DNA from: Actinomyces sp. S6-Spd3 | GTDB lineage: Bacteria > Actinomycetota > Actinomycetes > Actinomycetales > Actinomycetaceae | Length of the DNA: 64,000 nt | Assembly (NCBI RefSeq): GCF_000758755.1 | Contig: NZ_JRMV01000275.1 | Span: 62,001-126,000 of the forward strand | Reading direction: 5' to 3' | Shown: positions 1 to 64,000 of the stretch, piece by piece | How positions within the stretch are numbered: the stretch's first letter is position 1 | Layout: every line of letters begins with the position of its first letter | Made by a program: the position numbers and the translations under genes | The notes under the pieces: model-generated | What the model saw: only the letters and a program-made list of their open reading frames with translations | Database searches by the model: none | What the model was told of the DNA's origin: nothing

Positions 1-585
1 TGGAGCAAGAGCTCGGACAAGAAGTGCGGCAGGACGGGCATGCAGGCCAGCAGGGTCACTGACTGTCATTTCTTCTTCAAGAATCTGCTGCGAGGTAATT
101 TCAAAAACTCGGGAAGAAGATGGCTCCAGAACAACACTCGTGATTTGCGCAATTTCAGTGCGGGCGCGCTCCGCCAAGTCAATGGCGCTTTGACAGGCAG
201 CAACCGCGACTTGGGCAAGCCCGCTACCACCGTGGGCTGCGACCGCAGCAGCAACCGTCCCTTCAACCAAGGGGGCAGTCACGCACATGCAATCTTTCGG
301 GTTACCGCGTAGCTCAAGGACGGTCTGGGCGACCATGGTCGAAGAACCCAAGTCTGTCAGGAGAAGCACACCGCGCCGACACGAGTCGCTACCGGGTTTA
401 TGAATGCGTGCGAGCGCTCGATCAAGGGCATCTTCGACCTTGCTCATAGACGTGCCTAAACCGCCAGTATCCTCCCCCGCAGCAAGCTCGAAATGGATGT
501 CGGGAGCCATTTGAGAGGCAAGTTCAACAACGCCTTCAGCAAGTTCCTGACTGTGCGAGATGATCACGAATGCAACACACGCCAT
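1..585 (-). CDS. dhaM: DhaM, PTS phosphoryl donor for dihydroxyacetone kinase (partial, 3' end off window)
   Basis: The reading frame is open from ATG 585 to the window edge (195 codons). The first ~130 residues look like a mannose-family EIIA domain with phosphoacceptor His11 in VIISHSQELAEG. After a linker an HPr-like domain begins, with the motif GLHARPA (His182) visible just before the edge. Known role: DhaM takes phosphate from EI/HPr and re-phosphorylates the ADP bound to DhaL. The protein is therefore at least an EIIA-HPr fusion; whether an EI-like domain follows cannot be seen. It lies 9 bp after dhaL on the same strand, so dhaK-dhaL-dhaM form one operon. Confidence 0.9.
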   Translation of the reverse strand, partial: MACVAFVIISHSQELAEGVVELASQMAPDIHFELAAGEDTGGLGTSMSKVEDALDRALARIHKPGSDSCRRGVLLLTDLGSSTMVAQTVLELRGNPKDCMCVTAPLVEGTVAAAVAAHGGSGLAQVAVAACQSAIDLAERARTEIAQITSVVLEPSSSRVFEITSQQILEEEMTVSDPAGLHARPAALLVRALAP

Positions 586-594
586 TGTTATGTC

Positions 595-1236
595 CTAATC
601 GTCGGCGGCAGCACGGGCTGCCTGCATGATGATGATTGCTGAAGAAACAGCCCCCGGATCCACGTGTCCGATCGAGCGTTCTCCAAGATAAGACGCACGT
701 CCTTTGAGCGCCTTCATCCCCTCGGTCAGTGCAGCTCCACGCTGTGCGGCATGCGCAGCGGCTTGCAGTACCTCGTTAACGTTTTTTCCTTGCGAGGCCA
801 ATTCTCGTGCGATTTGGGCCGCGGGAAGCCATGCGTCGAGCATGGTTTTATCGCCAGCACTTGCATTACCGCGCTGTGAAATTCCTTCTGCAATAGCCTC
901 ATACAAGACTGTGATCGCCTCACTGTCCGGACAATCAGAATTCTGCGCAAGGGCACGGCCACCTCTGAGAAAACCAGTGCCGTATAGGGGCCCGGAGGCT
1001 CCCCCAACATGAGTCATCAGAGTCTTCGCAACCAAGGTGAGTCCTTCGCACAGCGAATTCCACTCGGAATCTGCGAGGGCGTTCTCAACCTGGGTAAAAC
1101 CACGCGTAATGTTCGTACCGTGGTCACCGTCACCGATTTGACGGTCAAGTTCGGTCAGGCGTTCTTCTTCGCGAAGCAAGGAGGCGGCGCACAGGCGCAT
1201 CCACTGGGTAAACCACTGTGTGTTGATGGTGTTCAT
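595..1236 (-). CDS. dhaL: DhaL, ADP-binding subunit of PTS-dependent dihydroxyacetone kinase
   Basis: 213 residues from ATG 1236, close to the usual ~210 of the family. The Mg-ADP site GDGDHG is near the N-terminus, followed by GGASGPLYGT and GDKTMLDAW, and the C-terminal GRASYLGERSIGHVDPGA motif is intact. It transfers phosphate from tightly bound ADP/ATP to dihydroxyacetone held by DhaK, giving dihydroxyacetone phosphate. An in-frame start at 1275 would overlap dhaK by 38 bp; 1236 was chosen because it begins like known DhaL proteins and sits almost on the dhaK stop (overlap or gap of 1-2 bp), typical of translational coupling. Confidence 0.92.
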   Translation of the reverse strand: MNTINTQWFTQWMRLCAASLLREEERLTELDRQIGDGDHGTNITRGFTQVENALADSEWNSLCEGLTLVAKTLMTHVGGASGPLYGTGFLRGGRALAQNSDCPDSEAITVLYEAIAEGISQRGNASAGDKTMLDAWLPAAQIARELASQGKNVNEVLQAAAHAAQRGAALTEGMKALKGRASYLGERSIGHVDPGAVSSAIIIMQAARAAADD

Positions 1237-1237
1237 T

Positions 1238-2143
1238 TCATTCACTCCATGCGGGGGCAAGGGTCGGAGCATCATAAAGGGTAAGGATATCCGGACGCGC
1301 GCGCATTAAGGTCAGCGACAGACCGTCCATATCGTCACTGGTGACAAAACGCCCACTCTTCATACGAGCGATAGTTTCGCCAATGCAACGTGCATATTCT
1401 TCTATTGCGGAGCACGCATATTTCAGGTCTTCCTCAGGGGCAGACCCCAAGTTATTCACCAGAACGATCACTTCTTCGCTGCCTGGAGGAAGTTGGCTAA
1501 AAACTTCCTTAACGGCTTGAAAAATGACCTCGGAGCGCGTCGAATACGGAAGCGTTGAAACGCCCTTTTCTCCGTGGATTCCAACTCCCATTTCGGCATG
1601 CCCTTTGGCAAGATCGAAGGAGAGCTTTCCGTCGGGCGTTGTAGGGGCACGGAAACAAATCCCATAGCTGACGATCGTCTGTTCAATTTCGGCTGCAAGC
1701 TGACCGAGCTCCTCGCTTGTCATTGCAAGCGATGCGCCGGCACCAAGAATTTTCTCGTATAAGACTGTGCCTGCAATTCCTCGCGCTCCTTGCGAAACCC
1801 CGCGAGTTGCTAGATCGTCATGAACGTATACCAGCGTACAGGCAACGCCCGTGTCTTCAAGAAGCTCCACTGCCAGTTGAAAATTGAGCACATCCCCGGT
1901 GTAGTTCTTGACGATAGCAAGGACTTCTTCCGCAGGGGTCTCTTCGATCATTCGAGTGATGAGCTGAGCAATATCCGGGGCAGAAGGCGCAGTAAAGTGT
2001 TCTCCGGTCGCGCAGCCACTGAGCATCCCTTGGCCAAGAAAACCTGAATCCATCGGTTCATGTCCCCCGCCACCACCAGAAATCACGGCAACAGGAACAG
2101 AGGGCGATGAGCTCACGGCAAGCTCTGTGCGCGAGTGAGTCAA
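1238..2143 (-). CDS. dhaK: DhaK, dihydroxyacetone-binding kinase subunit, short at the N-terminus
   Basis: The body is clearly DhaK: GGGGGHEPMDSGFLGQGML, IVKNYTGDVLNF, and GVGIHGEKG containing the His that forms the covalent hemiaminal with dihydroxyacetone. The C-terminus DMDGLSLTLM...DAPTLAPAW is also typical. Known DhaK proteins carry about 25-30 more residues before the GGGSGHEP motif. Here an in-frame TAG stands two codons before the TTG used as start, and only about 60 bp separate this start from the folC stop, so the missing segment is not present in another frame. The start (TTG 2143, 301 residues) is the longest possible and has no good ribosome binding site. The protein may be functional but N-terminally trimmed, or decaying. 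Confidence 0.82.
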   Translation of the reverse strand: MTHSRTELAVSSSPSVPVAVISGGGGGHEPMDSGFLGQGMLSGCATGEHFTAPSAPDIAQLITRMIEETPAEEVLAIVKNYTGDVLNFQLAVELLEDTGVACTLVYVHDDLATRGVSQGARGIAGTVLYEKILGAGASLAMTSEELGQLAAEIEQTIVSYGICFRAPTTPDGKLSFDLAKGHAEMGVGIHGEKGVSTLPYSTRSEVIFQAVKEVFSQLPPGSEEVIVLVNNLGSAPEEDLKYACSAIEEYARCIGETIARMKSGRFVTSDDMDGLSLTLMRARPDILTLYDAPTLAPAWSE

Positions 2144-2202
2144 CCCTATCTACCCCCTGAGCTGGATTTACTCAAAATCATGCCATGCTCGCCATGAAAT
2201 TA

Positions 2203-3906
2203 CTAGGGGCGAATTCCCATGAGACGCAGGACTTCTCCAGCTAAGAGAACCGAACCAAAAACAACAACGCCGGTTGCGGGTGCACTCTCGTCCCCGGCCT
2301 CGCCAAGGTTAACGGCAGCGGCAATTGCTTCGAGAATATCCTCGTGGACTTCCACGCGGTCTTCCCCGAAAACATCGCGCGCAATTTCGGCAATTTCTTC
2401 GGCCGGCTTTGCGCGCACTCCGGGCATCTGTGTAACCACAAGGGAGTCCAGGTAGGGCTCAACCTCGCCGAGCACTCCTTCGATATCCTTATCCCCCATC
2501 CCCGAATAGACGCCAACAATGCGTTCAAAGTCGAAGGCCTCGGAAATGGATTCACCCAGGGTGTGTGCACCGGCAGGATTGTGCGCGGCGTCCACAATAA
2601 TCGTCGGCGAGTGGCGCACAACTTGAAGGCGCCCCGGTGAAGTAGCGGCAAGCATCCCGGCCTCGACAAGGCGAGCATCCAGCGCACGCCCGCCCATGAA
2701 GGCCTCGACGGCTGCGATCGCAGCTGCAGCATTATTCGCCTGGTAGCTACCAAATAGGGGAACGAAAACGTCCTCATAGACTGCTGCAGGGGTACGGACG
2801 GTAATCATTTGCCCACCGACCCCAAGCTGACGATCAAGGACTTCAAAGTCTCGACCTTCAAGGCGAACAATTGCATCGACGCTGGCCGCACGCTCTTCGA
2901 TCACCCGCAAGGCTTCTTCCTCTTGGCGGGCAACGATCACGATCTGACCGGGCTTGATGATTCCTGCCTTTTCTTCTGCGATCTCGCGAATGGTCGATCC
3001 AAGCCACTTTTCATGGTCGATCGCGATCGGCATGATGACGCTGACTCCAGCATCGATAACGTTCGTCGCGTCCCATCTGCCTCCCATTCCAACTTCGACG
3101 ACGGCAGCGTCAACGGGGTGGTCAGCAAAGGCTGCAAAAGCCATAACCGTGAAGACTTCAAAAAATGACAGTCGGGTTCCATCTGTTTCGGCGTGGGCAC
3201 GGTCGACCATTTCAATATAGGGAGCAATATCGTCCCACGTGCGCACGAATTCTTCTGCAGAGATCGATTCTTGTTCGATGGTGATTCTCTCGCGGACATC
3301 AACGAGGTGCGGAGAGGTGAATCGTCCGGTTCGCACGCCGCTTGCCGCTAAAAGCGCGTCAATCATGCGCGTTGTTGAGGTCTTTCCATTGGTGCCGGTG
3401 ATGTGCACGCTGGGATAGCTATTTTGGGGATCACCCAAGATATCGAGCGTTTCTTTCACACGATCCAAGGTCGGTTGAACCTGATGTTCGGGGACCCTCG
3501 CGATGATTTCTTGGTAGATTTCCTCAACGCGCGCTTCCATCCGAGCACTATGGGCAGCATCCGTCAAAGCTTCGCGGTGTGCGTCTTCTGCGCGCCGCTC
3601 AGCAAGTTCTTCTTCCCAATCTTCTCCCCACTGGGAGTAGTCGCCTTCAAGCTCAGCGAGGATTGACGGGTCTGGGCCTAGGAGCATCGAGTTCAGCGCC
3701 AGCGCCTCGAGGGCAAGATCGCGTTCGTCGGGCTCACTATCTGCTGACTCATTATCGAAGTCCTCTTCGTCGACGCGGTCAGCTTCTTCGAGGTAGGGAA
3801 TGAGGTCAGCTGGAATTGTCCCCGGACGCTGCTCTTCTTGCGAAGCGGGAGCGGCTTGCTCTGCCTCGTCATGCGAATGATGCGCGAAGAATGATTCCCC
3901 GGTCAT
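2203..3906 (-). CDS. folC: Bifunctional folylpolyglutamate synthase/dihydrofolate synthase with acidic N-terminal extension
   Basis: 567 residues against a usual ~430-450. The Mur-ligase-type ATP loop VHITGTNGKTSTTRM lies near residue 170, followed by VEVGMGGRWDATNVI and IAIDHEKWLGSTIREIAEEKAGIIKPGQ, diagnostic of FolC. It adds glutamate to dihydropteroate and tetrahydrofolate in the cytosol. The first ~140 residues are Asp/Glu-rich low-complexity sequence (EEADRVDEEDFDNESADSEP) with a helical EEELAERRAEDAHREAL stretch, not part of the enzyme fold. A start inside the ORF nearer the catalytic core is possible, but no strong internal ribosome site stood out. It lies immediately upstream of dhaK on the same strand. 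Confidence 0.93.
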   Translation of the reverse strand: MTGESFFAHHSHDEAEQAAPASQEEQRPGTIPADLIPYLEEADRVDEEDFDNESADSEPDERDLALEALALNSMLLGPDPSILAELEGDYSQWGEDWEEELAERRAEDAHREALTDAAHSARMEARVEEIYQEIIARVPEHQVQPTLDRVKETLDILGDPQNSYPSVHITGTNGKTSTTRMIDALLAASGVRTGRFTSPHLVDVRERITIEQESISAEEFVRTWDDIAPYIEMVDRAHAETDGTRLSFFEVFTVMAFAAFADHPVDAAVVEVGMGGRWDATNVIDAGVSVIMPIAIDHEKWLGSTIREIAEEKAGIIKPGQIVIVARQEEEALRVIEERAASVDAIVRLEGRDFEVLDRQLGVGGQMITVRTPAAVYEDVFVPLFGSYQANNAAAAIAAVEAFMGGRALDARLVEAGMLAATSPGRLQVVRHSPTIIVDAAHNPAGAHTLGESISEAFDFERIVGVYSGMGDKDIEGVLGEVEPYLDSLVVTQMPGVRAKPAEEIAEIARDVFGEDRVEVHEDILEAIAAAVNLGEAGDESAPATGVVVFGSVLLAGEVLRLMGIRP

Positions 3907-4001
3907 GAGTCCTCCCTAAGTTGAGCTGGGCCTATTCTATCGACGAGGCCATGGGGGCGCCGCGTTTGTGGGTATCGTTGCGTGGATGGGAAGGAAGAGA
4001 T

Positions 4002-4031
4002 TTCACCCAGATGCGTGCTGGAACGTAGACT
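4002..4031 (+). promoter_or_regulatory. Possible promoter of the seven-gene paralog array
   Basis: In the 150-bp divergent gap between folC and the first array gene, TTCACC (4002-4007) and TAGACT (4026-4031) are 18 bp apart, about 30 bp before the first possible ATG. It matches a sigma-70-type promoter only moderately and is a weak call made by eye. Confidence 0.25.
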
Positions 4032-4074
4032 GAGACCACTTAATCGTTAAACGAGGGAGATGTGCGAGGAGCTT

Positions 4075-5034
4075 ATGTCTGATTTTCCACCAAATTCCGG
4101 ATACCCAGCTCCCCAGGGCCCTCCTGTGATCCCTCAAGGCGGAGCCTACCCGCAGCCACAAGCTCCTTATCAGGCTCCTCAAGCTCCGTATGTCGAACCT
4201 GAGAAGAACCCCAGTTCAAAGGGGCCGATCATCGCATGGATTGCGGTACTGACCGTTCTTGCATTGGTTGTTGTCTTTTTCTTGTGGCACACGTCCGGCC
4301 GCGGTACCTCACCGTCGCCAAGTCCAAGTGCCCCTGATCCCTCGTCTTTCTCATCTGCCACCCCCAATCCGAACCCTTCACAGTCCGTCGATGATGGGAT
4401 CGATGAAGAAACCATTTCGGGGAGCCGCGGTGCGTGCTGGAGCGAGGCTACCAAGTCTGGGAAGGTGGACGCCGTCAAGGAGATTAAAACAAAGTCAGTG
4501 CACTTTGAAGGAAAGTTCGGCAACGGCGACATGAAGTACACGTACACGGGCACCTTGACCGGCTACGCAAAGGGTTCATCTTCAACGAGCAGCTTCGAGA
4601 TCGTCTGCAGCGTTGTTCACACTCAATCAAGTAACACGTTCATTGTTGTAGGAGATGTGGGTCTTACGCCGCTTGCCGATCCTTCACAATCTTCTTCGCC
4701 GGCTCCGACACCGACTAGGAAGTTCCACGATGATGACATCGATGAGAAAACATGGATGATCATCTTTGAAAAGTGCTCAAACGCTTCCACGCAATCTATT
4801 CGTGACGATTACAAAGTCATGGCAGTGTCAATCGATTACCTCAAGAAAACCGCGACGTTGAGTAATGGCAACGAGGAGTACGAGCTGACTGGAAAAGTTC
4901 ATGCAGAACGTAAGTACAAGGAATCTACCGATTTCTCTTCAAGCCTCTTCCAAATGAAGTGCACCGCTACTCATATGAAGGCAGATGATTCATATGACGT
5001 GAAGGCAGAGATTGACCCGAATCCGATCCAATGA
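4075..5034 (+). CDS. Array protein A: Pro/Gln-rich, one TM segment, two Cys-pair extracytoplasmic domains
   Basis: Unrecognised family. From ATG 4075 (GAGG five bases upstream; an in-frame ATG at 4060 is the alternative) it has ~319 residues. A Pro/Gln/Tyr-rich cytosolic tail (GYPAPQG, YPQPQ) is followed by one membrane helix (IAWIAVLTVLALVVVFFLW) and a Ser/Pro linker. Two related ~95-residue domains follow, each starting with a [DG]-I-D-E-x-T motif, with one Cys in a predicted helix and a second Cys in a strand ending C-x-V/A-x-H. No signal peptide precedes the helix, so the C-terminus should face outside. The stop overlaps the next gene by ATGA if that gene starts at 5031. Function unknown. 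Confidence 0.85.
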   Translation: MSDFPPNSGYPAPQGPPVIPQGGAYPQPQAPYQAPQAPYVEPEKNPSSKGPIIAWIAVLTVLALVVVFFLWHTSGRGTSPSPSPSAPDPSSFSSATPNPNPSQSVDDGIDEETISGSRGACWSEATKSGKVDAVKEIKTKSVHFEGKFGNGDMKYTYTGTLTGYAKGSSSTSSFEIVCSVVHTQSSNTFIVVGDVGLTPLADPSQSSSPAPTPTRKFHDDDIDEKTWMIIFEKCSNASTQSIRDDYKVMAVSIDYLKKTATLSNGNEEYELTGKVHAERKYKESTDFSSSLFQMKCTATHMKADDSYDVKAEIDPNPIQ

Positions 5035-5045
5035 ACGAGGAACTC

Positions 5046-5696
5046 ATGTCTGATTTCTCCCCCACCCCGGGCTACCCGGCTCCCCAAGGTAGCCCGCAGT
5101 TCCCCCAAGGAAGCGTGTATCCACCGCCTCAGGGACAATATCCCTCTCCGCAAACGCCGAACCCACTGCCGGCAACTCCAAAGCGCAGCATCAAGCTCAT
5201 TGTCTGGATTTCAGTTGTCATCGCTCTTCTTGCGGTCGCAGCTTTCTTCGCCTGGCGAGCTTTAACTCCGGGAGCATCTCCGACTCCGACCCCGGTATCA
5301 CCATCATCGAACGCCACTGCTTCTTCTGACACCGGAGAAAAAGTTGATGACTTCATCGGACATGATGTGGTTGCTAACTGTAGGATCGGCGTGTTAAACA
5401 CCCCTCGCTTCCCCAAGTTTGAGGGAATTAGGGCGCTGACGATCAAAGAAATCGGACGCTACGGTGATGTCGGCACTCAATACATGATGACCGGCCTAGT
5501 TTCGGGATCAAACGGATCCGATGCCATAGAAACCTATCGAATGACGTGTACCGCCGTTGTGGCAGACGATCCAGCAGCGGCCGGGGTTGGCTTTGTCTTC
5601 GATACCACCAGCGTCGAGATTGAGCCCACGCCTGTGTCAACCCCCGCTGTCTCAGATAGTTCAACTCCGACGCCTGTTGTTAAGAAGACCCCATGA
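5046..5696 (+). CDS. Array protein B: Pro/Gln-rich, one TM, single Cys-pair domain
   Basis: Same family as the preceding gene, ~216 residues. N-terminal MSDFSPTPGYPAPQG tail, membrane helix (LIVWISVVIALLAVAAFFAWRAL), Thr/Pro/Ser linker, then one ~95-residue domain (VDDFIGHDVVANC ... YRMTCTAVV) and a Ser/Pro/Thr C-terminal tail. ATG 5046 is preferred because GAGG lies five bases upstream; ATG 5031, overlapping the previous stop, is in frame. The stretch ATGAACGAGGAACTCATGTC nearly repeats the start region of the first array gene, showing that the leader was duplicated too. Function unknown; it is expected to be membrane-anchored with an external domain. Confidence 0.83.
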   Translation: MSDFSPTPGYPAPQGSPQFPQGSVYPPPQGQYPSPQTPNPLPATPKRSIKLIVWISVVIALLAVAAFFAWRALTPGASPTPTPVSPSSNATASSDTGEKVDDFIGHDVVANCRIGVLNTPRFPKFEGIRALTIKEIGRYGDVGTQYMMTGLVSGSNGSDAIETYRMTCTAVVADDPAAAGVGFVFDTTSVEIEPTPVSTPAVSDSSTPTPVVKKTP

Positions 5697-6313
5697 GTGA
5701 TTTCACGCCTTACCCCGAATACCCTCAACCCCAGGGAGCACCACAGTTTCCACAAGACGGCGCTTACCCGCCGTTCCAGGGACAATACCAGCCCCAGCAA
5801 TCCCCGTATCCTGCTCCTCCAAAGCCGCCAGTTAATAAAGGTCCGGTCATGATCTGGGTTGCGATTGTTGCGGTCCTGGCGTTGGTCGCTGTCTTTTTCT
5901 TGTGGCGCAGTTTCACGCCTCAGGTACCGCCGACTCCTACGCCGACGTCCGCGGCACCCGTTCCAAGCGAATCAACGACAAGCGCGTCGCACTCAGCTTC
6001 TCCAACGAAGAAAAAGACTTCTGCTAAGCCGACACCTACCCGTTTCCCCGACATCGACTACAACACGGCAATTCTCGTTGAGAAGAGCTGCACCGATGCC
6101 ATTAAACAGTATGTTGACCAGAAGTACGACCGAACCGAAGTCGATGACATGTATCGGTCTGAGACTCCAAATGGAGACATGAGTTTCGATGTTTCGGTCT
6201 TCGGATATAAAGGCGATACTCAGTACCTTCTTGAGTGCAAGGTCGCTCACCCCAGGTGGAGTGAAATCTGGGCGACGGAAGAGATCACTGTGCACGAAAA
6301 TCCCGTCAAATAG
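5693..6313 (+). CDS. Array protein C: Pro/Gln-rich, one TM, single Cys-pair domain
   Basis: ~206 residues, starting at an ATGA overlap with the previous stop, so translation is probably coupled. The tail has YPEYPQPQGAPQFPQ and QYQPQQSPYPAP; the helix is VMIWVAIVAVLALVAVFFLW. A linker rich in Thr, Ser, Pro and Lys leads to one domain (DIDYNTAILVEKSCTDAIKQ ... YLLECKVAHPRW). The two Cys of the external domain are conserved with the other array members, suggesting a disulfide. Function unknown. A perfect inverted repeat follows the stop. Confidence 0.83.
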   Translation: MSDFTPYPEYPQPQGAPQFPQDGAYPPFQGQYQPQQSPYPAPPKPPVNKGPVMIWVAIVAVLALVAVFFLWRSFTPQVPPTPTPTSAAPVPSESTTSASHSASPTKKKTSAKPTPTRFPDIDYNTAILVEKSCTDAIKQYVDQKYDRTEVDDMYRSETPNGDMSFDVSVFGYKGDTQYLLECKVAHPRWSEIWATEEITVHENPVK

Positions 6314-6314
6314 G

Positions 6315-6366
6315 AGCTTATCTAGTTACTCCCCTAGGATCTGCAAGGGGAGTAACTAGATAAGCT
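6315..6366. repeat. Perfect 21-bp inverted repeat between array genes C and D
   Basis: Arms 6315-6335 and 6346-6366 are exactly complementary, with a 10-base loop. The repeat begins just after the array C stop. No T-run follows on either strand. It may be a U-tract-less terminator ending the first A-B-C cassette, or the scar or target of a rearrangement. Confidence 0.8.
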
Positions 6367-6403
6367 ATGTCCGCCATCTGTAGTAGTAAAAGAGAATTAT
6401 TCG

Positions 6404-7105
6404 ATGTCTAACTTCACTCCGGCACCAGGATCCCCAAGCCCCCAACCCTACGGCGGCGGGTACACTCCCCAAGGTTCTTATCCCCAAGCTCCATATCCTC
6501 AAGGCCAGTATCAGGCACCACAGGGAGGTTTCCAGCCTCAACAAGGACCATATCCGCCTGCGCCTCGCTCATCATTCAACAAAGGCCCTCTATACGTGTG
6601 GATCGCAGTAGTTGCGGTTCTTGTACTCCTTCTTGCCTTCTTCCTGTGGAGGTCTTCGAGCACGAGCGTTTCGCCCGCGCCCACTCCGTCTATTTCTTCC
6701 CCCACACCCGTTCCCACTTCTTCCACGCCGACACCCAAGCCGACTTCTCCTTCACCCAAACCCAAGACTTCAACGACTGCGTCAAAATCTCCCACGGCAA
6801 AATCTTCCTCACCAAGCCCATCTAAAACTCGCCACGAGGGAATCGATGACAAAACTGCGATGCTCATTGAAAAATCTTGTTCGATCACTGCCAAACTGAA
6901 CAGCACTCGCCCCATTAACGTCGTCTTTGTCGACGAAATTCAGATCGGCGAAACGCGTTCGAATGGTGACCAGCAATATAACGTCAAGGGCCATGCCTTC
7001 GAAGGACAAACTAAGTATGAGGCTCGCTGCACGGTCGTCCATGTAAAAGATGATGACCTGTGGAAGACAGAGGATTCATCGATTGGGACAGATCCGATTG
7101 AGTGA
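6404..7105 (+). CDS. Array protein D: Pro/Gln-rich, one TM, long Ser/Thr/Pro linker, single domain
   Basis: ~233 residues. The tail MSNFTPAPGSPSPQPYGGG is followed by several YPQ/YQAP repeats, helix LYVWIAVVAVLVLLLAFFLW, then an unusually long ~60-residue Ser/Thr/Pro/Lys linker that looks like a glycosylation-prone stalk. One domain follows (HEGIDDKTAMLIEKSCSITAKLN ... YEARCTVVHVKDDDLW), closest by eye to array protein C. It stands alone between the two A-B-C cassettes, separated on the left by the perfect hairpin and on the right by a 91-bp gap. Function unknown. Confidence 0.83.
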   Translation: MSNFTPAPGSPSPQPYGGGYTPQGSYPQAPYPQGQYQAPQGGFQPQQGPYPPAPRSSFNKGPLYVWIAVVAVLVLLLAFFLWRSSSTSVSPAPTPSISSPTPVPTSSTPTPKPTSPSPKPKTSTTASKSPTAKSSSPSPSKTRHEGIDDKTAMLIEKSCSITAKLNSTRPINVVFVDEIQIGETRSNGDQQYNVKGHAFEGQTKYEARCTVVHVKDDDLWKTEDSSIGTDPIE

Positions 7106-7196
7106 GGGGCATTTTTCGTTCCACGGCGAGAAGTGATCTTGCTAGGAAGGACATCGGCGCTGTCAATTTGCATCCTGCTCACAGAAAGGAGAGCGC

Positions 7197-8162
7197 ATGT
7201 CTGATTTCACCCCAAATTCGGGAGATTCCGCTCCCCAAGGAACTCCATTTGTTCCTCAGGATGGAGAATATCGGACATCCGAGGACGAGCAGCAGCTGCC
7301 AATGCCTCCTCACGATGAGCTTCCAAGAGAAAACATCGCTAAGGGACCAATCGTTACGTGGATCGCAGCTCTCACCATTTTGGCGTTGATTGTTGTCTTC
7401 TTCATGTGGCGCAATAGTTCCACTCAGAAGGTTCAACCAGCACCGACTCCAAGCACGTCATCATCGGTTCCATTACCGTCAGCGTCTCTCCCCGACTGGA
7501 TTCCACCCCATCCTATTGACGATGGCATCGATGAAGACACTATTGAGAAGGTCCAAAGTAAATGCGCCAATGCGTCACAGACATCCGGAAAGATGGACCT
7601 CCTCCTCCAGATCAAAACCAAGACGCTCAGAATTACCGATAAAAATACCGCCGGGAAGGTGAAGTACACCTACACCGCCACGGTGACGGGCTATGCCAAG
7701 GGATCCTCAGTCCAAAGCAGGTACGAAATCACCTGCCCTGTCACTTATGTCGAGGCCAGCGATACTTTCAACGTTGACGGGGCAGTCGATCTCACCCTGC
7801 TTCCCGCCGCGTCTCAATCATTCTTCCCCACCCCGACACCAACGACGAAGAACCGAGATGACGGTATCGATGAAAAGACATGGCTGATGATTACTTTCAA
7901 GTGTTCGAGTGCAGCCGCTCAGTCTCTCCGCGATGATTACCAATCCAAGGCTGTCTCTACGGATTATCTCAAGAAAACCGGAACACGCGACAACGGCGAT
8001 GAAGAATACGAGGTTGACGGAACGGTACATGCAGAACGAAAGTACAAGGAAGATACCGATTTTTCGTCGGCCCTTTTCCACATGAAGTGCACAGCTACTC
8101 ACGTGAAGGCAAGTGACTCATATGAGATCAAAGCCTTTGTCGACCCGAATCCGCAGCAATGA
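7197..8162 (+). CDS. Array protein A', second copy of the two-domain type
   Basis: 321 residues from ATG 7197, with AAGGAG close upstream. Same architecture as the first array gene: Pro-rich tail (MSDFTPNSGDSAPQG), helix (IVTWIAALTILALIVVFFMW), Ser/Pro linker and two Cys-pair domains. The second domains of the two copies match at about 70 of 101 positions by eye (DYLKKT, VHAERKYKE and MKCTATH are shared). The cytosolic tails have diverged much more than the external domains. The 91-bp gap before it may hold its own promoter, so the second cassette could be expressed independently. Function unknown. Confidence 0.85.
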   Translation: MSDFTPNSGDSAPQGTPFVPQDGEYRTSEDEQQLPMPPHDELPRENIAKGPIVTWIAALTILALIVVFFMWRNSSTQKVQPAPTPSTSSSVPLPSASLPDWIPPHPIDDGIDEDTIEKVQSKCANASQTSGKMDLLLQIKTKTLRITDKNTAGKVKYTYTATVTGYAKGSSVQSRYEITCPVTYVEASDTFNVDGAVDLTLLPAASQSFFPTPTPTTKNRDDGIDEKTWLMITFKCSSAAAQSLRDDYQSKAVSTDYLKKTGTRDNGDEEYEVDGTVHAERKYKEDTDFSSALFHMKCTATHVKASDSYEIKAFVDPNPQQ

Positions 8163-8173
8163 ACGAGGGACGC

Positions 8174-8833
8174 ATGCCTGATTCCACCGTGCAATCCGGA
8201 TACCCGGCTGGGCAAGAAGCTTCACCGCTCCCGCAGGGTAGCAGACCGATACTACTGCATGGGCAGTATACGGAGCAGCAGACGCCTCACTCTACGCAGC
8301 TAAAACCGCGAAACCCCCAAGGTAAAGCAATTGTGTGGATTGCAGTTGCGATAGTGCTTGCACTGATTATTGGCTTCTTCCTGTGGCATTCCTCCACGCG
8401 GGGAGCCTCACCGGTTCCAACACCGGGACCAAGCTCATTGAGCGCAACTTCCTCACCGTCTTCCTCCCCTGAACAACCAGTAGGAGAATCGATTGGGAGA
8501 CAAGTTGTTAGCCGGTGCAGCATGGAGATCAAGAATACTCCCGGCTTCTCACTGGTAGGCATCCGAGCACTGAACATTACGAAGCTCGGACCATATGGCT
8601 CAGCCGGCACTCAATACATGATGACCGGAATAGTCTCAGGATCCATTGGAACAGAAGCTGTGCAAACCTATGACGTGACTTGCACAGCCGTGTTGAGTAA
8701 AGAAGTCCAAAGCATCAGTTTTTCGTTTGACACGACCAACGTGAAAATTGACCCCACTCCTTTGCCGACTCCAACAATCTCGGATAGTTCTTCACCGACA
8801 CCTACTCCTGTTGTCAGGATCACCCATGCCTAG
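8174..8833 (+). CDS. Array protein B', second copy of the B type
   Basis: ~219 residues from ATG 8174, with GAGGGA just upstream; ATG 8159, overlapping the previous stop, is in frame. Tail, helix (AIVWIAVAIVLALIIGFFLW), linker and one domain (VGESIGRQVVSRCSMEIKNTPGFSLVGIRALNI ...) match array protein B closely, including shared GTQYMMTG and YDVTCTAVL segments and the Ser/Pro/Thr C-terminal tail. The cytosolic tail is basic here and has lost most of the Pro-Gln repeats. Function unknown. Confidence 0.82.
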   Translation: MPDSTVQSGYPAGQEASPLPQGSRPILLHGQYTEQQTPHSTQLKPRNPQGKAIVWIAVAIVLALIIGFFLWHSSTRGASPVPTPGPSSLSATSSPSSSPEQPVGESIGRQVVSRCSMEIKNTPGFSLVGIRALNITKLGPYGSAGTQYMMTGIVSGSIGTEAVQTYDVTCTAVLSKEVQSISFSFDTTNVKIDPTPLPTPTISDSSSPTPTPVVRITHA

Positions 8834-9401
8834 TCTCATGCCTTCCGCCGACTCCCCCGTTCCTCAGGCATCTCCACATCTTCCACATGTCGAAACTTAC
8901 GCTCCGCTCAAAAGATACGGCCAAGCACAACAATCTCCGCATCCAGAACCGGCAAAGTCCCCGACAAAGAAGCCTGTCATAATCTGGGTTGCACTCGTCA
9001 TCATCGCGATAACCGCTGTCTTTTTCTTGTGGCGTAGCTTTCCATTTGCCCCATCACCTTCTGTGCAAGAAACATCAAGACCAACGCCCTCAAATTCTGT
9101 GGCACCGTCAGTTTCCGCGACTCAGCCTCATTACGAAAGCACTGATGCAGACGAAGAAGCGATTGTCGAGCAACAGTGCAGTCGTGCACTTAAAGAGAAC
9201 CTCCAACGAAATATTAGCCTTACCTCTAAACGTTCCATCAGAAAGACCGCAGACGATAAGGGAATGGCTTACTACAGCGTGTACATGAATGTTTTCGAAG
9301 GAAACCAAAAGTACTACGCGCAGTGCAAAATAACTCACCCTCGCTGGAGCGATGTCTGGATAACAGAAGAGATCATCTTCGACGAAAAACCTCAGCCCTA
9401 G
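8826..9401 (+). CDS. Array protein C', second copy of the C type
   Basis: About 191 residues from ATG 8826, which overlaps the preceding stop by 8 bp; an open frame extends further upstream but only inside the preceding gene. Tail, helix (VIIWVALVIIAITAVFFLW), short linker and one domain (ESTDADEEAIVEQQC ... YYAQCKITHPRWSDVWITEEI) parallel array protein C, with HPRWS-[ED]-[IV]-W shared exactly. It completes the second A-B-C cassette. Function unknown. Confidence 0.8.
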   Translation: MPSLMPSADSPVPQASPHLPHVETYAPLKRYGQAQQSPHPEPAKSPTKKPVIIWVALVIIAITAVFFLWRSFPFAPSPSVQETSRPTPSNSVAPSVSATQPHYESTDADEEAIVEQQCSRALKENLQRNISLTSKRSIRKTADDKGMAYYSVYMNVFEGNQKYYAQCKITHPRWSDVWITEEIIFDEKPQP

Positions 9402-9458
9402 GATATTCATCCAAAGACCCGACGAGCTCTGAGCATCCCTAGTAGGCGTGTTATCCGC

Positions 9459-9496
9459 GCAGGAGTCCCCATGACATTTGTCATGGGGACTCCTGC
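9459..9496. terminator. Hairpin ending the paralog array
   Basis: An 18-bp perfect stem (arms 9459-9476 and 9479-9496) lies 58 bp after the last array gene and 48 bp before the ABC transporter ATPase. There is no U-tract, as is common for actinobacterial terminators. It probably isolates the array from the ABC/two-component operon. Confidence 0.6.
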
Positions 9497-9543
9497 ATCA
9501 AAGGACACTTCTGGCCTCATTCATGGGCGCACACACTTGAACC

Positions 9544-10266
9544 ATGAATACAGAAGCAGCCCCTGCTCTGCAGGCGACCAACATCCACCAGTCTTTCGGC
9601 CCCGTCGAGGCACTGCGAGGAGTCAACCTCACCCTGATGCCCGGCGAAATCGTTGCGATCCTCGGCGTTAACGGCGCAGGCAAGAGCACTTTCCTCGACA
9701 TCGTCCTTGGCTTGGCCACACCAACTTCGGGTGAGATCAGCGTCTACGGAATAAGTCCACGTGAGGCCGTGCGCCGTTCCCTCGTCGGAGCAATGCTCCA
9801 AACTGGCTCAATGCCTCGAGACGGCAGGGTCGGCTACACCATCGATCTGGTGGCCTCAATGCACGCCAACCCGATCCCTACCGACGAGCTCCTCGAACGC
9901 ACAAAACTCACTCAGTTGGCCAAACGTCCGATCGACAAGCTCTCTGGAGGCGAGCGCCAGCGTGTACGCCTCGCCCTGGCACTGGCGGGCAACCCCGACT
10001 TCCTGATCCTCGACGAGCCAACCGCGGGAATGGACGCGCTCGCCCGCCGCGCATTCTGGGAGACGATGCGTGCCGAGGCCGCAGAAGGTCGCACCCTCCT
10101 CTTCGCCACGCACTACCTCACCGAGGCCCGCAAGGATGCAGACCGCATCGTCATCATCGATGAGGGACGTGTGCTCCTCGACGCACCGACCGAGCAAGTC
10201 GTCGCCGACAACGAAGACCTTGAAGACGTTTTCGAGCGCATTACCTCCCACGCGGACGCAGAGTAA
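9544..10266 (+). CDS. ABC exporter ATP-binding protein (CcmA/YvfR type)
   Basis: 240 residues. Walker A GVNGAGKST, signature LSGGERQR, Walker B FLILDEPTAGMD and switch His in FATHYL are all present. As a cytosolic ATPase it should energise the ABC-2 permease encoded next (gap ~42 bp). The four-gene order ATPase-permease-histidine kinase-response regulator is the same as in Bacillus yvfRSTU-like drug/peptide export loci. Substrate unknown. Confidence 0.92.
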   Translation: MNTEAAPALQATNIHQSFGPVEALRGVNLTLMPGEIVAILGVNGAGKSTFLDIVLGLATPTSGEISVYGISPREAVRRSLVGAMLQTGSMPRDGRVGYTIDLVASMHANPIPTDELLERTKLTQLAKRPIDKLSGGERQRVRLALALAGNPDFLILDEPTAGMDALARRAFWETMRAEAAEGRTLLFATHYLTEARKDADRIVIIDEGRVLLDAPTEQVVADNEDLEDVFERITSHADAE

Positions 10267-10308
10267 GCCTCGCCCACGAACGCAGATACACCATACGAAG
10301 AAGGCATC

Positions 10309-11097
10309 ATGACCACCCACGCACCCGCACGAGCAACCAGTCGCCCCATCCCCTCCCCCTTCAAGGGCGCGGGGAAACTCTGGATCTCGACCTTCCTCTC
10401 TCACATCCTCAATCCGTGGAACATGGCCTTCGCACTGGCCATCCCACTGTTCATGTACGCGATGTTCGGCATGACCGAGGCCGCGCGCACTACACAGACC
10501 GGACGCGGGAACCTCGCCGCTGCCATGGTCGTCATGATGACCACCTACGGCGTCATCCTGGTGGGCGGGTCTCTTGGCGCGACGCTCTCCGTTGAACGCA
10601 CGACCGGCATCTCACGCATGTATGCCCTGACCCCCATCCAGCCGTGGGTGATCCTCGTGGTACGCCTGACCGCTCTGGTGGCACTGAGCGCTTTCATCGC
10701 ACTCATCTGCTTCAGCGTGGGGCTTGCGACCGGTTCGAAGATGGAGACGAGTGCCTGGATCATCAGCGGGCTCGTCGTCGTTGCTCTCTCGGCCTTGGGT
10801 GCGCTCATTGGTTTGGCTTGCGGATACACGATCAAGGGCGAGAACGCCTACAGTGCCTCCGCTTTCGTCATGCTCATGGGTGCCTTCGTGTCAGGCATGT
10901 TCATCCCACTCGACCAGCTGCCGCCCTTCGTCTCTCAGATTGCACCCTTCACTCCCCTGTACGGCGCCGTGCAAGCGGTCTATGCGGTGGCCGGAACCGT
11001 ACCAATGACCACATCCGCCTGGCTCAACATCGCCGGGTGGGCGGTTATTACGGCTGGAATTGCCTGGTGGGGCGCATCCCACGACACGGCTCGCTAG
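10309..11097 (+). CDS. ABC-2 type exporter permease
   Basis: 262 residues with about six hydrophobic segments (for example MAFALAIPLFMYAMFGM, VMMTTYGVILVGGSLGATL, LVVVALSALGALIGLACGY), typical of ABC-2/DrrB-like permeases. The VERTTGISRMYALTPIQPW segment after the second helix matches the conserved cytosolic region of this family. It pairs with the ATPase directly upstream, and 9 bp separate it from the histidine kinase, so the four genes are likely co-transcribed. Confidence 0.88.
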   Translation: MTTHAPARATSRPIPSPFKGAGKLWISTFLSHILNPWNMAFALAIPLFMYAMFGMTEAARTTQTGRGNLAAAMVVMMTTYGVILVGGSLGATLSVERTTGISRMYALTPIQPWVILVVRLTALVALSAFIALICFSVGLATGSKMETSAWIISGLVVVALSALGALIGLACGYTIKGENAYSASAFVMLMGAFVSGMFIPLDQLPPFVSQIAPFTPLYGAVQAVYAVAGTVPMTTSAWLNIAGWAVITAGIAWWGASHDTAR

Positions 11098-11106
11098 GCT
11101 ATTGCC

Positions 11107-12243
11107 ATGAAGGAACGTTTAATTTCCCTGGCGTGGGCGGCCCCGTGGATGCTGTTCTTAGGCTTTCCCCTCGCCTACGCCATGGAATTGCCTTCCTCAA
11201 CGCAGCGCGCGAGCATCATCGGACTGTGCGTGCTCCTCGCGCTTGCTAACTCGGCGACGTGGCTGGCCAATCCCTTGCCCGCTCGCAACTCCTTCACGAG
11301 GCCGCTCATCCTCTCCCATGGGGCACTGGCGCTCACAACGCTGGGCTATCTCGTCTACGCGATCCGCGTCGGTGTCCCCTACGCCTTCATGTTGACTTCC
11401 TTCTTCCTGGTTGCGTGGGTGTTCCAAGCACCAAGCCGCTACGTGATTGCAGGGATCGTCCCAATCGTTGCGATCGCTGGAGTATTTGCTTACGCGGAGG
11501 GTGAACCCCTGTGGGCGGGGTGTTACCTAGCGTTGGTTGGCATCTTTGTGGGCATGGCTCGCTGGCGTATGGAGCGCTCGACTCGCGAACGTCTACGCCG
11601 CCAAGATGCAATCCAGCGCGCAAAGGCAGCTGAGCGAGCCCGCATGAGCACTGACCTGCACGATATCTTGGGTCACTCGTTGATGGGCATCACGATGATT
11701 TCTGAATTGGCCGGTCGTCTTTTGGACGAGGGACACAATGAGGAAGCGCGTGAACAAATCCGTTCAGTTACTGCTCAATCAAACGAGGCCTTGGCTGACG
11801 TTCGCCGCATCGTTGCGGCCACGCGCGCACTATCCCCCTCCGAGGAACTCCAAGAGGCACGATCTTTGCTCGAGGTCGCGCGCATTGATGCCGAGATCAC
11901 AAACGATGGGGAACCTGCGTCGAGACCGCGCTCGGCGGCTGCAGCCCATGTCATTCGCGAGGGAGTCACGAATGCTCTCCTTCACGCCCGCCCTTCCCTC
12001 GTCCGTATTCATTTATCTCAAGACAGCGTCAGCGTCTGGAATGACGGTTATTCTGCCGCCTACGCCGCTTCTACAGCAGGATCTGGATCAGGCCTCGTTG
12101 GGCTATCCGAGCTCGTCGGTGATGAGGGAACCTTGACCTGGGGCGCATCGGGACATACGTGGACGATTTCCCTCACTTTCCCCTCTATGCCTCTCGGCGA
12201 AGAGGAACCATCCTCCAATATGGTGAACCAGCGCAAGGAATAG
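11107..12243 (+). CDS. DesK/NarL-family sensor histidine kinase
   Basis: 378 residues. About five membrane helices fill residues 1-150 with no large extracellular loop, so sensing is probably within the membrane. A HisKA_3-type dimerisation domain follows with the phospho-His in DLHDILGHSLMGITM near residue 183, then an HATPase_c domain with N-box REGVTNALLHA and a Gly-rich GSGSGLVGLSELV segment. It is expected to phosphorylate the response regulator encoded next. Its link to the ABC exporter suggests response to a membrane-active compound, an inference from context. Confidence 0.9.
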   Translation: MKERLISLAWAAPWMLFLGFPLAYAMELPSSTQRASIIGLCVLLALANSATWLANPLPARNSFTRPLILSHGALALTTLGYLVYAIRVGVPYAFMLTSFFLVAWVFQAPSRYVIAGIVPIVAIAGVFAYAEGEPLWAGCYLALVGIFVGMARWRMERSTRERLRRQDAIQRAKAAERARMSTDLHDILGHSLMGITMISELAGRLLDEGHNEEAREQIRSVTAQSNEALADVRRIVAATRALSPSEELQEARSLLEVARIDAEITNDGEPASRPRSAAAAHVIREGVTNALLHARPSLVRIHLSQDSVSVWNDGYSAAYAASTAGSGSGLVGLSELVGDEGTLTWGASGHTWTISLTFPSMPLGEEEPSSNMVNQRKE

Positions 12244-12295
12244 CGCCCCCAACTGCGCTAACCTAGTAGCCCAGATGGCTACGCAGGAGGTGAGC

Positions 12296-12961
12296 GTGAC
12301 AATTCGTGTGCTCGTGGCCGACGATCAGGCAATGATTCGCGGAGCTTTGGCGGGGCTGCTCAACTTGGAGCGTGACATCGAGGTAGTCGCTCAGGCCGCC
12401 GATGGAGTGCAGGCTCTTGAGGAACTGACTCGTCTAGCAACGCAAGACGCTTCGCCCGATGCAAAACCGACGAGTTCTGCACGCCCAGCCTCTCCCGCCG
12501 ACGTCGCAATTGTCGACATCGAAATGCCTCACATGGACGGCATCACGACAACTGAAGCAATTCGCGCCCGTTTCCCCGGGGTACGCGTACTGATTGTCAC
12601 GACATTCGGCCGGCCGGGTTACCTGCAACGCGCCCTCGATGCGGGGGCAACGGGTTTCATGGTGAAGAACGCGCCGGTCGAGGCTTTGGCCGAGGGCGTA
12701 CGCACAGTCGCAGCAGGCGGTCGTGCGATTGACCAGAGTCTTGCAGTGGAGGCACTCTCAAGCGGTTCATCATCACTCACCCCGCGTGAGGCAGACGTTC
12801 TACGCGAAGTTGAGCGCGGCGGCACAATCGCCGACATTGCCCGTACGCTGGGACTCAGTCAAGGAACCGTGCGTAACCACGTCTCCTCAGCGATGCTCAA
12901 GATGGAGGCACGCACCCGCGCGGAGGCCGCATCCTTGGCGCGGGCAGCGGGTTGGCTGTAG
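12296..12961 (+). CDS. LuxR/NarL-family response regulator with an insertion in the receiver domain
   Basis: ~221 residues from GTG 12296, preceded by AGGAGG with ideal spacing; ATG 12275 would place that site inside the gene. The receiver has the acidic pair in LVADDQ and phospho-Asp in VDIEMPHMDG. The C-terminal LuxR helix-turn-helix reads LTPREADVLREVERGGTIADIARTLGL and SQGTVRNHVSSAMLKM. About 20 extra residues rich in Ala, Ser, Pro and Asp (DASPDAKPTSSARPASP) sit just before the phospho-Asp strand, a place where this family is normally compact. Partner of the upstream kinase. Confidence 0.9.
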   Translation: MTIRVLVADDQAMIRGALAGLLNLERDIEVVAQAADGVQALEELTRLATQDASPDAKPTSSARPASPADVAIVDIEMPHMDGITTTEAIRARFPGVRVLIVTTFGRPGYLQRALDAGATGFMVKNAPVEALAEGVRTVAAGGRAIDQSLAVEALSSGSSSLTPREADVLREVERGGTIADIARTLGLSQGTVRNHVSSAMLKMEARTRAEAASLARAAGWL

Positions 12962-12963
12962 AC

Positions 12964-14451
12964 CTAACGTGCTTCTTCGCGAAGCGGATAGGAATGCGTC
13001 AGGACCTTCACGGCCTCGCACCCGGGAACTAAACGTCCCTCAGAGACATATCCTTCTTCGCGTCCCTGAAGCTCCGCGATCAGATAGTTTCTTCCACGAA
13101 GAAGCGCCTCGCCAACTTCACTGCTTCGCGCATCGGCGGAAAGTTTGCACAGATCGATCAATTCCTCGGGGTCTTCATCGAGGTTGAAGAGCTGTTCGAC
13201 TCCCCAGCCGGAGAACCACACGTACTTGTAGGCTCCGAAACGAATCCACTGTATCGATTGGTCAAACAAGTAATGCTCCCCGTGAAGGTACTCTCTCCAC
13301 GGAACTTCATCGTCGGCCTCGGCAATCAAGGGAAGGACAGAGCGGCCCTCAACTTCCTCAGGAATCTCCACACCGGCAACGTCGAGCAGGGTCGGCATCA
13401 CGTCACGGATCTCAACCACACTATCTACGCGTGCACCAGGCGTAATCCCCGCACCGTACAAAATGAAGGGAACGTGCGAGGAGGCCTCGTAAGGGTAACC
13501 TTTTCGCCACAAACCGTGATCGCCCATCATATCCCCATGGTCGGAAATAAAAGCGATCACCGTATTCTCAGCAAGGCCGAACTCCCCTAGCGTCTGGATG
13601 AAGCGAGAAATCTGAGAATCGATGTGCGTCATGTGCCCGTAGTAGCCGGCGCGCGCAAGCCTCACGTCCCGCTCACGATAGTGAGCAGCGAGGGCGGTCG
13701 GATCCCAATCCCGTCTTTCCTCACTCATCAACTCATCCGACCAATTGTCCTCGCCCGGAAGAGTGAGTTCGTCCTGGTCATAACTGTCGAAAGCCCACTG
13801 AGGCGGGTCAAGCGGAGCGTGCGGACGATGGAAGGACAGGTAGAGGAAGAAGGGACAGGTGGGGTCGCGCCGGTAGAGCCATTGCGTTGCCTCGGTGACG
13901 ACCCAATTCGTGGGGTGCAGTTTTTCTGCCTTATCCCAGGGACGCGCAACCATCGAATTACATTCGAGGCCATTATCGATGTAGTCCTCCGCAGCACCTG
14001 CTCCCTCTTGCTCGCGCAGCCACGTCAGGTAGTCGTCGTACATCCGGCAATCGCGCTCGCGGTGACGCGAGTAGTGAAGATAGCCGTCGTGCAAAATGAC
14101 ATCATCAAAGCCGATGCGACCGCGCTCAGGCCAGTAGTGCATCTTGCCGATTGCCTGAGTCTGGTACCCGGCATCGCGAAGCGCCCCGGGGAGCGTAACC
14201 GGCATATCGAAGGTAATTCCGTCCTGATAGCCGATTCGGCGGTGCGTGGTCGGGGCGGTCCCGGTCATGAGTCCCATCCGAGAAGGAATACAGGTGGGGC
14301 AAGCCGCGTAGGCCTGCGTCATCTGCGCTCCTCCCCCAGCTAGCTGATCAAGATAGGGGGTGCGCACGTCGGGGTGTCCAAGAATCGATAGGCAATCCCC
14401 CCTCCATTGATCAACGGCAATGAGGACGATATTCGGATGGTTCTCACTCAC
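12964..14451 (-). CDS. Cytoplasmic Cys-type sulfatase (operon with sugar ABC importer)
   Basis: 495 residues from GTG 14451, with GGAG five bases upstream; a longer frame to 14571 lies inside the permease gene. The sulfatase signature C-x-P-S-R is present as CPTCIPSR (Cys54-Arg58), so the active-site Cys must be oxidised to formylglycine. Metal ligands are visible in VLIAVDQW and FISDHGDMMGDHG. No signal peptide is present, so it should act on imported sulfated sugars. It is the last gene of the regulator-binding protein-permease-permease-sulfatase operon. A candidate maturase is encoded at 29661-30944. Exact substrate unknown. Confidence 0.9.
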   Translation of the reverse strand: MSENHPNIVLIAVDQWRGDCLSILGHPDVRTPYLDQLAGGGAQMTQAYAACPTCIPSRMGLMTGTAPTTHRRIGYQDGITFDMPVTLPGALRDAGYQTQAIGKMHYWPERGRIGFDDVILHDGYLHYSRHRERDCRMYDDYLTWLREQEGAGAAEDYIDNGLECNSMVARPWDKAEKLHPTNWVVTEATQWLYRRDPTCPFFLYLSFHRPHAPLDPPQWAFDSYDQDELTLPGEDNWSDELMSEERRDWDPTALAAHYRERDVRLARAGYYGHMTHIDSQISRFIQTLGEFGLAENTVIAFISDHGDMMGDHGLWRKGYPYEASSHVPFILYGAGITPGARVDSVVEIRDVMPTLLDVAGVEIPEEVEGRSVLPLIAEADDEVPWREYLHGEHYLFDQSIQWIRFGAYKYVWFSGWGVEQLFNLDEDPEELIDLCKLSADARSSEVGEALLRGRNYLIAELQGREEGYVSEGRLVPGCEAVKVLTHSYPLREEAR

Positions 14452-14459
14452 GGTAACTC

Positions 14460-15347
14460 CTACTTGATACCCGTCATCGCGATGCCCTGAACGATGTGCT
14501 TCTGCGTGAGGACGAAGAGCAAGCACACGGGGATAAACAGCATGAGGGATCCCATTGCCGTCAGGTTCCAAGCGGTGAAAGATTCACTCTTAAAGATTGA
14601 TAGTCCAATAGTAATTGTTCGCATCTCCAGCGAGCTGGTCGCAATCAAAGGCCACAGGAATTCATTCATCTGGAAAACGAAGGTGAACAATCCCAGGACC
14701 GTCAGTGCGGGTTTGCACTGCGGGAGAACAATCGAGCGATAGATCCGCAGCTCATTGGCCCCGTCAACGCGAGCAGCCTCAATCAAAGAGTCGGGCACAC
14801 CCGCAATGAACTGGCGCATGAGGAAGATCGAGAAAGCGCTCATGAGGAATGGCATAACCAGACCCTGATAGGTATCAAGCCATCCGATCTGCGAGAACCA
14901 CACATAGAGCGGGATCATACGCACGAAGAGCGGGATCATCATGGTCGACAAGATCGCAATGAAGAAGACCTGTTTGCCCGGGAAATCAAACTTCGCGAAA
15001 ACGTATCCGACCAGCGGGGCGAAAACGATGTGCGAGCAGGTGATCAGTCCGGCGACCAAGATCGAGTTGAAGAGGAAACGGCCAAAAGGCGCTGCTGCAA
15101 AGAGCCTCCCGATGTTCTCCCATTGCCATTTCGCAGGGATCAACACCGCTGATCCACCGGAAACTTCCGCGTCGGATTGGAAAGCCAAGGAGATCATGTA
15201 CAGCAACGGGGCAACAGCGATCGCGGCGGCAATCCAAATGAAGATCAGCGAAATCAGGCGTGCTCCCGGGAAGAGTTCATCCTCAGCGATGCTCTTCTTC
15301 TTTTTAATGACTGCCGAGGCCGGGGGCGGGGTAGGTACGCACATCAT
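14460..15347 (-). CDS. Carbohydrate ABC importer permease (MalG-like)
   Basis: 295 residues, six predicted helices, with the EAA-loop region SLIEAARVDGANELRIYRSIVLPQCKPAL characteristic of MalG-type CUT1 permeases. The start overlaps the stop of the MalF-like gene by ATGA, showing translational coupling. It forms the heterodimeric membrane channel with that protein. Eight bp separate its stop from the sulfatase start. No ATPase gene is present in the operon, so a shared MsmK/UgpC-type ATPase encoded elsewhere is likely. Confidence 0.93.
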   Translation of the reverse strand: MMCVPTPPPASAVIKKKKSIAEDELFPGARLISLIFIWIAAAIAVAPLLYMISLAFQSDAEVSGGSAVLIPAKWQWENIGRLFAAAPFGRFLFNSILVAGLITCSHIVFAPLVGYVFAKFDFPGKQVFFIAILSTMMIPLFVRMIPLYVWFSQIGWLDTYQGLVMPFLMSAFSIFLMRQFIAGVPDSLIEAARVDGANELRIYRSIVLPQCKPALTVLGLFTFVFQMNEFLWPLIATSSLEMRTITIGLSIFKSESFTAWNLTAMGSLMLFIPVCLLFVLTQKHIVQGIAMTGIK

Positions 15348-16237
15348 AGTGCCTCTTTCCTTCGTCCCGTCCGAATCTGGATCAAGGACAAAACCATAAT
15401 GACTACCAAGAAAGCGAAGCTCATGGCAGAGGCGTAGCCCAGGTTTCCACTCTGGAAGGTCTCACGATACACCTGGTAGACGTACAAGCTCGTGGCATTT
15501 CCAGGTCCGCCGTTGGTCACCAAGTACGGGAGGCCGAATTGCTGGAGCGTTGAAATCATTCCGACCAGACCGACGAACAGCGTCGTCGGGGCGAGGAGTG
15601 GAAGAGTCAAGGACCAGAAGCGCTTCCACGGGGATGCACCATCGAGGCGCGCGGCCTCGTAAATCTGAGGATCGATACCCTGCAAGCCAGCCAAGAAAAG
15701 CAGCATGAAGTAGCCGGCTTCTTGCCAGACGGTAATCCCGACAAGGGTTGCCAAGGGCGCGGTGGTCAGCCACTGCTGGGTGGGAAGGTGCAGGCTGGAG
15801 AGCACCGAATTCAAGATACCCGTCGTCGGGTCTAAGATATTGCGCCACATCAAGCCAACGATGGCCACCGAGGTCATGTAGGGGGTCAGGATCATCGTGC
15901 GCGCAAGGGTGCGCCCACGGAATTTCTGGTTGAGGATGAGAGCCAGGAGCAAGCCCACGCAGGCACCCAGAATCAGTGCGGAGGCCGCGTAGATCAGGGT
16001 GATTCCGAAGGCGTGCTGTACTTCGGGGTCACGGATGATCGAGGAATAGTTCTTCCATCCCACGGGGCGCAGCGTTGTAAAGCCGCGCGTGAAGGACAGC
16101 TGAAATTCCTGGATCAGCGGCCAGAACATAAAGAGAACGAAGTAGATGACCGCGGGGGTCAGGAAGAGATACGCGGTACGCGCTTGGCGTGCGCGCATCC
16201 CTCCCCGACGCCCCCGGCTCCGAGACGAGACGGACAT
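15344..16237 (-). CDS. Carbohydrate ABC importer permease (MalF/UgpA-like)
   Basis: 297 residues with six helices. N-terminal basic region then AYLFLTPAVIYFVLFMFWPL, and the EAA loop YEAARLDGASPWKRFWSLTLPLL typical of CUT1 permeases. It is three bp downstream of the binding-protein gene and overlaps the next permease, so it is within the same operon. It imports an oligosaccharide or sulfated sugar bound by the upstream lipoprotein; substrate inferred only from the co-transcribed sulfatase. Confidence 0.93.
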   Translation of the reverse strand: MSVSSRSRGRRGGMRARQARTAYLFLTPAVIYFVLFMFWPLIQEFQLSFTRGFTTLRPVGWKNYSSIIRDPEVQHAFGITLIYAASALILGACVGLLLALILNQKFRGRTLARTMILTPYMTSVAIVGLMWRNILDPTTGILNSVLSSLHLPTQQWLTTAPLATLVGITVWQEAGYFMLLFLAGLQGIDPQIYEAARLDGASPWKRFWSLTLPLLAPTTLFVGLVGMISTLQQFGLPYLVTNGGPGNATSLYVYQVYRETFQSGNLGYASAMSFAFLVVIMVLSLIQIRTGRRKEAL

Positions 16238-16240
16238 GAG

Positions 16241-17566
16241 TTACTGCTTCAGGAGTCCAGCAACCGTGGTCTCGTAGGTCTGGACCTGAGCAGCTGGGTC
16301 CTTTCCGTTGAGGATGATCTCTTCGTACATCACCTTGCGAGCATCCGAGATCTTCGCGGCGTTCTCGTTACCCCAGAATGCCTTGTCGGGTGTCGCTGCA
16401 TAGTCACGCGACTTGGCGACGACGGAGAGAATCGGATCATTCTTCACAACGTCGGAGTTCGCCCACGACTTACGCGACATTGCCATTCCGGTCTCAGCGG
16501 TGACGGCTTCTTGGACCTTGAGGCTGGTCATGTCCTTGATGAGCTGCCATGCGAGCTCTGCGTTCTGCGACTTCGAGGGGATCATCATGCCCGAGCCGGC
16601 CAGGTAGGTCTTCTGAACATCGCCCTTGAGAGGTTCACCAACGGTCAGCGGGAAGTTCGGATCTTCCTTGCGCACTGCTGAGATATCCCAGGGACCGGTG
16701 AGGATGAAGCCTGCTCGCTTGGAGGTGAAAACCTTACGCGGTGCCGCGTAGTCGTTCGAGGCGACGGGGACCGGGGCCAGCTTGTCCTTGTAGATCAGGT
16801 CGTACTGGAACTGCATGGCTTCGGTTGCCTTGGCTGCGGGAGTCATGGGCTCGTTGCCGTCCTTGGTGAAGGTGACTCCGGCCTGCATGAGGAAGGGAAC
16901 GGTGTAGGAGGCGTCGTTGTTGAGTGCCAGACCGTACTCAACGCCGGATTCCTGGATCTTCTTGGAGGCTTCGCGTAGTTCTTCCCAAGTCTTGGGCATG
17001 GTCACGCCGGCCTTGTCCATCATTTCCTTGTTACCGAAGACGAGGCCGCCCATGGTCACGTGGAGAGGAATACCGTAGGTCTTACCGTCGGCCTGACGGT
17101 TTGCAAGGCCTGATTCGACGAAGTCATCGAGGAATCCGGGTTCCTTTTGGAGGAAGGGATCCAGGGACATGATGTTGCCGTCTGCACCCCAGCGAGTGGA
17201 CCACCAGCCGCCGTTTTCTTCGACGAGGTCAGGGGTCTGGCCCGAGAGGAAGTCAGCGGTGAGCTTTTGCTGCAGGTCGCCCCACTGGTAGTACTGGACG
17301 TTGATCTTGACGTTGTGTTCCTTCTCGAAGGCCGCGAAGGTGTCGGTGTAGGCCTTGTAATCGCGGCCAGCCGACATGTAGATCAGGATTTCTTTACCGG
17401 TGCGATCGCCCTGGATTCCCAGCGACTGCGAGGATTCGCTCGAGGAGTCAGAGGACTGTTGTCCAACTCCACCAGGCGTTGAACACGCGGCAAGAGAAGC
17501 GGCCATGGCAAAAGCCGCGCATACCGACAGAGTGCGGCTGAGCCGCTTAGAAGAGCTGTGTCGCAT
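16241..17566 (-). CDS. Sugar-binding lipoprotein of ABC importer
   Basis: 441 residues. Signal peptide with lipobox (MAASLAAC) near residue 28, then a Ser/Gln-rich spacer and a family 1 extracellular solute-binding fold: KEILIYMSAGRDYKAYTDTFAAFEKEHNVKINVQYY, PDLVEENGGWW, FTSKRAGFILTGPWDI and GSGMMIPSKSQN. It captures substrate outside the membrane and delivers it to the two permeases. Follows the LacI-type regulator by 27 bp in the same direction. By context the ligand is a sulfated saccharide; that is inference. Confidence 0.93.
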   Translation of the reverse strand: MRHSSSKRLSRTLSVCAAFAMAASLAACSTPGGVGQQSSDSSSESSQSLGIQGDRTGKEILIYMSAGRDYKAYTDTFAAFEKEHNVKINVQYYQWGDLQQKLTADFLSGQTPDLVEENGGWWSTRWGADGNIMSLDPFLQKEPGFLDDFVESGLANRQADGKTYGIPLHVTMGGLVFGNKEMMDKAGVTMPKTWEELREASKKIQESGVEYGLALNNDASYTVPFLMQAGVTFTKDGNEPMTPAAKATEAMQFQYDLIYKDKLAPVPVASNDYAAPRKVFTSKRAGFILTGPWDISAVRKEDPNFPLTVGEPLKGDVQKTYLAGSGMMIPSKSQNAELAWQLIKDMTSLKVQEAVTAETGMAMSRKSWANSDVVKNDPILSVVAKSRDYAATPDKAFWGNENAAKISDARKVMYEEIILNGKDPAAQVQTYETTVAGLLKQ

Positions 17567-17593
17567 CGTTGCGCTCCTTATGTTCTTTCTCGT

Positions 17594-18598
17594 TTAGTGC
17601 GTCGTCCCTCGGGGCATGTAGTGCCACCGAAGGGTCAGCGTTGTCGACTCCGGTTCTTCACCGCTGAGTGTGGACAGTAAAGTGACCGCGCTATCCAGGT
17701 CTCGGTTGTCGAGGCCGATTGTGGACAGTGCGGGGTGAAGGTCGCCGCCATCGACGGAGGCGCCTGTGCCGATGATTTGGAGGTCATCGGGGATTGCGAT
17801 TCCGCATTGAGTTGCTGCAAGGACTGCGCCAATGGCAACTCGGTCGGAATCGCAATACACCGCATCGGGAAGGTCGTCCCGACCGGTGAAAATCGTGGTG
17901 GCGCACTGGAAAGCAGAGGGAATGCTCCCCTCCGTGTACGCCAAAACTTGAGGAGTACCCAGGTGTGAATCGCTGAGGTATTTCGTGTATGCGTGCCAGC
18001 GCGGTTCGTTTTCGAGTTCCTCGGCGCTTCGGCGCTGGGTGAGGTAGGCGATCTTCTTCGCTCCCCCTTTTTCGAGGCCACTGAGAGCCTGCGTGATCCC
18101 CGCGGTTTCGTCAATGGTTACCCCGATGTAGGAGGGGTTTGGCGGGAGGGTGCCAAAGATCATGGTGGGAATAGGCGGTGTGGGGAGCAGATCCATTAAG
18201 GCCTCGGCGCTAGTTGGATTGCAGGCGAGGCAGGCGCTGTCGTAGAGCCCGCACGACAATGCGTTGACGATCTGCTGTTCGTCACCGATGCACACCGGGA
18301 TCGATACCAGGTGGAGACTTTCTTCTTCGAGGCGCGCGCTCGCGTGCAGTTGGAATCGCTCGACGAAGCGGTCCATGGGAGGGGTGTAGAAAAAGCAGAT
18401 TGTCCGCGTGGCACCGGATTTCAGGGAAGAGCCAAGGATTGAACGAGTGTAGCCAAGGCTTCGAGCGGCCTCGTGAACCTTCTTTTGGGTTGCCGAAGCG
18501 AACGCGTCTGCGCGACTACCGCTGAGGATGAGTGAAGCGGTAGTCGGTGAAACTCCAGCGTTTCGTGCAACGTCGACAAGTCGGACCCGTGAGGCCAT
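17594..18598 (-). CDS. LacI-family regulator of the sulfatase/ABC operon
   Basis: 334 residues. N-terminal helix-turn-helix VRLVDVARNAGVSPTTASLILSG, hinge region, then a periplasmic-binding-protein-like effector domain (IGVTIDETAGITQALSGL, DAVYCDSDRVAIGAVLAA). It is first in the operon with the binding protein, permeases and sulfatase. Two AAAACGTT boxes lie 34-56 bp upstream of its start, so it most likely represses its own operon and responds to the imported sugar. Confidence 0.92.
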   Translation of the reverse strand: MASRVRLVDVARNAGVSPTTASLILSGSRADAFASATQKKVHEAARSLGYTRSILGSSLKSGATRTICFFYTPPMDRFVERFQLHASARLEEESLHLVSIPVCIGDEQQIVNALSCGLYDSACLACNPTSAEALMDLLPTPPIPTMIFGTLPPNPSYIGVTIDETAGITQALSGLEKGGAKKIAYLTQRRSAEELENEPRWHAYTKYLSDSHLGTPQVLAYTEGSIPSAFQCATTIFTGRDDLPDAVYCDSDRVAIGAVLAATQCGIAIPDDLQIIGTGASVDGGDLHPALSTIGLDNRDLDSAVTLLSTLSGEEPESTTLTLRWHYMPRGTTH

Positions 18599-18631
18599 GT
18601 CGATACTGTAGCGCGTGAACTGAGGCGAGTT

Positions 18632-18654
18632 AAAACGTTTTCATAAAACGTTAT
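18632..18654. promoter_or_regulatory. Tandem operator boxes upstream of the LacI-type regulator
   Basis: A perfect palindrome AAAACGTTTT (18632-18641) is followed three bases later by AAAACGTTAT (18645-18654). The central CG and A/T flanks resemble typical LacI/GalR operators. The position just upstream of the regulator's ATG fits autorepression of the whole operon. Confidence 0.55.
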
Positions 18655-18751
18655 AACTCTGTTATCTGGCACACAATGATGCCTTTCTTGCGGATAAGCT
18701 CCTTGATAGAATCACCCGTATCACAAAGACACGGCCCAAAGGAGGGCATAC

Positions 18752-19000
18752 ATGGGTATCTGGATCGGGGATGCACGCAAGTTTGACGAACTGCGCGAAG
18801 AAAATGAGCGCTTGAAGGAGCGAGTCGCACATCTCGAACGACTCTTAAAAGCCTCCGGAGAATCCATCGATTTAGCACTGAGTCCATCCGAACGCGCACT
18901 GGTGCTAGATGGACGCAAGCTTGAGGCCGTCAAGGCGTACAGAGATCGCACCGGCGTCGGCCTAAAGACAGCAAAAGAAGCTGTCGACGCGGTTGGATAA
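18752..19000 (+). CDS. Small coiled-coil protein with L7/L12-like C-terminal helix pair
   Basis: 82 residues, with an AAAGGAGG-like site upstream. Residues ~9-42 form a charged heptad-type coiled coil (FDELREENERLKERVAHLERLL). The C-terminal ~30 residues, LDGRKLEAVKAYRDRTGVGL then KTAKEAVDAVG, strongly resemble the conserved helix-turn-helix of the ribosomal protein L7/L12 C-terminal domain. It is not L7/L12 itself. A role in protein-protein contact with translation factors is possible but unproven. Transcribed away from the LacI operon and toward the end of ileS. Confidence 0.75.
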   Translation: MGIWIGDARKFDELREENERLKERVAHLERLLKASGESIDLALSPSERALVLDGRKLEAVKAYRDRTGVGLKTAKEAVDAVG

Positions 19001-19021
19001 AGCACACCGCAATGATGCACA

Positions 19022-19055
19022 GGGGGCGGGCCGCACTAATGTGTGGCCCGCCCCC
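19022..19055. terminator. Bidirectional terminator between the L7/L12-tail protein and ileS
   Basis: A 15-bp G+C-rich stem (19022-19036 with 19041-19055, one G-T wobble) with a 4-base loop lies between two convergent genes. No U-tract. It can serve both strands. Confidence 0.7.
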
Positions 19056-19082
19056 GGTCTTCGCGCTTGAAAGCACTCAGAC

Positions 19083-22000
19083 TTAGTGCTTGGAGACGCT
19101 CACAGCCAGCTTGTCGCCGGCCTCAACCGACACAGACAATGCCAGAGTCTCGGAGGCAATCATGTCCTTCCAAGTCTCGACATCACTCACGTGATCAGCC
19201 GGAACCGTCAGCGTCAGGTCGATGCGGTCCGCAATGTGCAGGCCGGCATTCTTACGCTCATCCTGAACTGCGCGCACGACGTCACGGGCGTAGCCCTCGG
19301 CCTCGAGCTCGGGGGTCAGCTCCGTATCGAGCACGACGAAGGTACCCGACGGCAGCACGTCCGCGACCTGGCCCTCGGCCGCGTCCACGGAGGTAGACAC
19401 CGAGAACATGTCACCGGTCAGCAGCACGGGAGCGCCATCAACTTCCACCGAAGCGAAACGGCATGACCCATCACCCAAGACCTCCCACTCACCGGACTTC
19501 TGAGCCTTGAACAGCTGGCTGGTGAGCTTACGGAAAGCAGGATCGAAGGCACGCGGGTTGAGCGAGAGCTCAGTGCGCACGCTCAGGCCCGACGTCTCCG
19601 GAGAAGCAAACACCACAGACTTGACGTTGACCTCGGAAGCGATGAGATCCGCGAAGGGCTCCAGCTCCTTGTAGTGCTGCGAAACAACCTGCAGGGACGC
19701 CAGGGGCTGACGCACGCGAAGCTGGTGAGTCTTACGCAGGGCGTGAGCAGCGGAGACGACGGAACGCACCTCGTCCATGGCCTCGACAAGCGCAGAGTCA
19801 GCCACGGCCTCGGAAATCACGGGGAAGTCCACCAAGTGCACGGATTCCCCACCCGTCAGGCCGCGCCAGATCTCCTCAGAAAGCAGCGGCAGCAAGGGAG
19901 CTGCCAACTCCATGAGGGTCACCAAAGCGGTGTAGAGGGCATCGAATGCAGCGTTGTCCTCATCCCAGAAACGCTGGCGCTGAGTACGCACGTACCAGTT
20001 CGTCAGAACATCCAGGTAGTCGCGGATCGCGTCGCAGGCACCAGCAACGTCATAGGCGTCCAATGCGCCGCGAGCGTCCTCAGCCAAAGAACGCGTGTGA
20101 GCGAGCAGGTAGCGGTCCATCTGAGGCAAGCCATCGACAACCGATTGATCTGAGAGGTCAAGGCGCTTGGCCTCGTAGCCCGCTCCCCCATTGCACGCGC
20201 CGGCGTACAGGGTAAAGAAGTAGTAGGTGTTCCAAATGGGCAGGAGCACCTGGCGAACCGTATCGCGGATCGACTCTTCCTTGACCATGAGGTTTCCGCC
20301 GCGCACGACCGGGCTGGACATGAGGAACCAACGCATGGCATCGGAACCATACTTGTTGAAGACCTCGGCCACGTCCGGGTAGTTACGCAGGGACTTGCTC
20401 ATCTTCAGGCCGTCGTCGCCCAGAACAATACCGTGGGAGACACAGGAGCGGAAGGCCGGGCGATCAAAAAGCGCGGTCGCAAGGACGTGCAGCGTGTAGA
20501 ACCAGCCGCGCGTCTGACCGATGTACTCGACAATGAAGTCGCCCGGGTAGTGGTTTTCGAACCACTCCTGGTTTTCGAAGGGGTAGTGAACCTGCGCGAA
20601 GGGCATGGATCCCGACTCAAACCAGCAGTCGAAGACGTCGGAAATACGACGCATCGTCGACTTGCCCGTCGGATCATCCGGGTTCGGGCGGGTGAGCGAA
20701 TCAATGAAGGGACGGTGGAAGTCCGTGACCTTCACGCCGAAGTCGGCTTCCAGCTCTGCAACCGAGCCGTAAACATCGGTACGCGGGTACTGCGGGTCAT
20801 CCGATACCCACACGGGGATCGGTGCGCCCCAGAAGCGGTTACGCGAAATCGACCAGTCGCGAGCGCCCTCCAGCCACTTGCCGAAGATGCCATCCTTGAT
20901 GTGTGCAGGAGTCCAGGTGATCTCTTGATTGAGCTCCACCATGCGATCACGGATCTCGGTCACGCGTACGAACCACGAGGAGACGGCCTTGTACATGAGG
21001 GGCTTGCGGCAGCGCCAGCAGTGCGGGTAAGAGTGCACGTAGGACTTCTCGCGGACCAGCACGGCGCGAATTTCAGGCGCGCGACGGGCGATCGGGCCGC
21101 TCTGGTCACGCAGGTCGGCAACCACGTAGCGGTTTGCATCGAAGATCTGCAAGCCCTTGTAGTCAGGAACCTCAGAAGTCAAAACGCCGCCTTCATCGAC
21201 GGGCAGGACCACACCGATTCCGTATTCCATGCAGGTCCACATATCGTCTTCACCGAATGCGGGAGCCTGGTGAACGAGGCCGGTACCATCCGTCGTCGTC
21301 ACGTAGTCGGCAGCGATGATCGACCAACCGTTGGGGCCAGGCGCTGCGCCTTCTGCACGGTTTTCCGGAGTATCAAAGAAATCGTAGATCGGGTGGTAGT
21401 GAAGCCCCACCAGCTCCGAACCCTTGTACGAGGCCACAACCTGCGGGTCTTCGCCCAGTTCCTTGGCGTAAGCGGAAACCAGGTCTGCCGCAATCAGCAC
21501 TCGCTCCCCTGCCAAGTTGCCCGCATGATCAGCAGCAACCTGAACTAGGACGTAGTCGATCTGCGGACCAACAGCGATCGCCTCGTTCGAGGGAAGGGTC
21601 CACGGCGTAGTCGTCCAGATCAACGCCAGCTCGGGACGCTCAGAGTCTTCGCGCAGTTTCTTTTCCAAGCGCAGGCCGACGGTAACGGTGTTATCAGTAC
21701 GATCCTGATACACATCGTCGTCCATCTTGAGCTCGTGGTTGCTCAAAGGAGTGCGGTCATGCCAGCAGTACGGCAGAACGCGGTAGCCCTGGTAGGCAAG
21801 GCCCTTGTCGTAGAGCTGCTTGAATGCCCACAAGACCGATTCCGTGTAGGACATATCCAAGGTCTTGTAGTCGTTATCGAAGTCCACCCAACGGGCCTGA
21901 CGAGTAACGTACTCTTCCCATTCCTTGGTGTAGCGAAGCACGGAGGAACGGCAGGCCGCATTGAAGGCCTCGATACCGATTCCGCCGGGACGCGTAATCT

Positions 22001-22361
22001 CGGTGACGTCTTCGATTCCCAGCTGACGTTGTGCTTCAAGTTCTGCGGGAAGACCATGGGTATCCCAGCCGAAACGGCGCTCAACGTGGTGTCCGAGCAT
22101 CGTCTGGTAACGACCGACAACGTCCTTGATGTAGCCAGTCAGCAGGTGACCGTAGTGCGGGAGGCCGTTTGCAAAAGGCGGGCCGTCGTAGAACACGAAT
22201 TCGTTCTGACCGCCCTTACCGGCGGGACGGCGAGTAATGGATTTACGGAAGGTGTCATCAGCGGCCCAGAAAGCCAGGGTCTGTCCTTCCATCTGAGGGA
22301 AGGACGGGCTTGGATCCACTTGCTCATCGCGATGGCGCGGGTAGAAGCCGTGCTTCGTCAT
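19083..22361 (-). CDS. ileS: Isoleucyl-tRNA synthetase
   Basis: 1092 residues from ATG 22361 ([16 protein letters not shown]); the frame continues upstream only through the T-box leader. HIGH motif as PHYGHLLTG and KMSKS as [12 protein letters not shown], with the long editing (CP1) insertion and C-terminal anticodon-binding region ([20 protein letters not shown]). Length and layout match the large actinobacterial/eukaryotic-like IleRS type, which often tolerates mupirocin better; resistance is not claimed here. Regulated by the T-box riboswitch directly upstream. Confidence 0.96.
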
Positions 22362-22567
22362 GTTTCGTCCTTGTGTCGCAGGTCCACAGGGACGAGGATC
22401 AGCGTTGCCGATTCCCGCGGTACCACCCCGCTTGCTACGCGCTGCGTAGCCGCTCATTAACAGCTGTGACGGGCTTACCCGTTCGGTTCTACTAAGGCTT
22501 TCGCCCGTTCTTCCGAATGCTCCCCGGTGATTCCTACTGATGTAGCCGGATCAACGCCTGTCCTAGT
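22362..22567 (-). promoter_or_regulatory. T-box riboswitch, isoleucine-specific, upstream of ileS
   Basis: On the minus strand the universal T-box sequence GGGGTGGTACCGCGGG lies at 22429-22414. A short stem I region upstream contains GGAATCACCGGGGAGC, in which ATC (22531-22529) is the likely Ile specifier codon. The element reaches the ileS start without a U-rich terminator, matching the actinobacterial translational ileS T-box class that exposes or hides the ribosome site. Uncharged tRNA-Ile should switch ileS on. The far end (22567) is approximate. The remaining ~110 bp to the next gene (22568-22681) show no further clear element and must hold both divergent promoters. Confidence 0.88.
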
Positions 22568-22681
22568 TTACGCAAAGCACGCTCCCAAGGCACTTCTATC
22601 TCGCCTCAAGCACAAAAATGAGATCAGCATCGCGATAGAGTTAACGGTGCATGCCATCTTAAGAAAGCAGGATGAAAGTAC

Positions 22682-23695
22682 ATGGACATTTCCCGTCCCT
22701 CGACGGCTGTCACAGCACTCGTATGCCTTGCTTTGGTGTGCGCCTACCGCTTCCAAGAGGCATTGACTGCTGCAGGTATCCCCATTTCCCGCATGATTGC
22801 AATCTTTTCGGGGATTACTCTTCAGTCCTTACCTTTCTTGGCGATCAGCTCCCTCATTGCCGCTGCGATCGAGGTTTTTCTTTCCCCTCGCCAACTTGCA
22901 CGCCTCTTCCCACGAGGCCGCGTTGCGGGTTGCGTCGTTGCTTTCTTCTATTCCGCGCTTCTTCCCGTCTGCGATTGTTCAACCGTTCCTCTTGTACGCA
23001 CCCTGCTCCGACGAGGCATTCCCCCGCGCACTGTTTTCATCATTCTTTTTGCGGCGCCATCCATCAACCCGCTTGTCCTGTTTTCAACGTGGTATGCCTT
23101 TGGCCCATCGCTGAAAGCAGTGTCGCTACGATTGGCCGCCGCCATCGTCTGCACCATGACAATTGCTCTTTTGCTCAGCATCCGCATGCCGTCTCTGACG
23201 GCGGTTTTGCGCCAGAGCGAGTCGGATGACTCCTGCGATTGTTCACATGGATGCGGCGCTCACGCGGCGCACGCTACGCAAGGACGCGTTTCTTCATTTT
23301 CTTCCGCGTCGGCCTCGGCCTTCCTACGGGTCGTGCCCTATATGTTGATCGGTGCCGCTCTCTCCAGCGTCATCCAGGGGCTTCTCCCTGCTGGGTTTAT
23401 GACGGGACATACTTCCTCATATGTCTCCATTGCCGTTGCAATGTTGATGGCTTTCATTCTTTCTCAGTGTTCATCATCCGATGCGATCGTCGCGCGGAGC
23501 ATGACAAGTCTGCTTCCCCCAGGAGCGCTCATGACCTTCATGCTCATGGGCCCCATGCTTGATGTGAAGAACGTCTTCATGTTGTCAGCGGTTTTCTCGA
23601 CGCGCTTTACTCTTCGCATCTGCGCAACCATCACCGCAGTTGTTGCGCTGGCCGGGCTTATCTTGACCTGGTGGGGTTTGGGAGGCACATTGTGA
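22682..23695 (+). CDS. YraQ/UPF0718-type permease with His/Cys-rich loop
   Basis: 337 residues, about eight helices, with two related halves. The family motif is seen in LLPVCDCSTVPLVRTLLRRGI and AAPSINPLVLFSTW, and in the second half LSQCSSSDAIVARSM. A cytosolic loop near residue 185 contains DDSCDCSHGCGAHAAHA, a dense Cys/His cluster likely to bind metal. Related proteins include ArsP-type organoarsenical permeases. Its stop overlaps the start of the TIGR03943-like partner by 4 bp. Substrate unknown; a metal(loid) or thiol-linked compound is a reasonable guess. Confidence 0.82.
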   Translation: MDISRPSTAVTALVCLALVCAYRFQEALTAAGIPISRMIAIFSGITLQSLPFLAISSLIAAAIEVFLSPRQLARLFPRGRVAGCVVAFFYSALLPVCDCSTVPLVRTLLRRGIPPRTVFIILFAAPSINPLVLFSTWYAFGPSLKAVSLRLAAAIVCTMTIALLLSIRMPSLTAVLRQSESDDSCDCSHGCGAHAAHATQGRVSSFSSASASAFLRVVPYMLIGAALSSVIQGLLPAGFMTGHTSSYVSIAVAMLMAFILSQCSSSDAIVARSMTSLLPPGALMTFMLMGPMLDVKNVFMLSAVFSTRFTLRICATITAVVALAGLILTWWGLGGTL

Positions 23696-24423
23696 GGGCA
23701 CGCGCTTTGGTGTTTGTGCTTGCCGCGGCAAGCTTAGGGTTCCTCTTCCTTTCGAGGCGATGGGTCTATTTCTTCCCGCCTCGTTTCCTTCCGCTCATCA
23801 TTTTCTTGTGTGTCGTCTTCACCGTGTGGGCGATCGTGGATCTTCTTGCACGCAGGCAGGAAAAACACACTCACCGAACACGCGCGAATGCGGCTTATCT
23901 TCTCATTCCACTCGTTGCCTGGTCCCTGCCTTTTTCTCTGGCCCCTTCAAGCTTCCTTGGGTCAACGAACTCAACGACCGCTATTTCACAGGTGCCTGTC
24001 CCCTCATCTTCAGATTCTTCTTCCGCAGCACAGTTCCACGCCGACCACGTGATCGACACAAATAATTACTACGACAGCGTCATCGATATGGTGACTCACC
24101 CCGATCAGTGGGATGGGAAAACAATCGAGGTGACCGGTTTCGTCTTGCCAAAAGATAAAGCCTCTTCAGAGGCAGGGATGCCTCCTTTTGGTCCCGATGA
24201 CAGCTTCGGCTTATCCCGAATGACCATGTGGTGCTGTGCGGCCGATGCTTATGCCTTAGGTTTTGCCGTGAATAACACAACCTCATTCGTGCCGCAGGCA
24301 GATCAATGGGTTCGCGTTCAAGGAACCTTAGAAGTCCGCAACTCAAAAGCTCTCTATCTGAAGGCAACGAACATTACTCCCGTTAATCCGCCCGATACCC
24401 CCTTCGTCTACGAAAAGAAGTAG
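23692..24423 (+). CDS. TIGR03943/YcgQ-family partner of the YraQ-type permease
   Basis: ~243 residues from GTG 23692 in a GTGA overlap with the permease gene; an earlier in-frame start (23671) lies inside that gene. Three membrane helices in the first ~100 residues (with YFFPPRFLPLIIF) precede an extracytoplasmic domain containing MVTHPDQWDGKTIEVTGFV and SRMTMWCCAADAYALGFAV. This domain is characteristic of proteins encoded next to YraQ-type permeases and probably forms a complex with them. The CC pair may bind metal or form a redox site. Confidence 0.82.
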   Translation: MRARALVFVLAAASLGFLFLSRRWVYFFPPRFLPLIIFLCVVFTVWAIVDLLARRQEKHTHRTRANAAYLLIPLVAWSLPFSLAPSSFLGSTNSTTAISQVPVPSSSDSSSAAQFHADHVIDTNNYYDSVIDMVTHPDQWDGKTIEVTGFVLPKDKASSEAGMPPFGPDDSFGLSRMTMWCCAADAYALGFAVNNTTSFVPQADQWVRVQGTLEVRNSKALYLKATNITPVNPPDTPFVYEKK

Positions 24424-24463
24424 GGGCGCCCAGACGCCATGGTAGCGTCGAGCACCCCTACCG
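24421..24463. terminator. Hairpin between convergent permease-partner and Gly/Gln-repeat genes
   Basis: Outer arms TAGGGGCGC and GCACCCCTA (one mismatch) enclose an inner GACGC/GCGTC stem. It lies in the ~50-bp gap between convergent genes and could terminate both. Confidence 0.5.
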
Positions 24464-24474
24464 GGAGTCCCTCA

Positions 24475-25182
24475 TTACTTAGACGAGGAATCAGAGTTTT
24501 GGGAGTCAGAGCTTTGAGAAGAGTTTTCTGCCGCCTTCTTCTTTGCAGTTGAGTTCTCGGATCCCTTCTTGGAGGATCCGTTCTGAGAGCCCGGACCACC
24601 CTGGCCCTGCTGTCCGCCGGGACCGCCCTGACCGCCGGGCATGCCCTGCTGTCCGTTCTGACCCTGCTGACCGCCAGGCATCCCCTGTCCACCGGGGCCA
24701 CCTTGGCCTTGCTGGCCATTTTGTCCGCCGGGGCCACCCTGACCGCCGGGCATGCCCTGCTGTCCGTTCTGACCCTGCTGACCGCCAGGCATCCCCTGTC
24801 CACCGGGACCGCCCTGGCCTTGCTGGCCACCAGGACCACCCTGACCGGGCTGTCCGGGCGCGGCCTGCGATTGCTGCGCGGGAGCGGGAGATGCAACCGA
24901 GCTCGTTGCCCAACCCGCGCCAAAACCTGCAACCAAGAAAGCTGCTGCTGCGCCGGCGGCTGCAGCCTTCTTCTTCCACGAGGGCTTTGCCGCGGCCTCG
25001 TGAGGAACAACCTCATCAGCGGGAAGCCAAGCACCTTCGTAGGTTCCGTCTTCCTTCTGGTAGGCAACATTCACGTAGGTCGTCTTATCAGCATGCGCAT
25101 CCTGATCCTGCGAGTCATGAGCTTGAGCGTCGATGACTCGGGTCTCGTCCAGGTGGTCCTTGTTCATATCTTCTGCACTCAT
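24475..25182 (-). CDS. Membrane-anchored Gly/Gln/Pro-repeat protein
   Basis: 235 residues from ATG 25182 (AGGAA upstream); the frame extends to 25266 but starts like MSAEDMNKDHLDE fit better. Residues 1-~85 are cytosolic and acidic, with a YVNVAYQKEDGTYEGAWLPADEV segment. One helix (AAAAGAAAAFLVAGFGAGWA) follows, then ~90 residues of collagen-like low complexity (GGPGGQ, GMPGGQQGQNGQQ) and a Ser/Lys-rich, Asp-ending C-terminus. Orientation puts the repeats outside. No known function; possibly a surface spacer or biofilm-related stalk. Confidence 0.75.
   Translation of the reverse strand: MSAEDMNKDHLDETRVIDAQAHDSQDQDAHADKTTYVNVAYQKEDGTYEGAWLPADEVVPHEAAAKPSWKKKAAAAGAAAAFLVAGFGAGWATSSVASPAPAQQSQAAPGQPGQGGPGGQQGQGGPGGQGMPGGQQGQNGQQGMPGGQGGPGGQNGQQGQGGPGGQGMPGGQQGQNGQQGMPGGQGGPGGQQGQGGPGSQNGSSKKGSENSTAKKKAAENSSQSSDSQNSDSSSK
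24631..24830. repeat. Near-exact 111-bp tandem repeat in the Gly/Gln-repeat gene
   Basis: The segment beginning ACCGCCGGGCATGCCCTGCT at 24631 recurs at 24742, a period of 111 bp (37 codons), with only a few substitutions before the second copy runs out. Because the period is a multiple of three, copy number changes would lengthen or shorten the protein in frame. Confidence 0.75.
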
Positions 25183-25437
25183 GTGCGTTCCTTTCCTCTG
25201 GGGCGTCTGCCCTGTCGTCTTGGTCATCAAGCTACGGACCACCTCTATGCCTGTTTTATGTCGCACCTAAGGTTTTCCTGTGAAGAGAAAAGCAACTTAT
25301 ATGACGCGCATCACAAAAATAATTTTGTCCACGTCAACGCCCAAAATTCACTCAGGGTTAGCGTGTAAGTACCTCAAAGATGAGGCATCACGGATCAATC
25401 CGATGAGTTCATTCCTCTCCCCTTTAGGACGGACCTC
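25183..25437. other. Divergent intergenic region before the sugar porter
   Basis: 255 bp between the Gly/Gln-repeat gene and the MFS porter. It is A/T-richer than its surroundings in the middle (around 25290-25340), fitting divergent promoters. I see no convincing operator palindrome, riboswitch or small gene. Confidence 0.4.
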
Positions 25438-26898
25438 ATGTCAACCTCACGTACGACAGCTCCGCTGACCGAAACCCAGCGTCGGGCGCGGAAATACGCC
25501 ACTTTCCTGGCACTCATCGCTACTTTGGGCCCATTCTTCTACGGATTCGAAGGAATGGTCCTCAACGCCGCAATTAAAGCGGTCGGCACCACCTTCCACC
25601 TCGGCCCATTCCTCCAAGGCGTTGCCGGCGCAGCGGGCGTAATCGGCGGCCTCATCGGCGCACTTGGAGCAGGACGTATCTCTGACAAGATCGGACGCAA
25701 AACAACCCTGATGTGGGTTGGTCCCTTCCTTCTCTTCGAAGCACTCCTTGGACCGATCTCACCAGTTCTGGGAAGCTTCGGATATCCCTTCCTCCTCCTC
25801 ACCCGCATTGTGGGCGGCATTGGTTTTGGTGCAGCAACCACCGTTGCACCCGGATACGTCGCAGAAATTGCACCTGCTGACATCCGAGGCCGCCTGATCG
25901 GTTTCCGTCAGCTGGCCATCATCCTCGGTCTTTTCTTCGCCGGCCTCATCAATATGGGTGTCGTACGCCTGACCGGCGGCGCTGCGAAGCCCGCCTTCTG
26001 GGGACTGCAGACCTGGCAAGTTCTTTTCGCATGCCTCATCATTCCCGCTCTCCTCTTCGTGATCTTTACCGCCCAAATCCCCGAGTCGCCTCGTTACCTG
26101 GTGTCGGTCGGGAAGACCAAGGAAGCTGAAGCTGTCCTCGCAAAGGTCAGCGGTGAAGACGACCCGGCAGCACGCGTCAAAGCAATTTCTGCTTCAATGG
26201 CAGAAACTGGCGGACGCAAGCTCAGCATTGGTGAAATCTTCTCCTCGAAGTGGCGCGGACTGGTTCTTGTTGGCATGATGATCGCCGCATTCCAGCAGCT
26301 CACCGGCATCAACGGCGTCTTCTTCTACTCAAACTCGCTCTTCGCGGCAGTGGGATTCAACGAATCAATGGCATTGCAGCAAACCCTGCTCATCACAGGA
26401 TTCAAGATCGTAGGTGTTGTCTCTGGCATTCTGCTTGTGGACCACGTGGGACGTAAGCGGATGCTCATCTACGGAGGCACGCTGATCTTTGTTTCCCTTG
26501 GCGTCGTTGCAACCGTCTTCACACTGGCACCCGTTGTGGACGGAAAGCCCGACGTTGCAGACAACCCGGTCTTGGCATTCCTCGCAGTCGCAGCGCTGTG
26601 CACCTTCCTGTTGGGCTTCACTTCCTCGTGGGGACCGATCTTCTCGATCGTCATGGGCGAAATGTTCCCCAACTCGATTCGCGGTGGCGCAATGTCCATG
26701 GCCTCGGGAGCAGACTTCTTCGTCAACTTCCTTGTCGTTTTGCTCTTCCCCTTCCTGATTTCGTGGTCGCCGGCAGGCACCTACTGGATCTACTGCGCAT
26801 TCGGCGTCCTAGCCGTCATCTTCACCGCAAAGTACCTGAAGGAAACCACCGGTACTGAACTCGAAGACATGGACAAACTCGCTGCTTCCGAGAAGTGA
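25438..26898 (+). CDS. MFS sugar porter (SP family)
   Basis: 486 residues, twelve helices. Sugar-porter signatures are intact: GRISDKIGRKT after helix 2, PESPRYLVSVGK at the end of the sixth helix, and DHVGRKRM after helix 8, with QQLTGINGVFFYS in helix 7. A proton symporter for a monosaccharide or its sulfated or amino derivative. The next gene is a sulfatase 10 bp away, so the transported sugar is probably sulfated; that is inference from context. Confidence 0.9.
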   Translation: MSTSRTTAPLTETQRRARKYATFLALIATLGPFFYGFEGMVLNAAIKAVGTTFHLGPFLQGVAGAAGVIGGLIGALGAGRISDKIGRKTTLMWVGPFLLFEALLGPISPVLGSFGYPFLLLTRIVGGIGFGAATTVAPGYVAEIAPADIRGRLIGFRQLAIILGLFFAGLINMGVVRLTGGAAKPAFWGLQTWQVLFACLIIPALLFVIFTAQIPESPRYLVSVGKTKEAEAVLAKVSGEDDPAARVKAISASMAETGGRKLSIGEIFSSKWRGLVLVGMMIAAFQQLTGINGVFFYSNSLFAAVGFNESMALQQTLLITGFKIVGVVSGILLVDHVGRKRMLIYGGTLIFVSLGVVATVFTLAPVVDGKPDVADNPVLAFLAVAALCTFLLGFTSSWGPIFSIVMGEMFPNSIRGGAMSMASGADFFVNFLVVLLFPFLISWSPAGTYWIYCAFGVLAVIFTAKYLKETTGTELEDMDKLAASEK

Positions 26899-26908
26899 AA
26901 GGATCATC

Positions 26909-28438
26909 ATGTCTGACGCATATGAACGCTCCAGTGACATCCCGGACAATGTCCGCAATGTCCTGGTGATCATGACTGACCAGCATCGCACGGATACGAT
27001 CGGCTGCCTTGGTAACCCACACGCCCAAACTCCCGTCATTGACGAGATGGGACGCAACGGTTTCGCCTTCACCAACTGCTTCACTCCCACCGCGATCTGC
27101 ACGCCCGCACGCGCATCACTTCTGACAGGAAAGCGCCCAGGAAAGCACCTGGTACTGGCCAACCCTGAGTGGAACATCGCCTACCAAACGATGATTCCCC
27201 TTGGAACCTGGACCTACACTCAGGCACTTCGGGACGCGGGCTACAACGTTGGCATCGTTGGAAAGTATCACTGCGGAGCGAACCTCCCCGACAAGTTCGG
27301 CGCCGACGACGATACCTACTGGGGTGCAGAAAATCCCGTCGCAAACGAAAAGTACGTCGCGTGGCTCAACGAACATGGCCTTCCGCCAGTTCGGGCACAC
27401 GACTTCTGGCGAGGAAAGCTCCCGGGGGGCCGCGATGGACATATCATCGCAGCACGCCTCGATCAACCAGAAGAAGCAACCTTCGAGCGTTTCTTGGCCG
27501 ATCGAGCAATCGAGAAGCTACGCGAATATGCGGCCGATTGGAAGGAAAACGGACAGCCCTTCAGCCTGGACGTTCACTTCTTTGGCCCGCACCTTCCCTA
27601 CTTCCTCCCCGACGAGTGGTTCGACCTGATCGATCCGAACGATGTCACCTTGCCCGAAAACTTCGGTGACTCGCTCATCGGTAAACCGCAGATCCAGCAG
27701 AACTACGCGACCTACTGGTCGACATCGTCCTTCGACAACGATCAGTGGAAGAAGCTCATCGCTGTCTACTGGGGATACGTCGCCATGATTGACTTCGAAA
27801 TCGGTCGAATCATGGATGTGGCACGCGAACTCGGAATTCTCGATGACACCGCAGTCTTCTTCTGCGCAGACCACGGAGAATTCACTGGCTCCCACCGCCT
27901 CAACGACAAGGGACCGATGATGTACGACGACATCTACAACGTCCCCTTCATCGCACACATCCCCGGGGTTTCCGCGGTCGGCCAATCCGACGCCTTCGTG
28001 TCTTTGATCGATCTTCCCGCAACCGTCCTCGATATCGCTGGACTCGACCCAGCGCTGGTCGAAGACGGACGCTCGATCGTTGACCTGACGCGAGGTGAAG
28101 ACGTGCCCGGCTGGCGTGAAGACATCGTCTGCGAATTCCACGGACATCACTTCCCGCTACAACAGCGAATGCTGCGCACCAAGGAATTCAAGCTCATCAT
28201 CTCACCGGAGTCCATCAATGAGCTCTACGATTTGAGAGTTGATCCCGCAGAGATGAACAATGTATACACGGTGCCTGTCTACGACGACATTCGCCGTGAA
28301 CTCGCAACGAACCTATACCTCCAACTCCGCGAGCGCGGGGATCACTCCTTCGCAAAGTGGATGGCGGCCATGACGGACTTCGATATTCCGCTGGTCAACA
28401 CCGCCCGAAGCGATCTTGACGAGGTCATGGGTAAGTAA
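26909..28438 (+). CDS. Cytoplasmic Cys-type sulfatase (MFS-linked)
   Basis: 509 residues, ATG 26909 with AAAGGA upstream. Signature C-T-P-A-R in FTPTAICTPARASLLTG (Cys64-Arg68) and metal-binding VLVIMTDQH and FFCADHGEFTGSH mark a type I formylglycine sulfatase. There is no signal peptide or membrane segment. Tightly linked to the sugar porter, with a ROK regulator and the maturase following. It differs from the other sulfatase in this window in sequence around the active site, so the two probably act on different sulfated sugars. Confidence 0.92.
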   Translation: MSDAYERSSDIPDNVRNVLVIMTDQHRTDTIGCLGNPHAQTPVIDEMGRNGFAFTNCFTPTAICTPARASLLTGKRPGKHLVLANPEWNIAYQTMIPLGTWTYTQALRDAGYNVGIVGKYHCGANLPDKFGADDDTYWGAENPVANEKYVAWLNEHGLPPVRAHDFWRGKLPGGRDGHIIAARLDQPEEATFERFLADRAIEKLREYAADWKENGQPFSLDVHFFGPHLPYFLPDEWFDLIDPNDVTLPENFGDSLIGKPQIQQNYATYWSTSSFDNDQWKKLIAVYWGYVAMIDFEIGRIMDVARELGILDDTAVFFCADHGEFTGSHRLNDKGPMMYDDIYNVPFIAHIPGVSAVGQSDAFVSLIDLPATVLDIAGLDPALVEDGRSIVDLTRGEDVPGWREDIVCEFHGHHFPLQQRMLRTKEFKLIISPESINELYDLRVDPAEMNNVYTVPVYDDIRRELATNLYLQLRERGDHSFAKWMAAMTDFDIPLVNTARSDLDEVMGK

Positions 28439-28447
28439 CACACCTTC

Positions 28448-28484
28448 GGTGTGGGCCTTCCGGGGCGTGCGGGAGGCCCACACC
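28448..28484. terminator. Hairpin after the MFS-linked sulfatase gene
   Basis: GGTGTGGGCCT (28448-28458) pairs with AGGCCCACACC (28474-28484). It lies in the 68-bp gap between sulfatase and ROK gene and may reduce read-through. Confidence 0.5.
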
Positions 28485-28506
28485 ACACTGCATCAAAGGA
28501 GAGGAC

Positions 28507-29664
28507 ATGGACTACGATCTTCACGCCGCCGTGCCCTCTTTGGAAGATCAGATCACCAGTTATCTCGGCGAAAATCCCCCCGCGTCACGTGCAGAACTAT
28601 GCGAGGCCCTTGGGGTTTCGAGAACAACGCTGGGGCGTGCGATCACAAAGCTTATCGATGCACACGCTGTTATTTCCCTCAAAGGAGAAGAAAAGACTGG
28701 AGCAGGCCGCCCTTCAGCTCTCTTCACATCAGCACGTTCATGTGCATACTCGCTCGGCATTGTCATTAGCCGAGCGTCTTTCGCTGGAGTTCTACTCAAC
28801 CGCGGCGGCGATGTCCTGATCGCCCAATCAATACCCGCCTCGCATCCCATCAACTATCTTGAGGCGCTCGACGCCACAGGGGCGCTACTCCTTGAGCGTG
28901 CACGCACCCGCGGCATCATTACCGACTATGTACACACCATTGGTGTTGGTCTCCCCGTGCCCATGGGCTCAAATGTTTCTCACTCGCCGCATTCCCCCTA
29001 CCCCAGCCGCGAGAGCGTCACCGGTATCATTTCGCGTCGTTGGAAGGGAAGCATTCTCATCGATACAACTGCGCGCCTTTGTGCCCTGAGCGAGGCATTA
29101 TGGGGAGCAGGACAGGGGTACCCATCAATCCTCTACGTTCGACTCTCCAACGGCATCGGCGCCAGCTTGGTGGTTTCATACCACCTCTCTGGCGGAGATC
29201 TCGGGTTCACAGGGGAACTGGGACATATGCGCGTTCCCGACGTTCATACCCCATGCGCATGCGGAAAAGAGGGGTGCCTAGAAACCCTTGCATCCATTCC
29301 CGCACTCTGCGCTCAATGCGATGTCTCCTCTTTGAGCGAATTGGCAATGAAAGTCAGCAATCGAGATTCCAGAACTCTGTCAATCCTCGAACATGCGATG
29401 GATGCCGTCGGCGCTTGCTGCGCAAACGCTGCTCTTCTCATCAATCCCCGTGCGATCATCGTGGCTGGGGAACTTCCCGAGGCGATCCCCCAGGTCTCCG
29501 ATATGCTTGCCCACGGCCTCGAAAGAGAATTAATCCCCGCAATGAAATGGAATATCGACGTCGTTCGCGCTGAACTTGGCCCCCTCGCCGCCGCGCAAGC
29601 AGCTGCCTATGCGGCGACAACTACGGCCTCGTCAATCAAGAAGGAACACGAGGGAACCCGATGA
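28507..29664 (+). CDS. ROK-family transcriptional regulator
   Basis: 385 residues. N-terminal winged helix-turn-helix (SRAELCEALGVSRTTLGRAI, GAGRPSALF), then a ROK kinase-like domain with the zinc motif CACGKEGCLE near residue 255. NagC/XylR-type proteins sense sugars, often amino sugars, and repress uptake or catabolic genes. Location between the sulfatase and its maturase makes it the likely local regulator. Its stop overlaps the anSME start by ATGA. Confidence 0.9.
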   Translation: MDYDLHAAVPSLEDQITSYLGENPPASRAELCEALGVSRTTLGRAITKLIDAHAVISLKGEEKTGAGRPSALFTSARSCAYSLGIVISRASFAGVLLNRGGDVLIAQSIPASHPINYLEALDATGALLLERARTRGIITDYVHTIGVGLPVPMGSNVSHSPHSPYPSRESVTGIISRRWKGSILIDTTARLCALSEALWGAGQGYPSILYVRLSNGIGASLVVSYHLSGGDLGFTGELGHMRVPDVHTPCACGKEGCLETLASIPALCAQCDVSSLSELAMKVSNRDSRTLSILEHAMDAVGACCANAALLINPRAIIVAGELPEAIPQVSDMLAHGLERELIPAMKWNIDVVRAELGPLAAAQAAAYAATTTASSIKKEHEGTR

Positions 29665-30944
29665 CGCTCTCCCCCGCTCGCCCTATCCCCTTCTCGGTTG
29701 TCGCAAAGCCAACGGGCGCCGCCTGCAATCTGGACTGTCAGTACTGTTTCTTCCTGTCGAAAGAACTCCTCTACGACCAAAAACGCCAGTCGATGAGCGA
29801 AGAAACTTTAGAGACCTACGTCAAGAACTTCCTAGCGGCAAGCCCCGATGGAGATGTCACGATGCTCTGGCAGGGCGGCGAACCAACCTTGCGAGGACTC
29901 CCCTTCTTCGAACGCCTCATTGAACTATGCGAGAAGTATCGACGCCCCGCACAAGTGGTCCATCATGCTGTCCAAACCAACGGCACCTTGATTACCGAGC
30001 AGTGGGCGCGTTTCTTCAAAGACAATGACGTGCTGGTCGGAATCTCGATCGATGGCCCGAAAGAACTCCATGACGCCTACCGTCTCAACCGTGGCGGGCA
30101 CGGAACTCACTCGATGGTGATCCGCGGGTGGGAGCAGCTTCGCAACGCCGAAGTCGACACCAACATCTTGTGCACGGTCCACGCTGCTAACGAAGACCAT
30201 GGCCTTGAGGTCTACCGCTATTTCCGCGATGAACTCGGGGCGCAGTACATGCAATTTATCCCCATCGTCGAGCGCGTTCCCCGCGAACACCTGCGCCAAG
30301 CCGAACTTGGGTGGCGAAGTGGAAGCTCTGCGCTCCTGTATCGTCAAGATGGAGACTGCGTGACCTCACGATCGACCACTCCTTCGTCGTATGGTCGCTT
30401 CCTGTCCGATATTTTCGACGAGTGGATTGTTCGTGACGTTGGACAGGTCTTTGTCCAAGACTTTGATTCTTCGCTCTCTGCGCTTTTTGGTTCCGCGAGT
30501 GTATGCGTTCATGCGCCTTCATGCGGTGCGAATATGGCAATGGAGTTTAATGGCGATGTCTACGCCTGTGATCACTGGGTCGAGCCGGAGTGGCTTGTCG
30601 GGAATATCGATTCACAGGATTTCGCGACCCTTGCAACTTCGGAAAAGATGCGTGCTTTTGATACGAAGAAGCAAGATCTGGATGATGAATGCTGGAGCTG
30701 TCCCTTCCTGCGTTTGTGTTGGGGAGGCTGCCCCAAGGATCGTTTTATTGCTCAAGAGAATGGCCCGGACCACAACTACCTGTGTGAGGGGTATAAGACC
30801 TTTTACGCGCACGCGCTGCCCGCACTTCGCGCAATGGCCTTCTTGATTTCGCGTGGACGAGGCGCTCAAGAAATCATGAATCCCCTGGTCGCTCAGTCAT
30901 TGGGAGTCCATATCCCACCCAAGGAGGAACATCGTGCTCATTGA
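29661..30944 (+). CDS. Anaerobic sulfatase-maturating enzyme (radical SAM, SPASM)
   Basis: 427 residues. The radical SAM cluster motif is C22-x3-C26-x2-C29 (CNLDCQYCFF), followed by WQGGEPTL, QTNGT and GISIDGP. The C-terminal SPASM region has CVHAPSCGANMAMEFNGDVY and CWSCPFLRLCWGGCP, ligands for two auxiliary 4Fe-4S clusters. It oxidises the active-site Cys of sulfatases to formylglycine without oxygen. It probably serves both Cys-type sulfatases of this window. Translationally coupled to the ROK gene upstream and overlapping the TauE/SafE gene downstream by 11 bp. Confidence 0.94.
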   Translation: MTLSPARPIPFSVVAKPTGAACNLDCQYCFFLSKELLYDQKRQSMSEETLETYVKNFLAASPDGDVTMLWQGGEPTLRGLPFFERLIELCEKYRRPAQVVHHAVQTNGTLITEQWARFFKDNDVLVGISIDGPKELHDAYRLNRGGHGTHSMVIRGWEQLRNAEVDTNILCTVHAANEDHGLEVYRYFRDELGAQYMQFIPIVERVPREHLRQAELGWRSGSSALLYRQDGDCVTSRSTTPSSYGRFLSDIFDEWIVRDVGQVFVQDFDSSLSALFGSASVCVHAPSCGANMAMEFNGDVYACDHWVEPEWLVGNIDSQDFATLATSEKMRAFDTKKQDLDDECWSCPFLRLCWGGCPKDRFIAQENGPDHNYLCEGYKTFYAHALPALRAMAFLISRGRGAQEIMNPLVAQSLGVHIPPKEEHRAH

Positions 30945-31755
30945 AGCCACGCTCATTGGTGTGTTGATCGGCATCGTTGTCGGAGCGCTCGGCGCGGGTG
31001 GCGGCATTTTGTCGGTCCCCGTCTTGGTATATCTCCTGGGTCAAAACCCTCATCAAGCTGCGACATTATCCCTGATCATCGTGGGCGCAACCGCTTGCGT
31101 TTCGCTCATTACTCGCGCCTCCAGTGGTCACGTTGATTGGAAGCAAGGAAGCCTTTTCGCCTTCGCTGGAATCGTCGGCACCTGGGGCGGATCCGCGCTC
31201 AACCCCCTGGTATCAGCGCGAACGCTCATGCTGGAGTTTTGCGTTCTTCTGGCGTTTGTTGCGATCTTTATGGTGCATAGACAGTTGCGTGCACGCGCCG
31301 ACGTTTCCCCCTCCCCTTCATCACTTGACGAGGCCGCGCCGGTGGATTCCCCGCGCACGCTTGCTTCGACACTGAAGAAGGCAGCCTTAGTGGTTCTTTT
31401 AGCCAGCGTGACAGGTTTTCTCACCGGTTTCTTTGGCGTGGGTGGAGGTTTCGCTATCGTTCCTGCGCTTCACCTTGTTCTGCGCTACCCGATGAAGAAA
31501 GCATCAGCGACATCCCTGTTGATCATGCTCATCACAGCGCTTTTCGGCTTGGCTTCGCGCGCGCTGGGGGGAACTTTAGATATCAGCGCCGAGGCCGGCG
31601 CGATGGTCGCGTGCTTCGCTGCGGCCTCGATGTGCGGAGGCATCCTCGGGGCAAAGCTTACCCGTCGGGTAAGTTCTACCACGCTCGCATGGGCGTTCAT
31701 TGTTCTCCTGATCGGAGTTGCAAGCGTGAGTGCCTTCGCCACGCTACGCGCATAA
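30934..31755 (+). CDS. TauE/SafE-family anion exporter
   Basis: 273 residues, about eight helices. The duplicated family signature is present: GVLIGIVVGALGAGGGILSV near the N-terminus and GFFGVGGGFAIVPAL in the second half. GTG 30934 has a strong AAGGAGG at 30921-30927, inside the end of the anSME gene. Family members export sulfite or sulfonate-derived organosulfur compounds. Co-transcription with a sulfatase and its maturase suggests that this one removes sulfate or sulfite released from glycans, an inference. Confidence 0.85.
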   Translation: MLIEATLIGVLIGIVVGALGAGGGILSVPVLVYLLGQNPHQAATLSLIIVGATACVSLITRASSGHVDWKQGSLFAFAGIVGTWGGSALNPLVSARTLMLEFCVLLAFVAIFMVHRQLRARADVSPSPSSLDEAAPVDSPRTLASTLKKAALVVLLASVTGFLTGFFGVGGGFAIVPALHLVLRYPMKKASATSLLIMLITALFGLASRALGGTLDISAEAGAMVACFAAASMCGGILGAKLTRRVSSTTLAWAFIVLLIGVASVSAFATLRA

Positions 31756-31794
31756 CCAAAAGTCAAGGGAACAATCGCTACCGGCGCGTCTGCT

Positions 31795-32550
31795 CTAAAC
31801 CTCGGGCGCAGTTCTAGACACAAGAGTATTCGTCGCCTGCGCAACCGGGCGCACGATCATCGAATCGATGTTGACGTGACGCGGCCGCTCCAGGGTCCAC
31901 ACGATTGCCTCGGCGATATCCTCGGCGACGAGGGGCTCAGCAACCCCCTCATACACGCGGTCGGCAGCTTCCTGAGAGCCGAGGCGGTTGAGAGAAAACT
32001 CTTCAGTGCGCACCATACCCGGGGCAATTTCGATCACACGAACGGGTTCACCCACCAGCTCCTGACGCAAGGTATTCGCGATGATGCGCTCGGCGTGCTT
32101 GGCGGCAACGTAGCCGCCACCTCCCGGGTACGTGTCGTGGGCGGCGGTCGACGTCAGGAAGACGAGGTCGCCTCCCCGCTCGCGCATCGACGGGAGAAAT
32201 GCGCGCGTGCAATGCAAGGCCGTGAGGACATTACGCTCGAACATCGCACTCCACTTGGAAGGATCTGCATCTGCGACCCGATCAACGCCAATGGCTCCAC
32301 CCGCATTGTTCACGAGAGCATCGATGGGGCCGCCCTCTAGGACATGCGCGGCCATTTCCTCCACCTGCGCTTGGTCGGTGAGGTCCGCCGCCCAATACTC
32401 ACAACCAATCTCGCCGGAGAGGGCCTCGAGGCGTTCGCGACGCCGGGCCACAGCAACGACGTTCCAGCCCCGCTTTGCCAAAAGACGGGCGGTGGCTTCT
32501 CCAATTCCGCTGGAAGCTCCGGTGACAACGACGCGACGAGAGACACTCAT
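31795..32550 (-). CDS. Short-chain dehydrogenase/reductase
   Basis: ~251 residues from ATG 32550 (MSVSRRVVVTGASSGIG). Classical SDR features: TGASSGIGEA for NAD(P) binding, NNAGGAIG, and catalytic Ser...YVAAK. The sequence DFVFLTSTAAHDTYPGG-like region and ending resemble YdfG/serine or 3-hydroxy-acid dehydrogenases, but the substrate cannot be assigned. It follows glpC on the same strand after a hairpin, and converges with the TauE/SafE gene. Confidence 0.88.
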   Translation of the reverse strand: MSVSRRVVVTGASSGIGEATARLLAKRGWNVVAVARRRERLEALSGEIGCEYWAADLTDQAQVEEMAAHVLEGGPIDALVNNAGGAIGVDRVADADPSKWSAMFERNVLTALHCTRAFLPSMRERGGDLVFLTSTAAHDTYPGGGGYVAAKHAERIIANTLRQELVGEPVRVIEIAPGMVRTEEFSLNRLGSQEAADRVYEGVAEPLVAEDIAEAIVWTLERPRHVNIDSMIVRPVAQATNTLVSRTAPEV

Positions 32551-32561
32551 GGTGCAACAGT

Positions 32562-32605
32562 AATATCCCCGGGCGCGCGTCGTCATCTGCGCATCCGGGG
32601 ATATT
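32562..32605. terminator. Hairpin between glpC and the SDR gene
   Basis: Eleven-bp perfect arms AATATCCCCGG (32562-32572) and CCGGGGATATT (32595-32605) with a G+C-rich loop. It probably terminates or attenuates the glpABC transcript. Confidence 0.55.
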
Positions 32606-32615
32606 CTCTTTCATT

Positions 32616-33890
32616 TCAGCCTTCGGGTAGACCGTAGGCCTTGTGAATCAGCCAGATCGGGTGAACAACATTCGCACCGGTTGCCGTGCGAATCTGCCAG
32701 CGACAGGTTTCGGTGTCACAGGCCGCGAGTTCAACATTAACCTGCTTGACGAAGTCGAAAACCGGAGCTCCCACCGCTTGTGCGATCGCGTACTTTTCTT
32801 TCTTCATTCCGTAGGTTCCGGCAATGCCACAGCAGGGCTGCTGGGATTCCTTCACCGTCACCCCGGGGATCAAACTCATGAGTTCTACCGCAGGCATCCC
32901 CAAACCTTGCGATTTGAGCTGGCAGGGCGCGTGGTAGGGAATGGTCACGTCGATGCGTTCCATGTTCATGTCGAGCTCGCCGCGATCGTAGAGGTCGATG
33001 AGGAACTCACAAATGTCCCAGGTACGCGAAGCAACATCTTCAAGTTCAGGGGTATCCATTTCCAAGATGTCGTGAGCCTCATGGCGAAGCATTCCACCAC
33101 ACGAACCAGAAGAAGAGATAATCGGTGCGTCCCGATTCGCCTTACGCAGGTCATGGGTCAGACGCGAGACATACTTACGCGATTCGTCGTAAAGACCGTT
33201 TGACTGCAGAGCCAAGCCACAGCATCCATGCGGCGGAACAAGGACTTCGTAGCCCAAGTGCTCAAGTACCAGCACGGAGTGGATGGAGGTTTCGACCTCA
33301 AAGTACTGTCCCGCGCAACCGTGGAAGAAGATCACTTGTCCCTTCGTGCCGGAGTTGGGAAGCGGAGTGTGCTTCTTGAACCAGCTTTCGAAGGTGCGGC
33401 CATAGGCACGAGGCATGGGGGCATTGCGGTGAACGCCAATGATCTTTTCCATAGCAACGCGAATCGGCTTAACATCCAGCGCCCAGTTGGCGATGGGAGC
33501 GAAGGGTGTCATGACGCTACCGATCAGGCCTGTGCGTCCAATGAGTTGGTCGCGAAGCGGGATTCCCTGCTTCTTCTTCATGTCGGTTCGTGCATGGTGG
33601 ATCATTTCGGTGACCTTCACGCCCTGAGGACACACCAAAGAGCATGTTCCACACGAGGAGCAGTAGTCGATCGAATGATCAACGAACTGGCCTTCTTGAC
33701 GGTAGCGTTCTGCCTGTGGACCGGAGTACTTCGGGCCAGCGAAAAGATCAGTCACGCGCATAACAGGGCATTGCGTTTCACAGATCGTGCACTTCACGCA
33801 GGCGTCAAGGGAAGCACGAAGACCGAAGTCATCACCCTCGAGCCCCAAAACATCGGCTTCTTCGATGCCGGGGACAATTTCCAGACTCAT
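32616..33890 (-). CDS. glpC: Anaerobic glycerol-3-phosphate dehydrogenase, iron-sulfur subunit C
   Basis: ~424 residues from ATG 33890, in an ATGA overlap with glpB. Two 4Fe-4S ferredoxin motifs, CVKCTICETQCP (residues 31-42) and CSSCGTCSLVCP, are followed by two CCG domains (HGCCGLALQSNG and PCCGIAGTYGMKKEKY). It anchors the GlpAB dimer to the membrane and passes electrons to menaquinone. The frame extends upstream to 34040 but only within glpB. Confidence 0.95.
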   Translation of the reverse strand: MSLEIVPGIEEADVLGLEGDDFGLRASLDACVKCTICETQCPVMRVTDLFAGPKYSGPQAERYRQEGQFVDHSIDYCSSCGTCSLVCPQGVKVTEMIHHARTDMKKKQGIPLRDQLIGRTGLIGSVMTPFAPIANWALDVKPIRVAMEKIIGVHRNAPMPRAYGRTFESWFKKHTPLPNSGTKGQVIFFHGCAGQYFEVETSIHSVLVLEHLGYEVLVPPHGCCGLALQSNGLYDESRKYVSRLTHDLRKANRDAPIISSSGSCGGMLRHEAHDILEMDTPELEDVASRTWDICEFLIDLYDRGELDMNMERIDVTIPYHAPCQLKSQGLGMPAVELMSLIPGVTVKESQQPCCGIAGTYGMKKEKYAIAQAVGAPVFDFVKQVNVELAACDTETCRWQIRTATGANVVHPIWLIHKAYGLPEG

Positions 33891-35134
33891 TGAAGAACCT
33901 CCACAATCGAATCGGCTGCGCGCAGCGCACTTGCCAGAGCGATACCATCGCCTGACTTTTCCTTCCAACGCGTCGAACCGGCCAGATTCCCCCCAGCCGC
34001 ATAGACATTGGAGTAGACAGGCCCCGCTCCCGGAGTGCACACGCGCATCTTGTCGTCGACCTCAAAGCCAACCTTGAAGAGAGGCTGTTCACTGCCCCAG
34101 AAGTCACCATTGAGCAAGCTCGTATCAACACCTGTCAGTGGAAGACCCATGACCGTGTCCCTCACGTGGCCGTAAGAATCGATCTCAAGTGCTCCCGATT
34201 CGAACCCTCCCGCAGCGAGGATCACGGACTTGGTCGGGATCGTGCGAGCGTGCCCAGCGGTCGAGATGGTCACGGATTGCACCTGCTGGTCCTCGACCTC
34301 GTATGAAACCAGGGACGATCCCAGCATCACGCGGCAGTTTGCTTTAGCGATCTCGGTAAGTTCTTGGTTCAGGCGCATGCCGGGGACCGACGGCGGCTGA
34401 AGAACAATCTCAAACACGGGCTGGCCGAGCATGTCTTGGATGTCGCGCCAAGCGCCCGGATCGTTCAGACCAAGAACGGCAGGAAGGCCAACGGTTTCGC
34501 CAGGTCGCACGACTTCTTTCAAAAGTGCGACAAGGCGTTCGCGGGTCTCCTTATGGTCCAACGCGCGCGCAAAGTTCGTGCCGGTTGTGTCTCGTTCTTG
34601 CCCGCGAATATCAAGATCAACATAGGCCGAACGCGCCACAATCGCTTGCCCGTTGGCGTCTTTTTGGAGACGCATGTTCTCGGCGGCAAGGGAGGGGTAG
34701 AAGTCCTTCAGGCGCTTGAAACCAACGATCACATAGCTTTGCCCGACGGGGATACCGGCTTGCATCGAAGGCTGGTACAAGGCGGTCGGACGCAGTGCGC
34801 CAAGCGCTGTTGGAATACGGACATTCGTATCGGCCGAGCCAAGGAGGCGCTCGGGTCCAAGAAGCTCACGAATCCACTCAAGCGATTGTTCAACGCATGA
34901 TGCCCCAAGGCGCGCGTAGGGGTGAGTAGGGTGATCGGCTGCGAGCTGCGTGATTGCGTCTAGTGGACGTTCAACGAGTTCCGGGGCGTAGCCCAAAGCA
35001 TCGATTGTCCCCTGCCCCAGTTGGAGTCCACCGATTCCCTTGGTGACAAGAGTGACCTGAGCCCCGCGCTGCGCCAGTCGGATGCTGGCAGCAAGACCGG
35101 CAAGGCCTGCTCCGATAACGACTGCGTCACGCAT
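33887..35134 (-). CDS. glpB: Anaerobic glycerol-3-phosphate dehydrogenase subunit B
   Basis: ~415 residues from ATG 35134, overlapping the end of glpA by 8 bp; the frame extends to 35212 inside glpA. N-terminal flavin-binding MRDAVVIGAGLAGLAASIRLAQRG and later NGDFWGSEQPLFKVGFEVDDKMR plus AGGNLAGSTRWKEKSGDGIALASAL match GlpB. With GlpA and GlpC it oxidises glycerol-3-phosphate to dihydroxyacetone phosphate under anaerobic conditions. Confidence 0.93.
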   Translation of the reverse strand: MRDAVVIGAGLAGLAASIRLAQRGAQVTLVTKGIGGLQLGQGTIDALGYAPELVERPLDAITQLAADHPTHPYARLGASCVEQSLEWIRELLGPERLLGSADTNVRIPTALGALRPTALYQPSMQAGIPVGQSYVIVGFKRLKDFYPSLAAENMRLQKDANGQAIVARSAYVDLDIRGQERDTTGTNFARALDHKETRERLVALLKEVVRPGETVGLPAVLGLNDPGAWRDIQDMLGQPVFEIVLQPPSVPGMRLNQELTEIAKANCRVMLGSSLVSYEVEDQQVQSVTISTAGHARTIPTKSVILAAGGFESGALEIDSYGHVRDTVMGLPLTGVDTSLLNGDFWGSEQPLFKVGFEVDDKMRVCTPGAGPVYSNVYAAGGNLAGSTRWKEKSGDGIALASALRAADSIVEVLQ

Positions 35135-36794
35135 GGGTGAGTCCTTCCTTTTCTTCTCCATCTTCCAGGGCTTCTTCCCCACTTTCGACAGCATCCCAGT
35201 ACGCGCATTCATGAGGAATGGCGTCGGGAGCGGTGGGCAGGTGCTCGACGTCTAGGGTTCCTTCGTGGATCCAGTTGTCCAGAGCAGCCTGGCGGGCTTG
35301 TTTACCGAAGAGAATGGGCCACAGTCCGATCCAGCGGTTCTTAAGGAAGAGGCGAAGCAGTTCATTTGTCCGAGGCGCGTCGATGTCACCGCGTTCATGT
35401 GCAATTCCCGCACTGCGCTGGGAGCAAAAACCTCCCTGGCATGGTCCCATTCCGAGGCGAACTTGACGGCGCACGTCATCGAGTTGGCCGCCGGGAAGAA
35501 CGTCCATTGTGCGTTCGAGCATTTCACGGGTGACCAGTTCGCATTCGCAGATGATCTCTTGGCTGGAGGGAGACTCGCCATGGTGTTCAACATCGTCGAG
35601 GCGGTGGCCGATGTAGTAGTTGGAGTGTCCTTCTGCCTCGGGAACAACTTCGTCGGCGGTACGGCAGGGCCGTTCCTCCCCCAACTGCTGACACATGATG
35701 TCGACGATGCGTTCTGCCATGAGGCGGTAGGTCGTGAGCTTACCGCCGGCAATGGTCAAGATGCCATCAACGCCATCGCGACTCAGGTGATCGACGATGT
35801 GCATTCCTCGGGCCATGTGACGGGTATCTGATTCGGAGACGCGAGTGTCTTTGATGAGCGGGCGAGCTCCTGCCCAGGCATGGAGAGCACGGGACTTACG
35901 GAAGCCAGGAATCAGGGTTTCTCCCGCGTCGAGCATCTGCTGGACTTGGTCGGCAAGAATGGGCAGCTTGTCGGGGTCTTCCGCGCGCAAGTCGGTCGTT
36001 CCGATAATGCAGACCGGGTGGACGGGAACCAAGATGTCGCCGTCAGCGGGCCAAATGCAGCGGTTGATGACATTGTGCGAAAGACGATGATTCATGGCAA
36101 TCATGATTCCCGCACCGGGGACAACTTCCACTCCATGGCAGTCCGCGAGGGCCGCAATCTGTCCGGCCCAGGGACCACCACAGTTCAAGACAAAGGAACA
36201 GTCAATTCGGATGTCTTCGCCCGATCGTTCATCGCGCGCGTAGACCGCTTCGATACGGTCTTGGCTGCGTTGAATCCCGGTTGCACGGGTATAGGTGAGG
36301 ATCTCCGCTCCATAGGCAATGGCCGAGCGTGCTGCGCCCCAGACCATACGCCAGCCGTCGACGGTTCCATCTTGTACTGCGAATGCGCGCTTGAGTCCCG
36401 GATCAAGTCGAGGCTCGCGACGAAGTGCCTCGGCGGGAGAAATCTCTTCTGCAGGAACATGAGCGGCTCTGGCGCGAGCGATGAACTGATCGGCGTAGTC
36501 TTCATCGTCGACAGAGGTTGTCACGAAGAGACCGCCGGTCTTCTCCACGGCATCAGCATTGATGCGGGAAACGATTGCATTTTCTTCCGCGCATTCGGTT
36601 GCCGATTCAGGGTCGGACGCAATGTAGCGTGCGCCTGAGTGGAGCAATCCGTGGTAGCGGCCAGAAGTTCCTTGAGCCATATCGGCCCGGTCAAGAAGAA
36701 TGGCACGGAATCCGCGCATTGCAACATCGCGGACAACGCCGGCACCGGTCGAGCCACCACCGATGACTACGACATCAGTCTCCATCGTCCTCAT
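35127..36794 (-). CDS. glpA: Anaerobic glycerol-3-phosphate dehydrogenase, catalytic subunit A
   Basis: 555 residues. N-terminal FAD site VVIGGGSTGAGVVRDVAMRG, the GlpD/GlpA motif GTSGRYHGLLHSGARY, and a C-terminal 2Fe-2S BFD-like domain (IICECELVTREML ... GMGPCQGGFCSQR). ATG 36794 and ATG 36785 are both possible; neither has a well-spaced ribosome site. First gene of glpABC. The product dihydroxyacetone phosphate is also that of the dhaKLM pathway at the left of the window. No glycerol kinase or facilitator gene is present here. Confidence 0.95.
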   Translation of the reverse strand: MRTMETDVVVIGGGSTGAGVVRDVAMRGFRAILLDRADMAQGTSGRYHGLLHSGARYIASDPESATECAEENAIVSRINADAVEKTGGLFVTTSVDDEDYADQFIARARAAHVPAEEISPAEALRREPRLDPGLKRAFAVQDGTVDGWRMVWGAARSAIAYGAEILTYTRATGIQRSQDRIEAVYARDERSGEDIRIDCSFVLNCGGPWAGQIAALADCHGVEVVPGAGIMIAMNHRLSHNVINRCIWPADGDILVPVHPVCIIGTTDLRAEDPDKLPILADQVQQMLDAGETLIPGFRKSRALHAWAGARPLIKDTRVSESDTRHMARGMHIVDHLSRDGVDGILTIAGGKLTTYRLMAERIVDIMCQQLGEERPCRTADEVVPEAEGHSNYYIGHRLDDVEHHGESPSSQEIICECELVTREMLERTMDVLPGGQLDDVRRQVRLGMGPCQGGFCSQRSAGIAHERGDIDAPRTNELLRLFLKNRWIGLWPILFGKQARQAALDNWIHEGTLDVEHLPTAPDAIPHECAYWDAVESGEEALEDGEEKEGLTHA

Positions 36795-36883
36795 AGTGTT
36801 ACGTTGTTCCTTAGAGAGTTTCTGATTGTTTCCTTATTAATCATGACCCTTTTGGGGCCTCTGCACATCTTCCCAAGGCGTGT

Positions 36884-36897
36884 TGCACATATGTGCA
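36884..36897. promoter_or_regulatory. Palindrome between divergent glpA and pepO
   Basis: TGCACATATGTGCA is a perfect 14-bp palindrome about 90 bp upstream of glpA and about 100 bp upstream of pepO. CTGCACATC at 36861 repeats a half-site. It is a candidate operator for a Crp/Fnr- or GlpR-like regulator controlling glpABC; the protein is unknown. Confidence 0.45.
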
Positions 36898-36994
36898 CAT
36901 TACTCATTGAAGCCTGTAATCATTCACAGCAAACTTAGGTCTTCCTAAGAAATCGGGCGTGCGCCGCATAGGAGCCGCAACGTACAGTGTCTTT

Positions 36995-38959
36995 ATGACT
37001 GAAGAGCAGACTTACCGTCCACAGGACGATTTCTACCGCTACACCAACGGCGAGTGGCTCGCGACCCACGAAATTCCGGCCGATCGCCCCATACACGGAA
37101 CCTTCCATGAGCTCCTTGATCAATCTGAGCTGTGGGAAAAAGCAATCGCAGAGGAAGCAGCTGCCGGTAAAGTTCCCGGTCACAACGGGGAACTTATCGC
37201 CCATTTATACGGAATATTTATGGATGAAGACGCTGCCAACCAAGCAGGATTCTCCCCCATCGCTGACAAGCTCACACGTCTGCGAGCAGTAACGAGCCAT
37301 GACGAACTCGCAGCGCTTATGGGAACCTTCCGCTACGAGGGAATCGCTGGCCTCTTCGGAAGCTACGTCGGCACCGACGCACACAATTCAAGTCAGCACA
37401 TGCTCGACTTGTACCAGGGCGGTATCTCTCTGCCAGACGAGGCCTACTACCGCGAAGAACAGCATCGCGAAGTTCTCGAAGCCTGGGAAGCCTACGTCGC
37501 CAAGCTTTTTACTCTGGTCGGGACCAGTGAAGAAGACGCCATGTCTCACGCGCGTGCTGTGCGCGAGTTCGAAACACAAGTTGCCTCTCTCCACCGCGAT
37601 GCAGTCTCAAACCGCGATCCGCTCTTAGCTGACCACCCCATGACGTGGAATGAGCTGCGTGAAAAATACCCGTTGTTCCCGTGGGACCTGTGGGCGAAGG
37701 CCGCAAAGCTTCCCTTGGAAAAGATCGAGACACTCAACGTGTCGCATCCGGAGTTTTTTGAGGGTGCGACTCAGCTGTGGCATAACACCGATCTTGAAGT
37801 CCTCAAGATGTGGATGGAGCACTCCCTCATCGACGAGTATGCCTCCTTGCTCTCCGAAGATTTCGTCAATGCCTCCTTCGAATTCCACGGACGAACTCTT
37901 TCAGGAACCCAGGAACTGCGCCCTCGCTGGAAGCGCGGCCTTTCCTTGGTCTCTTCCCTCCTTGGCGAGGCCATGGGCGAAATTTGGGTTTCCCGCCATT
38001 TCCCGCCCGCCAATAAAGAAATCATGGACGGCCTCGTCCGCAGCCTTCTCGACGCTTATGAGCAAGCACTCACCCACTGCGAGTGGATGGGCGAAGAAAC
38101 CCGCGCTCAAGCATTGAAGAAACTCAGTACCTTTACTCCCAAGATCGGCTATCCCGACCAATGGATTGACTACTCATCCTTGCACTTCGATTCAGACTCT
38201 CTGGTCGATGCCGTCGAGGCAGCAACCCGCTTCCACGTTCAGCGCCGCTGGGATAAACTCGGTGGCCCCGTCGATCGAAGCGAATGGCACATGACGCCTC
38301 AGACCGTCAATGCCTACTACGACCCGACGATGAACGAAATCGTCTTCCCCGCTGCAATCCTGCAAGCGCCATTCTTTGATCCGGATGCAGATGATGCTTC
38401 GAACTTCGGCGCAATCGGCGCAGTGATCGGGCACGAGATCGGGCACGGTTTTGACGACCAAGGCTCACGCTTCGATGCGGAAGGTAACTTGGAGAATTGG
38501 TGGACCGATGAAGATCGGGAACGTTTCGAGGAACGCACCAAGCGCCTCGTTGATCAATACGACGCGCTTACCCCACGGGATCTCCAAGGGGAAGAACCCC
38601 CGCTCCATGTCAACGGAGCACTCACTCTGGGAGAGAACATCGGCGATTTGGCGGGGCTTTCCATCGCATGGCAGGCCTATGTTGCTCGACTTGCGCAGCA
38701 GGGACTCACCCCGCAATCTGCCCCTGAAATCGACGGGCAAAGCGCAGCTCAGCGTTTCTTCACCGCGTGGGCTCGCGGATGGAGGACGGCGATCCGCCGC
38801 GAGTACGCCAAACAGCTCCTGAGTATCGATCCTCACTCCCCCGCAGAATTCCGCTGCAATCAGATCGTTGCGAATATGGACCCCTTCGCCGAGGCCTACG
38901 ATGTAGCCCCCGGTGATGATCTGTGGATCGCCCCCGAAGAGCGCGTCCACATCTGGTAG
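36995..38959 (+). CDS. pepO: M13-family zinc metallopeptidase (PepO/neprilysin type)
   Basis: ~654 residues from ATG 36995 (MTEEQTYRPQDDFYRYTNGEWL), the usual M13 N-terminus; the upstream frame start at 36959 is not supported. Zinc site HEIGH in VIGHEIGHGFDDQGSRFD at about residue 480 and the second motif ENIGDLAG. No signal peptide, so cytosolic, cleaving oligopeptides. Next to the M1 aminopeptidase gene and near the OPT peptide transporter, it supports growth on peptides. Confidence 0.94.
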   Translation: MTEEQTYRPQDDFYRYTNGEWLATHEIPADRPIHGTFHELLDQSELWEKAIAEEAAAGKVPGHNGELIAHLYGIFMDEDAANQAGFSPIADKLTRLRAVTSHDELAALMGTFRYEGIAGLFGSYVGTDAHNSSQHMLDLYQGGISLPDEAYYREEQHREVLEAWEAYVAKLFTLVGTSEEDAMSHARAVREFETQVASLHRDAVSNRDPLLADHPMTWNELREKYPLFPWDLWAKAAKLPLEKIETLNVSHPEFFEGATQLWHNTDLEVLKMWMEHSLIDEYASLLSEDFVNASFEFHGRTLSGTQELRPRWKRGLSLVSSLLGEAMGEIWVSRHFPPANKEIMDGLVRSLLDAYEQALTHCEWMGEETRAQALKKLSTFTPKIGYPDQWIDYSSLHFDSDSLVDAVEAATRFHVQRRWDKLGGPVDRSEWHMTPQTVNAYYDPTMNEIVFPAAILQAPFFDPDADDASNFGAIGAVIGHEIGHGFDDQGSRFDAEGNLENWWTDEDRERFEERTKRLVDQYDALTPRDLQGEEPPLHVNGALTLGENIGDLAGLSIAWQAYVARLAQQGLTPQSAPEIDGQSAAQRFFTAWARGWRTAIRREYAKQLLSIDPHSPAEFRCNQIVANMDPFAEAYDVAPGDDLWIAPEERVHIW

Positions 38960-38993
38960 CCAGGACAACCAAGGTTTCAATTCGATACAACAA

Positions 38994-39033
38994 TTGCCCT
39001 TGTGGCGCGGCAAGGTTCGCGCCACAAGGGCAA
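38994..39033 (+). terminator. pepO terminator
   Basis: A perfect 15-bp stem (38994-39008 with 39019-39033) starts 35 bp after the pepO stop. No clear U-tract follows. Confidence 0.65.
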
Positions 39034-39102
39034 ACATGTAAAAATTAAGACGTTTACGCGCATCCGCGCGTCCTGATCGTCAACACAATCGGAAGGTGAG
39101 CA

Positions 39103-41658
39103 ATGCCTGGCCTGAACCTGACGCGCGAGGAAGCCATCCAGCGCGCAGACGTGATCTGCGTAGATCACTATGACGTCGAACTCGACCTCACGCGCGGAGA
39201 CAAGGATTTCTTTTCGCGCACAACCGTGACATTCAGCGCGACCGAAGGAGAAACAACCTTCGCGGACTTGGTGTCGAACAATGTTCACTCGATTGTCCTC
39301 AACGGTGAGCACCTGGATCCGCTCATCCACCAAGATCACCGCATTGCCCTTCCGCAACTCGCTGCACACAATACCCTGACGGTCGAGGCTGACTGCCAGT
39401 ACATGCACACCGGTGAGGGCCTCCACCGCTTCGTCGACCCCGCTGACTCGCAGGCCTACTGCTACTCCCAGTTCGAAGTTCCGGATGCTCGTCGCGTGTT
39501 CACGACATTCGAACAGCCCGATCTGAAGGCGACCTTCACCTTCACGGTAACGGTGCCCGCCGGATGGAAGGTCTTCTCGAACTCGGCGACTCCTGAACCT
39601 GAGATGAACGAGTCTTCGTGGACCTACCGTTTCGAAGAGACCGAACGCATCTCGACCTACATCACCGCGATTATCGCCGGCCCCTACCAGGGCGTGACCG
39701 ACTCACTCGTTTCCAGCGATGGTCGCACGATTCCTCTGGGTGTTTGGTGCCGCGCATCATTGCTTGATTCTCTGGATTCCGATCGAATCTTGGATATCAC
39801 GCGTGCGGGATTCACTTTCTTCGAGGACGCTTACGGGATTCCTTACCCCTTCAAGACCTACGATCAGATTTTCGTTCCCGAGTACAACGCGGGAGCAATG
39901 GAAAACGCTGGCTGCGTCACTTTCCGCGATCAATACATTTTCCGCACTCGTCCCACGACCGCTGACCTCGAAGCTCGCGCGAATACGATTCTCCACGAGC
40001 TCGCTCACATGTGGTTCGGTGACTTGGTCACCATGAAGTGGTGGAATGACCTGTGGCTCAACGAGTCCTTCGCTGAGTTCATGAGCCACTTGGCTCTTGC
40101 AGAGGCCACCGAATACACCGAAGGCTGGACTGGATTCATGCTCCGCAAGGACTGGGGCATGAACCAAGATCAGCTTCCGACCACTCACCCGATCACCGCT
40201 GAAATCCGCGATCTCGCCGACGTCGAAGTGAACTTCGATGGAATCACCTACGCGAAGGGCGCCTCGGTCCTGCGTCAGTTGGTCACTTACGTCGGCCGCG
40301 AACACTTCTTTGCTGGTCTGCACGAGTACCTGACGAAGCACTCCTACTCGAACGCAACACTGGCAGACCTCTTGGGCGAGCTAGAAAAGGCATCGGGCCG
40401 CGATCTCAAGCAGTGGTCGCGCGTCTGGCTTGAAGAAGCCGGAATCACCCTGCTGCGCCCACAGATCGACGTCTATGACAACGGTGCGATCACCCAGCTC
40501 AAGGTCATTCAGGAGCCCTTCTCCGAAGGGTCGTCACTGCGTCCCCACCGCCTCATTGTTTCGGGTTACAGCCAGGCAGAGGATGGATCTATCGAACGCG
40601 TCTTCAGCCAAGAGCTTGACGTCGATGGTTCCTCCACCGTTGTCTCCGAGGCAACTGGCATCGCACGCCCCGACCTCATTCTGATTAACGATCAGGACTT
40701 GGCATACGCGAAGGTTCGCTTGGATCCGCAGTCCTTGGACTTTGCGATCCGCAACATCGCTCGCTTTGAGGATTCGTTGACCCGAGGCGTGATCTTGGCT
40801 TCCGCGTGGGATATGACCCGCGATGGTGAAATGCCCGCGCGCGACTACCTGCTGCTTCTGCTCAGCGCACTACCCGCAGAGCGCAACGCAACCATGCTGC
40901 GACTGTACTTGCGCCACCTCGACCAGGCACTTGAAACCTATGTTGCACCCGCGCGTCGCCGTGCACTGCAAGAGCGTGTTGCCTCGGCGCTACTCATCAT
41001 GGCTCGCACTGCTAGCGCTCACTCCGACGAACAGCAGCTCTTCGTCCGCGAGCTCGCACACTGCGCAATTCTCCCCGAGCACTTCGAGGCGGTGCGTGGC
41101 CTGTACGAGGGCACCGAAACCCTCATGGGACTCGACCTCGACGTCGACCTGCGTTGGACACTGCTCACGGCACTTGTCCGCGGCGGGGTTGCTGGCGAAG
41201 CTGAGATCGCGGCTCTTGAGGCCGAAGATGACACGATGACCGGACATCAGAAGGCAGCTGCTGCCCGCGCTGCAGTTGCCGACATTGCTGTGAAGCAGCA
41301 GGTCTGGGATGCAGTTTTGCGTGATACCTCGATCCCGAACGATACTCGCTGGGCGATGGTTTCTGGTTTCTGGGCGCAGGCTCGTACAACTCCCGAGATG
41401 TACGTCCCGGTCGTTGCCGATTACTTCGACTCCCTCCAACAGATCTGGAGAGATCACACCTTCCACATTGCAGAGGACATCGTCACTTTGATGTTCCCGA
41501 AGGCCCTCGCCTGCTACGTGGAAGGCCTTGATCTGGTTGCGCAGGGAACGCGTTGGATTCAGTCGCACCAGGATGCCTCCGCGGCCTTGATTCGACTCCT
41601 GCGCGAGCAGATTTCAACCACCGAGCGCATGCTCGGCGCTCAGGCGGCTGACGCCTGA
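39103..41658 (+). CDS. pepN: Aminopeptidase N (M1 family)
   Basis: 851 residues, ATG 39103 with GGAAGGTGAG upstream. Exopeptidase motif GAMENAG near residue 265, zinc site HELAHMWFGD at ~299 with the third ligand in WLNESFAEF, and an ERAP1-like C-terminal helical domain to the end. Typical of actinobacterial PepN. Cytosolic; removes N-terminal residues from peptides imported or made by PepO. Confidence 0.96.
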   Translation: MPGLNLTREEAIQRADVICVDHYDVELDLTRGDKDFFSRTTVTFSATEGETTFADLVSNNVHSIVLNGEHLDPLIHQDHRIALPQLAAHNTLTVEADCQYMHTGEGLHRFVDPADSQAYCYSQFEVPDARRVFTTFEQPDLKATFTFTVTVPAGWKVFSNSATPEPEMNESSWTYRFEETERISTYITAIIAGPYQGVTDSLVSSDGRTIPLGVWCRASLLDSLDSDRILDITRAGFTFFEDAYGIPYPFKTYDQIFVPEYNAGAMENAGCVTFRDQYIFRTRPTTADLEARANTILHELAHMWFGDLVTMKWWNDLWLNESFAEFMSHLALAEATEYTEGWTGFMLRKDWGMNQDQLPTTHPITAEIRDLADVEVNFDGITYAKGASVLRQLVTYVGREHFFAGLHEYLTKHSYSNATLADLLGELEKASGRDLKQWSRVWLEEAGITLLRPQIDVYDNGAITQLKVIQEPFSEGSSLRPHRLIVSGYSQAEDGSIERVFSQELDVDGSSTVVSEATGIARPDLILINDQDLAYAKVRLDPQSLDFAIRNIARFEDSLTRGVILASAWDMTRDGEMPARDYLLLLLSALPAERNATMLRLYLRHLDQALETYVAPARRRALQERVASALLIMARTASAHSDEQQLFVRELAHCAILPEHFEAVRGLYEGTETLMGLDLDVDLRWTLLTALVRGGVAGEAEIAALEAEDDTMTGHQKAAAARAAVADIAVKQQVWDAVLRDTSIPNDTRWAMVSGFWAQARTTPEMYVPVVADYFDSLQQIWRDHTFHIAEDIVTLMFPKALACYVEGLDLVAQGTRWIQSHQDASAALIRLLREQISTTERMLGAQAADA

Positions 41659-41672
41659 TCACAGGATTCATC

Positions 41673-41705
41673 AGTTGGGGGCTGCTTCTTTGGCAGCCCC
41701 CAACT
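41673..41705 (+). terminator. pepN terminator
   Basis: A 13-bp stem (41673-41685 with 41693-41705) and 7-base loop start 14 bp after the pepN stop, followed by TCTTATATT. Confidence 0.7.
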
Positions 41706-41756
41706 TCTTATATTGCTCGGCGATTCGCACCGCACATTCTCCGGTGCTCACTGAAC

Positions 41757-43007
41757 TTACTTGCCAAGGACGGCAAGTTCGTCATCGATTATTCCCGTTC
41801 CAGATCCGACGTAGGTCGTCACTCCCATGAGCAGGCCCGTGACTGCCATCGCCAGCAAGGGAATAGTCTCGCTTCCAAGGAATTGGAGGAGGATCCCGAA
41901 ACCGATAGGGCCAAGCGCAGCAATCACGTAGCCAATGGGCTGCACCAAGGCTGAAAGTTCGGCCGTCACAGCTGCGTCGCGAGACCGGGCAGGAATGAGG
42001 GCGATGATGAGGGGAAAGGTGAATCCCCCGATTGCCAACAAGGACACCCAGAGAAATGCGAAAGACCCGGGCACCAGCACCAAACCGATCCAGCCGACGA
42101 ATGTCAGCAGACCGAAAATAATGGAAAGCCATGGGATATGCGTCCCCATGTGGTCAATCATGAAGGGAATGACCAGGCCACCAAGGACTGCCCACAAATT
42201 CACAAGAGCTGTCATGATGGACGCAAATCCAGCAGAGTAGCCGGCATTCATCAAAATTTGCGGGAGAAATGCAAATTGAACATAAGCGTTCAATGCTTGA
42301 AGTCCGAATCCGAGGACCAAGGCAATTGCAGTCCTCGAGTGATAGATCGGGCGCCGCTTGGTCGCATTAGAGGAGGAAGTTTCCGCGCTTCGGGTGCCTC
42401 CATCGGGAGAATCTCGACGAACAAGACCGCTGATCTTGATCCAAATTGCCCCTGCGATAACAGCAAAAATCGCCCAACTCGCCAGTGAAGACCGCCAGAG
42501 CTGGCCATCATGACCAGAAAGCGGCACGGCGAACGCAGAACCTGCCGCTCCTCCGATCAGCAAGACCGTTCCGTATGTGGTGACGAGCAGCGTTCGCCGT
42601 CCGGCCTCGTGGAATTTAATCCAGGCAGGGACAAGGACGTTCGCAAGGGCTGGGCCGATGAGTGCAACGACGCTCAGAAGACAAAAGAGCGTAAAGTTGC
42701 CCGCCCAGGGACGCACAAGCAAGCCGAGGCCACTGAGTGCAGTGCCCGTAGTCAGCACAGCGCTCATCCCCCAACGCTTTGAGAGGGGAACAGCGAGAAG
42801 TCCAACACCAGCAAAGACAAGGCAGGGAAGAGCAGAGAGGACTCCAAGGGCCCCCTCTCGAGCCGAATAGGCCTGAGAGATCGTAGACAGAAGCGGCCCG
42901 GTCGAGGTCGCCCCAGAGCGCATAGTTAAACTCATGGCGAGAATGCCGACGAATGCCAGGGAAGTTGAAACCGCGGCACGTGAATATGTTTTTTGCTGCG
43001 CTGTCAT
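41757..43007 (-). CDS. MFS transporter, CynX/NimT type
   Basis: 416 residues with twelve predicted helices. The N-terminal helix pattern FVGILAMSLTMRSGATSTGPLLSTISQAYSA, with an Arg in helix 1, is typical of the CynX/NimT branch (cyanate or 2-nitroimidazole transporters). The gene is alone and divergent from the OPT gene. Substrate unknown; the family assignment is made by pattern only. Confidence 0.82.
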   Translation of the reverse strand: MTAQQKTYSRAAVSTSLAFVGILAMSLTMRSGATSTGPLLSTISQAYSAREGALGVLSALPCLVFAGVGLLAVPLSKRWGMSAVLTTGTALSGLGLLVRPWAGNFTLFCLLSVVALIGPALANVLVPAWIKFHEAGRRTLLVTTYGTVLLIGGAAGSAFAVPLSGHDGQLWRSSLASWAIFAVIAGAIWIKISGLVRRDSPDGGTRSAETSSSNATKRRPIYHSRTAIALVLGFGLQALNAYVQFAFLPQILMNAGYSAGFASIMTALVNLWAVLGGLVIPFMIDHMGTHIPWLSIIFGLLTFVGWIGLVLVPGSFAFLWVSLLAIGGFTFPLIIALIPARSRDAAVTAELSALVQPIGYVIAALGPIGFGILLQFLGSETIPLLAMAVTGLLMGVTTYVGSGTGIIDDELAVLGK

Positions 43008-43179
43008 TATTTTTCTGTGTTCTTCACTTCATTTTCGACTCTGGTCAGCAGATTTTCCCAAATTGCGACCATACATTGAACGGGATTTTCATAAGGCGCT
43101 TAGACTGTCAATCACTACAAGGACCGACACATATGACCGCAGGGTGCGGCCGATGCGTCAGCACACGGAAAGGATTCAC

Positions 43180-45201
43180 GTGTCTACGCCCGCAACGAGC
43201 TCACGCTCGTCACTTAAGGAATTGACCTTCCGAGGAATTGTCATCGGTGGAATTATTACTTTGGTTTTCACCGCCGCGAACGTCTACCTGGGATTGAAAG
43301 TTGGATTGACTTTCGCGACCTCCATCCCGGCAGCCGTCATTTCCATGGCAATTCTACGATTTTTCTCGGATCACACTATCCAAGAAAACAACATTGTCCA
43401 AACAATTGCTTCCGCTGCCGGAACGCTTTCCGCAGTAATCTTCATCCTCCCCGGTCTGGTGATTGTCGGCTGGTGGAGCGGATTCCCCTACTGGACGACA
43501 ATGGCCGTCTGCGCGGTCGGCGGCATCTTGGGTGTTATGTACTCGATCCCCTTGCGCCGCGCGTTGGTTACGGGTTCGGACCTTCCCTACCCCGAAGGTG
43601 TTGCCGGAGCAGAAATCCTCAAGGTTGGCGACTCCCACGAGAAGTCAGCCGACAACAGCCTTGGTTTGCGCGCAATTATTTGGGGGGCAATCTGCTCTGC
43701 CGCAATGTCCTTGCTGTCCTACATGAAGGTTGCGGCCTCGTCGCTGTCAGCAACCTTCCGTGTAGGTGCAGGTGCAACCTCGATTGGTACCTCGCTCTCG
43801 CTGGCGCTGATCGGCGTCGGTCACCTGGTGGGATTGACTGTCGGCATTGCCATGCTCATCGGCATGTTCGTCAGTTTCTTCATCTTGATTCCTTACTTCA
43901 GTGTCGGGCAGCTTGACGGTTCACCACTGTCTGACATTGTCGACACGGTCTTTTCTAGCCAGGTGCGTTACATCGGCGCCGGCGTCATGGCCGTCGCGGC
44001 AATCTGGACTCTTGTCAAGATCATCTCCCCCATCATCAAGGGAATCCGTGATGCCATGCGTTCTTCTCGCACCCGTCACGCGGGCGGCGAACTCGACCAG
44101 ACTGAACGCGATATTCCGATTACGATCGTCGCGCTGGTGATTGTTCTGTCGATGATTCCCGTGGGCGGTTTGCTGTGGATCTTCACCCACGGCACCGAGA
44201 TTGCTCACAATACAGCGATGCTCATCGCTGTTTCTGTGATCTTCACTCTGCTCGCAGGACTCTTGGTCGCCGCAGTTTGCGGTTACATGGCCGGCCTCAT
44301 CGGCTCGTCAAATAGTCCCGTTTCAGGCGTGGGTATTTTGGTCGTAGTCTTGACCGCTCTGGCAATCGTTGCCGTTCACGGACACGGTTCTTCCGGCGCG
44401 GAAACCACTGCCCTCATCGCCTACACCCTCTTTACCGCCGCGATTGTCTTCTGTATCGCAACGATTTCGAACGATAATTTGCAAGACCTCAAGACTGGTC
44501 AGCTCGTGGGTGCAACTCCCTGGAAGCAGCAGGTCGCGCTGGTCATCGGTGTTGTTTTCGGTGCTCTCATCATTCCTCCGGTCTTGAACCTCATGCAGAA
44601 CGCTTTCGGTTTCCAGGGAGCTCCTGGAGCAGGTCAAGATGCACTTGCAGCCCCGCAGGCCTCTCTGATTTCTTCGCTGGCTCAAGGAGTTGTGGGCGGC
44701 ACTCAAGACTGGAGTCTCTTGGGTCTGGGTGCAATCATCGGCGTGGGTATCATCATCGTCGATGAGCTTCTCAAGCTGAGCTCGAAGGGCCGCTTTGCTC
44801 TTCCGCCTCTCGCGGTCGGCATGGGCATGTACCTCCCCGCTTCTTTGACGATTATGATCCCCGTTGGCGGCGTCATCGGTTTCTTCTACGACCGTTGGTC
44901 CGCAAAGCGCAAGGATCCCGAGCGCGCACGTCGAATGGGTACGCTCTTGGCGACCGGTCTGATCGTCGGCGAAAGCCTCTTTGGCGTGATCTACGCAGGC
45001 ATTGTTGGCGCCACAGGAAGCGAAGAACCGCTTGCCGTTCTGGGCGATTCCTTCGCAACGCCAGCGACCATCATCGGTGCGCTCTTCTTCTTCGGTTCAA
45101 TCTTCGCGCTGTACCGTTGGACAAGCGGCATGGTTTCGCGCACAGATAGCGCTCCTACCATTGATGAGGCAGAGGCTGAGGAAGCACTCGACGTGCACTG
45201 A
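43180..45201 (+). CDS. OPT-family oligopeptide transporter
   Basis: ~673 residues from GTG 43180, preceded by AAGGA with five-base spacing; the open frame reaches 42934, which would overlap the divergent MFS gene and add a non-conserved region. Core: ELTFRGIVIGGIITLVFTAANVYLGLKVGLTFATSIPAAV, EENIVQTIASA-like IQENNIVQTIASAAG, and YPEGVAGAEILK. About 14-16 helices. Members import di/oligopeptides by proton symport. Fits the pepO/pepN pair nearby. Confidence 0.92.
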   Translation: MSTPATSSRSSLKELTFRGIVIGGIITLVFTAANVYLGLKVGLTFATSIPAAVISMAILRFFSDHTIQENNIVQTIASAAGTLSAVIFILPGLVIVGWWSGFPYWTTMAVCAVGGILGVMYSIPLRRALVTGSDLPYPEGVAGAEILKVGDSHEKSADNSLGLRAIIWGAICSAAMSLLSYMKVAASSLSATFRVGAGATSIGTSLSLALIGVGHLVGLTVGIAMLIGMFVSFFILIPYFSVGQLDGSPLSDIVDTVFSSQVRYIGAGVMAVAAIWTLVKIISPIIKGIRDAMRSSRTRHAGGELDQTERDIPITIVALVIVLSMIPVGGLLWIFTHGTEIAHNTAMLIAVSVIFTLLAGLLVAAVCGYMAGLIGSSNSPVSGVGILVVVLTALAIVAVHGHGSSGAETTALIAYTLFTAAIVFCIATISNDNLQDLKTGQLVGATPWKQQVALVIGVVFGALIIPPVLNLMQNAFGFQGAPGAGQDALAAPQASLISSLAQGVVGGTQDWSLLGLGAIIGVGIIIVDELLKLSSKGRFALPPLAVGMGMYLPASLTIMIPVGGVIGFFYDRWSAKRKDPERARRMGTLLATGLIVGESLFGVIYAGIVGATGSEEPLAVLGDSFATPATIIGALFFFGSIFALYRWTSGMVSRTDSAPTIDEAEAEEALDVH

Positions 45202-45223
45202 GCGTCGCTCACCTACAGTTTGA

Positions 45224-45250
45224 GGGGAGTCGGATTCAATCCGACTCCCC
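45224..45250 (+). terminator. Terminator of the OPT transporter gene
   Basis: GGGGAGTCGGAT and ATCCGACTCCCC form a 12-bp stem with a three-base loop, 22 bp after the stop, followed by CCTGCTTTATT. Confidence 0.7.
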
Positions 45251-45326
45251 CCTGCTTTATTCAGCGACTACTCCCAGTGACGACTTCTTATCGCCACGCA
45301 TGCGCGTTTAAACTCTTTTCCCATAC

Positions 45327-45357
45327 AAAAATCCGCTGGATGCTCAAACATCCAGCG
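45327..45357 (-). terminator. Minus-strand intrinsic terminator with no gene ending at it
   Basis: Read on the minus strand, a 9-bp stem CGCTGGATG/CATCCAGCG (45349-45357 with 45334-45342) is followed by GATTTTTG (T-run at 45331-45327). The nearest minus-strand gene, the LacI-type regulator, ends 560 bp upstream, beyond an opposing gene. Confidence 0.6.
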
Positions 45358-45388
45358 AGTAACCTCACGGGACTCACTTGATCTGCGC

Positions 45389-45844
45389 ATGCTTCGTCAT
45401 GGCGGTATCAGCATTCATATTTCCCGCACTCCTCTCCCCTGCGAAGATCACACGGGAACGTTATTTGAAGCCGAGTTGTCTCATACGTCCGGGCAGGCAT
45501 CGATCTCCCCGTGCCCCGGCTGTTCAGGCGGTCGCAAAGTAGGAAATCTGGGAAGTAACGGCGCAATCACTTTTCCGAATATCTTGATAGACCGGGCAGG
45601 AATTTACACACTGTCAGTCGGATACCTCTCTGAAGATCCTCGCTCTTTCCTGCTACGCGTCAACGACCGCAATATTGTGGTGACACCTCCACGTTCCGGA
45701 AAAGGAAATGACGGGCAGCCCAGCGGATGGGAAATCGTCCGAACCGTTGATATCCCAGTCGAACTCCACTCCGGTACAAATACTGTGACCATCTCAGGGA
45801 ACACCCCATGGGCTCCTGATATTGATCGAGTGATTGTTCGCTAG
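45389..45844 (+). CDS. Orphan carbohydrate-binding domain, probable remnant of a glycoside hydrolase
   Basis: 151 residues. From residue ~25 to the end it looks like a complete CBM6/35-type beta-sandwich: LFEAELSHTSGQASISPCPG, CSGGRKVGNLG, ITFPNILIDRAGIYTLSVGY, DPRSFLLRVND and the terminal PDIDRVIV. Such modules usually sit at the C-terminus of secreted glycosidases such as GH27 alpha-galactosidases. Here there is no catalytic domain, no signal peptide and no clear ribosome site. Likely the 3' end of a gene whose front was deleted, though a free lectin-like protein is possible. A glycan-type LacI regulator stands next to it. Confidence 0.65.
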   Translation: MLRHGGISIHISRTPLPCEDHTGTLFEAELSHTSGQASISPCPGCSGGRKVGNLGSNGAITFPNILIDRAGIYTLSVGYLSEDPRSFLLRVNDRNIVVTPPRSGKGNDGQPSGWEIVRTVDIPVELHSGTNTVTISGNTPWAPDIDRVIVR

Positions 45845-45850
45845 CGACGT

Positions 45851-45892
45851 CTGTGGGTGGAGGAGAAAGCTATAGATCCCCTCCACCCACAG
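45851..45892. terminator. Terminator between orphan CBM and LacI-type regulator
   Basis: CTGTGGGTGGAGG (45851-45863) and CCTCCACCCACAG (45880-45892) form a 13-bp stem, followed on the plus strand by TCCGTTTT. Shared by convergent genes. Confidence 0.7.
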
Positions 45893-45915
45893 TCCGTTTT
45901 CACGAGAAAAGATCC

Positions 45916-46926
45916 CTATTTGACCTCAGGAGGGCTCCCCAGAGTTCCTCCTTCGATGAACTCTCCGGGCACCAGGATCGAGGCGTTGCGCGCCTCGGAA
46001 CCGGCTAGGCGTTCCTGCGCGAGCAGCACGGTCTGCCTCGCCAATTCGCGCACCGGTTGTGCAACCGTCGTCAGGTTCAAAAGCGGTGAAGAATACGGAC
46101 CGGTCGCGTCAAAGCCCGTCACCGACACCTGCTCCGGGCAGGCAATCCCTCGCGACGCCAAGTGTTCCAAAATTTTCACCGCAATCAGATCACTTCCCGC
46201 AATGACCGCAGTACACCCGGCATCAATCGCCCGGTCAATGCCGTCGAAAAGATCCTCACCGTAGTCGCTGTGAGACGTCACGATATGTGGCTGGACGCCG
46301 TCGACAACCAGCTGGGTAATGAAGGTTGCGGTACGGGCATGCAGGGTGGCCGCGAGGGGGTGGCTGGTGGCGGTGACAGCAACTTTCCGGTGTCCATAGG
46401 CCACAACTTTTTGCGCCAGCATCGCTTCATACGCGGGATCGATGCGCACAGAATCAAATTCAGGGCGGGTTTCCCCACAGCCGATAGTAATGAGCGGGAC
46501 GAAGGAAGCCGCATACTGCATGGCCTCGTTCGATACTCGGCCAGAAGCAACGATAACCACGCCCACCCCGTGTCCCACGAGGTTGTTAATGGCCTGCATC
46601 TGGCCTTCTTCGCTGTCACCTCCGGCGGTAATCAACAGTTCTAACCCGAGTTCGTCGGTGTGCGCTTGGAGTTCTTCTGCAACTTTCCCATAGAAGCTGT
46701 GTCCAATGTTGCGCACCAAAAGGCCGACAGTGGTGGTGCTGGAACTGGCGATCCCAGCAGCACCGAGGTTTCGCACATATCCGAGGCGGGCGGCAGCTTG
46801 GCGCACAGCGACGCGCGCTTGGGAACTGACGGCGGGATGCCCAGAAAGTGCGCGGCTGGCAGTCGCCTGCGACACTCCCGCTGCTTGAGCCACATCAATG
46901 ATGCTGGCTCGTTTCTTTCTGGGCAT
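45916..46926 (-). CDS. LacI-family transcriptional regulator
   Basis: ~336 residues from ATG 46926 (MPRKKRASIIDVAQAAGVSQ); the frame extends to 47070 but overlaps the next gene. Helix-turn-helix DVAQAAGVSQATASRALSG and hinge VRQAAARLGYVRNLGA, then a sugar-binding domain (GVGVVIVASGRVSNEAMQYA, CTAVIAGSDLIAVKILEHL, VTGFDATGPYS). Its targets are not evident. It may once have controlled the glycosidase suggested by the adjacent CBM remnant, or the upstream transporter. Confidence 0.9.
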   Translation of the reverse strand: MPRKKRASIIDVAQAAGVSQATASRALSGHPAVSSQARVAVRQAAARLGYVRNLGAAGIASSSTTTVGLLVRNIGHSFYGKVAEELQAHTDELGLELLITAGGDSEEGQMQAINNLVGHGVGVVIVASGRVSNEAMQYAASFVPLITIGCGETRPEFDSVRIDPAYEAMLAQKVVAYGHRKVAVTATSHPLAATLHARTATFITQLVVDGVQPHIVTSHSDYGEDLFDGIDRAIDAGCTAVIAGSDLIAVKILEHLASRGIACPEQVSVTGFDATGPYSSPLLNLTTVAQPVRELARQTVLLAQERLAGSEARNASILVPGEFIEGGTLGSPPEVK

Positions 46927-46970
46927 CCTCGAACATCCGTCTTTCAGTGAGTGGTGGGTATTCCCCGACG

Positions 46971-47597
46971 TCAGCGCGGGGTTCCGACCGTCCAAGTATA
47001 CAGAGGACGGAAGGAAAAAATACCGGCCTCTTGGTCTTGATCGACTTCGACAAGAGCGATCTGTGAGCACTCCATCGAATTGTCGGTTTTCAAAGCGTGA
47101 AGAGCATCAGCAAGCGCCCGATCCTCTTCGCTACTCGTCCCCGCAACCGCATAGGCCAGGCTGAAATGAGGGCCGAACGGCGGATCCGTGAGCGCCTCCC
47201 CCAGCCCCGCGTCAACGATGCTGTCACGCACAGCGTCGATCAGCCTCGTAAATGAGGGGTTCTCTGGGGAAATCACTTCCACTGCCCATTCCTGGACGGC
47301 CGTCGGAGCGAAGGTCAACGTGAAGGGGTCGATCTGCGCCATGCGGCGATCCATCTGCGAGCGCAGTTTCTCCCATTGGGCGTCACTGATCTCGTCTCGA
47401 TACAGATCGAGGCGTTGCACCGTCACGTGGATGCACTCCGGCGGTTGGATACCGATCTGTGGGAGCGCTGACAGGGGTTTTTCCGCCTCGCGCACCAAGT
47501 CCCACAGGGGGGAATCCTCGGGGGGCGCGAGGTAGAAGTGGAGCGCACCATTTCCTCGGCGCCACCGCGTATCCTCACGATCAAAAAAGCGTCGCAT
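46971..47597 (-). CDS. 2H phosphoesterase-superfamily protein (2'-5' RNA ligase-like)
   Basis: ~208 residues from ATG 47597 (MRRFFDREDTRWRRG), with AAGG upstream and 11 bp after the ABC ATPase stop. Two H-x-T/S motifs of the 2H fold are seen: IHVTVQRL near residue 60 and PHFSLAY near residue 150. The family contains cyclic nucleotide phosphodiesterases and RNA ligases; the substrate here is unknown. Co-transcribed with the Fbp/Afu-type ABC importer, an unusual partner. Confidence 0.8.
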   Translation of the reverse strand: MRRFFDREDTRWRRGNGALHFYLAPPEDSPLWDLVREAEKPLSALPQIGIQPPECIHVTVQRLDLYRDEISDAQWEKLRSQMDRRMAQIDPFTLTFAPTAVQEWAVEVISPENPSFTRLIDAVRDSIVDAGLGEALTDPPFGPHFSLAYAVAGTSSEEDRALADALHALKTDNSMECSQIALVEVDQDQEAGIFSFRPLYTWTVGTPR

Positions 47598-47608
47598 GGT
47601 TCCGACCT

Positions 47609-48742
47609 TTATTTCTCCGAGGAATCCGCGGGAATCACCCACAGGGACTCGCGCGAAATCACACAGGTGACCTTCTCTCCGGCAGCATGAAGTTCATTCA
47701 TGCCGTGAGAACGGCCTTCGAGGGTGCCCGCCGCGGTGTCCAGGACGTAGGTGTTGACCGAGCCGTCGAAGGCTGCGGAGCGCACTGTGGCTTCCAGAAC
47801 CACGTCGCTGCCCTCCCCTGCCTGCTCGTTCCCGGGTGCATCCAGGCCGACCGCGGTGTTTTCTGCTCGGACGACCAACTCCACGTGATCGCCAACACCA
47901 AGTCCGGGGACTCCCGCGGTGTCCAGATCACCCAGCGGGGTGGCCACCAGGTAGCGGTCGCCTCGTACCTCACTGACCGTACCGGCCACGAAGGATGCAG
48001 TTCCCATGAAGGAGGCCACGAAGCGATTCACCGGGCGATGGTAGATTTCACGCGGCTCCCCGACCTGCTCGATGGTGCCCGCGCTCATCACCACGATCAT
48101 GTCGGACATGGTGAGAGCCTCGGACTGGTCGTGGGTCACGAAGATCGCGGTAAGTCCCAGACGCTGTTGGAGTGCACGGATTTCGCTGCGCATGCGCAGA
48201 CGCAGGCGCGCATCCAGGTTCGAGAGGGGTTCGTCGAAGAGGATGATCTTCGGTTCCATGACGAGTGCTCGCGCCAGGGCAACGCGCTGCTGCTGGCCTC
48301 CGGACAGCTGATGCGGGTAGCGGTGAGCGTACTGTTCGATCCCCATGAGCGCCAGACCGTCAGCGATCCGCTGCTCACGTTCTGCGGCGGGGAGCTTCTG
48401 GTAGTTCAGGCCGAATCCCACGTTGTCTTTCACCGTCAGGTGTGGAAAGAGCGCGTAGGACTGGAACACCATCGACATGGGGCGCTTTTCGGGCGGGACA
48501 GACACCAGGGACTGGCCGTCCAGGGTGATTTCGCCTTCCGTAACGTCCTCAAATCCGGCGATCATACGCAGGGTCGTGGTCTTCCCACAGCCGGACGGTC
48601 CCAGGAAGGTCACGAATTTTCCGGCCTCAATGTCGAGGTTGATGCTGTCAACAGCTCGGTGCTGCCCCTGCTTGGCATCGTAGATTTTGGTGACAGAGCG
48701 CAGCTGGAGTGCGCCTGCCTGCGTGTGGTGTTCAGTCGTCAT
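47609..48742 (-). CDS. Fbp/Afu/Pot-type ABC importer ATPase
   Basis: 377 residues. Walker A LGPSGCGKTTTLRMIAGFE, signature LSGGQQQRVALARAL, Walker B IILFDEPLSNLDARLR, and a C-terminal TOBE-type domain from ~residue 245. The closest families drive Fe(III), spermidine or hexose-phosphate import. It overlaps the permease gene by ATGA-type spacing (48739-48742). Confidence 0.9.
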   Translation of the reverse strand: MTTEHHTQAGALQLRSVTKIYDAKQGQHRAVDSINLDIEAGKFVTFLGPSGCGKTTTLRMIAGFEDVTEGEITLDGQSLVSVPPEKRPMSMVFQSYALFPHLTVKDNVGFGLNYQKLPAAEREQRIADGLALMGIEQYAHRYPHQLSGGQQQRVALARALVMEPKIILFDEPLSNLDARLRLRMRSEIRALQQRLGLTAIFVTHDQSEALTMSDMIVVMSAGTIEQVGEPREIYHRPVNRFVASFMGTASFVAGTVSEVRGDRYLVATPLGDLDTAGVPGLGVGDHVELVVRAENTAVGLDAPGNEQAGEGSDVVLEATVRSAAFDGSVNTYVLDTAAGTLEGRSHGMNELHAAGEKVTCVISRESLWVIPADSSEK

Positions 48743-50427
48743 TTCACTACCGTCCTGGTGGAGCGATTCAGTCGGTTAATAAGAAGGTTGGCGATCATCA
48801 AGATGATGAGCACGAGGCCGATGAGGAAGGTGCAGTAGGCGAAGGCGTGGCCGAAACGCCCGGCATCAACCTCGTCCAAGATCTGGGAGGTCATCACCTT
48901 GGTTTGAGGCGTCGTAATGAAGATGATCGCGGTGATCATGGTCATGGACTTGGTGATGCCGTAGGTGACGGCGGTGACGATGCCGGAACGCACCAGCGGA
49001 AGTGTCACTTTCACCAGGGTAGACACCTGGCTGGCTCCCAGGGATCGCGCGGCTTCTTCCACCTGCGGGTTGATCTGTTTGAGCGCGGAAATACAGGCCT
49101 GCTGGCCGGTGGGGATGGCGCGCGCAATGTAGACCAGGATGATGGCGATGGCGCCGCTTCCGACGGCCAAGCCACCTGCCAGAGTGGGCAGAATCTGTTT
49201 GCCGAACAGCCACGTGGGGTTGGAGTAGGCCAGGGCGAATCCCAGACCGAGGACGGTGCCGGGGATTGCTATACCGAGCATGCCCCAGAAATCCAAGATT
49301 TTACCGATCTTCGGGAACTTGCGGACGACCAGCCACGCAATAATCAGCGCCATGACGGCTGCGATCGGAGCGGCGACCAGGGTCATCGACAGCGTTGTGA
49401 CAATTGCGGAGGATCCCAGGCGCTGGACGTACCAGAAGTGTTCCATCGTGAAGGTGTTGTCAACGCCGAGGATCTTGACGAAGCTCCCCACGAAGAGCGT
49501 CATGTAGACGACGATGACGAAGACGATCCACCCGTAGACGGGGATGAGCATGGGGATCTTGACGCTGGACGCAGTGACCTCTTTGAGGGAGCCCACGGGC
49601 TTACCGGTCACGGTGATCACAGACTTACGGTTCGACCAGTATTTCTGAACGGCGAACACCGTGAGTGCGGGCAGGAGCAGCACCAGGGCAATTCCTGCGG
49701 CACTTGCGATGTCACCGCTTCCTGCGACGGCAAAGTAAATCTGACTGGCCAGGACTCGGAAGTCACCGCCCAGTACCAGGGGGTTTGCCAGGTCAGCGAT
49801 GCCTTCAACAAAAAGCACAAGGAAGGAGGCCAGCATTGCGGGAACCACCATGGGGATGGTGACTTTCACCAGGGTACTCAGCGGCTGCGCTCCGAGGGTG
49901 GCGGATGCTTCGAACAGGGAGTTGTCGAAGTTTTCCATCATGCCGCGGATATTAAGGTAGGCCACGGGCGCGAAGGTCAGGGAGAGCACAATGACCAGAC
50001 CCACCAGGCCGTAGATGTTGTTCTCGATGCCGAAGATTCCGTAGGTGATGATGCCGCGCTTACCGAACAGGGTGATGATGGCGGTGGCCGTCGCAAAGGG
50101 CGGGGAAATCGTGGGCAGGAGGGTCACCCAGTGCAGGAGCTTCTTCCCGGGGAAGGTGAGGAACACTTGGGCGAATGCGGTGACGAATCCGATGAAGGTT
50201 CCGACAATTCCGACGCACAGTCCCAGCACCAGGGTGTTCACCAGGGTGTCGACGTTGGCGCCGAAGGATTGGGTGATAGCTGCCAGCCCGCGTTCGGACA
50301 CGCCGATACCGATGAGTTTAGCAACGGGGATTCCCAGGAGGAGAATCAGCCCGATAATGGTCACCGTGGTGATGAGGGCGACGGGGATGTCGAGCTGCCG
50401 ACCTTTACGCAGCTGTGGAATGCTCAT
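48739..50427 (-). CDS. Fused-domain ABC importer permease (FbpB/AfuB type)
   Basis: ~562 residues from ATG 50427 (GGAGA upstream), longer than single permeases because two permease domains are fused. About twelve helices; two EAA-like loops occur, FDNSLFEASATLGAQPLSTL and INPQVEEAARSLGASQVSTL. This is the FbpB/AfuB organisation for Fe(III) or phosphosugar uptake. Works with the upstream binding lipoprotein and downstream ATPase. Confidence 0.9.
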   Translation of the reverse strand: MSIPQLRKGRQLDIPVALITTVTIIGLILLLGIPVAKLIGIGVSERGLAAITQSFGANVDTLVNTLVLGLCVGIVGTFIGFVTAFAQVFLTFPGKKLLHWVTLLPTISPPFATATAIITLFGKRGIITYGIFGIENNIYGLVGLVIVLSLTFAPVAYLNIRGMMENFDNSLFEASATLGAQPLSTLVKVTIPMVVPAMLASFLVLFVEGIADLANPLVLGGDFRVLASQIYFAVAGSGDIASAAGIALVLLLPALTVFAVQKYWSNRKSVITVTGKPVGSLKEVTASSVKIPMLIPVYGWIVFVIVVYMTLFVGSFVKILGVDNTFTMEHFWYVQRLGSSAIVTTLSMTLVAAPIAAVMALIIAWLVVRKFPKIGKILDFWGMLGIAIPGTVLGLGFALAYSNPTWLFGKQILPTLAGGLAVGSGAIAIILVYIARAIPTGQQACISALKQINPQVEEAARSLGASQVSTLVKVTLPLVRSGIVTAVTYGITKSMTMITAIIFITTPQTKVMTSQILDEVDAGRFGHAFAYCTFLIGLVLIILMIANLLINRLNRSTRTVVK

Positions 50428-50462
50428 AGCTTGTCTCCAATGAAAACGGCAGGAGAGACGCA

Positions 50463-50506
50463 CACGGGGTGCGCGAGTTCCTCAGTGGGTTCTCGCGCAC
50501 CCCGTG
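50463..50506 (-). terminator. Hairpin between binding-protein and permease genes
   Basis: A perfect 15-bp G+C-rich stem (50463-50477 with 50492-50506) starts just after the binding-protein stop. Such attenuators often make binding protein more abundant than permease. Confidence 0.7.
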
Positions 50507-50509
50507 GTC

Positions 50510-51562
50510 TCACTTGGCGGAGCTTGCTCCGGCGATCTGGCTTTCGAAGATGCCGATGTAGTTGGCGCGAGAGTCAGCTGCCTTGCGTACATCCCAGTCC
50601 ACGTGCTTCACGACGTCCTGCTTGGGGACGTTCGGACCGACCTTGGCGTCGGGCAGGGTAGGTGCTGCGAAGGAGGGGACGTCCGCGTAGAGATCCTGAG
50701 CCTTGGTGGTCAGCAACCAGTCCATGAAGGCCTTGGCGCCTTCGGGGTTGCGTGCACCCGCGAGGACGGAGACTGCGCCCACTTCGTAGCCGGTGCCTTC
50801 CGAGGGGTAGGTGGTGACCAGGTCGGAATATCCGGCCTTGTTGGCCTTTTCGCAGTCGGAGTCGAGAGCGATGGCGACGACCACTTCACCGCGTCCGGCC
50901 TGTTCAGTACCGGTTGCTGCGGACTTGGAGAACTGCATGATGTTGGGAACCAGTTCCTTGAAGTAGGAAACGGTCTTCTCCTGGTCGCCGTTGTTCAGGG
51001 TGGCGACGGTGTACATGGCCATGTAGCCAACGCCTGCGGTGGCAGGGTGCGGCATGGCAATGCGCCCCTTGAATTCGGGCTTGAGCAGGTCCTGCCAGGA
51101 GGTGGGAGCCTGTGCGCCGATGCGTTCGAGTTCCTTCTTGTTGGAGCAGAACGCAATGGAGTCGGTGTAGAAGCCGGACCAGATGCCTTCGGCGTTGTTG
51201 TACTGCGAGGGCAGTGCGGAGGCATTCTTCGAGACGTACTTTTCGATCTTGCCCTTGTCGTTGGCGACGAGGTGGTTTTCGGCCTGGCCGCCGGACCAGA
51301 CGTCGAATTCACCGGGGTTGGTTTCGAGGCGGGCGAGGACTTCGCCGGCACCCAGGCGAACGTAGGTGGCCTTCTGACCGGTTTCCCTGGTGTAGGCGGC
51401 GACGATCGCCTGGCAGAAATCTTCCTGCTGGGAGCAGGCAATGTTCAGGGTATCTGCCGAGGCGGAGCCTCCCTGGGTGCTCTGGCCTTCGGGGGCAGAG
51501 CAGGCGGCGAGAGAAAGTGCCAGGAGTGCGGCGGGGAGAGCAGCGTAGCGTGCGCGCATCAT
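50510..51562 (-). CDS. Substrate-binding lipoprotein of Fbp/Afu-type ABC importer
   Basis: ~350 residues from ATG 51562 or 51559 (GGAAGG upstream). Signal peptide with lipobox LSLAACSAPEG. Type II periplasmic-binding fold similar to FbpA/AfuA: LNIACSQQEDFCQAIVAAY, GEFDVWSGGQAENHLVAN, GIWSGFYTDSIAFCSNKKEL and GEVVVAIALDSDCEKANKAG. The ligand could be Fe(III), a phosphonate or a hexose phosphate; Tyr ligands for Fe(III) are not obvious by eye. First gene of the importer operon. Confidence 0.9.
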   Translation of the reverse strand: MMRARYAALPAALLALSLAACSAPEGQSTQGGSASADTLNIACSQQEDFCQAIVAAYTRETGQKATYVRLGAGEVLARLETNPGEFDVWSGGQAENHLVANDKGKIEKYVSKNASALPSQYNNAEGIWSGFYTDSIAFCSNKKELERIGAQAPTSWQDLLKPEFKGRIAMPHPATAGVGYMAMYTVATLNNGDQEKTVSYFKELVPNIMQFSKSAATGTEQAGRGEVVVAIALDSDCEKANKAGYSDLVTTYPSEGTGYEVGAVSVLAGARNPEGAKAFMDWLLTTKAQDLYADVPSFAAPTLPDAKVGPNVPKQDVVKHVDWDVRKAADSRANYIGIFESQIAGASSAK

Positions 51563-51809
51563 TGAGCCTTCCGTTGCAATATGTTGTCTATGCACAGTTC
51601 GGAGTTGTGGATACGTTTCCACACCGGAGAGAGTACAGCATTTGCGACAATCTCGTCAATAAATAGGGACTTGTCCCCCAAAGCTTCACCAAATCGTAAT
51701 CTGCATACGTTTTCATTCGGGAAGCAGATTTTCTGATGCCCTTTTCCGAAGAACTCTGGATTCATCCAGGACGCGTATATTCACGCACGTATTCACACGC
51801 GCATCGCGA

Positions 51810-51857
51810 CAATAAAAGAAAAGCGCCACAATCACTGAGATCCTCAGGATTGTGGCG
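51810..51857 (-). terminator. Intrinsic terminator after tRNA-Ala
   Basis: On the minus strand, a 10-bp stem (51857-51848 with 51833-51824) with inner pairing is followed by CTTTTCTTTTATTG (51823-51810), the best U-tract terminator in the window. Confidence 0.85.
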
Positions 51858-51864
51858 GAGACTG

Positions 51865-51937
51865 TGGAGCTAAGGGGATTCGAACCCCTGACCTCTTCCA
51901 TGCCATGGAAGCGCGCTACCAACTGCGCCATAGCCCC
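51865..51937 (-). tRNA. tRNA-Ala (GGC anticodon)
   Basis: 73 nt on the minus strand. Acceptor GGGGCTA pairs with TAGCTCC and contains the G3-U70 wobble that marks tRNA-Ala. D arm GGCGCAGTTGGTAGCGC, anticodon loop ATGGCAT inside CTTCC/GGAAG gives anticodon GGC, and the T arm contains GGTTCGAATCC. No CCA is encoded. It follows the phosphatase gene by about 100 bp and ends at the strong terminator. Confidence 0.95.
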
Positions 51938-52040
51938 AAGGTCGTTGCGATCTCTCGCTCGGACCTGTTAAGAATAGCGGACGAAGTCGCTTGAGGCAAA
52001 ATTAAGGAGCTGTGCGAGCTGACACATTTGCCCCGTTCAG

Positions 52041-52820
52041 TTAAGCTCCGAAGACCTCCGGGGCAGCCCCAACGTTGTGCGAGGCCAAGCGCCAACGTGC
52101 AGCGCCAGATGCCCCCGAACCGCCTCCGCCAGCAAGGACAAGTTCTGACCAGTGCACATTATCGACACCGCGGATACAGTCGAAGTCTCGAGGATCTAGA
52201 CCGATCGTGGACATCACCCCACGGGCAATAGCCGCACCGTGAGAAACCGCAACCAAAGTACCGCCTTGAGGAACAGACGCAGCGTGTTCAAGCACGGCCT
52301 CGCGAACGCGATCTCCCACAACGCCACCGGGTTCAACCCCAGCGCCAGCACTCTCCCCCGTCTGGCGCCATTCAAGCAGCCACTGCGGGTATTGCTCTGC
52401 AATCTGGTCGAAATCCAATCCTTCGAAAACACCGTAGGAGCGTTCAAGAAGTCGCTTATCGATCGCGATCTCCCCCACCTCAACACCGAGAGCATCAAGT
52501 TCGCGTGCCAAGGCTTGAGCGGTATTCAAGGCGCGTTCCAAGGGCGAAGACACAATCCTCACTTCCGAGGCAGACACGTAATCAGCATTCAAACCGCCAA
52601 TACGGCCGCCCCCAGCGAGGCGCTTTGCCAAAACTCGCCCGCCTTCGAGTGCCTGCTCATGCCCAATGCTATTGAGCGGGATATCAATGATCCCTTGAAA
52701 GCGGTGCTCGACGTTGTAATCGGTTTGTCCGTGACGGAGAAAGACGATCCGACGGGCGCCACTAATGCGCGAATAACCAGCCACGGCCTCGGCAGAAACT
52801 TCAGTTTCCTTGGTGCTCAC
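52041..52820 (-). CDS. Histidine phosphatase (phosphoglycerate mutase-like)
   Basis: 259 residues. Catalytic RHG in RIVFLRHGQTDYNVEHRFQG, second His in LVAVSHGAAIARGV. In actinobacteria this gene regularly follows rsfS and has been considered a phosphatase or glucosyl-phosphoglycerate phosphatase; the exact substrate here is not shown. Starts in an ATGA overlap with rsfS. Confidence 0.9.
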   Translation of the reverse strand: MSTKETEVSAEAVAGYSRISGARRIVFLRHGQTDYNVEHRFQGIIDIPLNSIGHEQALEGGRVLAKRLAGGGRIGGLNADYVSASEVRIVSSPLERALNTAQALARELDALGVEVGEIAIDKRLLERSYGVFEGLDFDQIAEQYPQWLLEWRQTGESAGAGVEPGGVVGDRVREAVLEHAASVPQGGTLVAVSHGAAIARGVMSTIGLDPRDFDCIRGVDNVHWSELVLAGGGGSGASGAARWRLASHNVGAAPEVFGA

Positions 52821-53239
52821 TCTTCAATCCCCTCAATCACTTGTGCGGGAGTCATAACCGGTCGCACTGCACCGGGAGCCACATCGGGAAGTTCTAGATG
52901 AGTGATCCTTTGATCAGCCCACAGCCTCTCAAGGGCGTAGAACTCGCGATCTTCTTGGCTCATCACGTGGATCACAACATCGCCATAATCGGCCAGAACC
53001 CACGTTCCTTCGCTGCGTCCTTCAATGCGTTTGGGAACGACATGCCAGTCGCGCCCGATCTCATCCATGATTTCTTCGGCAATCGCGCGAACTTGACGCG
53101 AAGTTGGGGCAGAGACCACCAAGAACGACTCTGCGATCCCGAGACGCTGAGAGACATCAATCAACACAGGATCCTGGGCAAGCTTATTGGCAGCGCCTCG
53201 AAGCGCACTTGTGATGAGATCGTCGCTTTGAACGTCCAC
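52817..53239 (-). CDS. rsfS: Ribosomal silencing factor RsfS
   Basis: 140 residues, with the family core LGIAESFLVVSAPTSRQVRAIAEEI, WVLADYGDVVIHVMSQEDREFYALERLW. RsfS binds ribosomal protein L14 and blocks subunit joining in starvation. Located between nadD and the phosphatase, as in most actinobacteria. Confidence 0.94.
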   Translation of the reverse strand: MDVQSDDLITSALRGAANKLAQDPVLIDVSQRLGIAESFLVVSAPTSRQVRAIAEEIMDEIGRDWHVVPKRIEGRSEGTWVLADYGDVVIHVMSQEDREFYALERLWADQRITHLELPDVAPGAVRPVMTPAQVIEGIEE

Positions 53240-53324
53240 AGTTATCCTTTCGTTTCTTTCAGTCTGCCATTATCTGGTCCCGCGAGCCACCGAGAGCGCC
53301 GACGGCCGGCGGGTGCATCGCACT

Positions 53325-53945
53325 TTAGCGCTCGGCACGATACAGACGGTACTTATTGATGTATTGAACGACGCCATCGGGGACGAGGTACCACACCGGT
53401 TTATTCCGCTCGACGCGCCTTCTACAGTCTGTCGAGGAAATCGCCATTGCCGGAACTTCCAGCAAAGACACGGAGGATGCGGGGAGTTTCTTCGCATCAA
53501 GGACGTGCCCGGGCCGCGTCACCCCAATGAAATGGGCCATTTCGAAGAGGGAATCAACGTCCTTCCACTGAACGATCTGCGTCAGAGCATCTGCTCCCGT
53601 AATGAAGTAGAAATCTGCATCCGGATAGATACCTTTGAGATCACGCAAAGTATCGATCGTGTAGGTCGTTCCACCGCGGTCGATATCGACCCGGGAGACC
53701 GAGAAACGCGGGTTCGATGCGGTTGCAATTACCGTCATCAAATAGCGATGTTCCGCGGGAGTAACCCTCCTCCCCGCTTTGAAGGGCTGCATTGCGGTGG
53801 GAACGAAAATGACCTCATCGAGTTGGAAGACATCCATAACCTCGGATGCAGCCACGAGGTGCCCGTGGTGGATGGGGTCAAAGGTGCCGCCCATGATCCC
53901 GATTGAGCGTCGGATCTTTCCCGAGGCCGCGTCCAGAGTTGGCAT
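53325..53945 (-). CDS. nadD: Nicotinate-nucleotide adenylyltransferase
   Basis: 206 residues. Nucleotidyl-transferase motif [20 protein letters not shown], plus [10 protein letters not shown] and the [28 protein letters not shown] ending. Converts NaMN to deamido-NAD. Follows proA by 12 bp. The next gene, rsfS, is 85 bp downstream. Confidence 0.95.
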
Positions 53946-53957
53946 ACTCCCCTCCCT

Positions 53958-55238
53958 TTACTTTCGTACCGCTCCGTCACCTTCAATAATCCACTGGCTG
54001 GTTGTCAGCTCAGCCAATCCCATTGGGCCTCGCGCGTGAAGCTTTTGGGTGGAGATGCCGATCTCGGCGCCCAATCCCAGCTGACCGCCATCGGTGAAAC
54101 GTGTCGAGGCGTTGATCGCAACAGCCGCACTATCAACGTTGGAGCGGAAGAAGTGCGCTGCCTTCAGTGAGGGAGTGCAGATCGCCTCGGTATGACCGGA
54201 AGAGTATGTGCGGATATGCTCAACTGCTTCTTCGATCGAATCAACAACGCGCACGGCCAAATCCATCGAAAGGTACTCTGTTGCCCAGTCTTCTTCCGTT
54301 GCAGCGCAGATCAGCTGCGAACTGACTAAATCGCCCACAGCAGCGCACTCACGGGTAGCCTCGTCAGCGTGAATCGTAACGCCCGCAGCAGTGAGTTCTT
54401 CAAGAGCAAGAGGGAGGAACGAAGCGACCATATCACGGTGCACCAGAAGTGTTTCTGCAGCGTTACAGACGCCGACTCGTTGGGTCTTCGCGTTCATGAT
54501 GATGGCCAGCGCAGCCTGAACGTCAGCGCCGCTATCAACATAGACGTGGCAGTTGCCAGTTCCCGTTTCAATGACGGGGACGGTGGATTCTTCGACAACC
54601 GCGCGGATCAGGCCCGCACCGCCTCGGGGAATAAGAACGTCAATGCCACCGCGTGCGCGCATCATCGCACGTGCACCCTCACGTCCCCAGGAATCAACGG
54701 TCTGGACCAAGTCGGCCGAGAATCCACATGATTCAATTGCCCGACGAATGACCTTGACGAGGGTCTCGTTTGTTGAAAGTGCAGCGCTTCCACCGCGAAG
54801 GATCACGGCGTTGCCCGACTTGAGGGCCAAGATGGAAGCATCGACGGTCACATTGGGACGCGCCTCGTAGATCATGCCGACAACGCCCATCGGAACGCGG
54901 ATCTGGGAGACACGCAAACCGTCTTCGGTGCATCCCCCACGAATAATTGTTCCAACCGGATCCTCAAGGCCAACAACGTCAAGAACGGACTGTGCGATAG
55001 AGCGCACGCGGCAGTCATCAAGACGTAGACGATCAACGAGGCCTTCAGCCATCCCCTTGTCAAGCGCGCGCTCACAATCACGCGCATTCGACTCAAGGAT
55101 CTCTTCCGTCTCAGCGATCAGAGCGGCAGAAATTGCCCGCAATAGGGCGTTACGCTGCGCACTTGTCGAGGTGGCAAGTTTGCGCTGCGCGCGGCGTGCA
55201 CGATCGGTCAGCTCAAAAATATCCAGTTCGTTACTCAC
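53958..55238 (-). CDS. proA: Glutamate-5-semialdehyde dehydrogenase
   Basis: 426 residues. Catalytic Cys in VGVCNAAETLLVH and cofactor region IYEARPNVTVDASILALKSGNAVILRGG are those of ProA. Second step of proline synthesis, reducing glutamyl-5-phosphate with NADPH. Two bp separate it from proB. Confidence 0.96.
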   Translation of the reverse strand: MSNELDIFELTDRARRAQRKLATSTSAQRNALLRAISAALIAETEEILESNARDCERALDKGMAEGLVDRLRLDDCRVRSIAQSVLDVVGLEDPVGTIIRGGCTEDGLRVSQIRVPMGVVGMIYEARPNVTVDASILALKSGNAVILRGGSAALSTNETLVKVIRRAIESCGFSADLVQTVDSWGREGARAMMRARGGIDVLIPRGGAGLIRAVVEESTVPVIETGTGNCHVYVDSGADVQAALAIIMNAKTQRVGVCNAAETLLVHRDMVASFLPLALEELTAAGVTIHADEATRECAAVGDLVSSQLICAATEEDWATEYLSMDLAVRVVDSIEEAVEHIRTYSSGHTEAICTPSLKAAHFFRSNVDSAAVAINASTRFTDGGQLGLGAEIGISTQKLHARGPMGLAELTTSQWIIEGDGAVRK

Positions 55239-55240
55239 CT

Positions 55241-56350
55241 TTACTCCTGAACAAGAACGGCAAGATCGTCGCGGTGAACAGCCGGACGCATATGTTCCTT
55301 CTGTTTTTCTTCCTGCATATGGCCCATGAGCTTGGCCAAGCTATCTGAGTCGTAGCGGGAGATCCCTCGAGCAATCAATCCACTGTCATCAACAATATCG
55401 ATGACTTCTCCCGCCGAGAAGACCCCAAGAACATCAGTAATACCTGCAGGGAGAAGAGACTTCTTTCCCCGGGTAATCGCGCGGCGTGCGCCGGCGTCAA
55501 TCAGTATCTGCCCCGCAGAGGGAGCAACGTGGGCGATCCACAAGGTTCGCGAGGCGGGACGGTTTCTCGTGGGTTCAAACCACGTACCCACCGCTTGTCC
55601 GTCAAGAACCTCGTTCAAACGATCTGCGCTGGTGAGGATCACGCCGATCCCTCCGTGCTGGGCCATGGAGGCTGCATGGAGCTTTGTCGCCATTCCGCCT
55701 GTCCCCACGCTGGAACCAGCTCCGCGCACGTCGATTCCACCAAGTTCATCGGTCGCGTTAACCTCGGTGATCAAACGAGCCCCGGGCTGCGAGGGAGGTG
55801 CTGTATACAGTCCGTCAACGTCTGTCAGCAAGACCAAGACATCCGCACCAACCATCTGCGCCACGTATGCCGCAAGCCGGTCATTATCACCGAAACGCAC
55901 TTCACGAGTCGTGACCGCGTCATTTTCATTGATGATCGGCACGACCCCAAAAGCAAGGAGTTTATCGAGTGCAGACATTGCATTCGTATAGTGCTCGCGC
56001 TGCATGACGTCGGCTGCGGTGAGCAAAATCTGCGCGACGTGGAGGTGGTGAGCTTGGAAAGCGGATGACCAACGCGCCATGAGATACCCCTGGCCCATTG
56101 CCGCGGCCGCCTGGACGCTTGCTAGGTCCTTAGGACGCGAGGAGAGTCCAAGAGGCTCAAGGCCCGCTGCAACAGCGCCCGAAGAGACGATCAGAATCTC
56201 ACAGCCTCGCCGTGCTTTGGCAGAAACAAGTCTGGCGACAGAATCGATTCGATTGAGGTCAAGTCCGCCATCCTCACGGGTCAGCGAAGAAGAACCAATT
56301 TTGACAACAATTCGGCGTGCCTGCTGCACCGCGATGTGCCTTGGAGTCAT
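55241..56350 (-). CDS. proB: Glutamate 5-kinase
   Basis: 369 residues. Amino-acid kinase domain (RIVVKIGSSSLT, ADVLVLLTDVDGLYTAPPS, GTGGMATKLHAA) followed by a C-terminal PUA domain from ~residue 280. First step of proline synthesis and the usual point of proline feedback. Its ATG abuts the obgE stop. Confidence 0.96.
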   Translation of the reverse strand: MTPRHIAVQQARRIVVKIGSSSLTREDGGLDLNRIDSVARLVSAKARRGCEILIVSSGAVAAGLEPLGLSSRPKDLASVQAAAAMGQGYLMARWSSAFQAHHLHVAQILLTAADVMQREHYTNAMSALDKLLAFGVVPIINENDAVTTREVRFGDNDRLAAYVAQMVGADVLVLLTDVDGLYTAPPSQPGARLITEVNATDELGGIDVRGAGSSVGTGGMATKLHAASMAQHGGIGVILTSADRLNEVLDGQAVGTWFEPTRNRPASRTLWIAHVAPSAGQILIDAGARRAITRGKKSLLPAGITDVLGVFSAGEVIDIVDDSGLIARGISRYDSDSLAKLMGHMQEEKQKEHMRPAVHRDDLAVLVQE

Positions 56351-57874
56351 TTAGCGCTCATCCTCCGGATCAGTCCACACGCCAGTCGAGCGCTCGGTCC
56401 ACAGTTCTTCTCGTGCTGCAGACTTCGCGTCCATCATTTCGCGATAACGCTCACGACGCTGGGCGGTCGTGCGGCGCTCGTTGCGATCAAGTCTAAGATC
56501 AGTGCCTCGCTGTCCGAGTAGTTCCGGTCCGGTTGTCAGCGTGGGCTCCCAATCAAAGATCACTCCCCCGTCGAGGCGACCGATGACGACTGTATCGCCG
56601 GCGTGAGCGCCCGCCTTCATGAGCTGATCTTCAACCCCTGCTCCCGCAAGGCGATCGGCAAGGTAGCCCACGGCCTCGTCGTTAGAAAAGTCGGTTTGCA
56701 CCACCCAGCGTTCGGGCTTGGTTCCACGAATCTGGTAGACGAGTTCACCGGCATGTTCAACCGCGCGCACCGTGATTTCGTCTTTGCTTCCCACCGGACG
56801 AGGCCGCAGAACCTGACGCGCAGATTCAATCTGGGGCAGCTTGGCGCGGTGCTCGTCAACGAGGGAAGCAAGCGCGAAAGAAAGTTCTTTAAGGCCCTCG
56901 TGGGTCACTGCGGAAACCGCGAAGATCGGCCAGCCGAAAACCTCGAGATCCGGGCGAACGATATCGACAAGATCGCGGCCATCGGGAATATCGATCTTGT
57001 TGAGGACAATGACGCGGGGGCGCTGCATGAGGGGAACATAACCCTCAATTTCGCCCAGATCACCCTCGTATGCGGCCAGTTCGGCTTCAATTGTGCGTAG
57101 GTCAGAGACGGGATCGCGATCGACTTCAAAAGTTGCGGTATCGAGAATGTGCACAATCACGGCGCAGCGTTCGATATGACGCAAGAAGTCCAATCCCAGT
57201 CCCTTACCGCTGGAAGCCCCGGGAATGAGTCCTGGAACGTCGGCAACGGTGTAGCGAGAATCCCCTGCTTGAACAACCCCAAGATTGGGAACAAGCGTCG
57301 TGAAAGGATAATCGGCAATCTTAGGGCGCGCAGCGGACATCGCTGCGATCAGTGAGGATTTGCCTGCCGAGGGGTAGCCGACAAGGGCAACATCAGCAAC
57401 AGACTTGAGTTCAAGAACGACATTGTGTTCTTCCCCTGGCTCTCCAAGGAGCGCGAACCCGGGAGCCTTACGCTTTTTCGAGGCGAGCGCCGCATTGCCC
57501 AGGCCTCCTCGGCCGCCTTCGGCAATGACGAATCGACTTCCCGCGCCGGTGAGGTCAGCAAGCAGCTCACCGCGCTTTGACTTGACGACAGTGCCGTCTG
57601 GAACCGGGAGGATTGTATCCGCGCCGTTCCTTCCCTGACGGAAGTCACCCATGCCTTGAGTACCGTTTTCCGCTCGCTGGTGGGGATTGCGGTGATAGGT
57701 CAGAAGAGTGGTCACCTGCGGGTCTACCTCGAGGATGACGGAGCCGCCGTTACCGCCGTTACCACCATCAGGGCCGCCCAGGGGCTTAAATTTCTCGCGC
57801 TTGACCGAGGCAACGCCGTGGCCGCCGTTGCCTCCCTGGGCGAAAATCGTTACTCGATCGACAAAGCTTGCCAC
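56351..57874 (-). CDS. obgE: Obg GTPase (CgtA)
   Basis: ~507 residues from GTG 57874 ([20 protein letters not shown]); the frame to 57961 adds a non-conserved lead. Gly-rich Obg fold, then GTPase motifs [17 protein letters not shown] and NKID, and a C-terminal OCT domain ([20 protein letters not shown]) plus a basic tail. Ribosome assembly and stress control. Directly follows rpmA. Confidence 0.95.
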
Positions 57875-57974
57875 TGTGGTGTCCCCCGTCTTGGCCAGTG
57901 CGCACCAGCGCGAATCAGGATAGTGAAAAGGGGCATCCGGCCTTGTGCCGGACGCCCCCAATCAGCGGTCGGTC

Positions 57975-58235
57975 TCAGGCAGAGACCGGCTCAACGATGT
58001 TGACAACCCTACGGTCACGACGGGTTGCGAACTCAACCGCACCCGCGCGCAGCGCGAAGAGGGTGTCGTCCTTGCCACGACCAACGCCCTCACCGGGGTG
58101 GAAGTGGGTGCCGCGCTGACGAACGATGATTTCGCCGGCGTTGACCAGCTGGCCGCCGTAACGCTTGACGCCCAGTCGCTGGGCGTTCGAGTCGCGGCCG
58201 TTGCGGGAGGAGCCAAGGCCCTTCTTATGTGCCAT
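57975..58235 (-). CDS. rpmA: 50S ribosomal protein L27
   Basis: 86 residues beginning [20 protein letters not shown] and containing [20 protein letters not shown], unmistakably L27. The N-terminus reaches the peptidyl-transferase centre. Between rplU and obgE as in most bacteria. Confidence 0.97.
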
Positions 58236-58264
58236 CTCGACGTCTACTTTCTATATCGAACGGT

Positions 58265-58585
58265 TCAGGCGATCTCAGTGATCTTAATAACCGAGAGCTT
58301 CTGGCGGTGGCCCTGACGCTTACGGTAACCGGTCTTGTTCTTGTACTTAATAATGGAGATCTTCGGGCCCTTAGCAGAGTCAACAACCTCTGCCTTGACC
58401 GTGACCTTCTCCAGTGCGCTGGGCTCGACGGTGATTGCATCGCCATCGACCAGCATCAAAGGCTGGAGTTCGATGCTGGCACCAATTTCATCTGCCAGCT
58501 TGTCGACGACGACGACGTCACCGACGGACACCTTTTCCTGCCGGCCGCCGGCCTTGACGATCGCGTAGACCACGTTGAAGCTCAT
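58265..58585 (-). CDS. rplU: 50S ribosomal protein L21
   Basis: ~106 residues from ATG 58585 (MSFNVVYAIVKAGGRQEKVS). A GTG at 58573 would give MVYAIVKAGG, the commoner start, and is equally possible. C-terminus KIGYKNKTGYRKRQGHRQ-type (KYKNKTGYRKRQGHRQKLSV) is conserved L21. The frame to 58630 is not supported. Confidence 0.95.
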   Translation of the reverse strand: MSFNVVYAIVKAGGRQEKVSVGDVVVVDKLADEIGASIELQPLMLVDGDAITVEPSALEKVTVKAEVVDSAKGPKISIIKYKNKTGYRKRQGHRQKLSVIKITEIA

Positions 58586-58630
58586 CTCTTCTCGAAAACT
58601 TGGACGGACTTGGCTTCCACGTTCGAACAA

Positions 58631-58760
58631 CGTTCCTCTTCAAGAAACACTAAGCCCGTTGGCGCTCGTTGCGCCGACGATCAAATTTAGCTGAAAATCG
58701 ACTCTCAAGCAAACCGCTAGAGCGAAAACTTTCAGAATTTGGGTGTGTGCTTGGGCACTG
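58631..58760 (-). promoter_or_regulatory. Leader region between rne and rplU with a hairpin
   Basis: 130 bp hold a stem with a G-T wobble (58657-58665 with 58671-58679) upstream of rplU. It may terminate rne transcripts or act as a leader for rplU. No known L21 leader consensus was recognised. Confidence 0.4.
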
Positions 58761-61250
58761 TTACTGTTCTTCACCCGGTGCGGCGGGCGCACTAACAGCG
58801 ACCCGACGCCTCCGAGAGCGCTTAATGGGAGCGCTGTCTTCGGAGCGAGCAGGCACATCGATCACAATGTCATGAACGCTTTGGACTGCAGCAACAGGAG
58901 CAGCCGGCTCAGGAAGATCAAGATGAACCGTTACTGGTTCACTTGCTTCGATTGCTGCACGACGCCTGCGGCTTCGTCCTGGACGTGCTGGTTTTTCCCG
59001 AGTCTGCGACGAGGCAGCCACCGACTGTGCACTTCCGTTTTCCTCACGCTCAGAGTCACTCGCGAGCTGGGCGGGATCATCCTGCGCTACAGGTGCCGCC
59101 TCAGGCTTTTCTTCAGGCGTAGAGACCTCGGCGCTTTCTTCCACTTGAGGACGCGTTGCCCGGCGAGAACGACGCGGACGCTTTGCCGACGGGGCGTTCA
59201 CCCCAGACTGTTCATCCACTGTGGCCTCATCCTTCGGCGTGGATTCTTCAGCCTCATGAACGCTGGAATCAGAGTCCTTTGCCAAAGGTTGTTCACTGTG
59301 AGCACCTGATTCCTGGTGGGACGAGGAATCATCGCGCACAGTCGCCGCAGCAATCGCAGTGAGCGCTTCTCGAGCGCGTTCATGTTCGGGAGATTCCTCG
59401 ACCCGGGCGCGGGTTTGAGTCTTCTTCGAACGCTTCGGTGCTTCCTCAGTGGCCCCTTGGATTTCAACGGGATGCTGGTGAACAATGAAGCCACGACCTT
59501 CACACGCCTCGCAGGTGGTTGAGAAGGCTTCAACGAGCCCCTCCCCCACACGCTTACGCGTCATCTGCACCAAACCAAGAGAGGTAATCTCGGTGACTTG
59601 GTGACGAGTCCGATCGCGTCCCAAGCATTCAACCAAGCGACGCAGAACCAAATCTCGGTTAGATTCCAAGACCATATCGACAAAGTCGATGATGACGATG
59701 CCGCCGATATCGCGCAGCCGCAGCTGACGGACGATCTCTTCTGCGGCCTCGAGATTGTTGCGCGTAACGGTTTCTTCCAAAGTTCCGCCAGCACCGATGA
59801 ACTTACCGGTATTGACGTCGATAACCGTCATTGCCTCGGTTCGGTCAATGATCAAGGTACCGCCACTGGGCAGCCACACCTTGCGATCCATTCCCTTGGC
59901 AAGCTGCTCGTCCACACGGTAGGCGTGGAAAGCGTCCTCGGTTCCGACCCACTTGTGAACTCGGTCAGAAAGCTCGGGCGAAAGCTCATCAACGTAAGAT
60001 TTCACCGTCTCATAGGTCTCATGACCTTCAATAATGAGTTCGGAGAAGTCCTCATTGAAGATGTCACGAACAACGCGGACAGCAAGCTCCGGTTCGCCGC
60101 GCAGAAGGACCGGCGCATTCTTCGTCGAGGAAAGCTTGGACTCAATATCGTCCCACTGCTTGCTCAGACGACGAACGTCATCGCGGATCTGTTCTTCACT
60201 TGCACCTTCGGCAGCCGTTCGCACAATCACGCCCGCAGAGTCAGGGACGACCTGCTTGAGGATCTTCTTCAAGCGAATGCGCTCACGTTCGGGGAGCTTG
60301 CGGGAAATACCCATCATGGAACCACCGGGGATCAAAACCAGGTAGCGTCCCGCCAAGGTGATCTGGCTGGTCAAACGCGCACCCTTGTGCCCGATGGGAT
60401 CCTTCGTCACCTGAACAAGGACAGGATCGCCCGGTTTAAGAGCAGATTCAATGCGGCGAGGTTTTCCTTCCAAGCCGACAGCATCCCAGTTGACTTCGCC
60501 TGCATACAGGACCGCATTGCGCCCCTTGCCAATATCAACGAAGGCAGCTTCCATTGAGGGAAGAACGTTTTGAACGCGTCCCATATAGATATTGCCGACG
60601 GCAGTCTTTTGGGTACGGCGCGCAACATAGTGCTCAACCAAGAGGTCGTCTTCGATGATTGCGATCTGGTCGAGTCCACCTTGGTCACGAATGACCATCT
60701 TGCGGTTCACGGACTCGCGTCGAGCCAAGAACTCGGACTCGGTGATGCGGTGATGACGACGTCCTTCGCGGCGCCCTTCTTTACGGCGCTGCTTCTTTGC
60801 TTCCAGACGCGTCGAGCCCTTAAGGGCTTGAACTTCATCGTTAACGTCTTGAGCTTCGGATGCGCGTACGCGGCGACGACGGCGACGACGGCTTGTTTCT
60901 TCGCCGCCTTCTGCATTTTCTTCGCTTTCCGAAGATTGAGCGTCCTGCGTTACCGCTTCTTTTTCCGAGGCCGGAGCTTCTTCTTCTGTTTCCTTGCGCT
61001 TGGCACGACGACGCTTCGTCTGCACAGCTTCGGTTGAAGCTTCTTCCTCAGCTACCTTCTTGCGCGTACGCGTACGCTTTTTGGGCGTCGCTTCCTCAGC
61101 ATTTTCTTCACTCCGCGCCGCGCGGGTGCGTGAACGACGCTGAGGTTTTTCTTCACTTTCTTGCTGGGGCACACTTGGCGGTGCAGAAAAAGTCGGTTCC
61201 TGGAATGTCGGAGCCTGGAAAAGCAGGGTTGCTGCTGGCGTTTCAGGCAT
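58761..61250 (-). CDS. rne: Ribonuclease E/G
   Basis: ~829 residues from ATG 61250 (MPETPAATLLFQ; 61265 is an alternative). The first ~190 residues are Arg/Lys/Glu-rich low complexity, a disordered arm typical of actinobacterial RNase E. The catalytic core follows: S1 domain (GNIYMGRVQNVLPSMEAAFVDIG), DNase-like part with FDIDVNTGKF-type AMTVIDVNTGKF and GGIVIIDFVDM, and zinc-link CEACEGRG. A second disordered Ser/Glu/Pro-rich tail ends in basic RRSRRRR-type clusters. Main mRNA decay and rRNA processing endonuclease. Confidence 0.93.
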   Translation of the reverse strand: MPETPAATLLFQAPTFQEPTFSAPPSVPQQESEEKPQRRSRTRAARSEENAEEATPKKRTRTRKKVAEEEASTEAVQTKRRRAKRKETEEEAPASEKEAVTQDAQSSESEENAEGGEETSRRRRRRRVRASEAQDVNDEVQALKGSTRLEAKKQRRKEGRREGRRHHRITESEFLARRESVNRKMVIRDQGGLDQIAIIEDDLLVEHYVARRTQKTAVGNIYMGRVQNVLPSMEAAFVDIGKGRNAVLYAGEVNWDAVGLEGKPRRIESALKPGDPVLVQVTKDPIGHKGARLTSQITLAGRYLVLIPGGSMMGISRKLPERERIRLKKILKQVVPDSAGVIVRTAAEGASEEQIRDDVRRLSKQWDDIESKLSSTKNAPVLLRGEPELAVRVVRDIFNEDFSELIIEGHETYETVKSYVDELSPELSDRVHKWVGTEDAFHAYRVDEQLAKGMDRKVWLPSGGTLIIDRTEAMTVIDVNTGKFIGAGGTLEETVTRNNLEAAEEIVRQLRLRDIGGIVIIDFVDMVLESNRDLVLRRLVECLGRDRTRHQVTEITSLGLVQMTRKRVGEGLVEAFSTTCEACEGRGFIVHQHPVEIQGATEEAPKRSKKTQTRARVEESPEHERAREALTAIAAATVRDDSSSHQESGAHSEQPLAKDSDSSVHEAEESTPKDEATVDEQSGVNAPSAKRPRRSRRATRPQVEESAEVSTPEEKPEAAPVAQDDPAQLASDSEREENGSAQSVAASSQTREKPARPGRSRRRRAAIEASEPVTVHLDLPEPAAPVAAVQSVHDIVIDVPARSEDSAPIKRSRRRRVAVSAPAAPGEEQ

Positions 61251-61265
61251 GGCCTCTTCTTTCAC

Positions 61266-61661
61266 AATGTCAGTATGTTGACCGAGCTCGCACTGCTGGG
61301 TCTGTATTTACACGCGTTTAAGCGGAAGTCTCTTCGAAGTCGCATGAGGCGACCACAGGCATGCGCGTTTTCATAGAAACAAGCGCTGTGATGATCAGAG
61401 AGTGCGCTCCAACCATTTCGTCTTCCCTATTGTCTCATAGGGTGCGCAGGCATGCTTGAGCTGCCATTCGGCGGTTCGCGCCGAGCTCAATGCGTCACCC
61501 ATGGCACCGCTGAAGAAAACGACACAGTGCCCTGATTATTCAGAAAAGCAGCATTTTAGACGGTTGCGTTCTATATTTGTTGACACAACGTCGTTAAAGT
61601 TTTGCCACATCTGTGACGAACTTATGACACACCCTGAACACAATTTCCCTGAGACAGGATT
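61266..61661. other. 396-bp divergent region between rne and cydA
   Basis: Holds no recognised gene. A bulged hairpin occurs at 61456-61490 (outer TTGAGCT/AGCTCAA, inner CGGCG/CGCCG), in what would be the rne 5' leader. Near cydA, GTTGACACAAC (61579-61589) is a small palindrome containing a TTGACA-like -35 box, but no convincing -10 box stands 16-18 bp downstream. The last 100 bp before cydA are A/T-rich. Confidence 0.45.
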
Positions 61662-63218
61662 ATGACCATGACCTTTGCTCCAGCTGCACTCGATGCGCTG
61701 ACACTGGGACGATGGCAATTCGGTATCCTGACCGTTTACCACTTCGTCTTGGTTCCTCTCACCATCGGTCTGTCGCTCCTGGTCGCAATTATGCAGACCG
61801 TGTGGCACAAGACAGGTAAAGAGGAATGGCTTCAGGCAACCCGTTTCTTCGGCAAGTTGCTCTTGATTAACTTTGCCCTCGGTGTTGCCACCGGTATCGT
61901 GCAGGAATTCCAATTCGGCATGAACTGGTCGGAGTATTCCCGCTACGTTGGCGACATCTTCGGTGCTCCGCTCGCTGTCGAGGCCCTTTTGGCCTTCTTC
62001 CTTGAATCAACCTTCCTGGGATTGTGGATCTTCGGTTGGGGACGCCTCTCCAAGGGCTGGCACCTTGCCTGCATTTGGTTGGCATCGATCGGAACCATGA
62101 TCTCCGCCCTGTGGATCCTCGGAGCAAACTCCTGGATGCAACACCCCGTGGGCGCACGATTCAACCCCGAAACCGGACGCGCAGAACTGGATGGAGCCGC
62201 AGGCTTCCTCAAGGTCGTTGCCAACCCGGTTCTTGTGTGGGAATACACCCACGTCATTACCTCCGCATGGCTCGTTGCCGGTACCTTCGTTGCAGGTCTT
62301 TCCGTGTGGTGGATGACTCGCGCAAAGCGCCTCGGCGGTGAAGAAGGCGCAAAGGAAGCCGCACGCATGTGGCGCCCGATCGCGCGCTTCGGCCTCGCCG
62401 TCATCCTGATCGGTGGAATCGGAACTGCAGCAACCGGCCACTTCCAAGGCCAGGAGCTGGTCGAGATTCAGCCCATGAAGATGGCAGCTGCAGAAGGTGT
62501 CTGTGTCGACACTCAGGGCGCAGCATTCACCGTTGCACAGTTCGGCGAATGCCCGCTGGGTGAGGATGGTGCTCAGCCCACCAAGTTCATCGAAGTTCCC
62601 GGCGTTGCCGCCTTCATGTCGCACAATTCTTTCTCGGCCAACGTCAAGGGCGTTGCCGACGAGCAAAAGCGCATGGTCGAACTCCTGAATTCGAATGCAG
62701 ACTTCGTCAAGACCTATGGCGATGCATCCCAATATGATTTCCGTCCCCCGCAGATGGTGACCTTCTGGTCTTTCCGCATCATGATCGGCCTGGGTGCTTT
62801 CTCAGCTCTCTTGGCGCTGTGGGGCCTGTGGGCAACACGCAAGGGACAGGTTTCTGCATCGAAGGCGTTGGGAACTTTCGCGCTTGTCTCCATCCCGATG
62901 CCCTTCCTGGCTGCTTCCTTCGGTTGGATCTTTACTGAAATGGGACGCCAGCCTTGGGTTGTTGTTCCTAACCTCGCAGGACTTGAAAGCGGCGATCCCA
63001 TCGGCTCGGTCATGATGATGACTTCCGCTGGTGTCTCCAGCACTGTCCCTGCTTGGCAGGTTCTCTTCTCGATGGTTGTCTTCACGATCGTTTACGCAGT
63101 CCTCGGCGTCATTTGGTTCATCCTCATGAAGCGCTACGCCGCCGAAGGCCTCCACTCCCGCTCCAAGGACGCATCCGATGAGGAAGCGACCGCTGGTGCA
63201 CTCTCCTTCGGGTACTGA
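61662..63218 (+). CDS. cydA: Cytochrome bd oxidase subunit I
   Basis: 518 residues; ATG 61668 is an equally possible start because AGGA is better spaced from it. Heme and quinol features: LGRWQFGILTVYHFVLVPLT, GVATGIVQEFQFGMNW, FFLESTFLGLWIFGWGRLS, and ENLAVEP-equivalent Q-loop region near residues 260-300. Two Cys (281 and 297, counted from 61662) in EGVCVDTQGA...GECPLG recall the Q-loop disulfide of mycobacterial CydA. Quinol oxidase for low oxygen. Confidence 0.96.
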   Translation: MTMTFAPAALDALTLGRWQFGILTVYHFVLVPLTIGLSLLVAIMQTVWHKTGKEEWLQATRFFGKLLLINFALGVATGIVQEFQFGMNWSEYSRYVGDIFGAPLAVEALLAFFLESTFLGLWIFGWGRLSKGWHLACIWLASIGTMISALWILGANSWMQHPVGARFNPETGRAELDGAAGFLKVVANPVLVWEYTHVITSAWLVAGTFVAGLSVWWMTRAKRLGGEEGAKEAARMWRPIARFGLAVILIGGIGTAATGHFQGQELVEIQPMKMAAAEGVCVDTQGAAFTVAQFGECPLGEDGAQPTKFIEVPGVAAFMSHNSFSANVKGVADEQKRMVELLNSNADFVKTYGDASQYDFRPPQMVTFWSFRIMIGLGAFSALLALWGLWATRKGQVSASKALGTFALVSIPMPFLAASFGWIFTEMGRQPWVVVPNLAGLESGDPIGSVMMMTSAGVSSTVPAWQVLFSMVVFTIVYAVLGVIWFILMKRYAAEGLHSRSKDASDEEATAGALSFGY

Positions 63219-63232
63219 GGAAAGGAAGACCC

Positions 63233-64000
63233 ATGACACTTAGTATTTTGTGGTTTATCCTCATCGCCGTCCTGTGGACCATGTACCTGGTTCTCGAGGG
63301 CTTCGACTACGGCGTTGGAATGCTCCAAGGATTCCTCGCCCGCGACGATCGCGAACGCACTCAAGCGCTCCGTACCATTGGCCCCCACTGGGATGGCAAT
63401 GAAGTGTGGCTTCTCACCGCCGGTGGAGCGACCTTCGCAGCGTTCCCCGAGTGGTACGCCACGATGTTCTCCGGAATGTACTTGGCACTCTTCCTGATCC
63501 TCCTCGCTCTCATCGTGCGTGTGTGCGCAATCGAGTGGCGTTCGAAGATCAAGTCCGAGAAGTGGCGCAGCGTCTGGGATCGTACCCACGCAGTATCAGC
63601 TCTCCTCGTTCCGCTCCTCTTCGGTGTTGCCTTCGCCAACCTGGTTCAGGGAATGAAGATCGAAGTTGTCACCCACGGCACCAACGCGGTGGTTGCCCCC
63701 GAGGATGTTCCTGCATCTTTGGCAACGGCTGTTCACCAGCTCACCGGCGGGTTCTTCTCTCTCCTCACCCCCTACACCCTCCTTGGTGGAGTCGTACTGG
63801 TTGCCCTGTGCTTGGCACACGGTGCACAATTCCTGGCACTCAAGACCGAAGGCGACTTGCGCGAGCGAGCAAATACATTTGCGGCTCCCGCTTCGGTTGC
63901 GGCCACCGCTCTGGCAGCAATCTGGGTCATCTGGGGACAATTCGCATACTCGACGAATGTCTTCGCATGGCTCCCGCTTCTCGTTGCAGCCCTGTGCTTG
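63233..64000 (+). CDS. cydB: Cytochrome bd oxidase subunit II (partial, 3' end off window)
   Basis: Starts at ATG 63233, 14 bp after cydA, with GGAAAGGAAG upstream, and stays open for 256 codons to the edge. LWFILIAVLWTMYLVLEGFDYGVGML and TIGPHWDGNEVWLLTAGGATFAAFP are hallmark CydB segments. Forms the bd oxidase with CydA; cydCD would be expected beyond the window. Confidence 0.95.
   Translation, partial: MTLSILWFILIAVLWTMYLVLEGFDYGVGMLQGFLARDDRERTQALRTIGPHWDGNEVWLLTAGGATFAAFPEWYATMFSGMYLALFLILLALIVRVCAIEWRSKIKSEKWRSVWDRTHAVSALLVPLLFGVAFANLVQGMKIEVVTHGTNAVVAPEDVPASLATAVHQLTGGFFSLLTPYTLLGGVVLVALCLAHGAQFLALKTEGDLRERANTFAAPASVAATALAAIWVIWGQFAYSTNVFAWLPLLVAALCL

Follow-up and report, generated by a model that had tools for sequence, protein, structure and literature searches.

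The analysed stretch of DNA (64 kb of an Actinomyces genome, hereafter the window) carries seven consecutive plus-strand ORFs at 4060..9401. ORF calling and pairwise comparison confirmed the preliminary description, in which these had been read as seven tandem paralogs: all seven were mutually related, and pairwise identities of 54% (g1/g5), 48% (g2/g6), 35% (g3/g7) and 38% (g3/g4) resolved the array into a block A-B-C, an extra C-type gene and a second block A-B-C. The first block comprises g1 (type A, 4075..5034), g2 (type B, 5046..5696) and g3 (type C, 5693..6313), and the second g5 (type A, 7197..8162), g6 (type B, 8174..8833) and g7 (type C, 8826..9401), with g4 (type C, 6404..7105) between them. 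For g1, g2, g6 and g7 these start sites (4075, 5046, 8174 and an ATG at 8826, respectively) are more likely than the first starts of the ORFs (4060, 5031, 8159 and a TTG at 8748), since each opens a shared MSDF/MPDS-type beginning and, in g1, g2 and g6, follows a purine-rich stretch. The ORF of g2 opens 4 bases inside g1; with the likely starts, g2 and g6 begin 11 bases past the stops of g1 and g5, respectively, g3 overlaps g2 by 4 bases, and g7 overlaps g6 by 8 bases. Two perfect inverted repeats of differing sequence (neither assigned to a strand) lie in intergenic DNA, one between g3 and g4 (6315..6366; 21-nt arms, 10-nt gap) and one past g7 (9459..9496; 18-nt arms, 2-nt gap). The former possibly marks the transcription end of the first block; a scan for T-run terminators selected neither repeat, and promoter and terminator scan counts showed no excess over shuffles. 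Directly past the array lie an ABC transporter pair, a histidine kinase and a LuxR-type regulator (9544-12961), and ahead of it, on the minus strand, folC (2203-3906), the product of which has about 100 extra acidic N-terminal residues ahead of the FolC match.

Protein architecture was compared in 35 family proteins (7 from the array and 28 from relatives), all of which consisted of a Cys-free tail, a single hydrophobic helix and no further hydrophobic stretch. The Pro/Gln-rich tail and single helix claimed for the seven array proteins were thus borne out; tails measured approximately 46-58 residues and were mostly Pro/Gln-rich. (One relative's family gene, at 10651-11604 of locus L078, has a masked (N) stretch within its repetitive tail.) Lys and Arg were more abundant on the N side of the helix in 28 of the 35 proteins, equal in five and fewer in two, from which an N-inside orientation is expected, supporting the proposed N-in anchor. 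No N-terminal cytosolic anti-sigma domain of the RsgI type was detected in the tails by any Pfam model above cut-off; g6 gave one weak NCBIfam anti-sigma match (E 0.0033; 17.5 bits, where the cut-off is 100). The helix is followed by a Ser/Thr/Pro stalk of 22-57 residues, longest in g4, and then by one or two external domains, as had been described: two in g1 (g1a, 4390..4680; g1b, 4729..5031) and g5 (g5a, 7518..7808; g5b, 7857..8159), and one each in g2 (5337..5639), g3 (6044..6310), g4 (6833..7102), g6 (8474..8767) and g7 (9135..9398), giving a total of nine plus-strand domains of 88-101 residues.

The two conserved Cys reported for these domains were present in every case, exactly two per array domain and spaced 49-62 residues apart. 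In an alignment of 32 of 37 domains (five near-duplicates were excluded) all 32 had two Cys, both at core-facing positions, and the two therefore probably form a pair. They were the sole Cys in 33 of the 35 proteins, those of G016 and G019 carrying one extra in the helix. The [DG]-I-D-E-x-T start, which had been given as common to all domains, held exactly in four of the nine (g1a, g1b, g5a and g5b) and approximately in g3 and g4, and was absent from g2, g6 and g7. Nor did the data bear out the claim of variable tails beside domains with a conserved core: the domains were the most divergent part, with a median pairwise identity of 25% (20% in the multiple alignment), against 39% for tails and 44% for the helix block (shuffled medians 18-23, 24-33 and 18-28, respectively). 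With free end gaps the 39% of the tails only equals the top of the shuffled range (29-39), so that much of the tail likeness is a matter of composition. Recent gene conversion of the tails was considered and rejected, as divergence at fourfold sites was about the same in tails as in domains. These sites are near saturation among the paralogs, which indicates that the duplications are old.

Assignment of the external domain to a family had not been possible from the letters alone, and profile searches left it without one: the seven array proteins stayed below the cut-offs of all Pfam and NCBIfam models, nothing convincing was obtained from these collections for the 32 aligned domains (best E-values 0.0028 and 0.0015, one member each, taken as chance), and none of the 32 matched PHROGs at E <= 0.01. 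Also taken as chance were low-complexity matches such as GltJ (3.7e-05; 23 bits, the cut-off being 450) and a single PADLOC match (E 0.0095) in one of the 32 domains. Nothing on the protein family of the array appeared among the papers listed by literature searches. Structure models of g4 and g5a (pLDDT 94.0 and 91.6, respectively) open with an N-terminal helix of 17-18 residues bearing the first Cys, which packs on a 4-5-stranded antiparallel sheet. A weak profile match to Ig mu (E 0.022) had raised an Ig-like domain as a candidate; the immunoglobulin domain is an all-beta sandwich with an inter-sheet disulfide, and the Cys-bearing helix of the models contradicts it.

Judging from these models, the external domains probably adopt a small, cystatin-like alpha+beta fold: a structure search with both returned, among the nearest solved folds, cystatins C, D and E/M, latexin and a plant aspartic-protease inhibitor. 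The cystatin family (Pfam cystatin, MEROPS I25) is characterised by one helix on a 4-5-stranded sheet, with QxVxG in the first hairpin loop and PW in the second. The nature of these neighbours suggests cell-bound protease inhibitors that act like cystatins, but we consider this improbable, as QxVxG and PW each occurred in none of the 32 domains and no cystatin family was among their Pfam matches at E <= 1; a PRW at the position of the second hairpin loop in g3 and g7 is probably due to chance. There is a similarly small chance that the domains are NTF2-like or VirB8-like components of a machine for secretion, transfer or sensing: the corresponding search rows did not outscore cystatins, a single helix precedes the sheet in the models, and no secretion part or anti-sigma factor was detected in the subset of neighbouring proteins that was scanned.

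Of 35 genomes of the genus, 16 gave family matches to a profile of the 32 aligned domains, with nine domains each in the window's genome (where, at E <= 0.01, only the array domains matched) and in Actinomyces marseillensis P2818T (G010), four in G026, three each in G005, G006, G022 and G023, two each in G013, G018 and G020, and one each in G001, G007, G008, G016, G019 and G021. A total of 213 genomes were searched, and the 178 outside the genus gave one partial match (G079, E 0.003, positions 36-81), taken as chance. In a class-wide search of 394 genomes, full matches were found solely in the window's own genome; matches of 35 positions each in G289 and G498, outside the genus, were again regarded as chance. 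Full-length g1 as query matched 35 of 200 genomes of the taxonomic family at E <= 0.001, 21 of them from other genera; the matches in these 21 involved mainly tail, helix and stalk, may represent proteins with a similar anchor, and were excluded from the family counts. An origin from phages or plasmids was rejected: in addition to the negative PHROGs result, a tblastn search with the g5 protein found no counterpart at E <= 0.001 among 72,556 plasmid and 50,697 phage records. Within the genomes searched, the family is lineage-specific and found only in close relatives. A FolC tree covered 30 of the 35 genomes (four, including the carrier G007, were matched without a locus, and one was unmatched); its 15 carriers fell into two clades, requiring 2 changes relative to a shuffled mean of 10.3, with none of 500 shuffles as low.

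Family genes occupy two chromosomal sites. At the first they adjoin folC, with a sulfatase gene beyond, in the window's genome, G010, G016 and G019; in the last two there is a single family gene, and the ABC transporter and two-component genes that come after the array in the window are missing. At the second, in all 12 loci fetched from the other carriers, the family genes are flanked on one side by an ATP-grasp-like gene, which has a FemAB-type gene next to it, and on the other by a GH13 gene. Sequences from the folC site were split from the others in a domain tree (support 95/94). That a FemAB-type gene is always nearby at the second site speaks for the cell's own wall machinery as the ligand; the domains could serve envelope housekeeping by binding the cell's own peptidoglycan or wall enzymes (for example, those making cross-links) rather than foreign ligands. 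A position within the wall would suit the short stalks, and the FemAB-type protein of G026 matches PF02388 (E 9.2e-12), although the GNAT model PF13480 scores slightly better (7.5e-13). However, the thrS-FemAB-ATP-grasp locus of the window's genome is present without family genes, none of the three second-site neighbours was found at the folC site of G016 and G019, and the assignment to ATP-grasp is a weak one, with an NCBIfam score under the cut-off and no Pfam match at 1e-5. Such a housekeeping role is, in our estimate, rather unlikely.

Comparison of the window with A. marseillensis, a species whose type strain came from respiratory microbiota and which was found once in blood culture, according to the available part of one report (PMC6106433), uncovered a near-identical tract. 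The two genomes are otherwise approximately 5% different, and 3,201 differing positions were counted over the 64 kb, only one of which fell within 3875..9752, that is, one difference in 5.9 kb. The tract spans the whole array and extends beyond it by roughly 0.2 kb upstream and 0.35 kb downstream. From one difference to the second next, the span was 5,879 bases, compared with a maximum of 353 in 2,000 random placements, a control that assumes uniformly distributed differences, which real genomes violate; the left flank (1-4 kb) is already below average divergence, at 12-32 differences per kb. The longest other difference-free stretch, tract and edge excluded, measured 878 bases. Taken at face value, the alignment is most simply read as a recent exchange of the cassette between relatives. 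The main alternative is an assembly artefact, a chimera of two strains in one sample, suggested by the 281 contigs and the estimated contamination of 3.65% of the window's genome; we regard this as unlikely, though deserving of serious consideration, as the tract is internal to a contig of 126 kb or more and the alignment with A. marseillensis runs over the full length of the 64-kb window. Elsewhere in the window, 42000-52000 had 10-25 differences per kb in nine of its ten kilobases and 53 in the tenth, compared with 34-130 per kb across 10-42 kb, and is possibly the product of another exchange.

The computations establish the architecture and the invariance of the Cys pair, as well as the predicted fold, the division into two A-B-C blocks and the tract of near-identity. 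A binding module in the cell envelope best fits the predicted properties of the array domains, because these are small, probably disulfide-locked and stalked, show divergent sequences on a common fold, and come in ordered sets of paralogs. Of the surface and binding role suggested in the preliminary description, binding agrees with the cystatin-like models, while the surface position is uncertain, since with stalks of 22-57 residues the domains may lie under or inside the Gram-positive wall. Our preferred reading, held tentatively and with somewhat less than even confidence, is that of a lineage-specific, N-inside single-helix family whose stalked, cystatin-like binding domains act in mixed A-B-C complexes, with a ligand repertoire altered by exchange. 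The stalk would hold one or two small domains in the cell envelope, each of them exported and locked by a buried helix-to-sheet disulfide. The domains would have no catalytic role and would instead recognise a ligand, for which a protein or peptide is the likeliest candidate; contact would be made by variable loops and the exposed sheet, as in cystatins and affimers. Closely spaced A, B and C paralogs could assemble into a mixed complex through their similar helices, for which the disordered tail would provide the cytosolic contact, and duplication, divergence and exchange between relatives would change the ligand repertoire. The exchange tract favours a foreign ligand.

An unannotated domain family is hereby defined in human-associated Actinomyces-type bacteria, and recent exchange is indicated by its cassette being nearly identical in two genomes that elsewhere differ by 5%. 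In the available portions of the literature, host recognition by Saccharibacteria is described as largely unknown (PMC12206443), and a published comparison of host ranges (PMC7784981) worked from a ranking of enriched Pfam functions, to which any family lacking a Pfam model would have been invisible. It is conceivable, though very improbable, that the arrays are exchangeable, affimer-like recognition modules serving as docking sites or decoys for attackers or partners such as epibiotic Saccharibacteria, phages or bacteriocins. Diversification, the two chromosomal sites and recent whole-cassette exchange would then reflect a contest with those attackers or partners.

Among known systems, the predicted fold is that of a binding scaffold used by engineers (affimers), here apparently bacterial and in tandem membrane-anchored sets. 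Identities between the models and cystatins or phytocystatin-derived affimers/adhirons were 5-16% among the matches listed, and the array domains differ from these in lacking QxVxG and PW, in the placement of their Cys pair in helix and strand, in being membrane-anchored and in being bacterial. The NTF2-like superfamily (for example, TcpC and the NTF2 domain of RsgI9, which are extracytoplasmic domains of membrane proteins) has a related superfold, whose topology includes additional helices that form a cone; matches to it did not outscore cystatins, and a single helix is seen in the array-domain models. With the sortase-anchored adhesins of Actinomyces the array proteins share extracytoplasmic domains with Ser/Thr/Pro-rich stretches. 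Wall-anchored adhesins of that kind end in LPXTG, a helix and a charged tail, whereas all seven array proteins are without a C-terminal LPXTG and have an N-terminal helix as their anchor, the tail being predicted to lie inside the cell.
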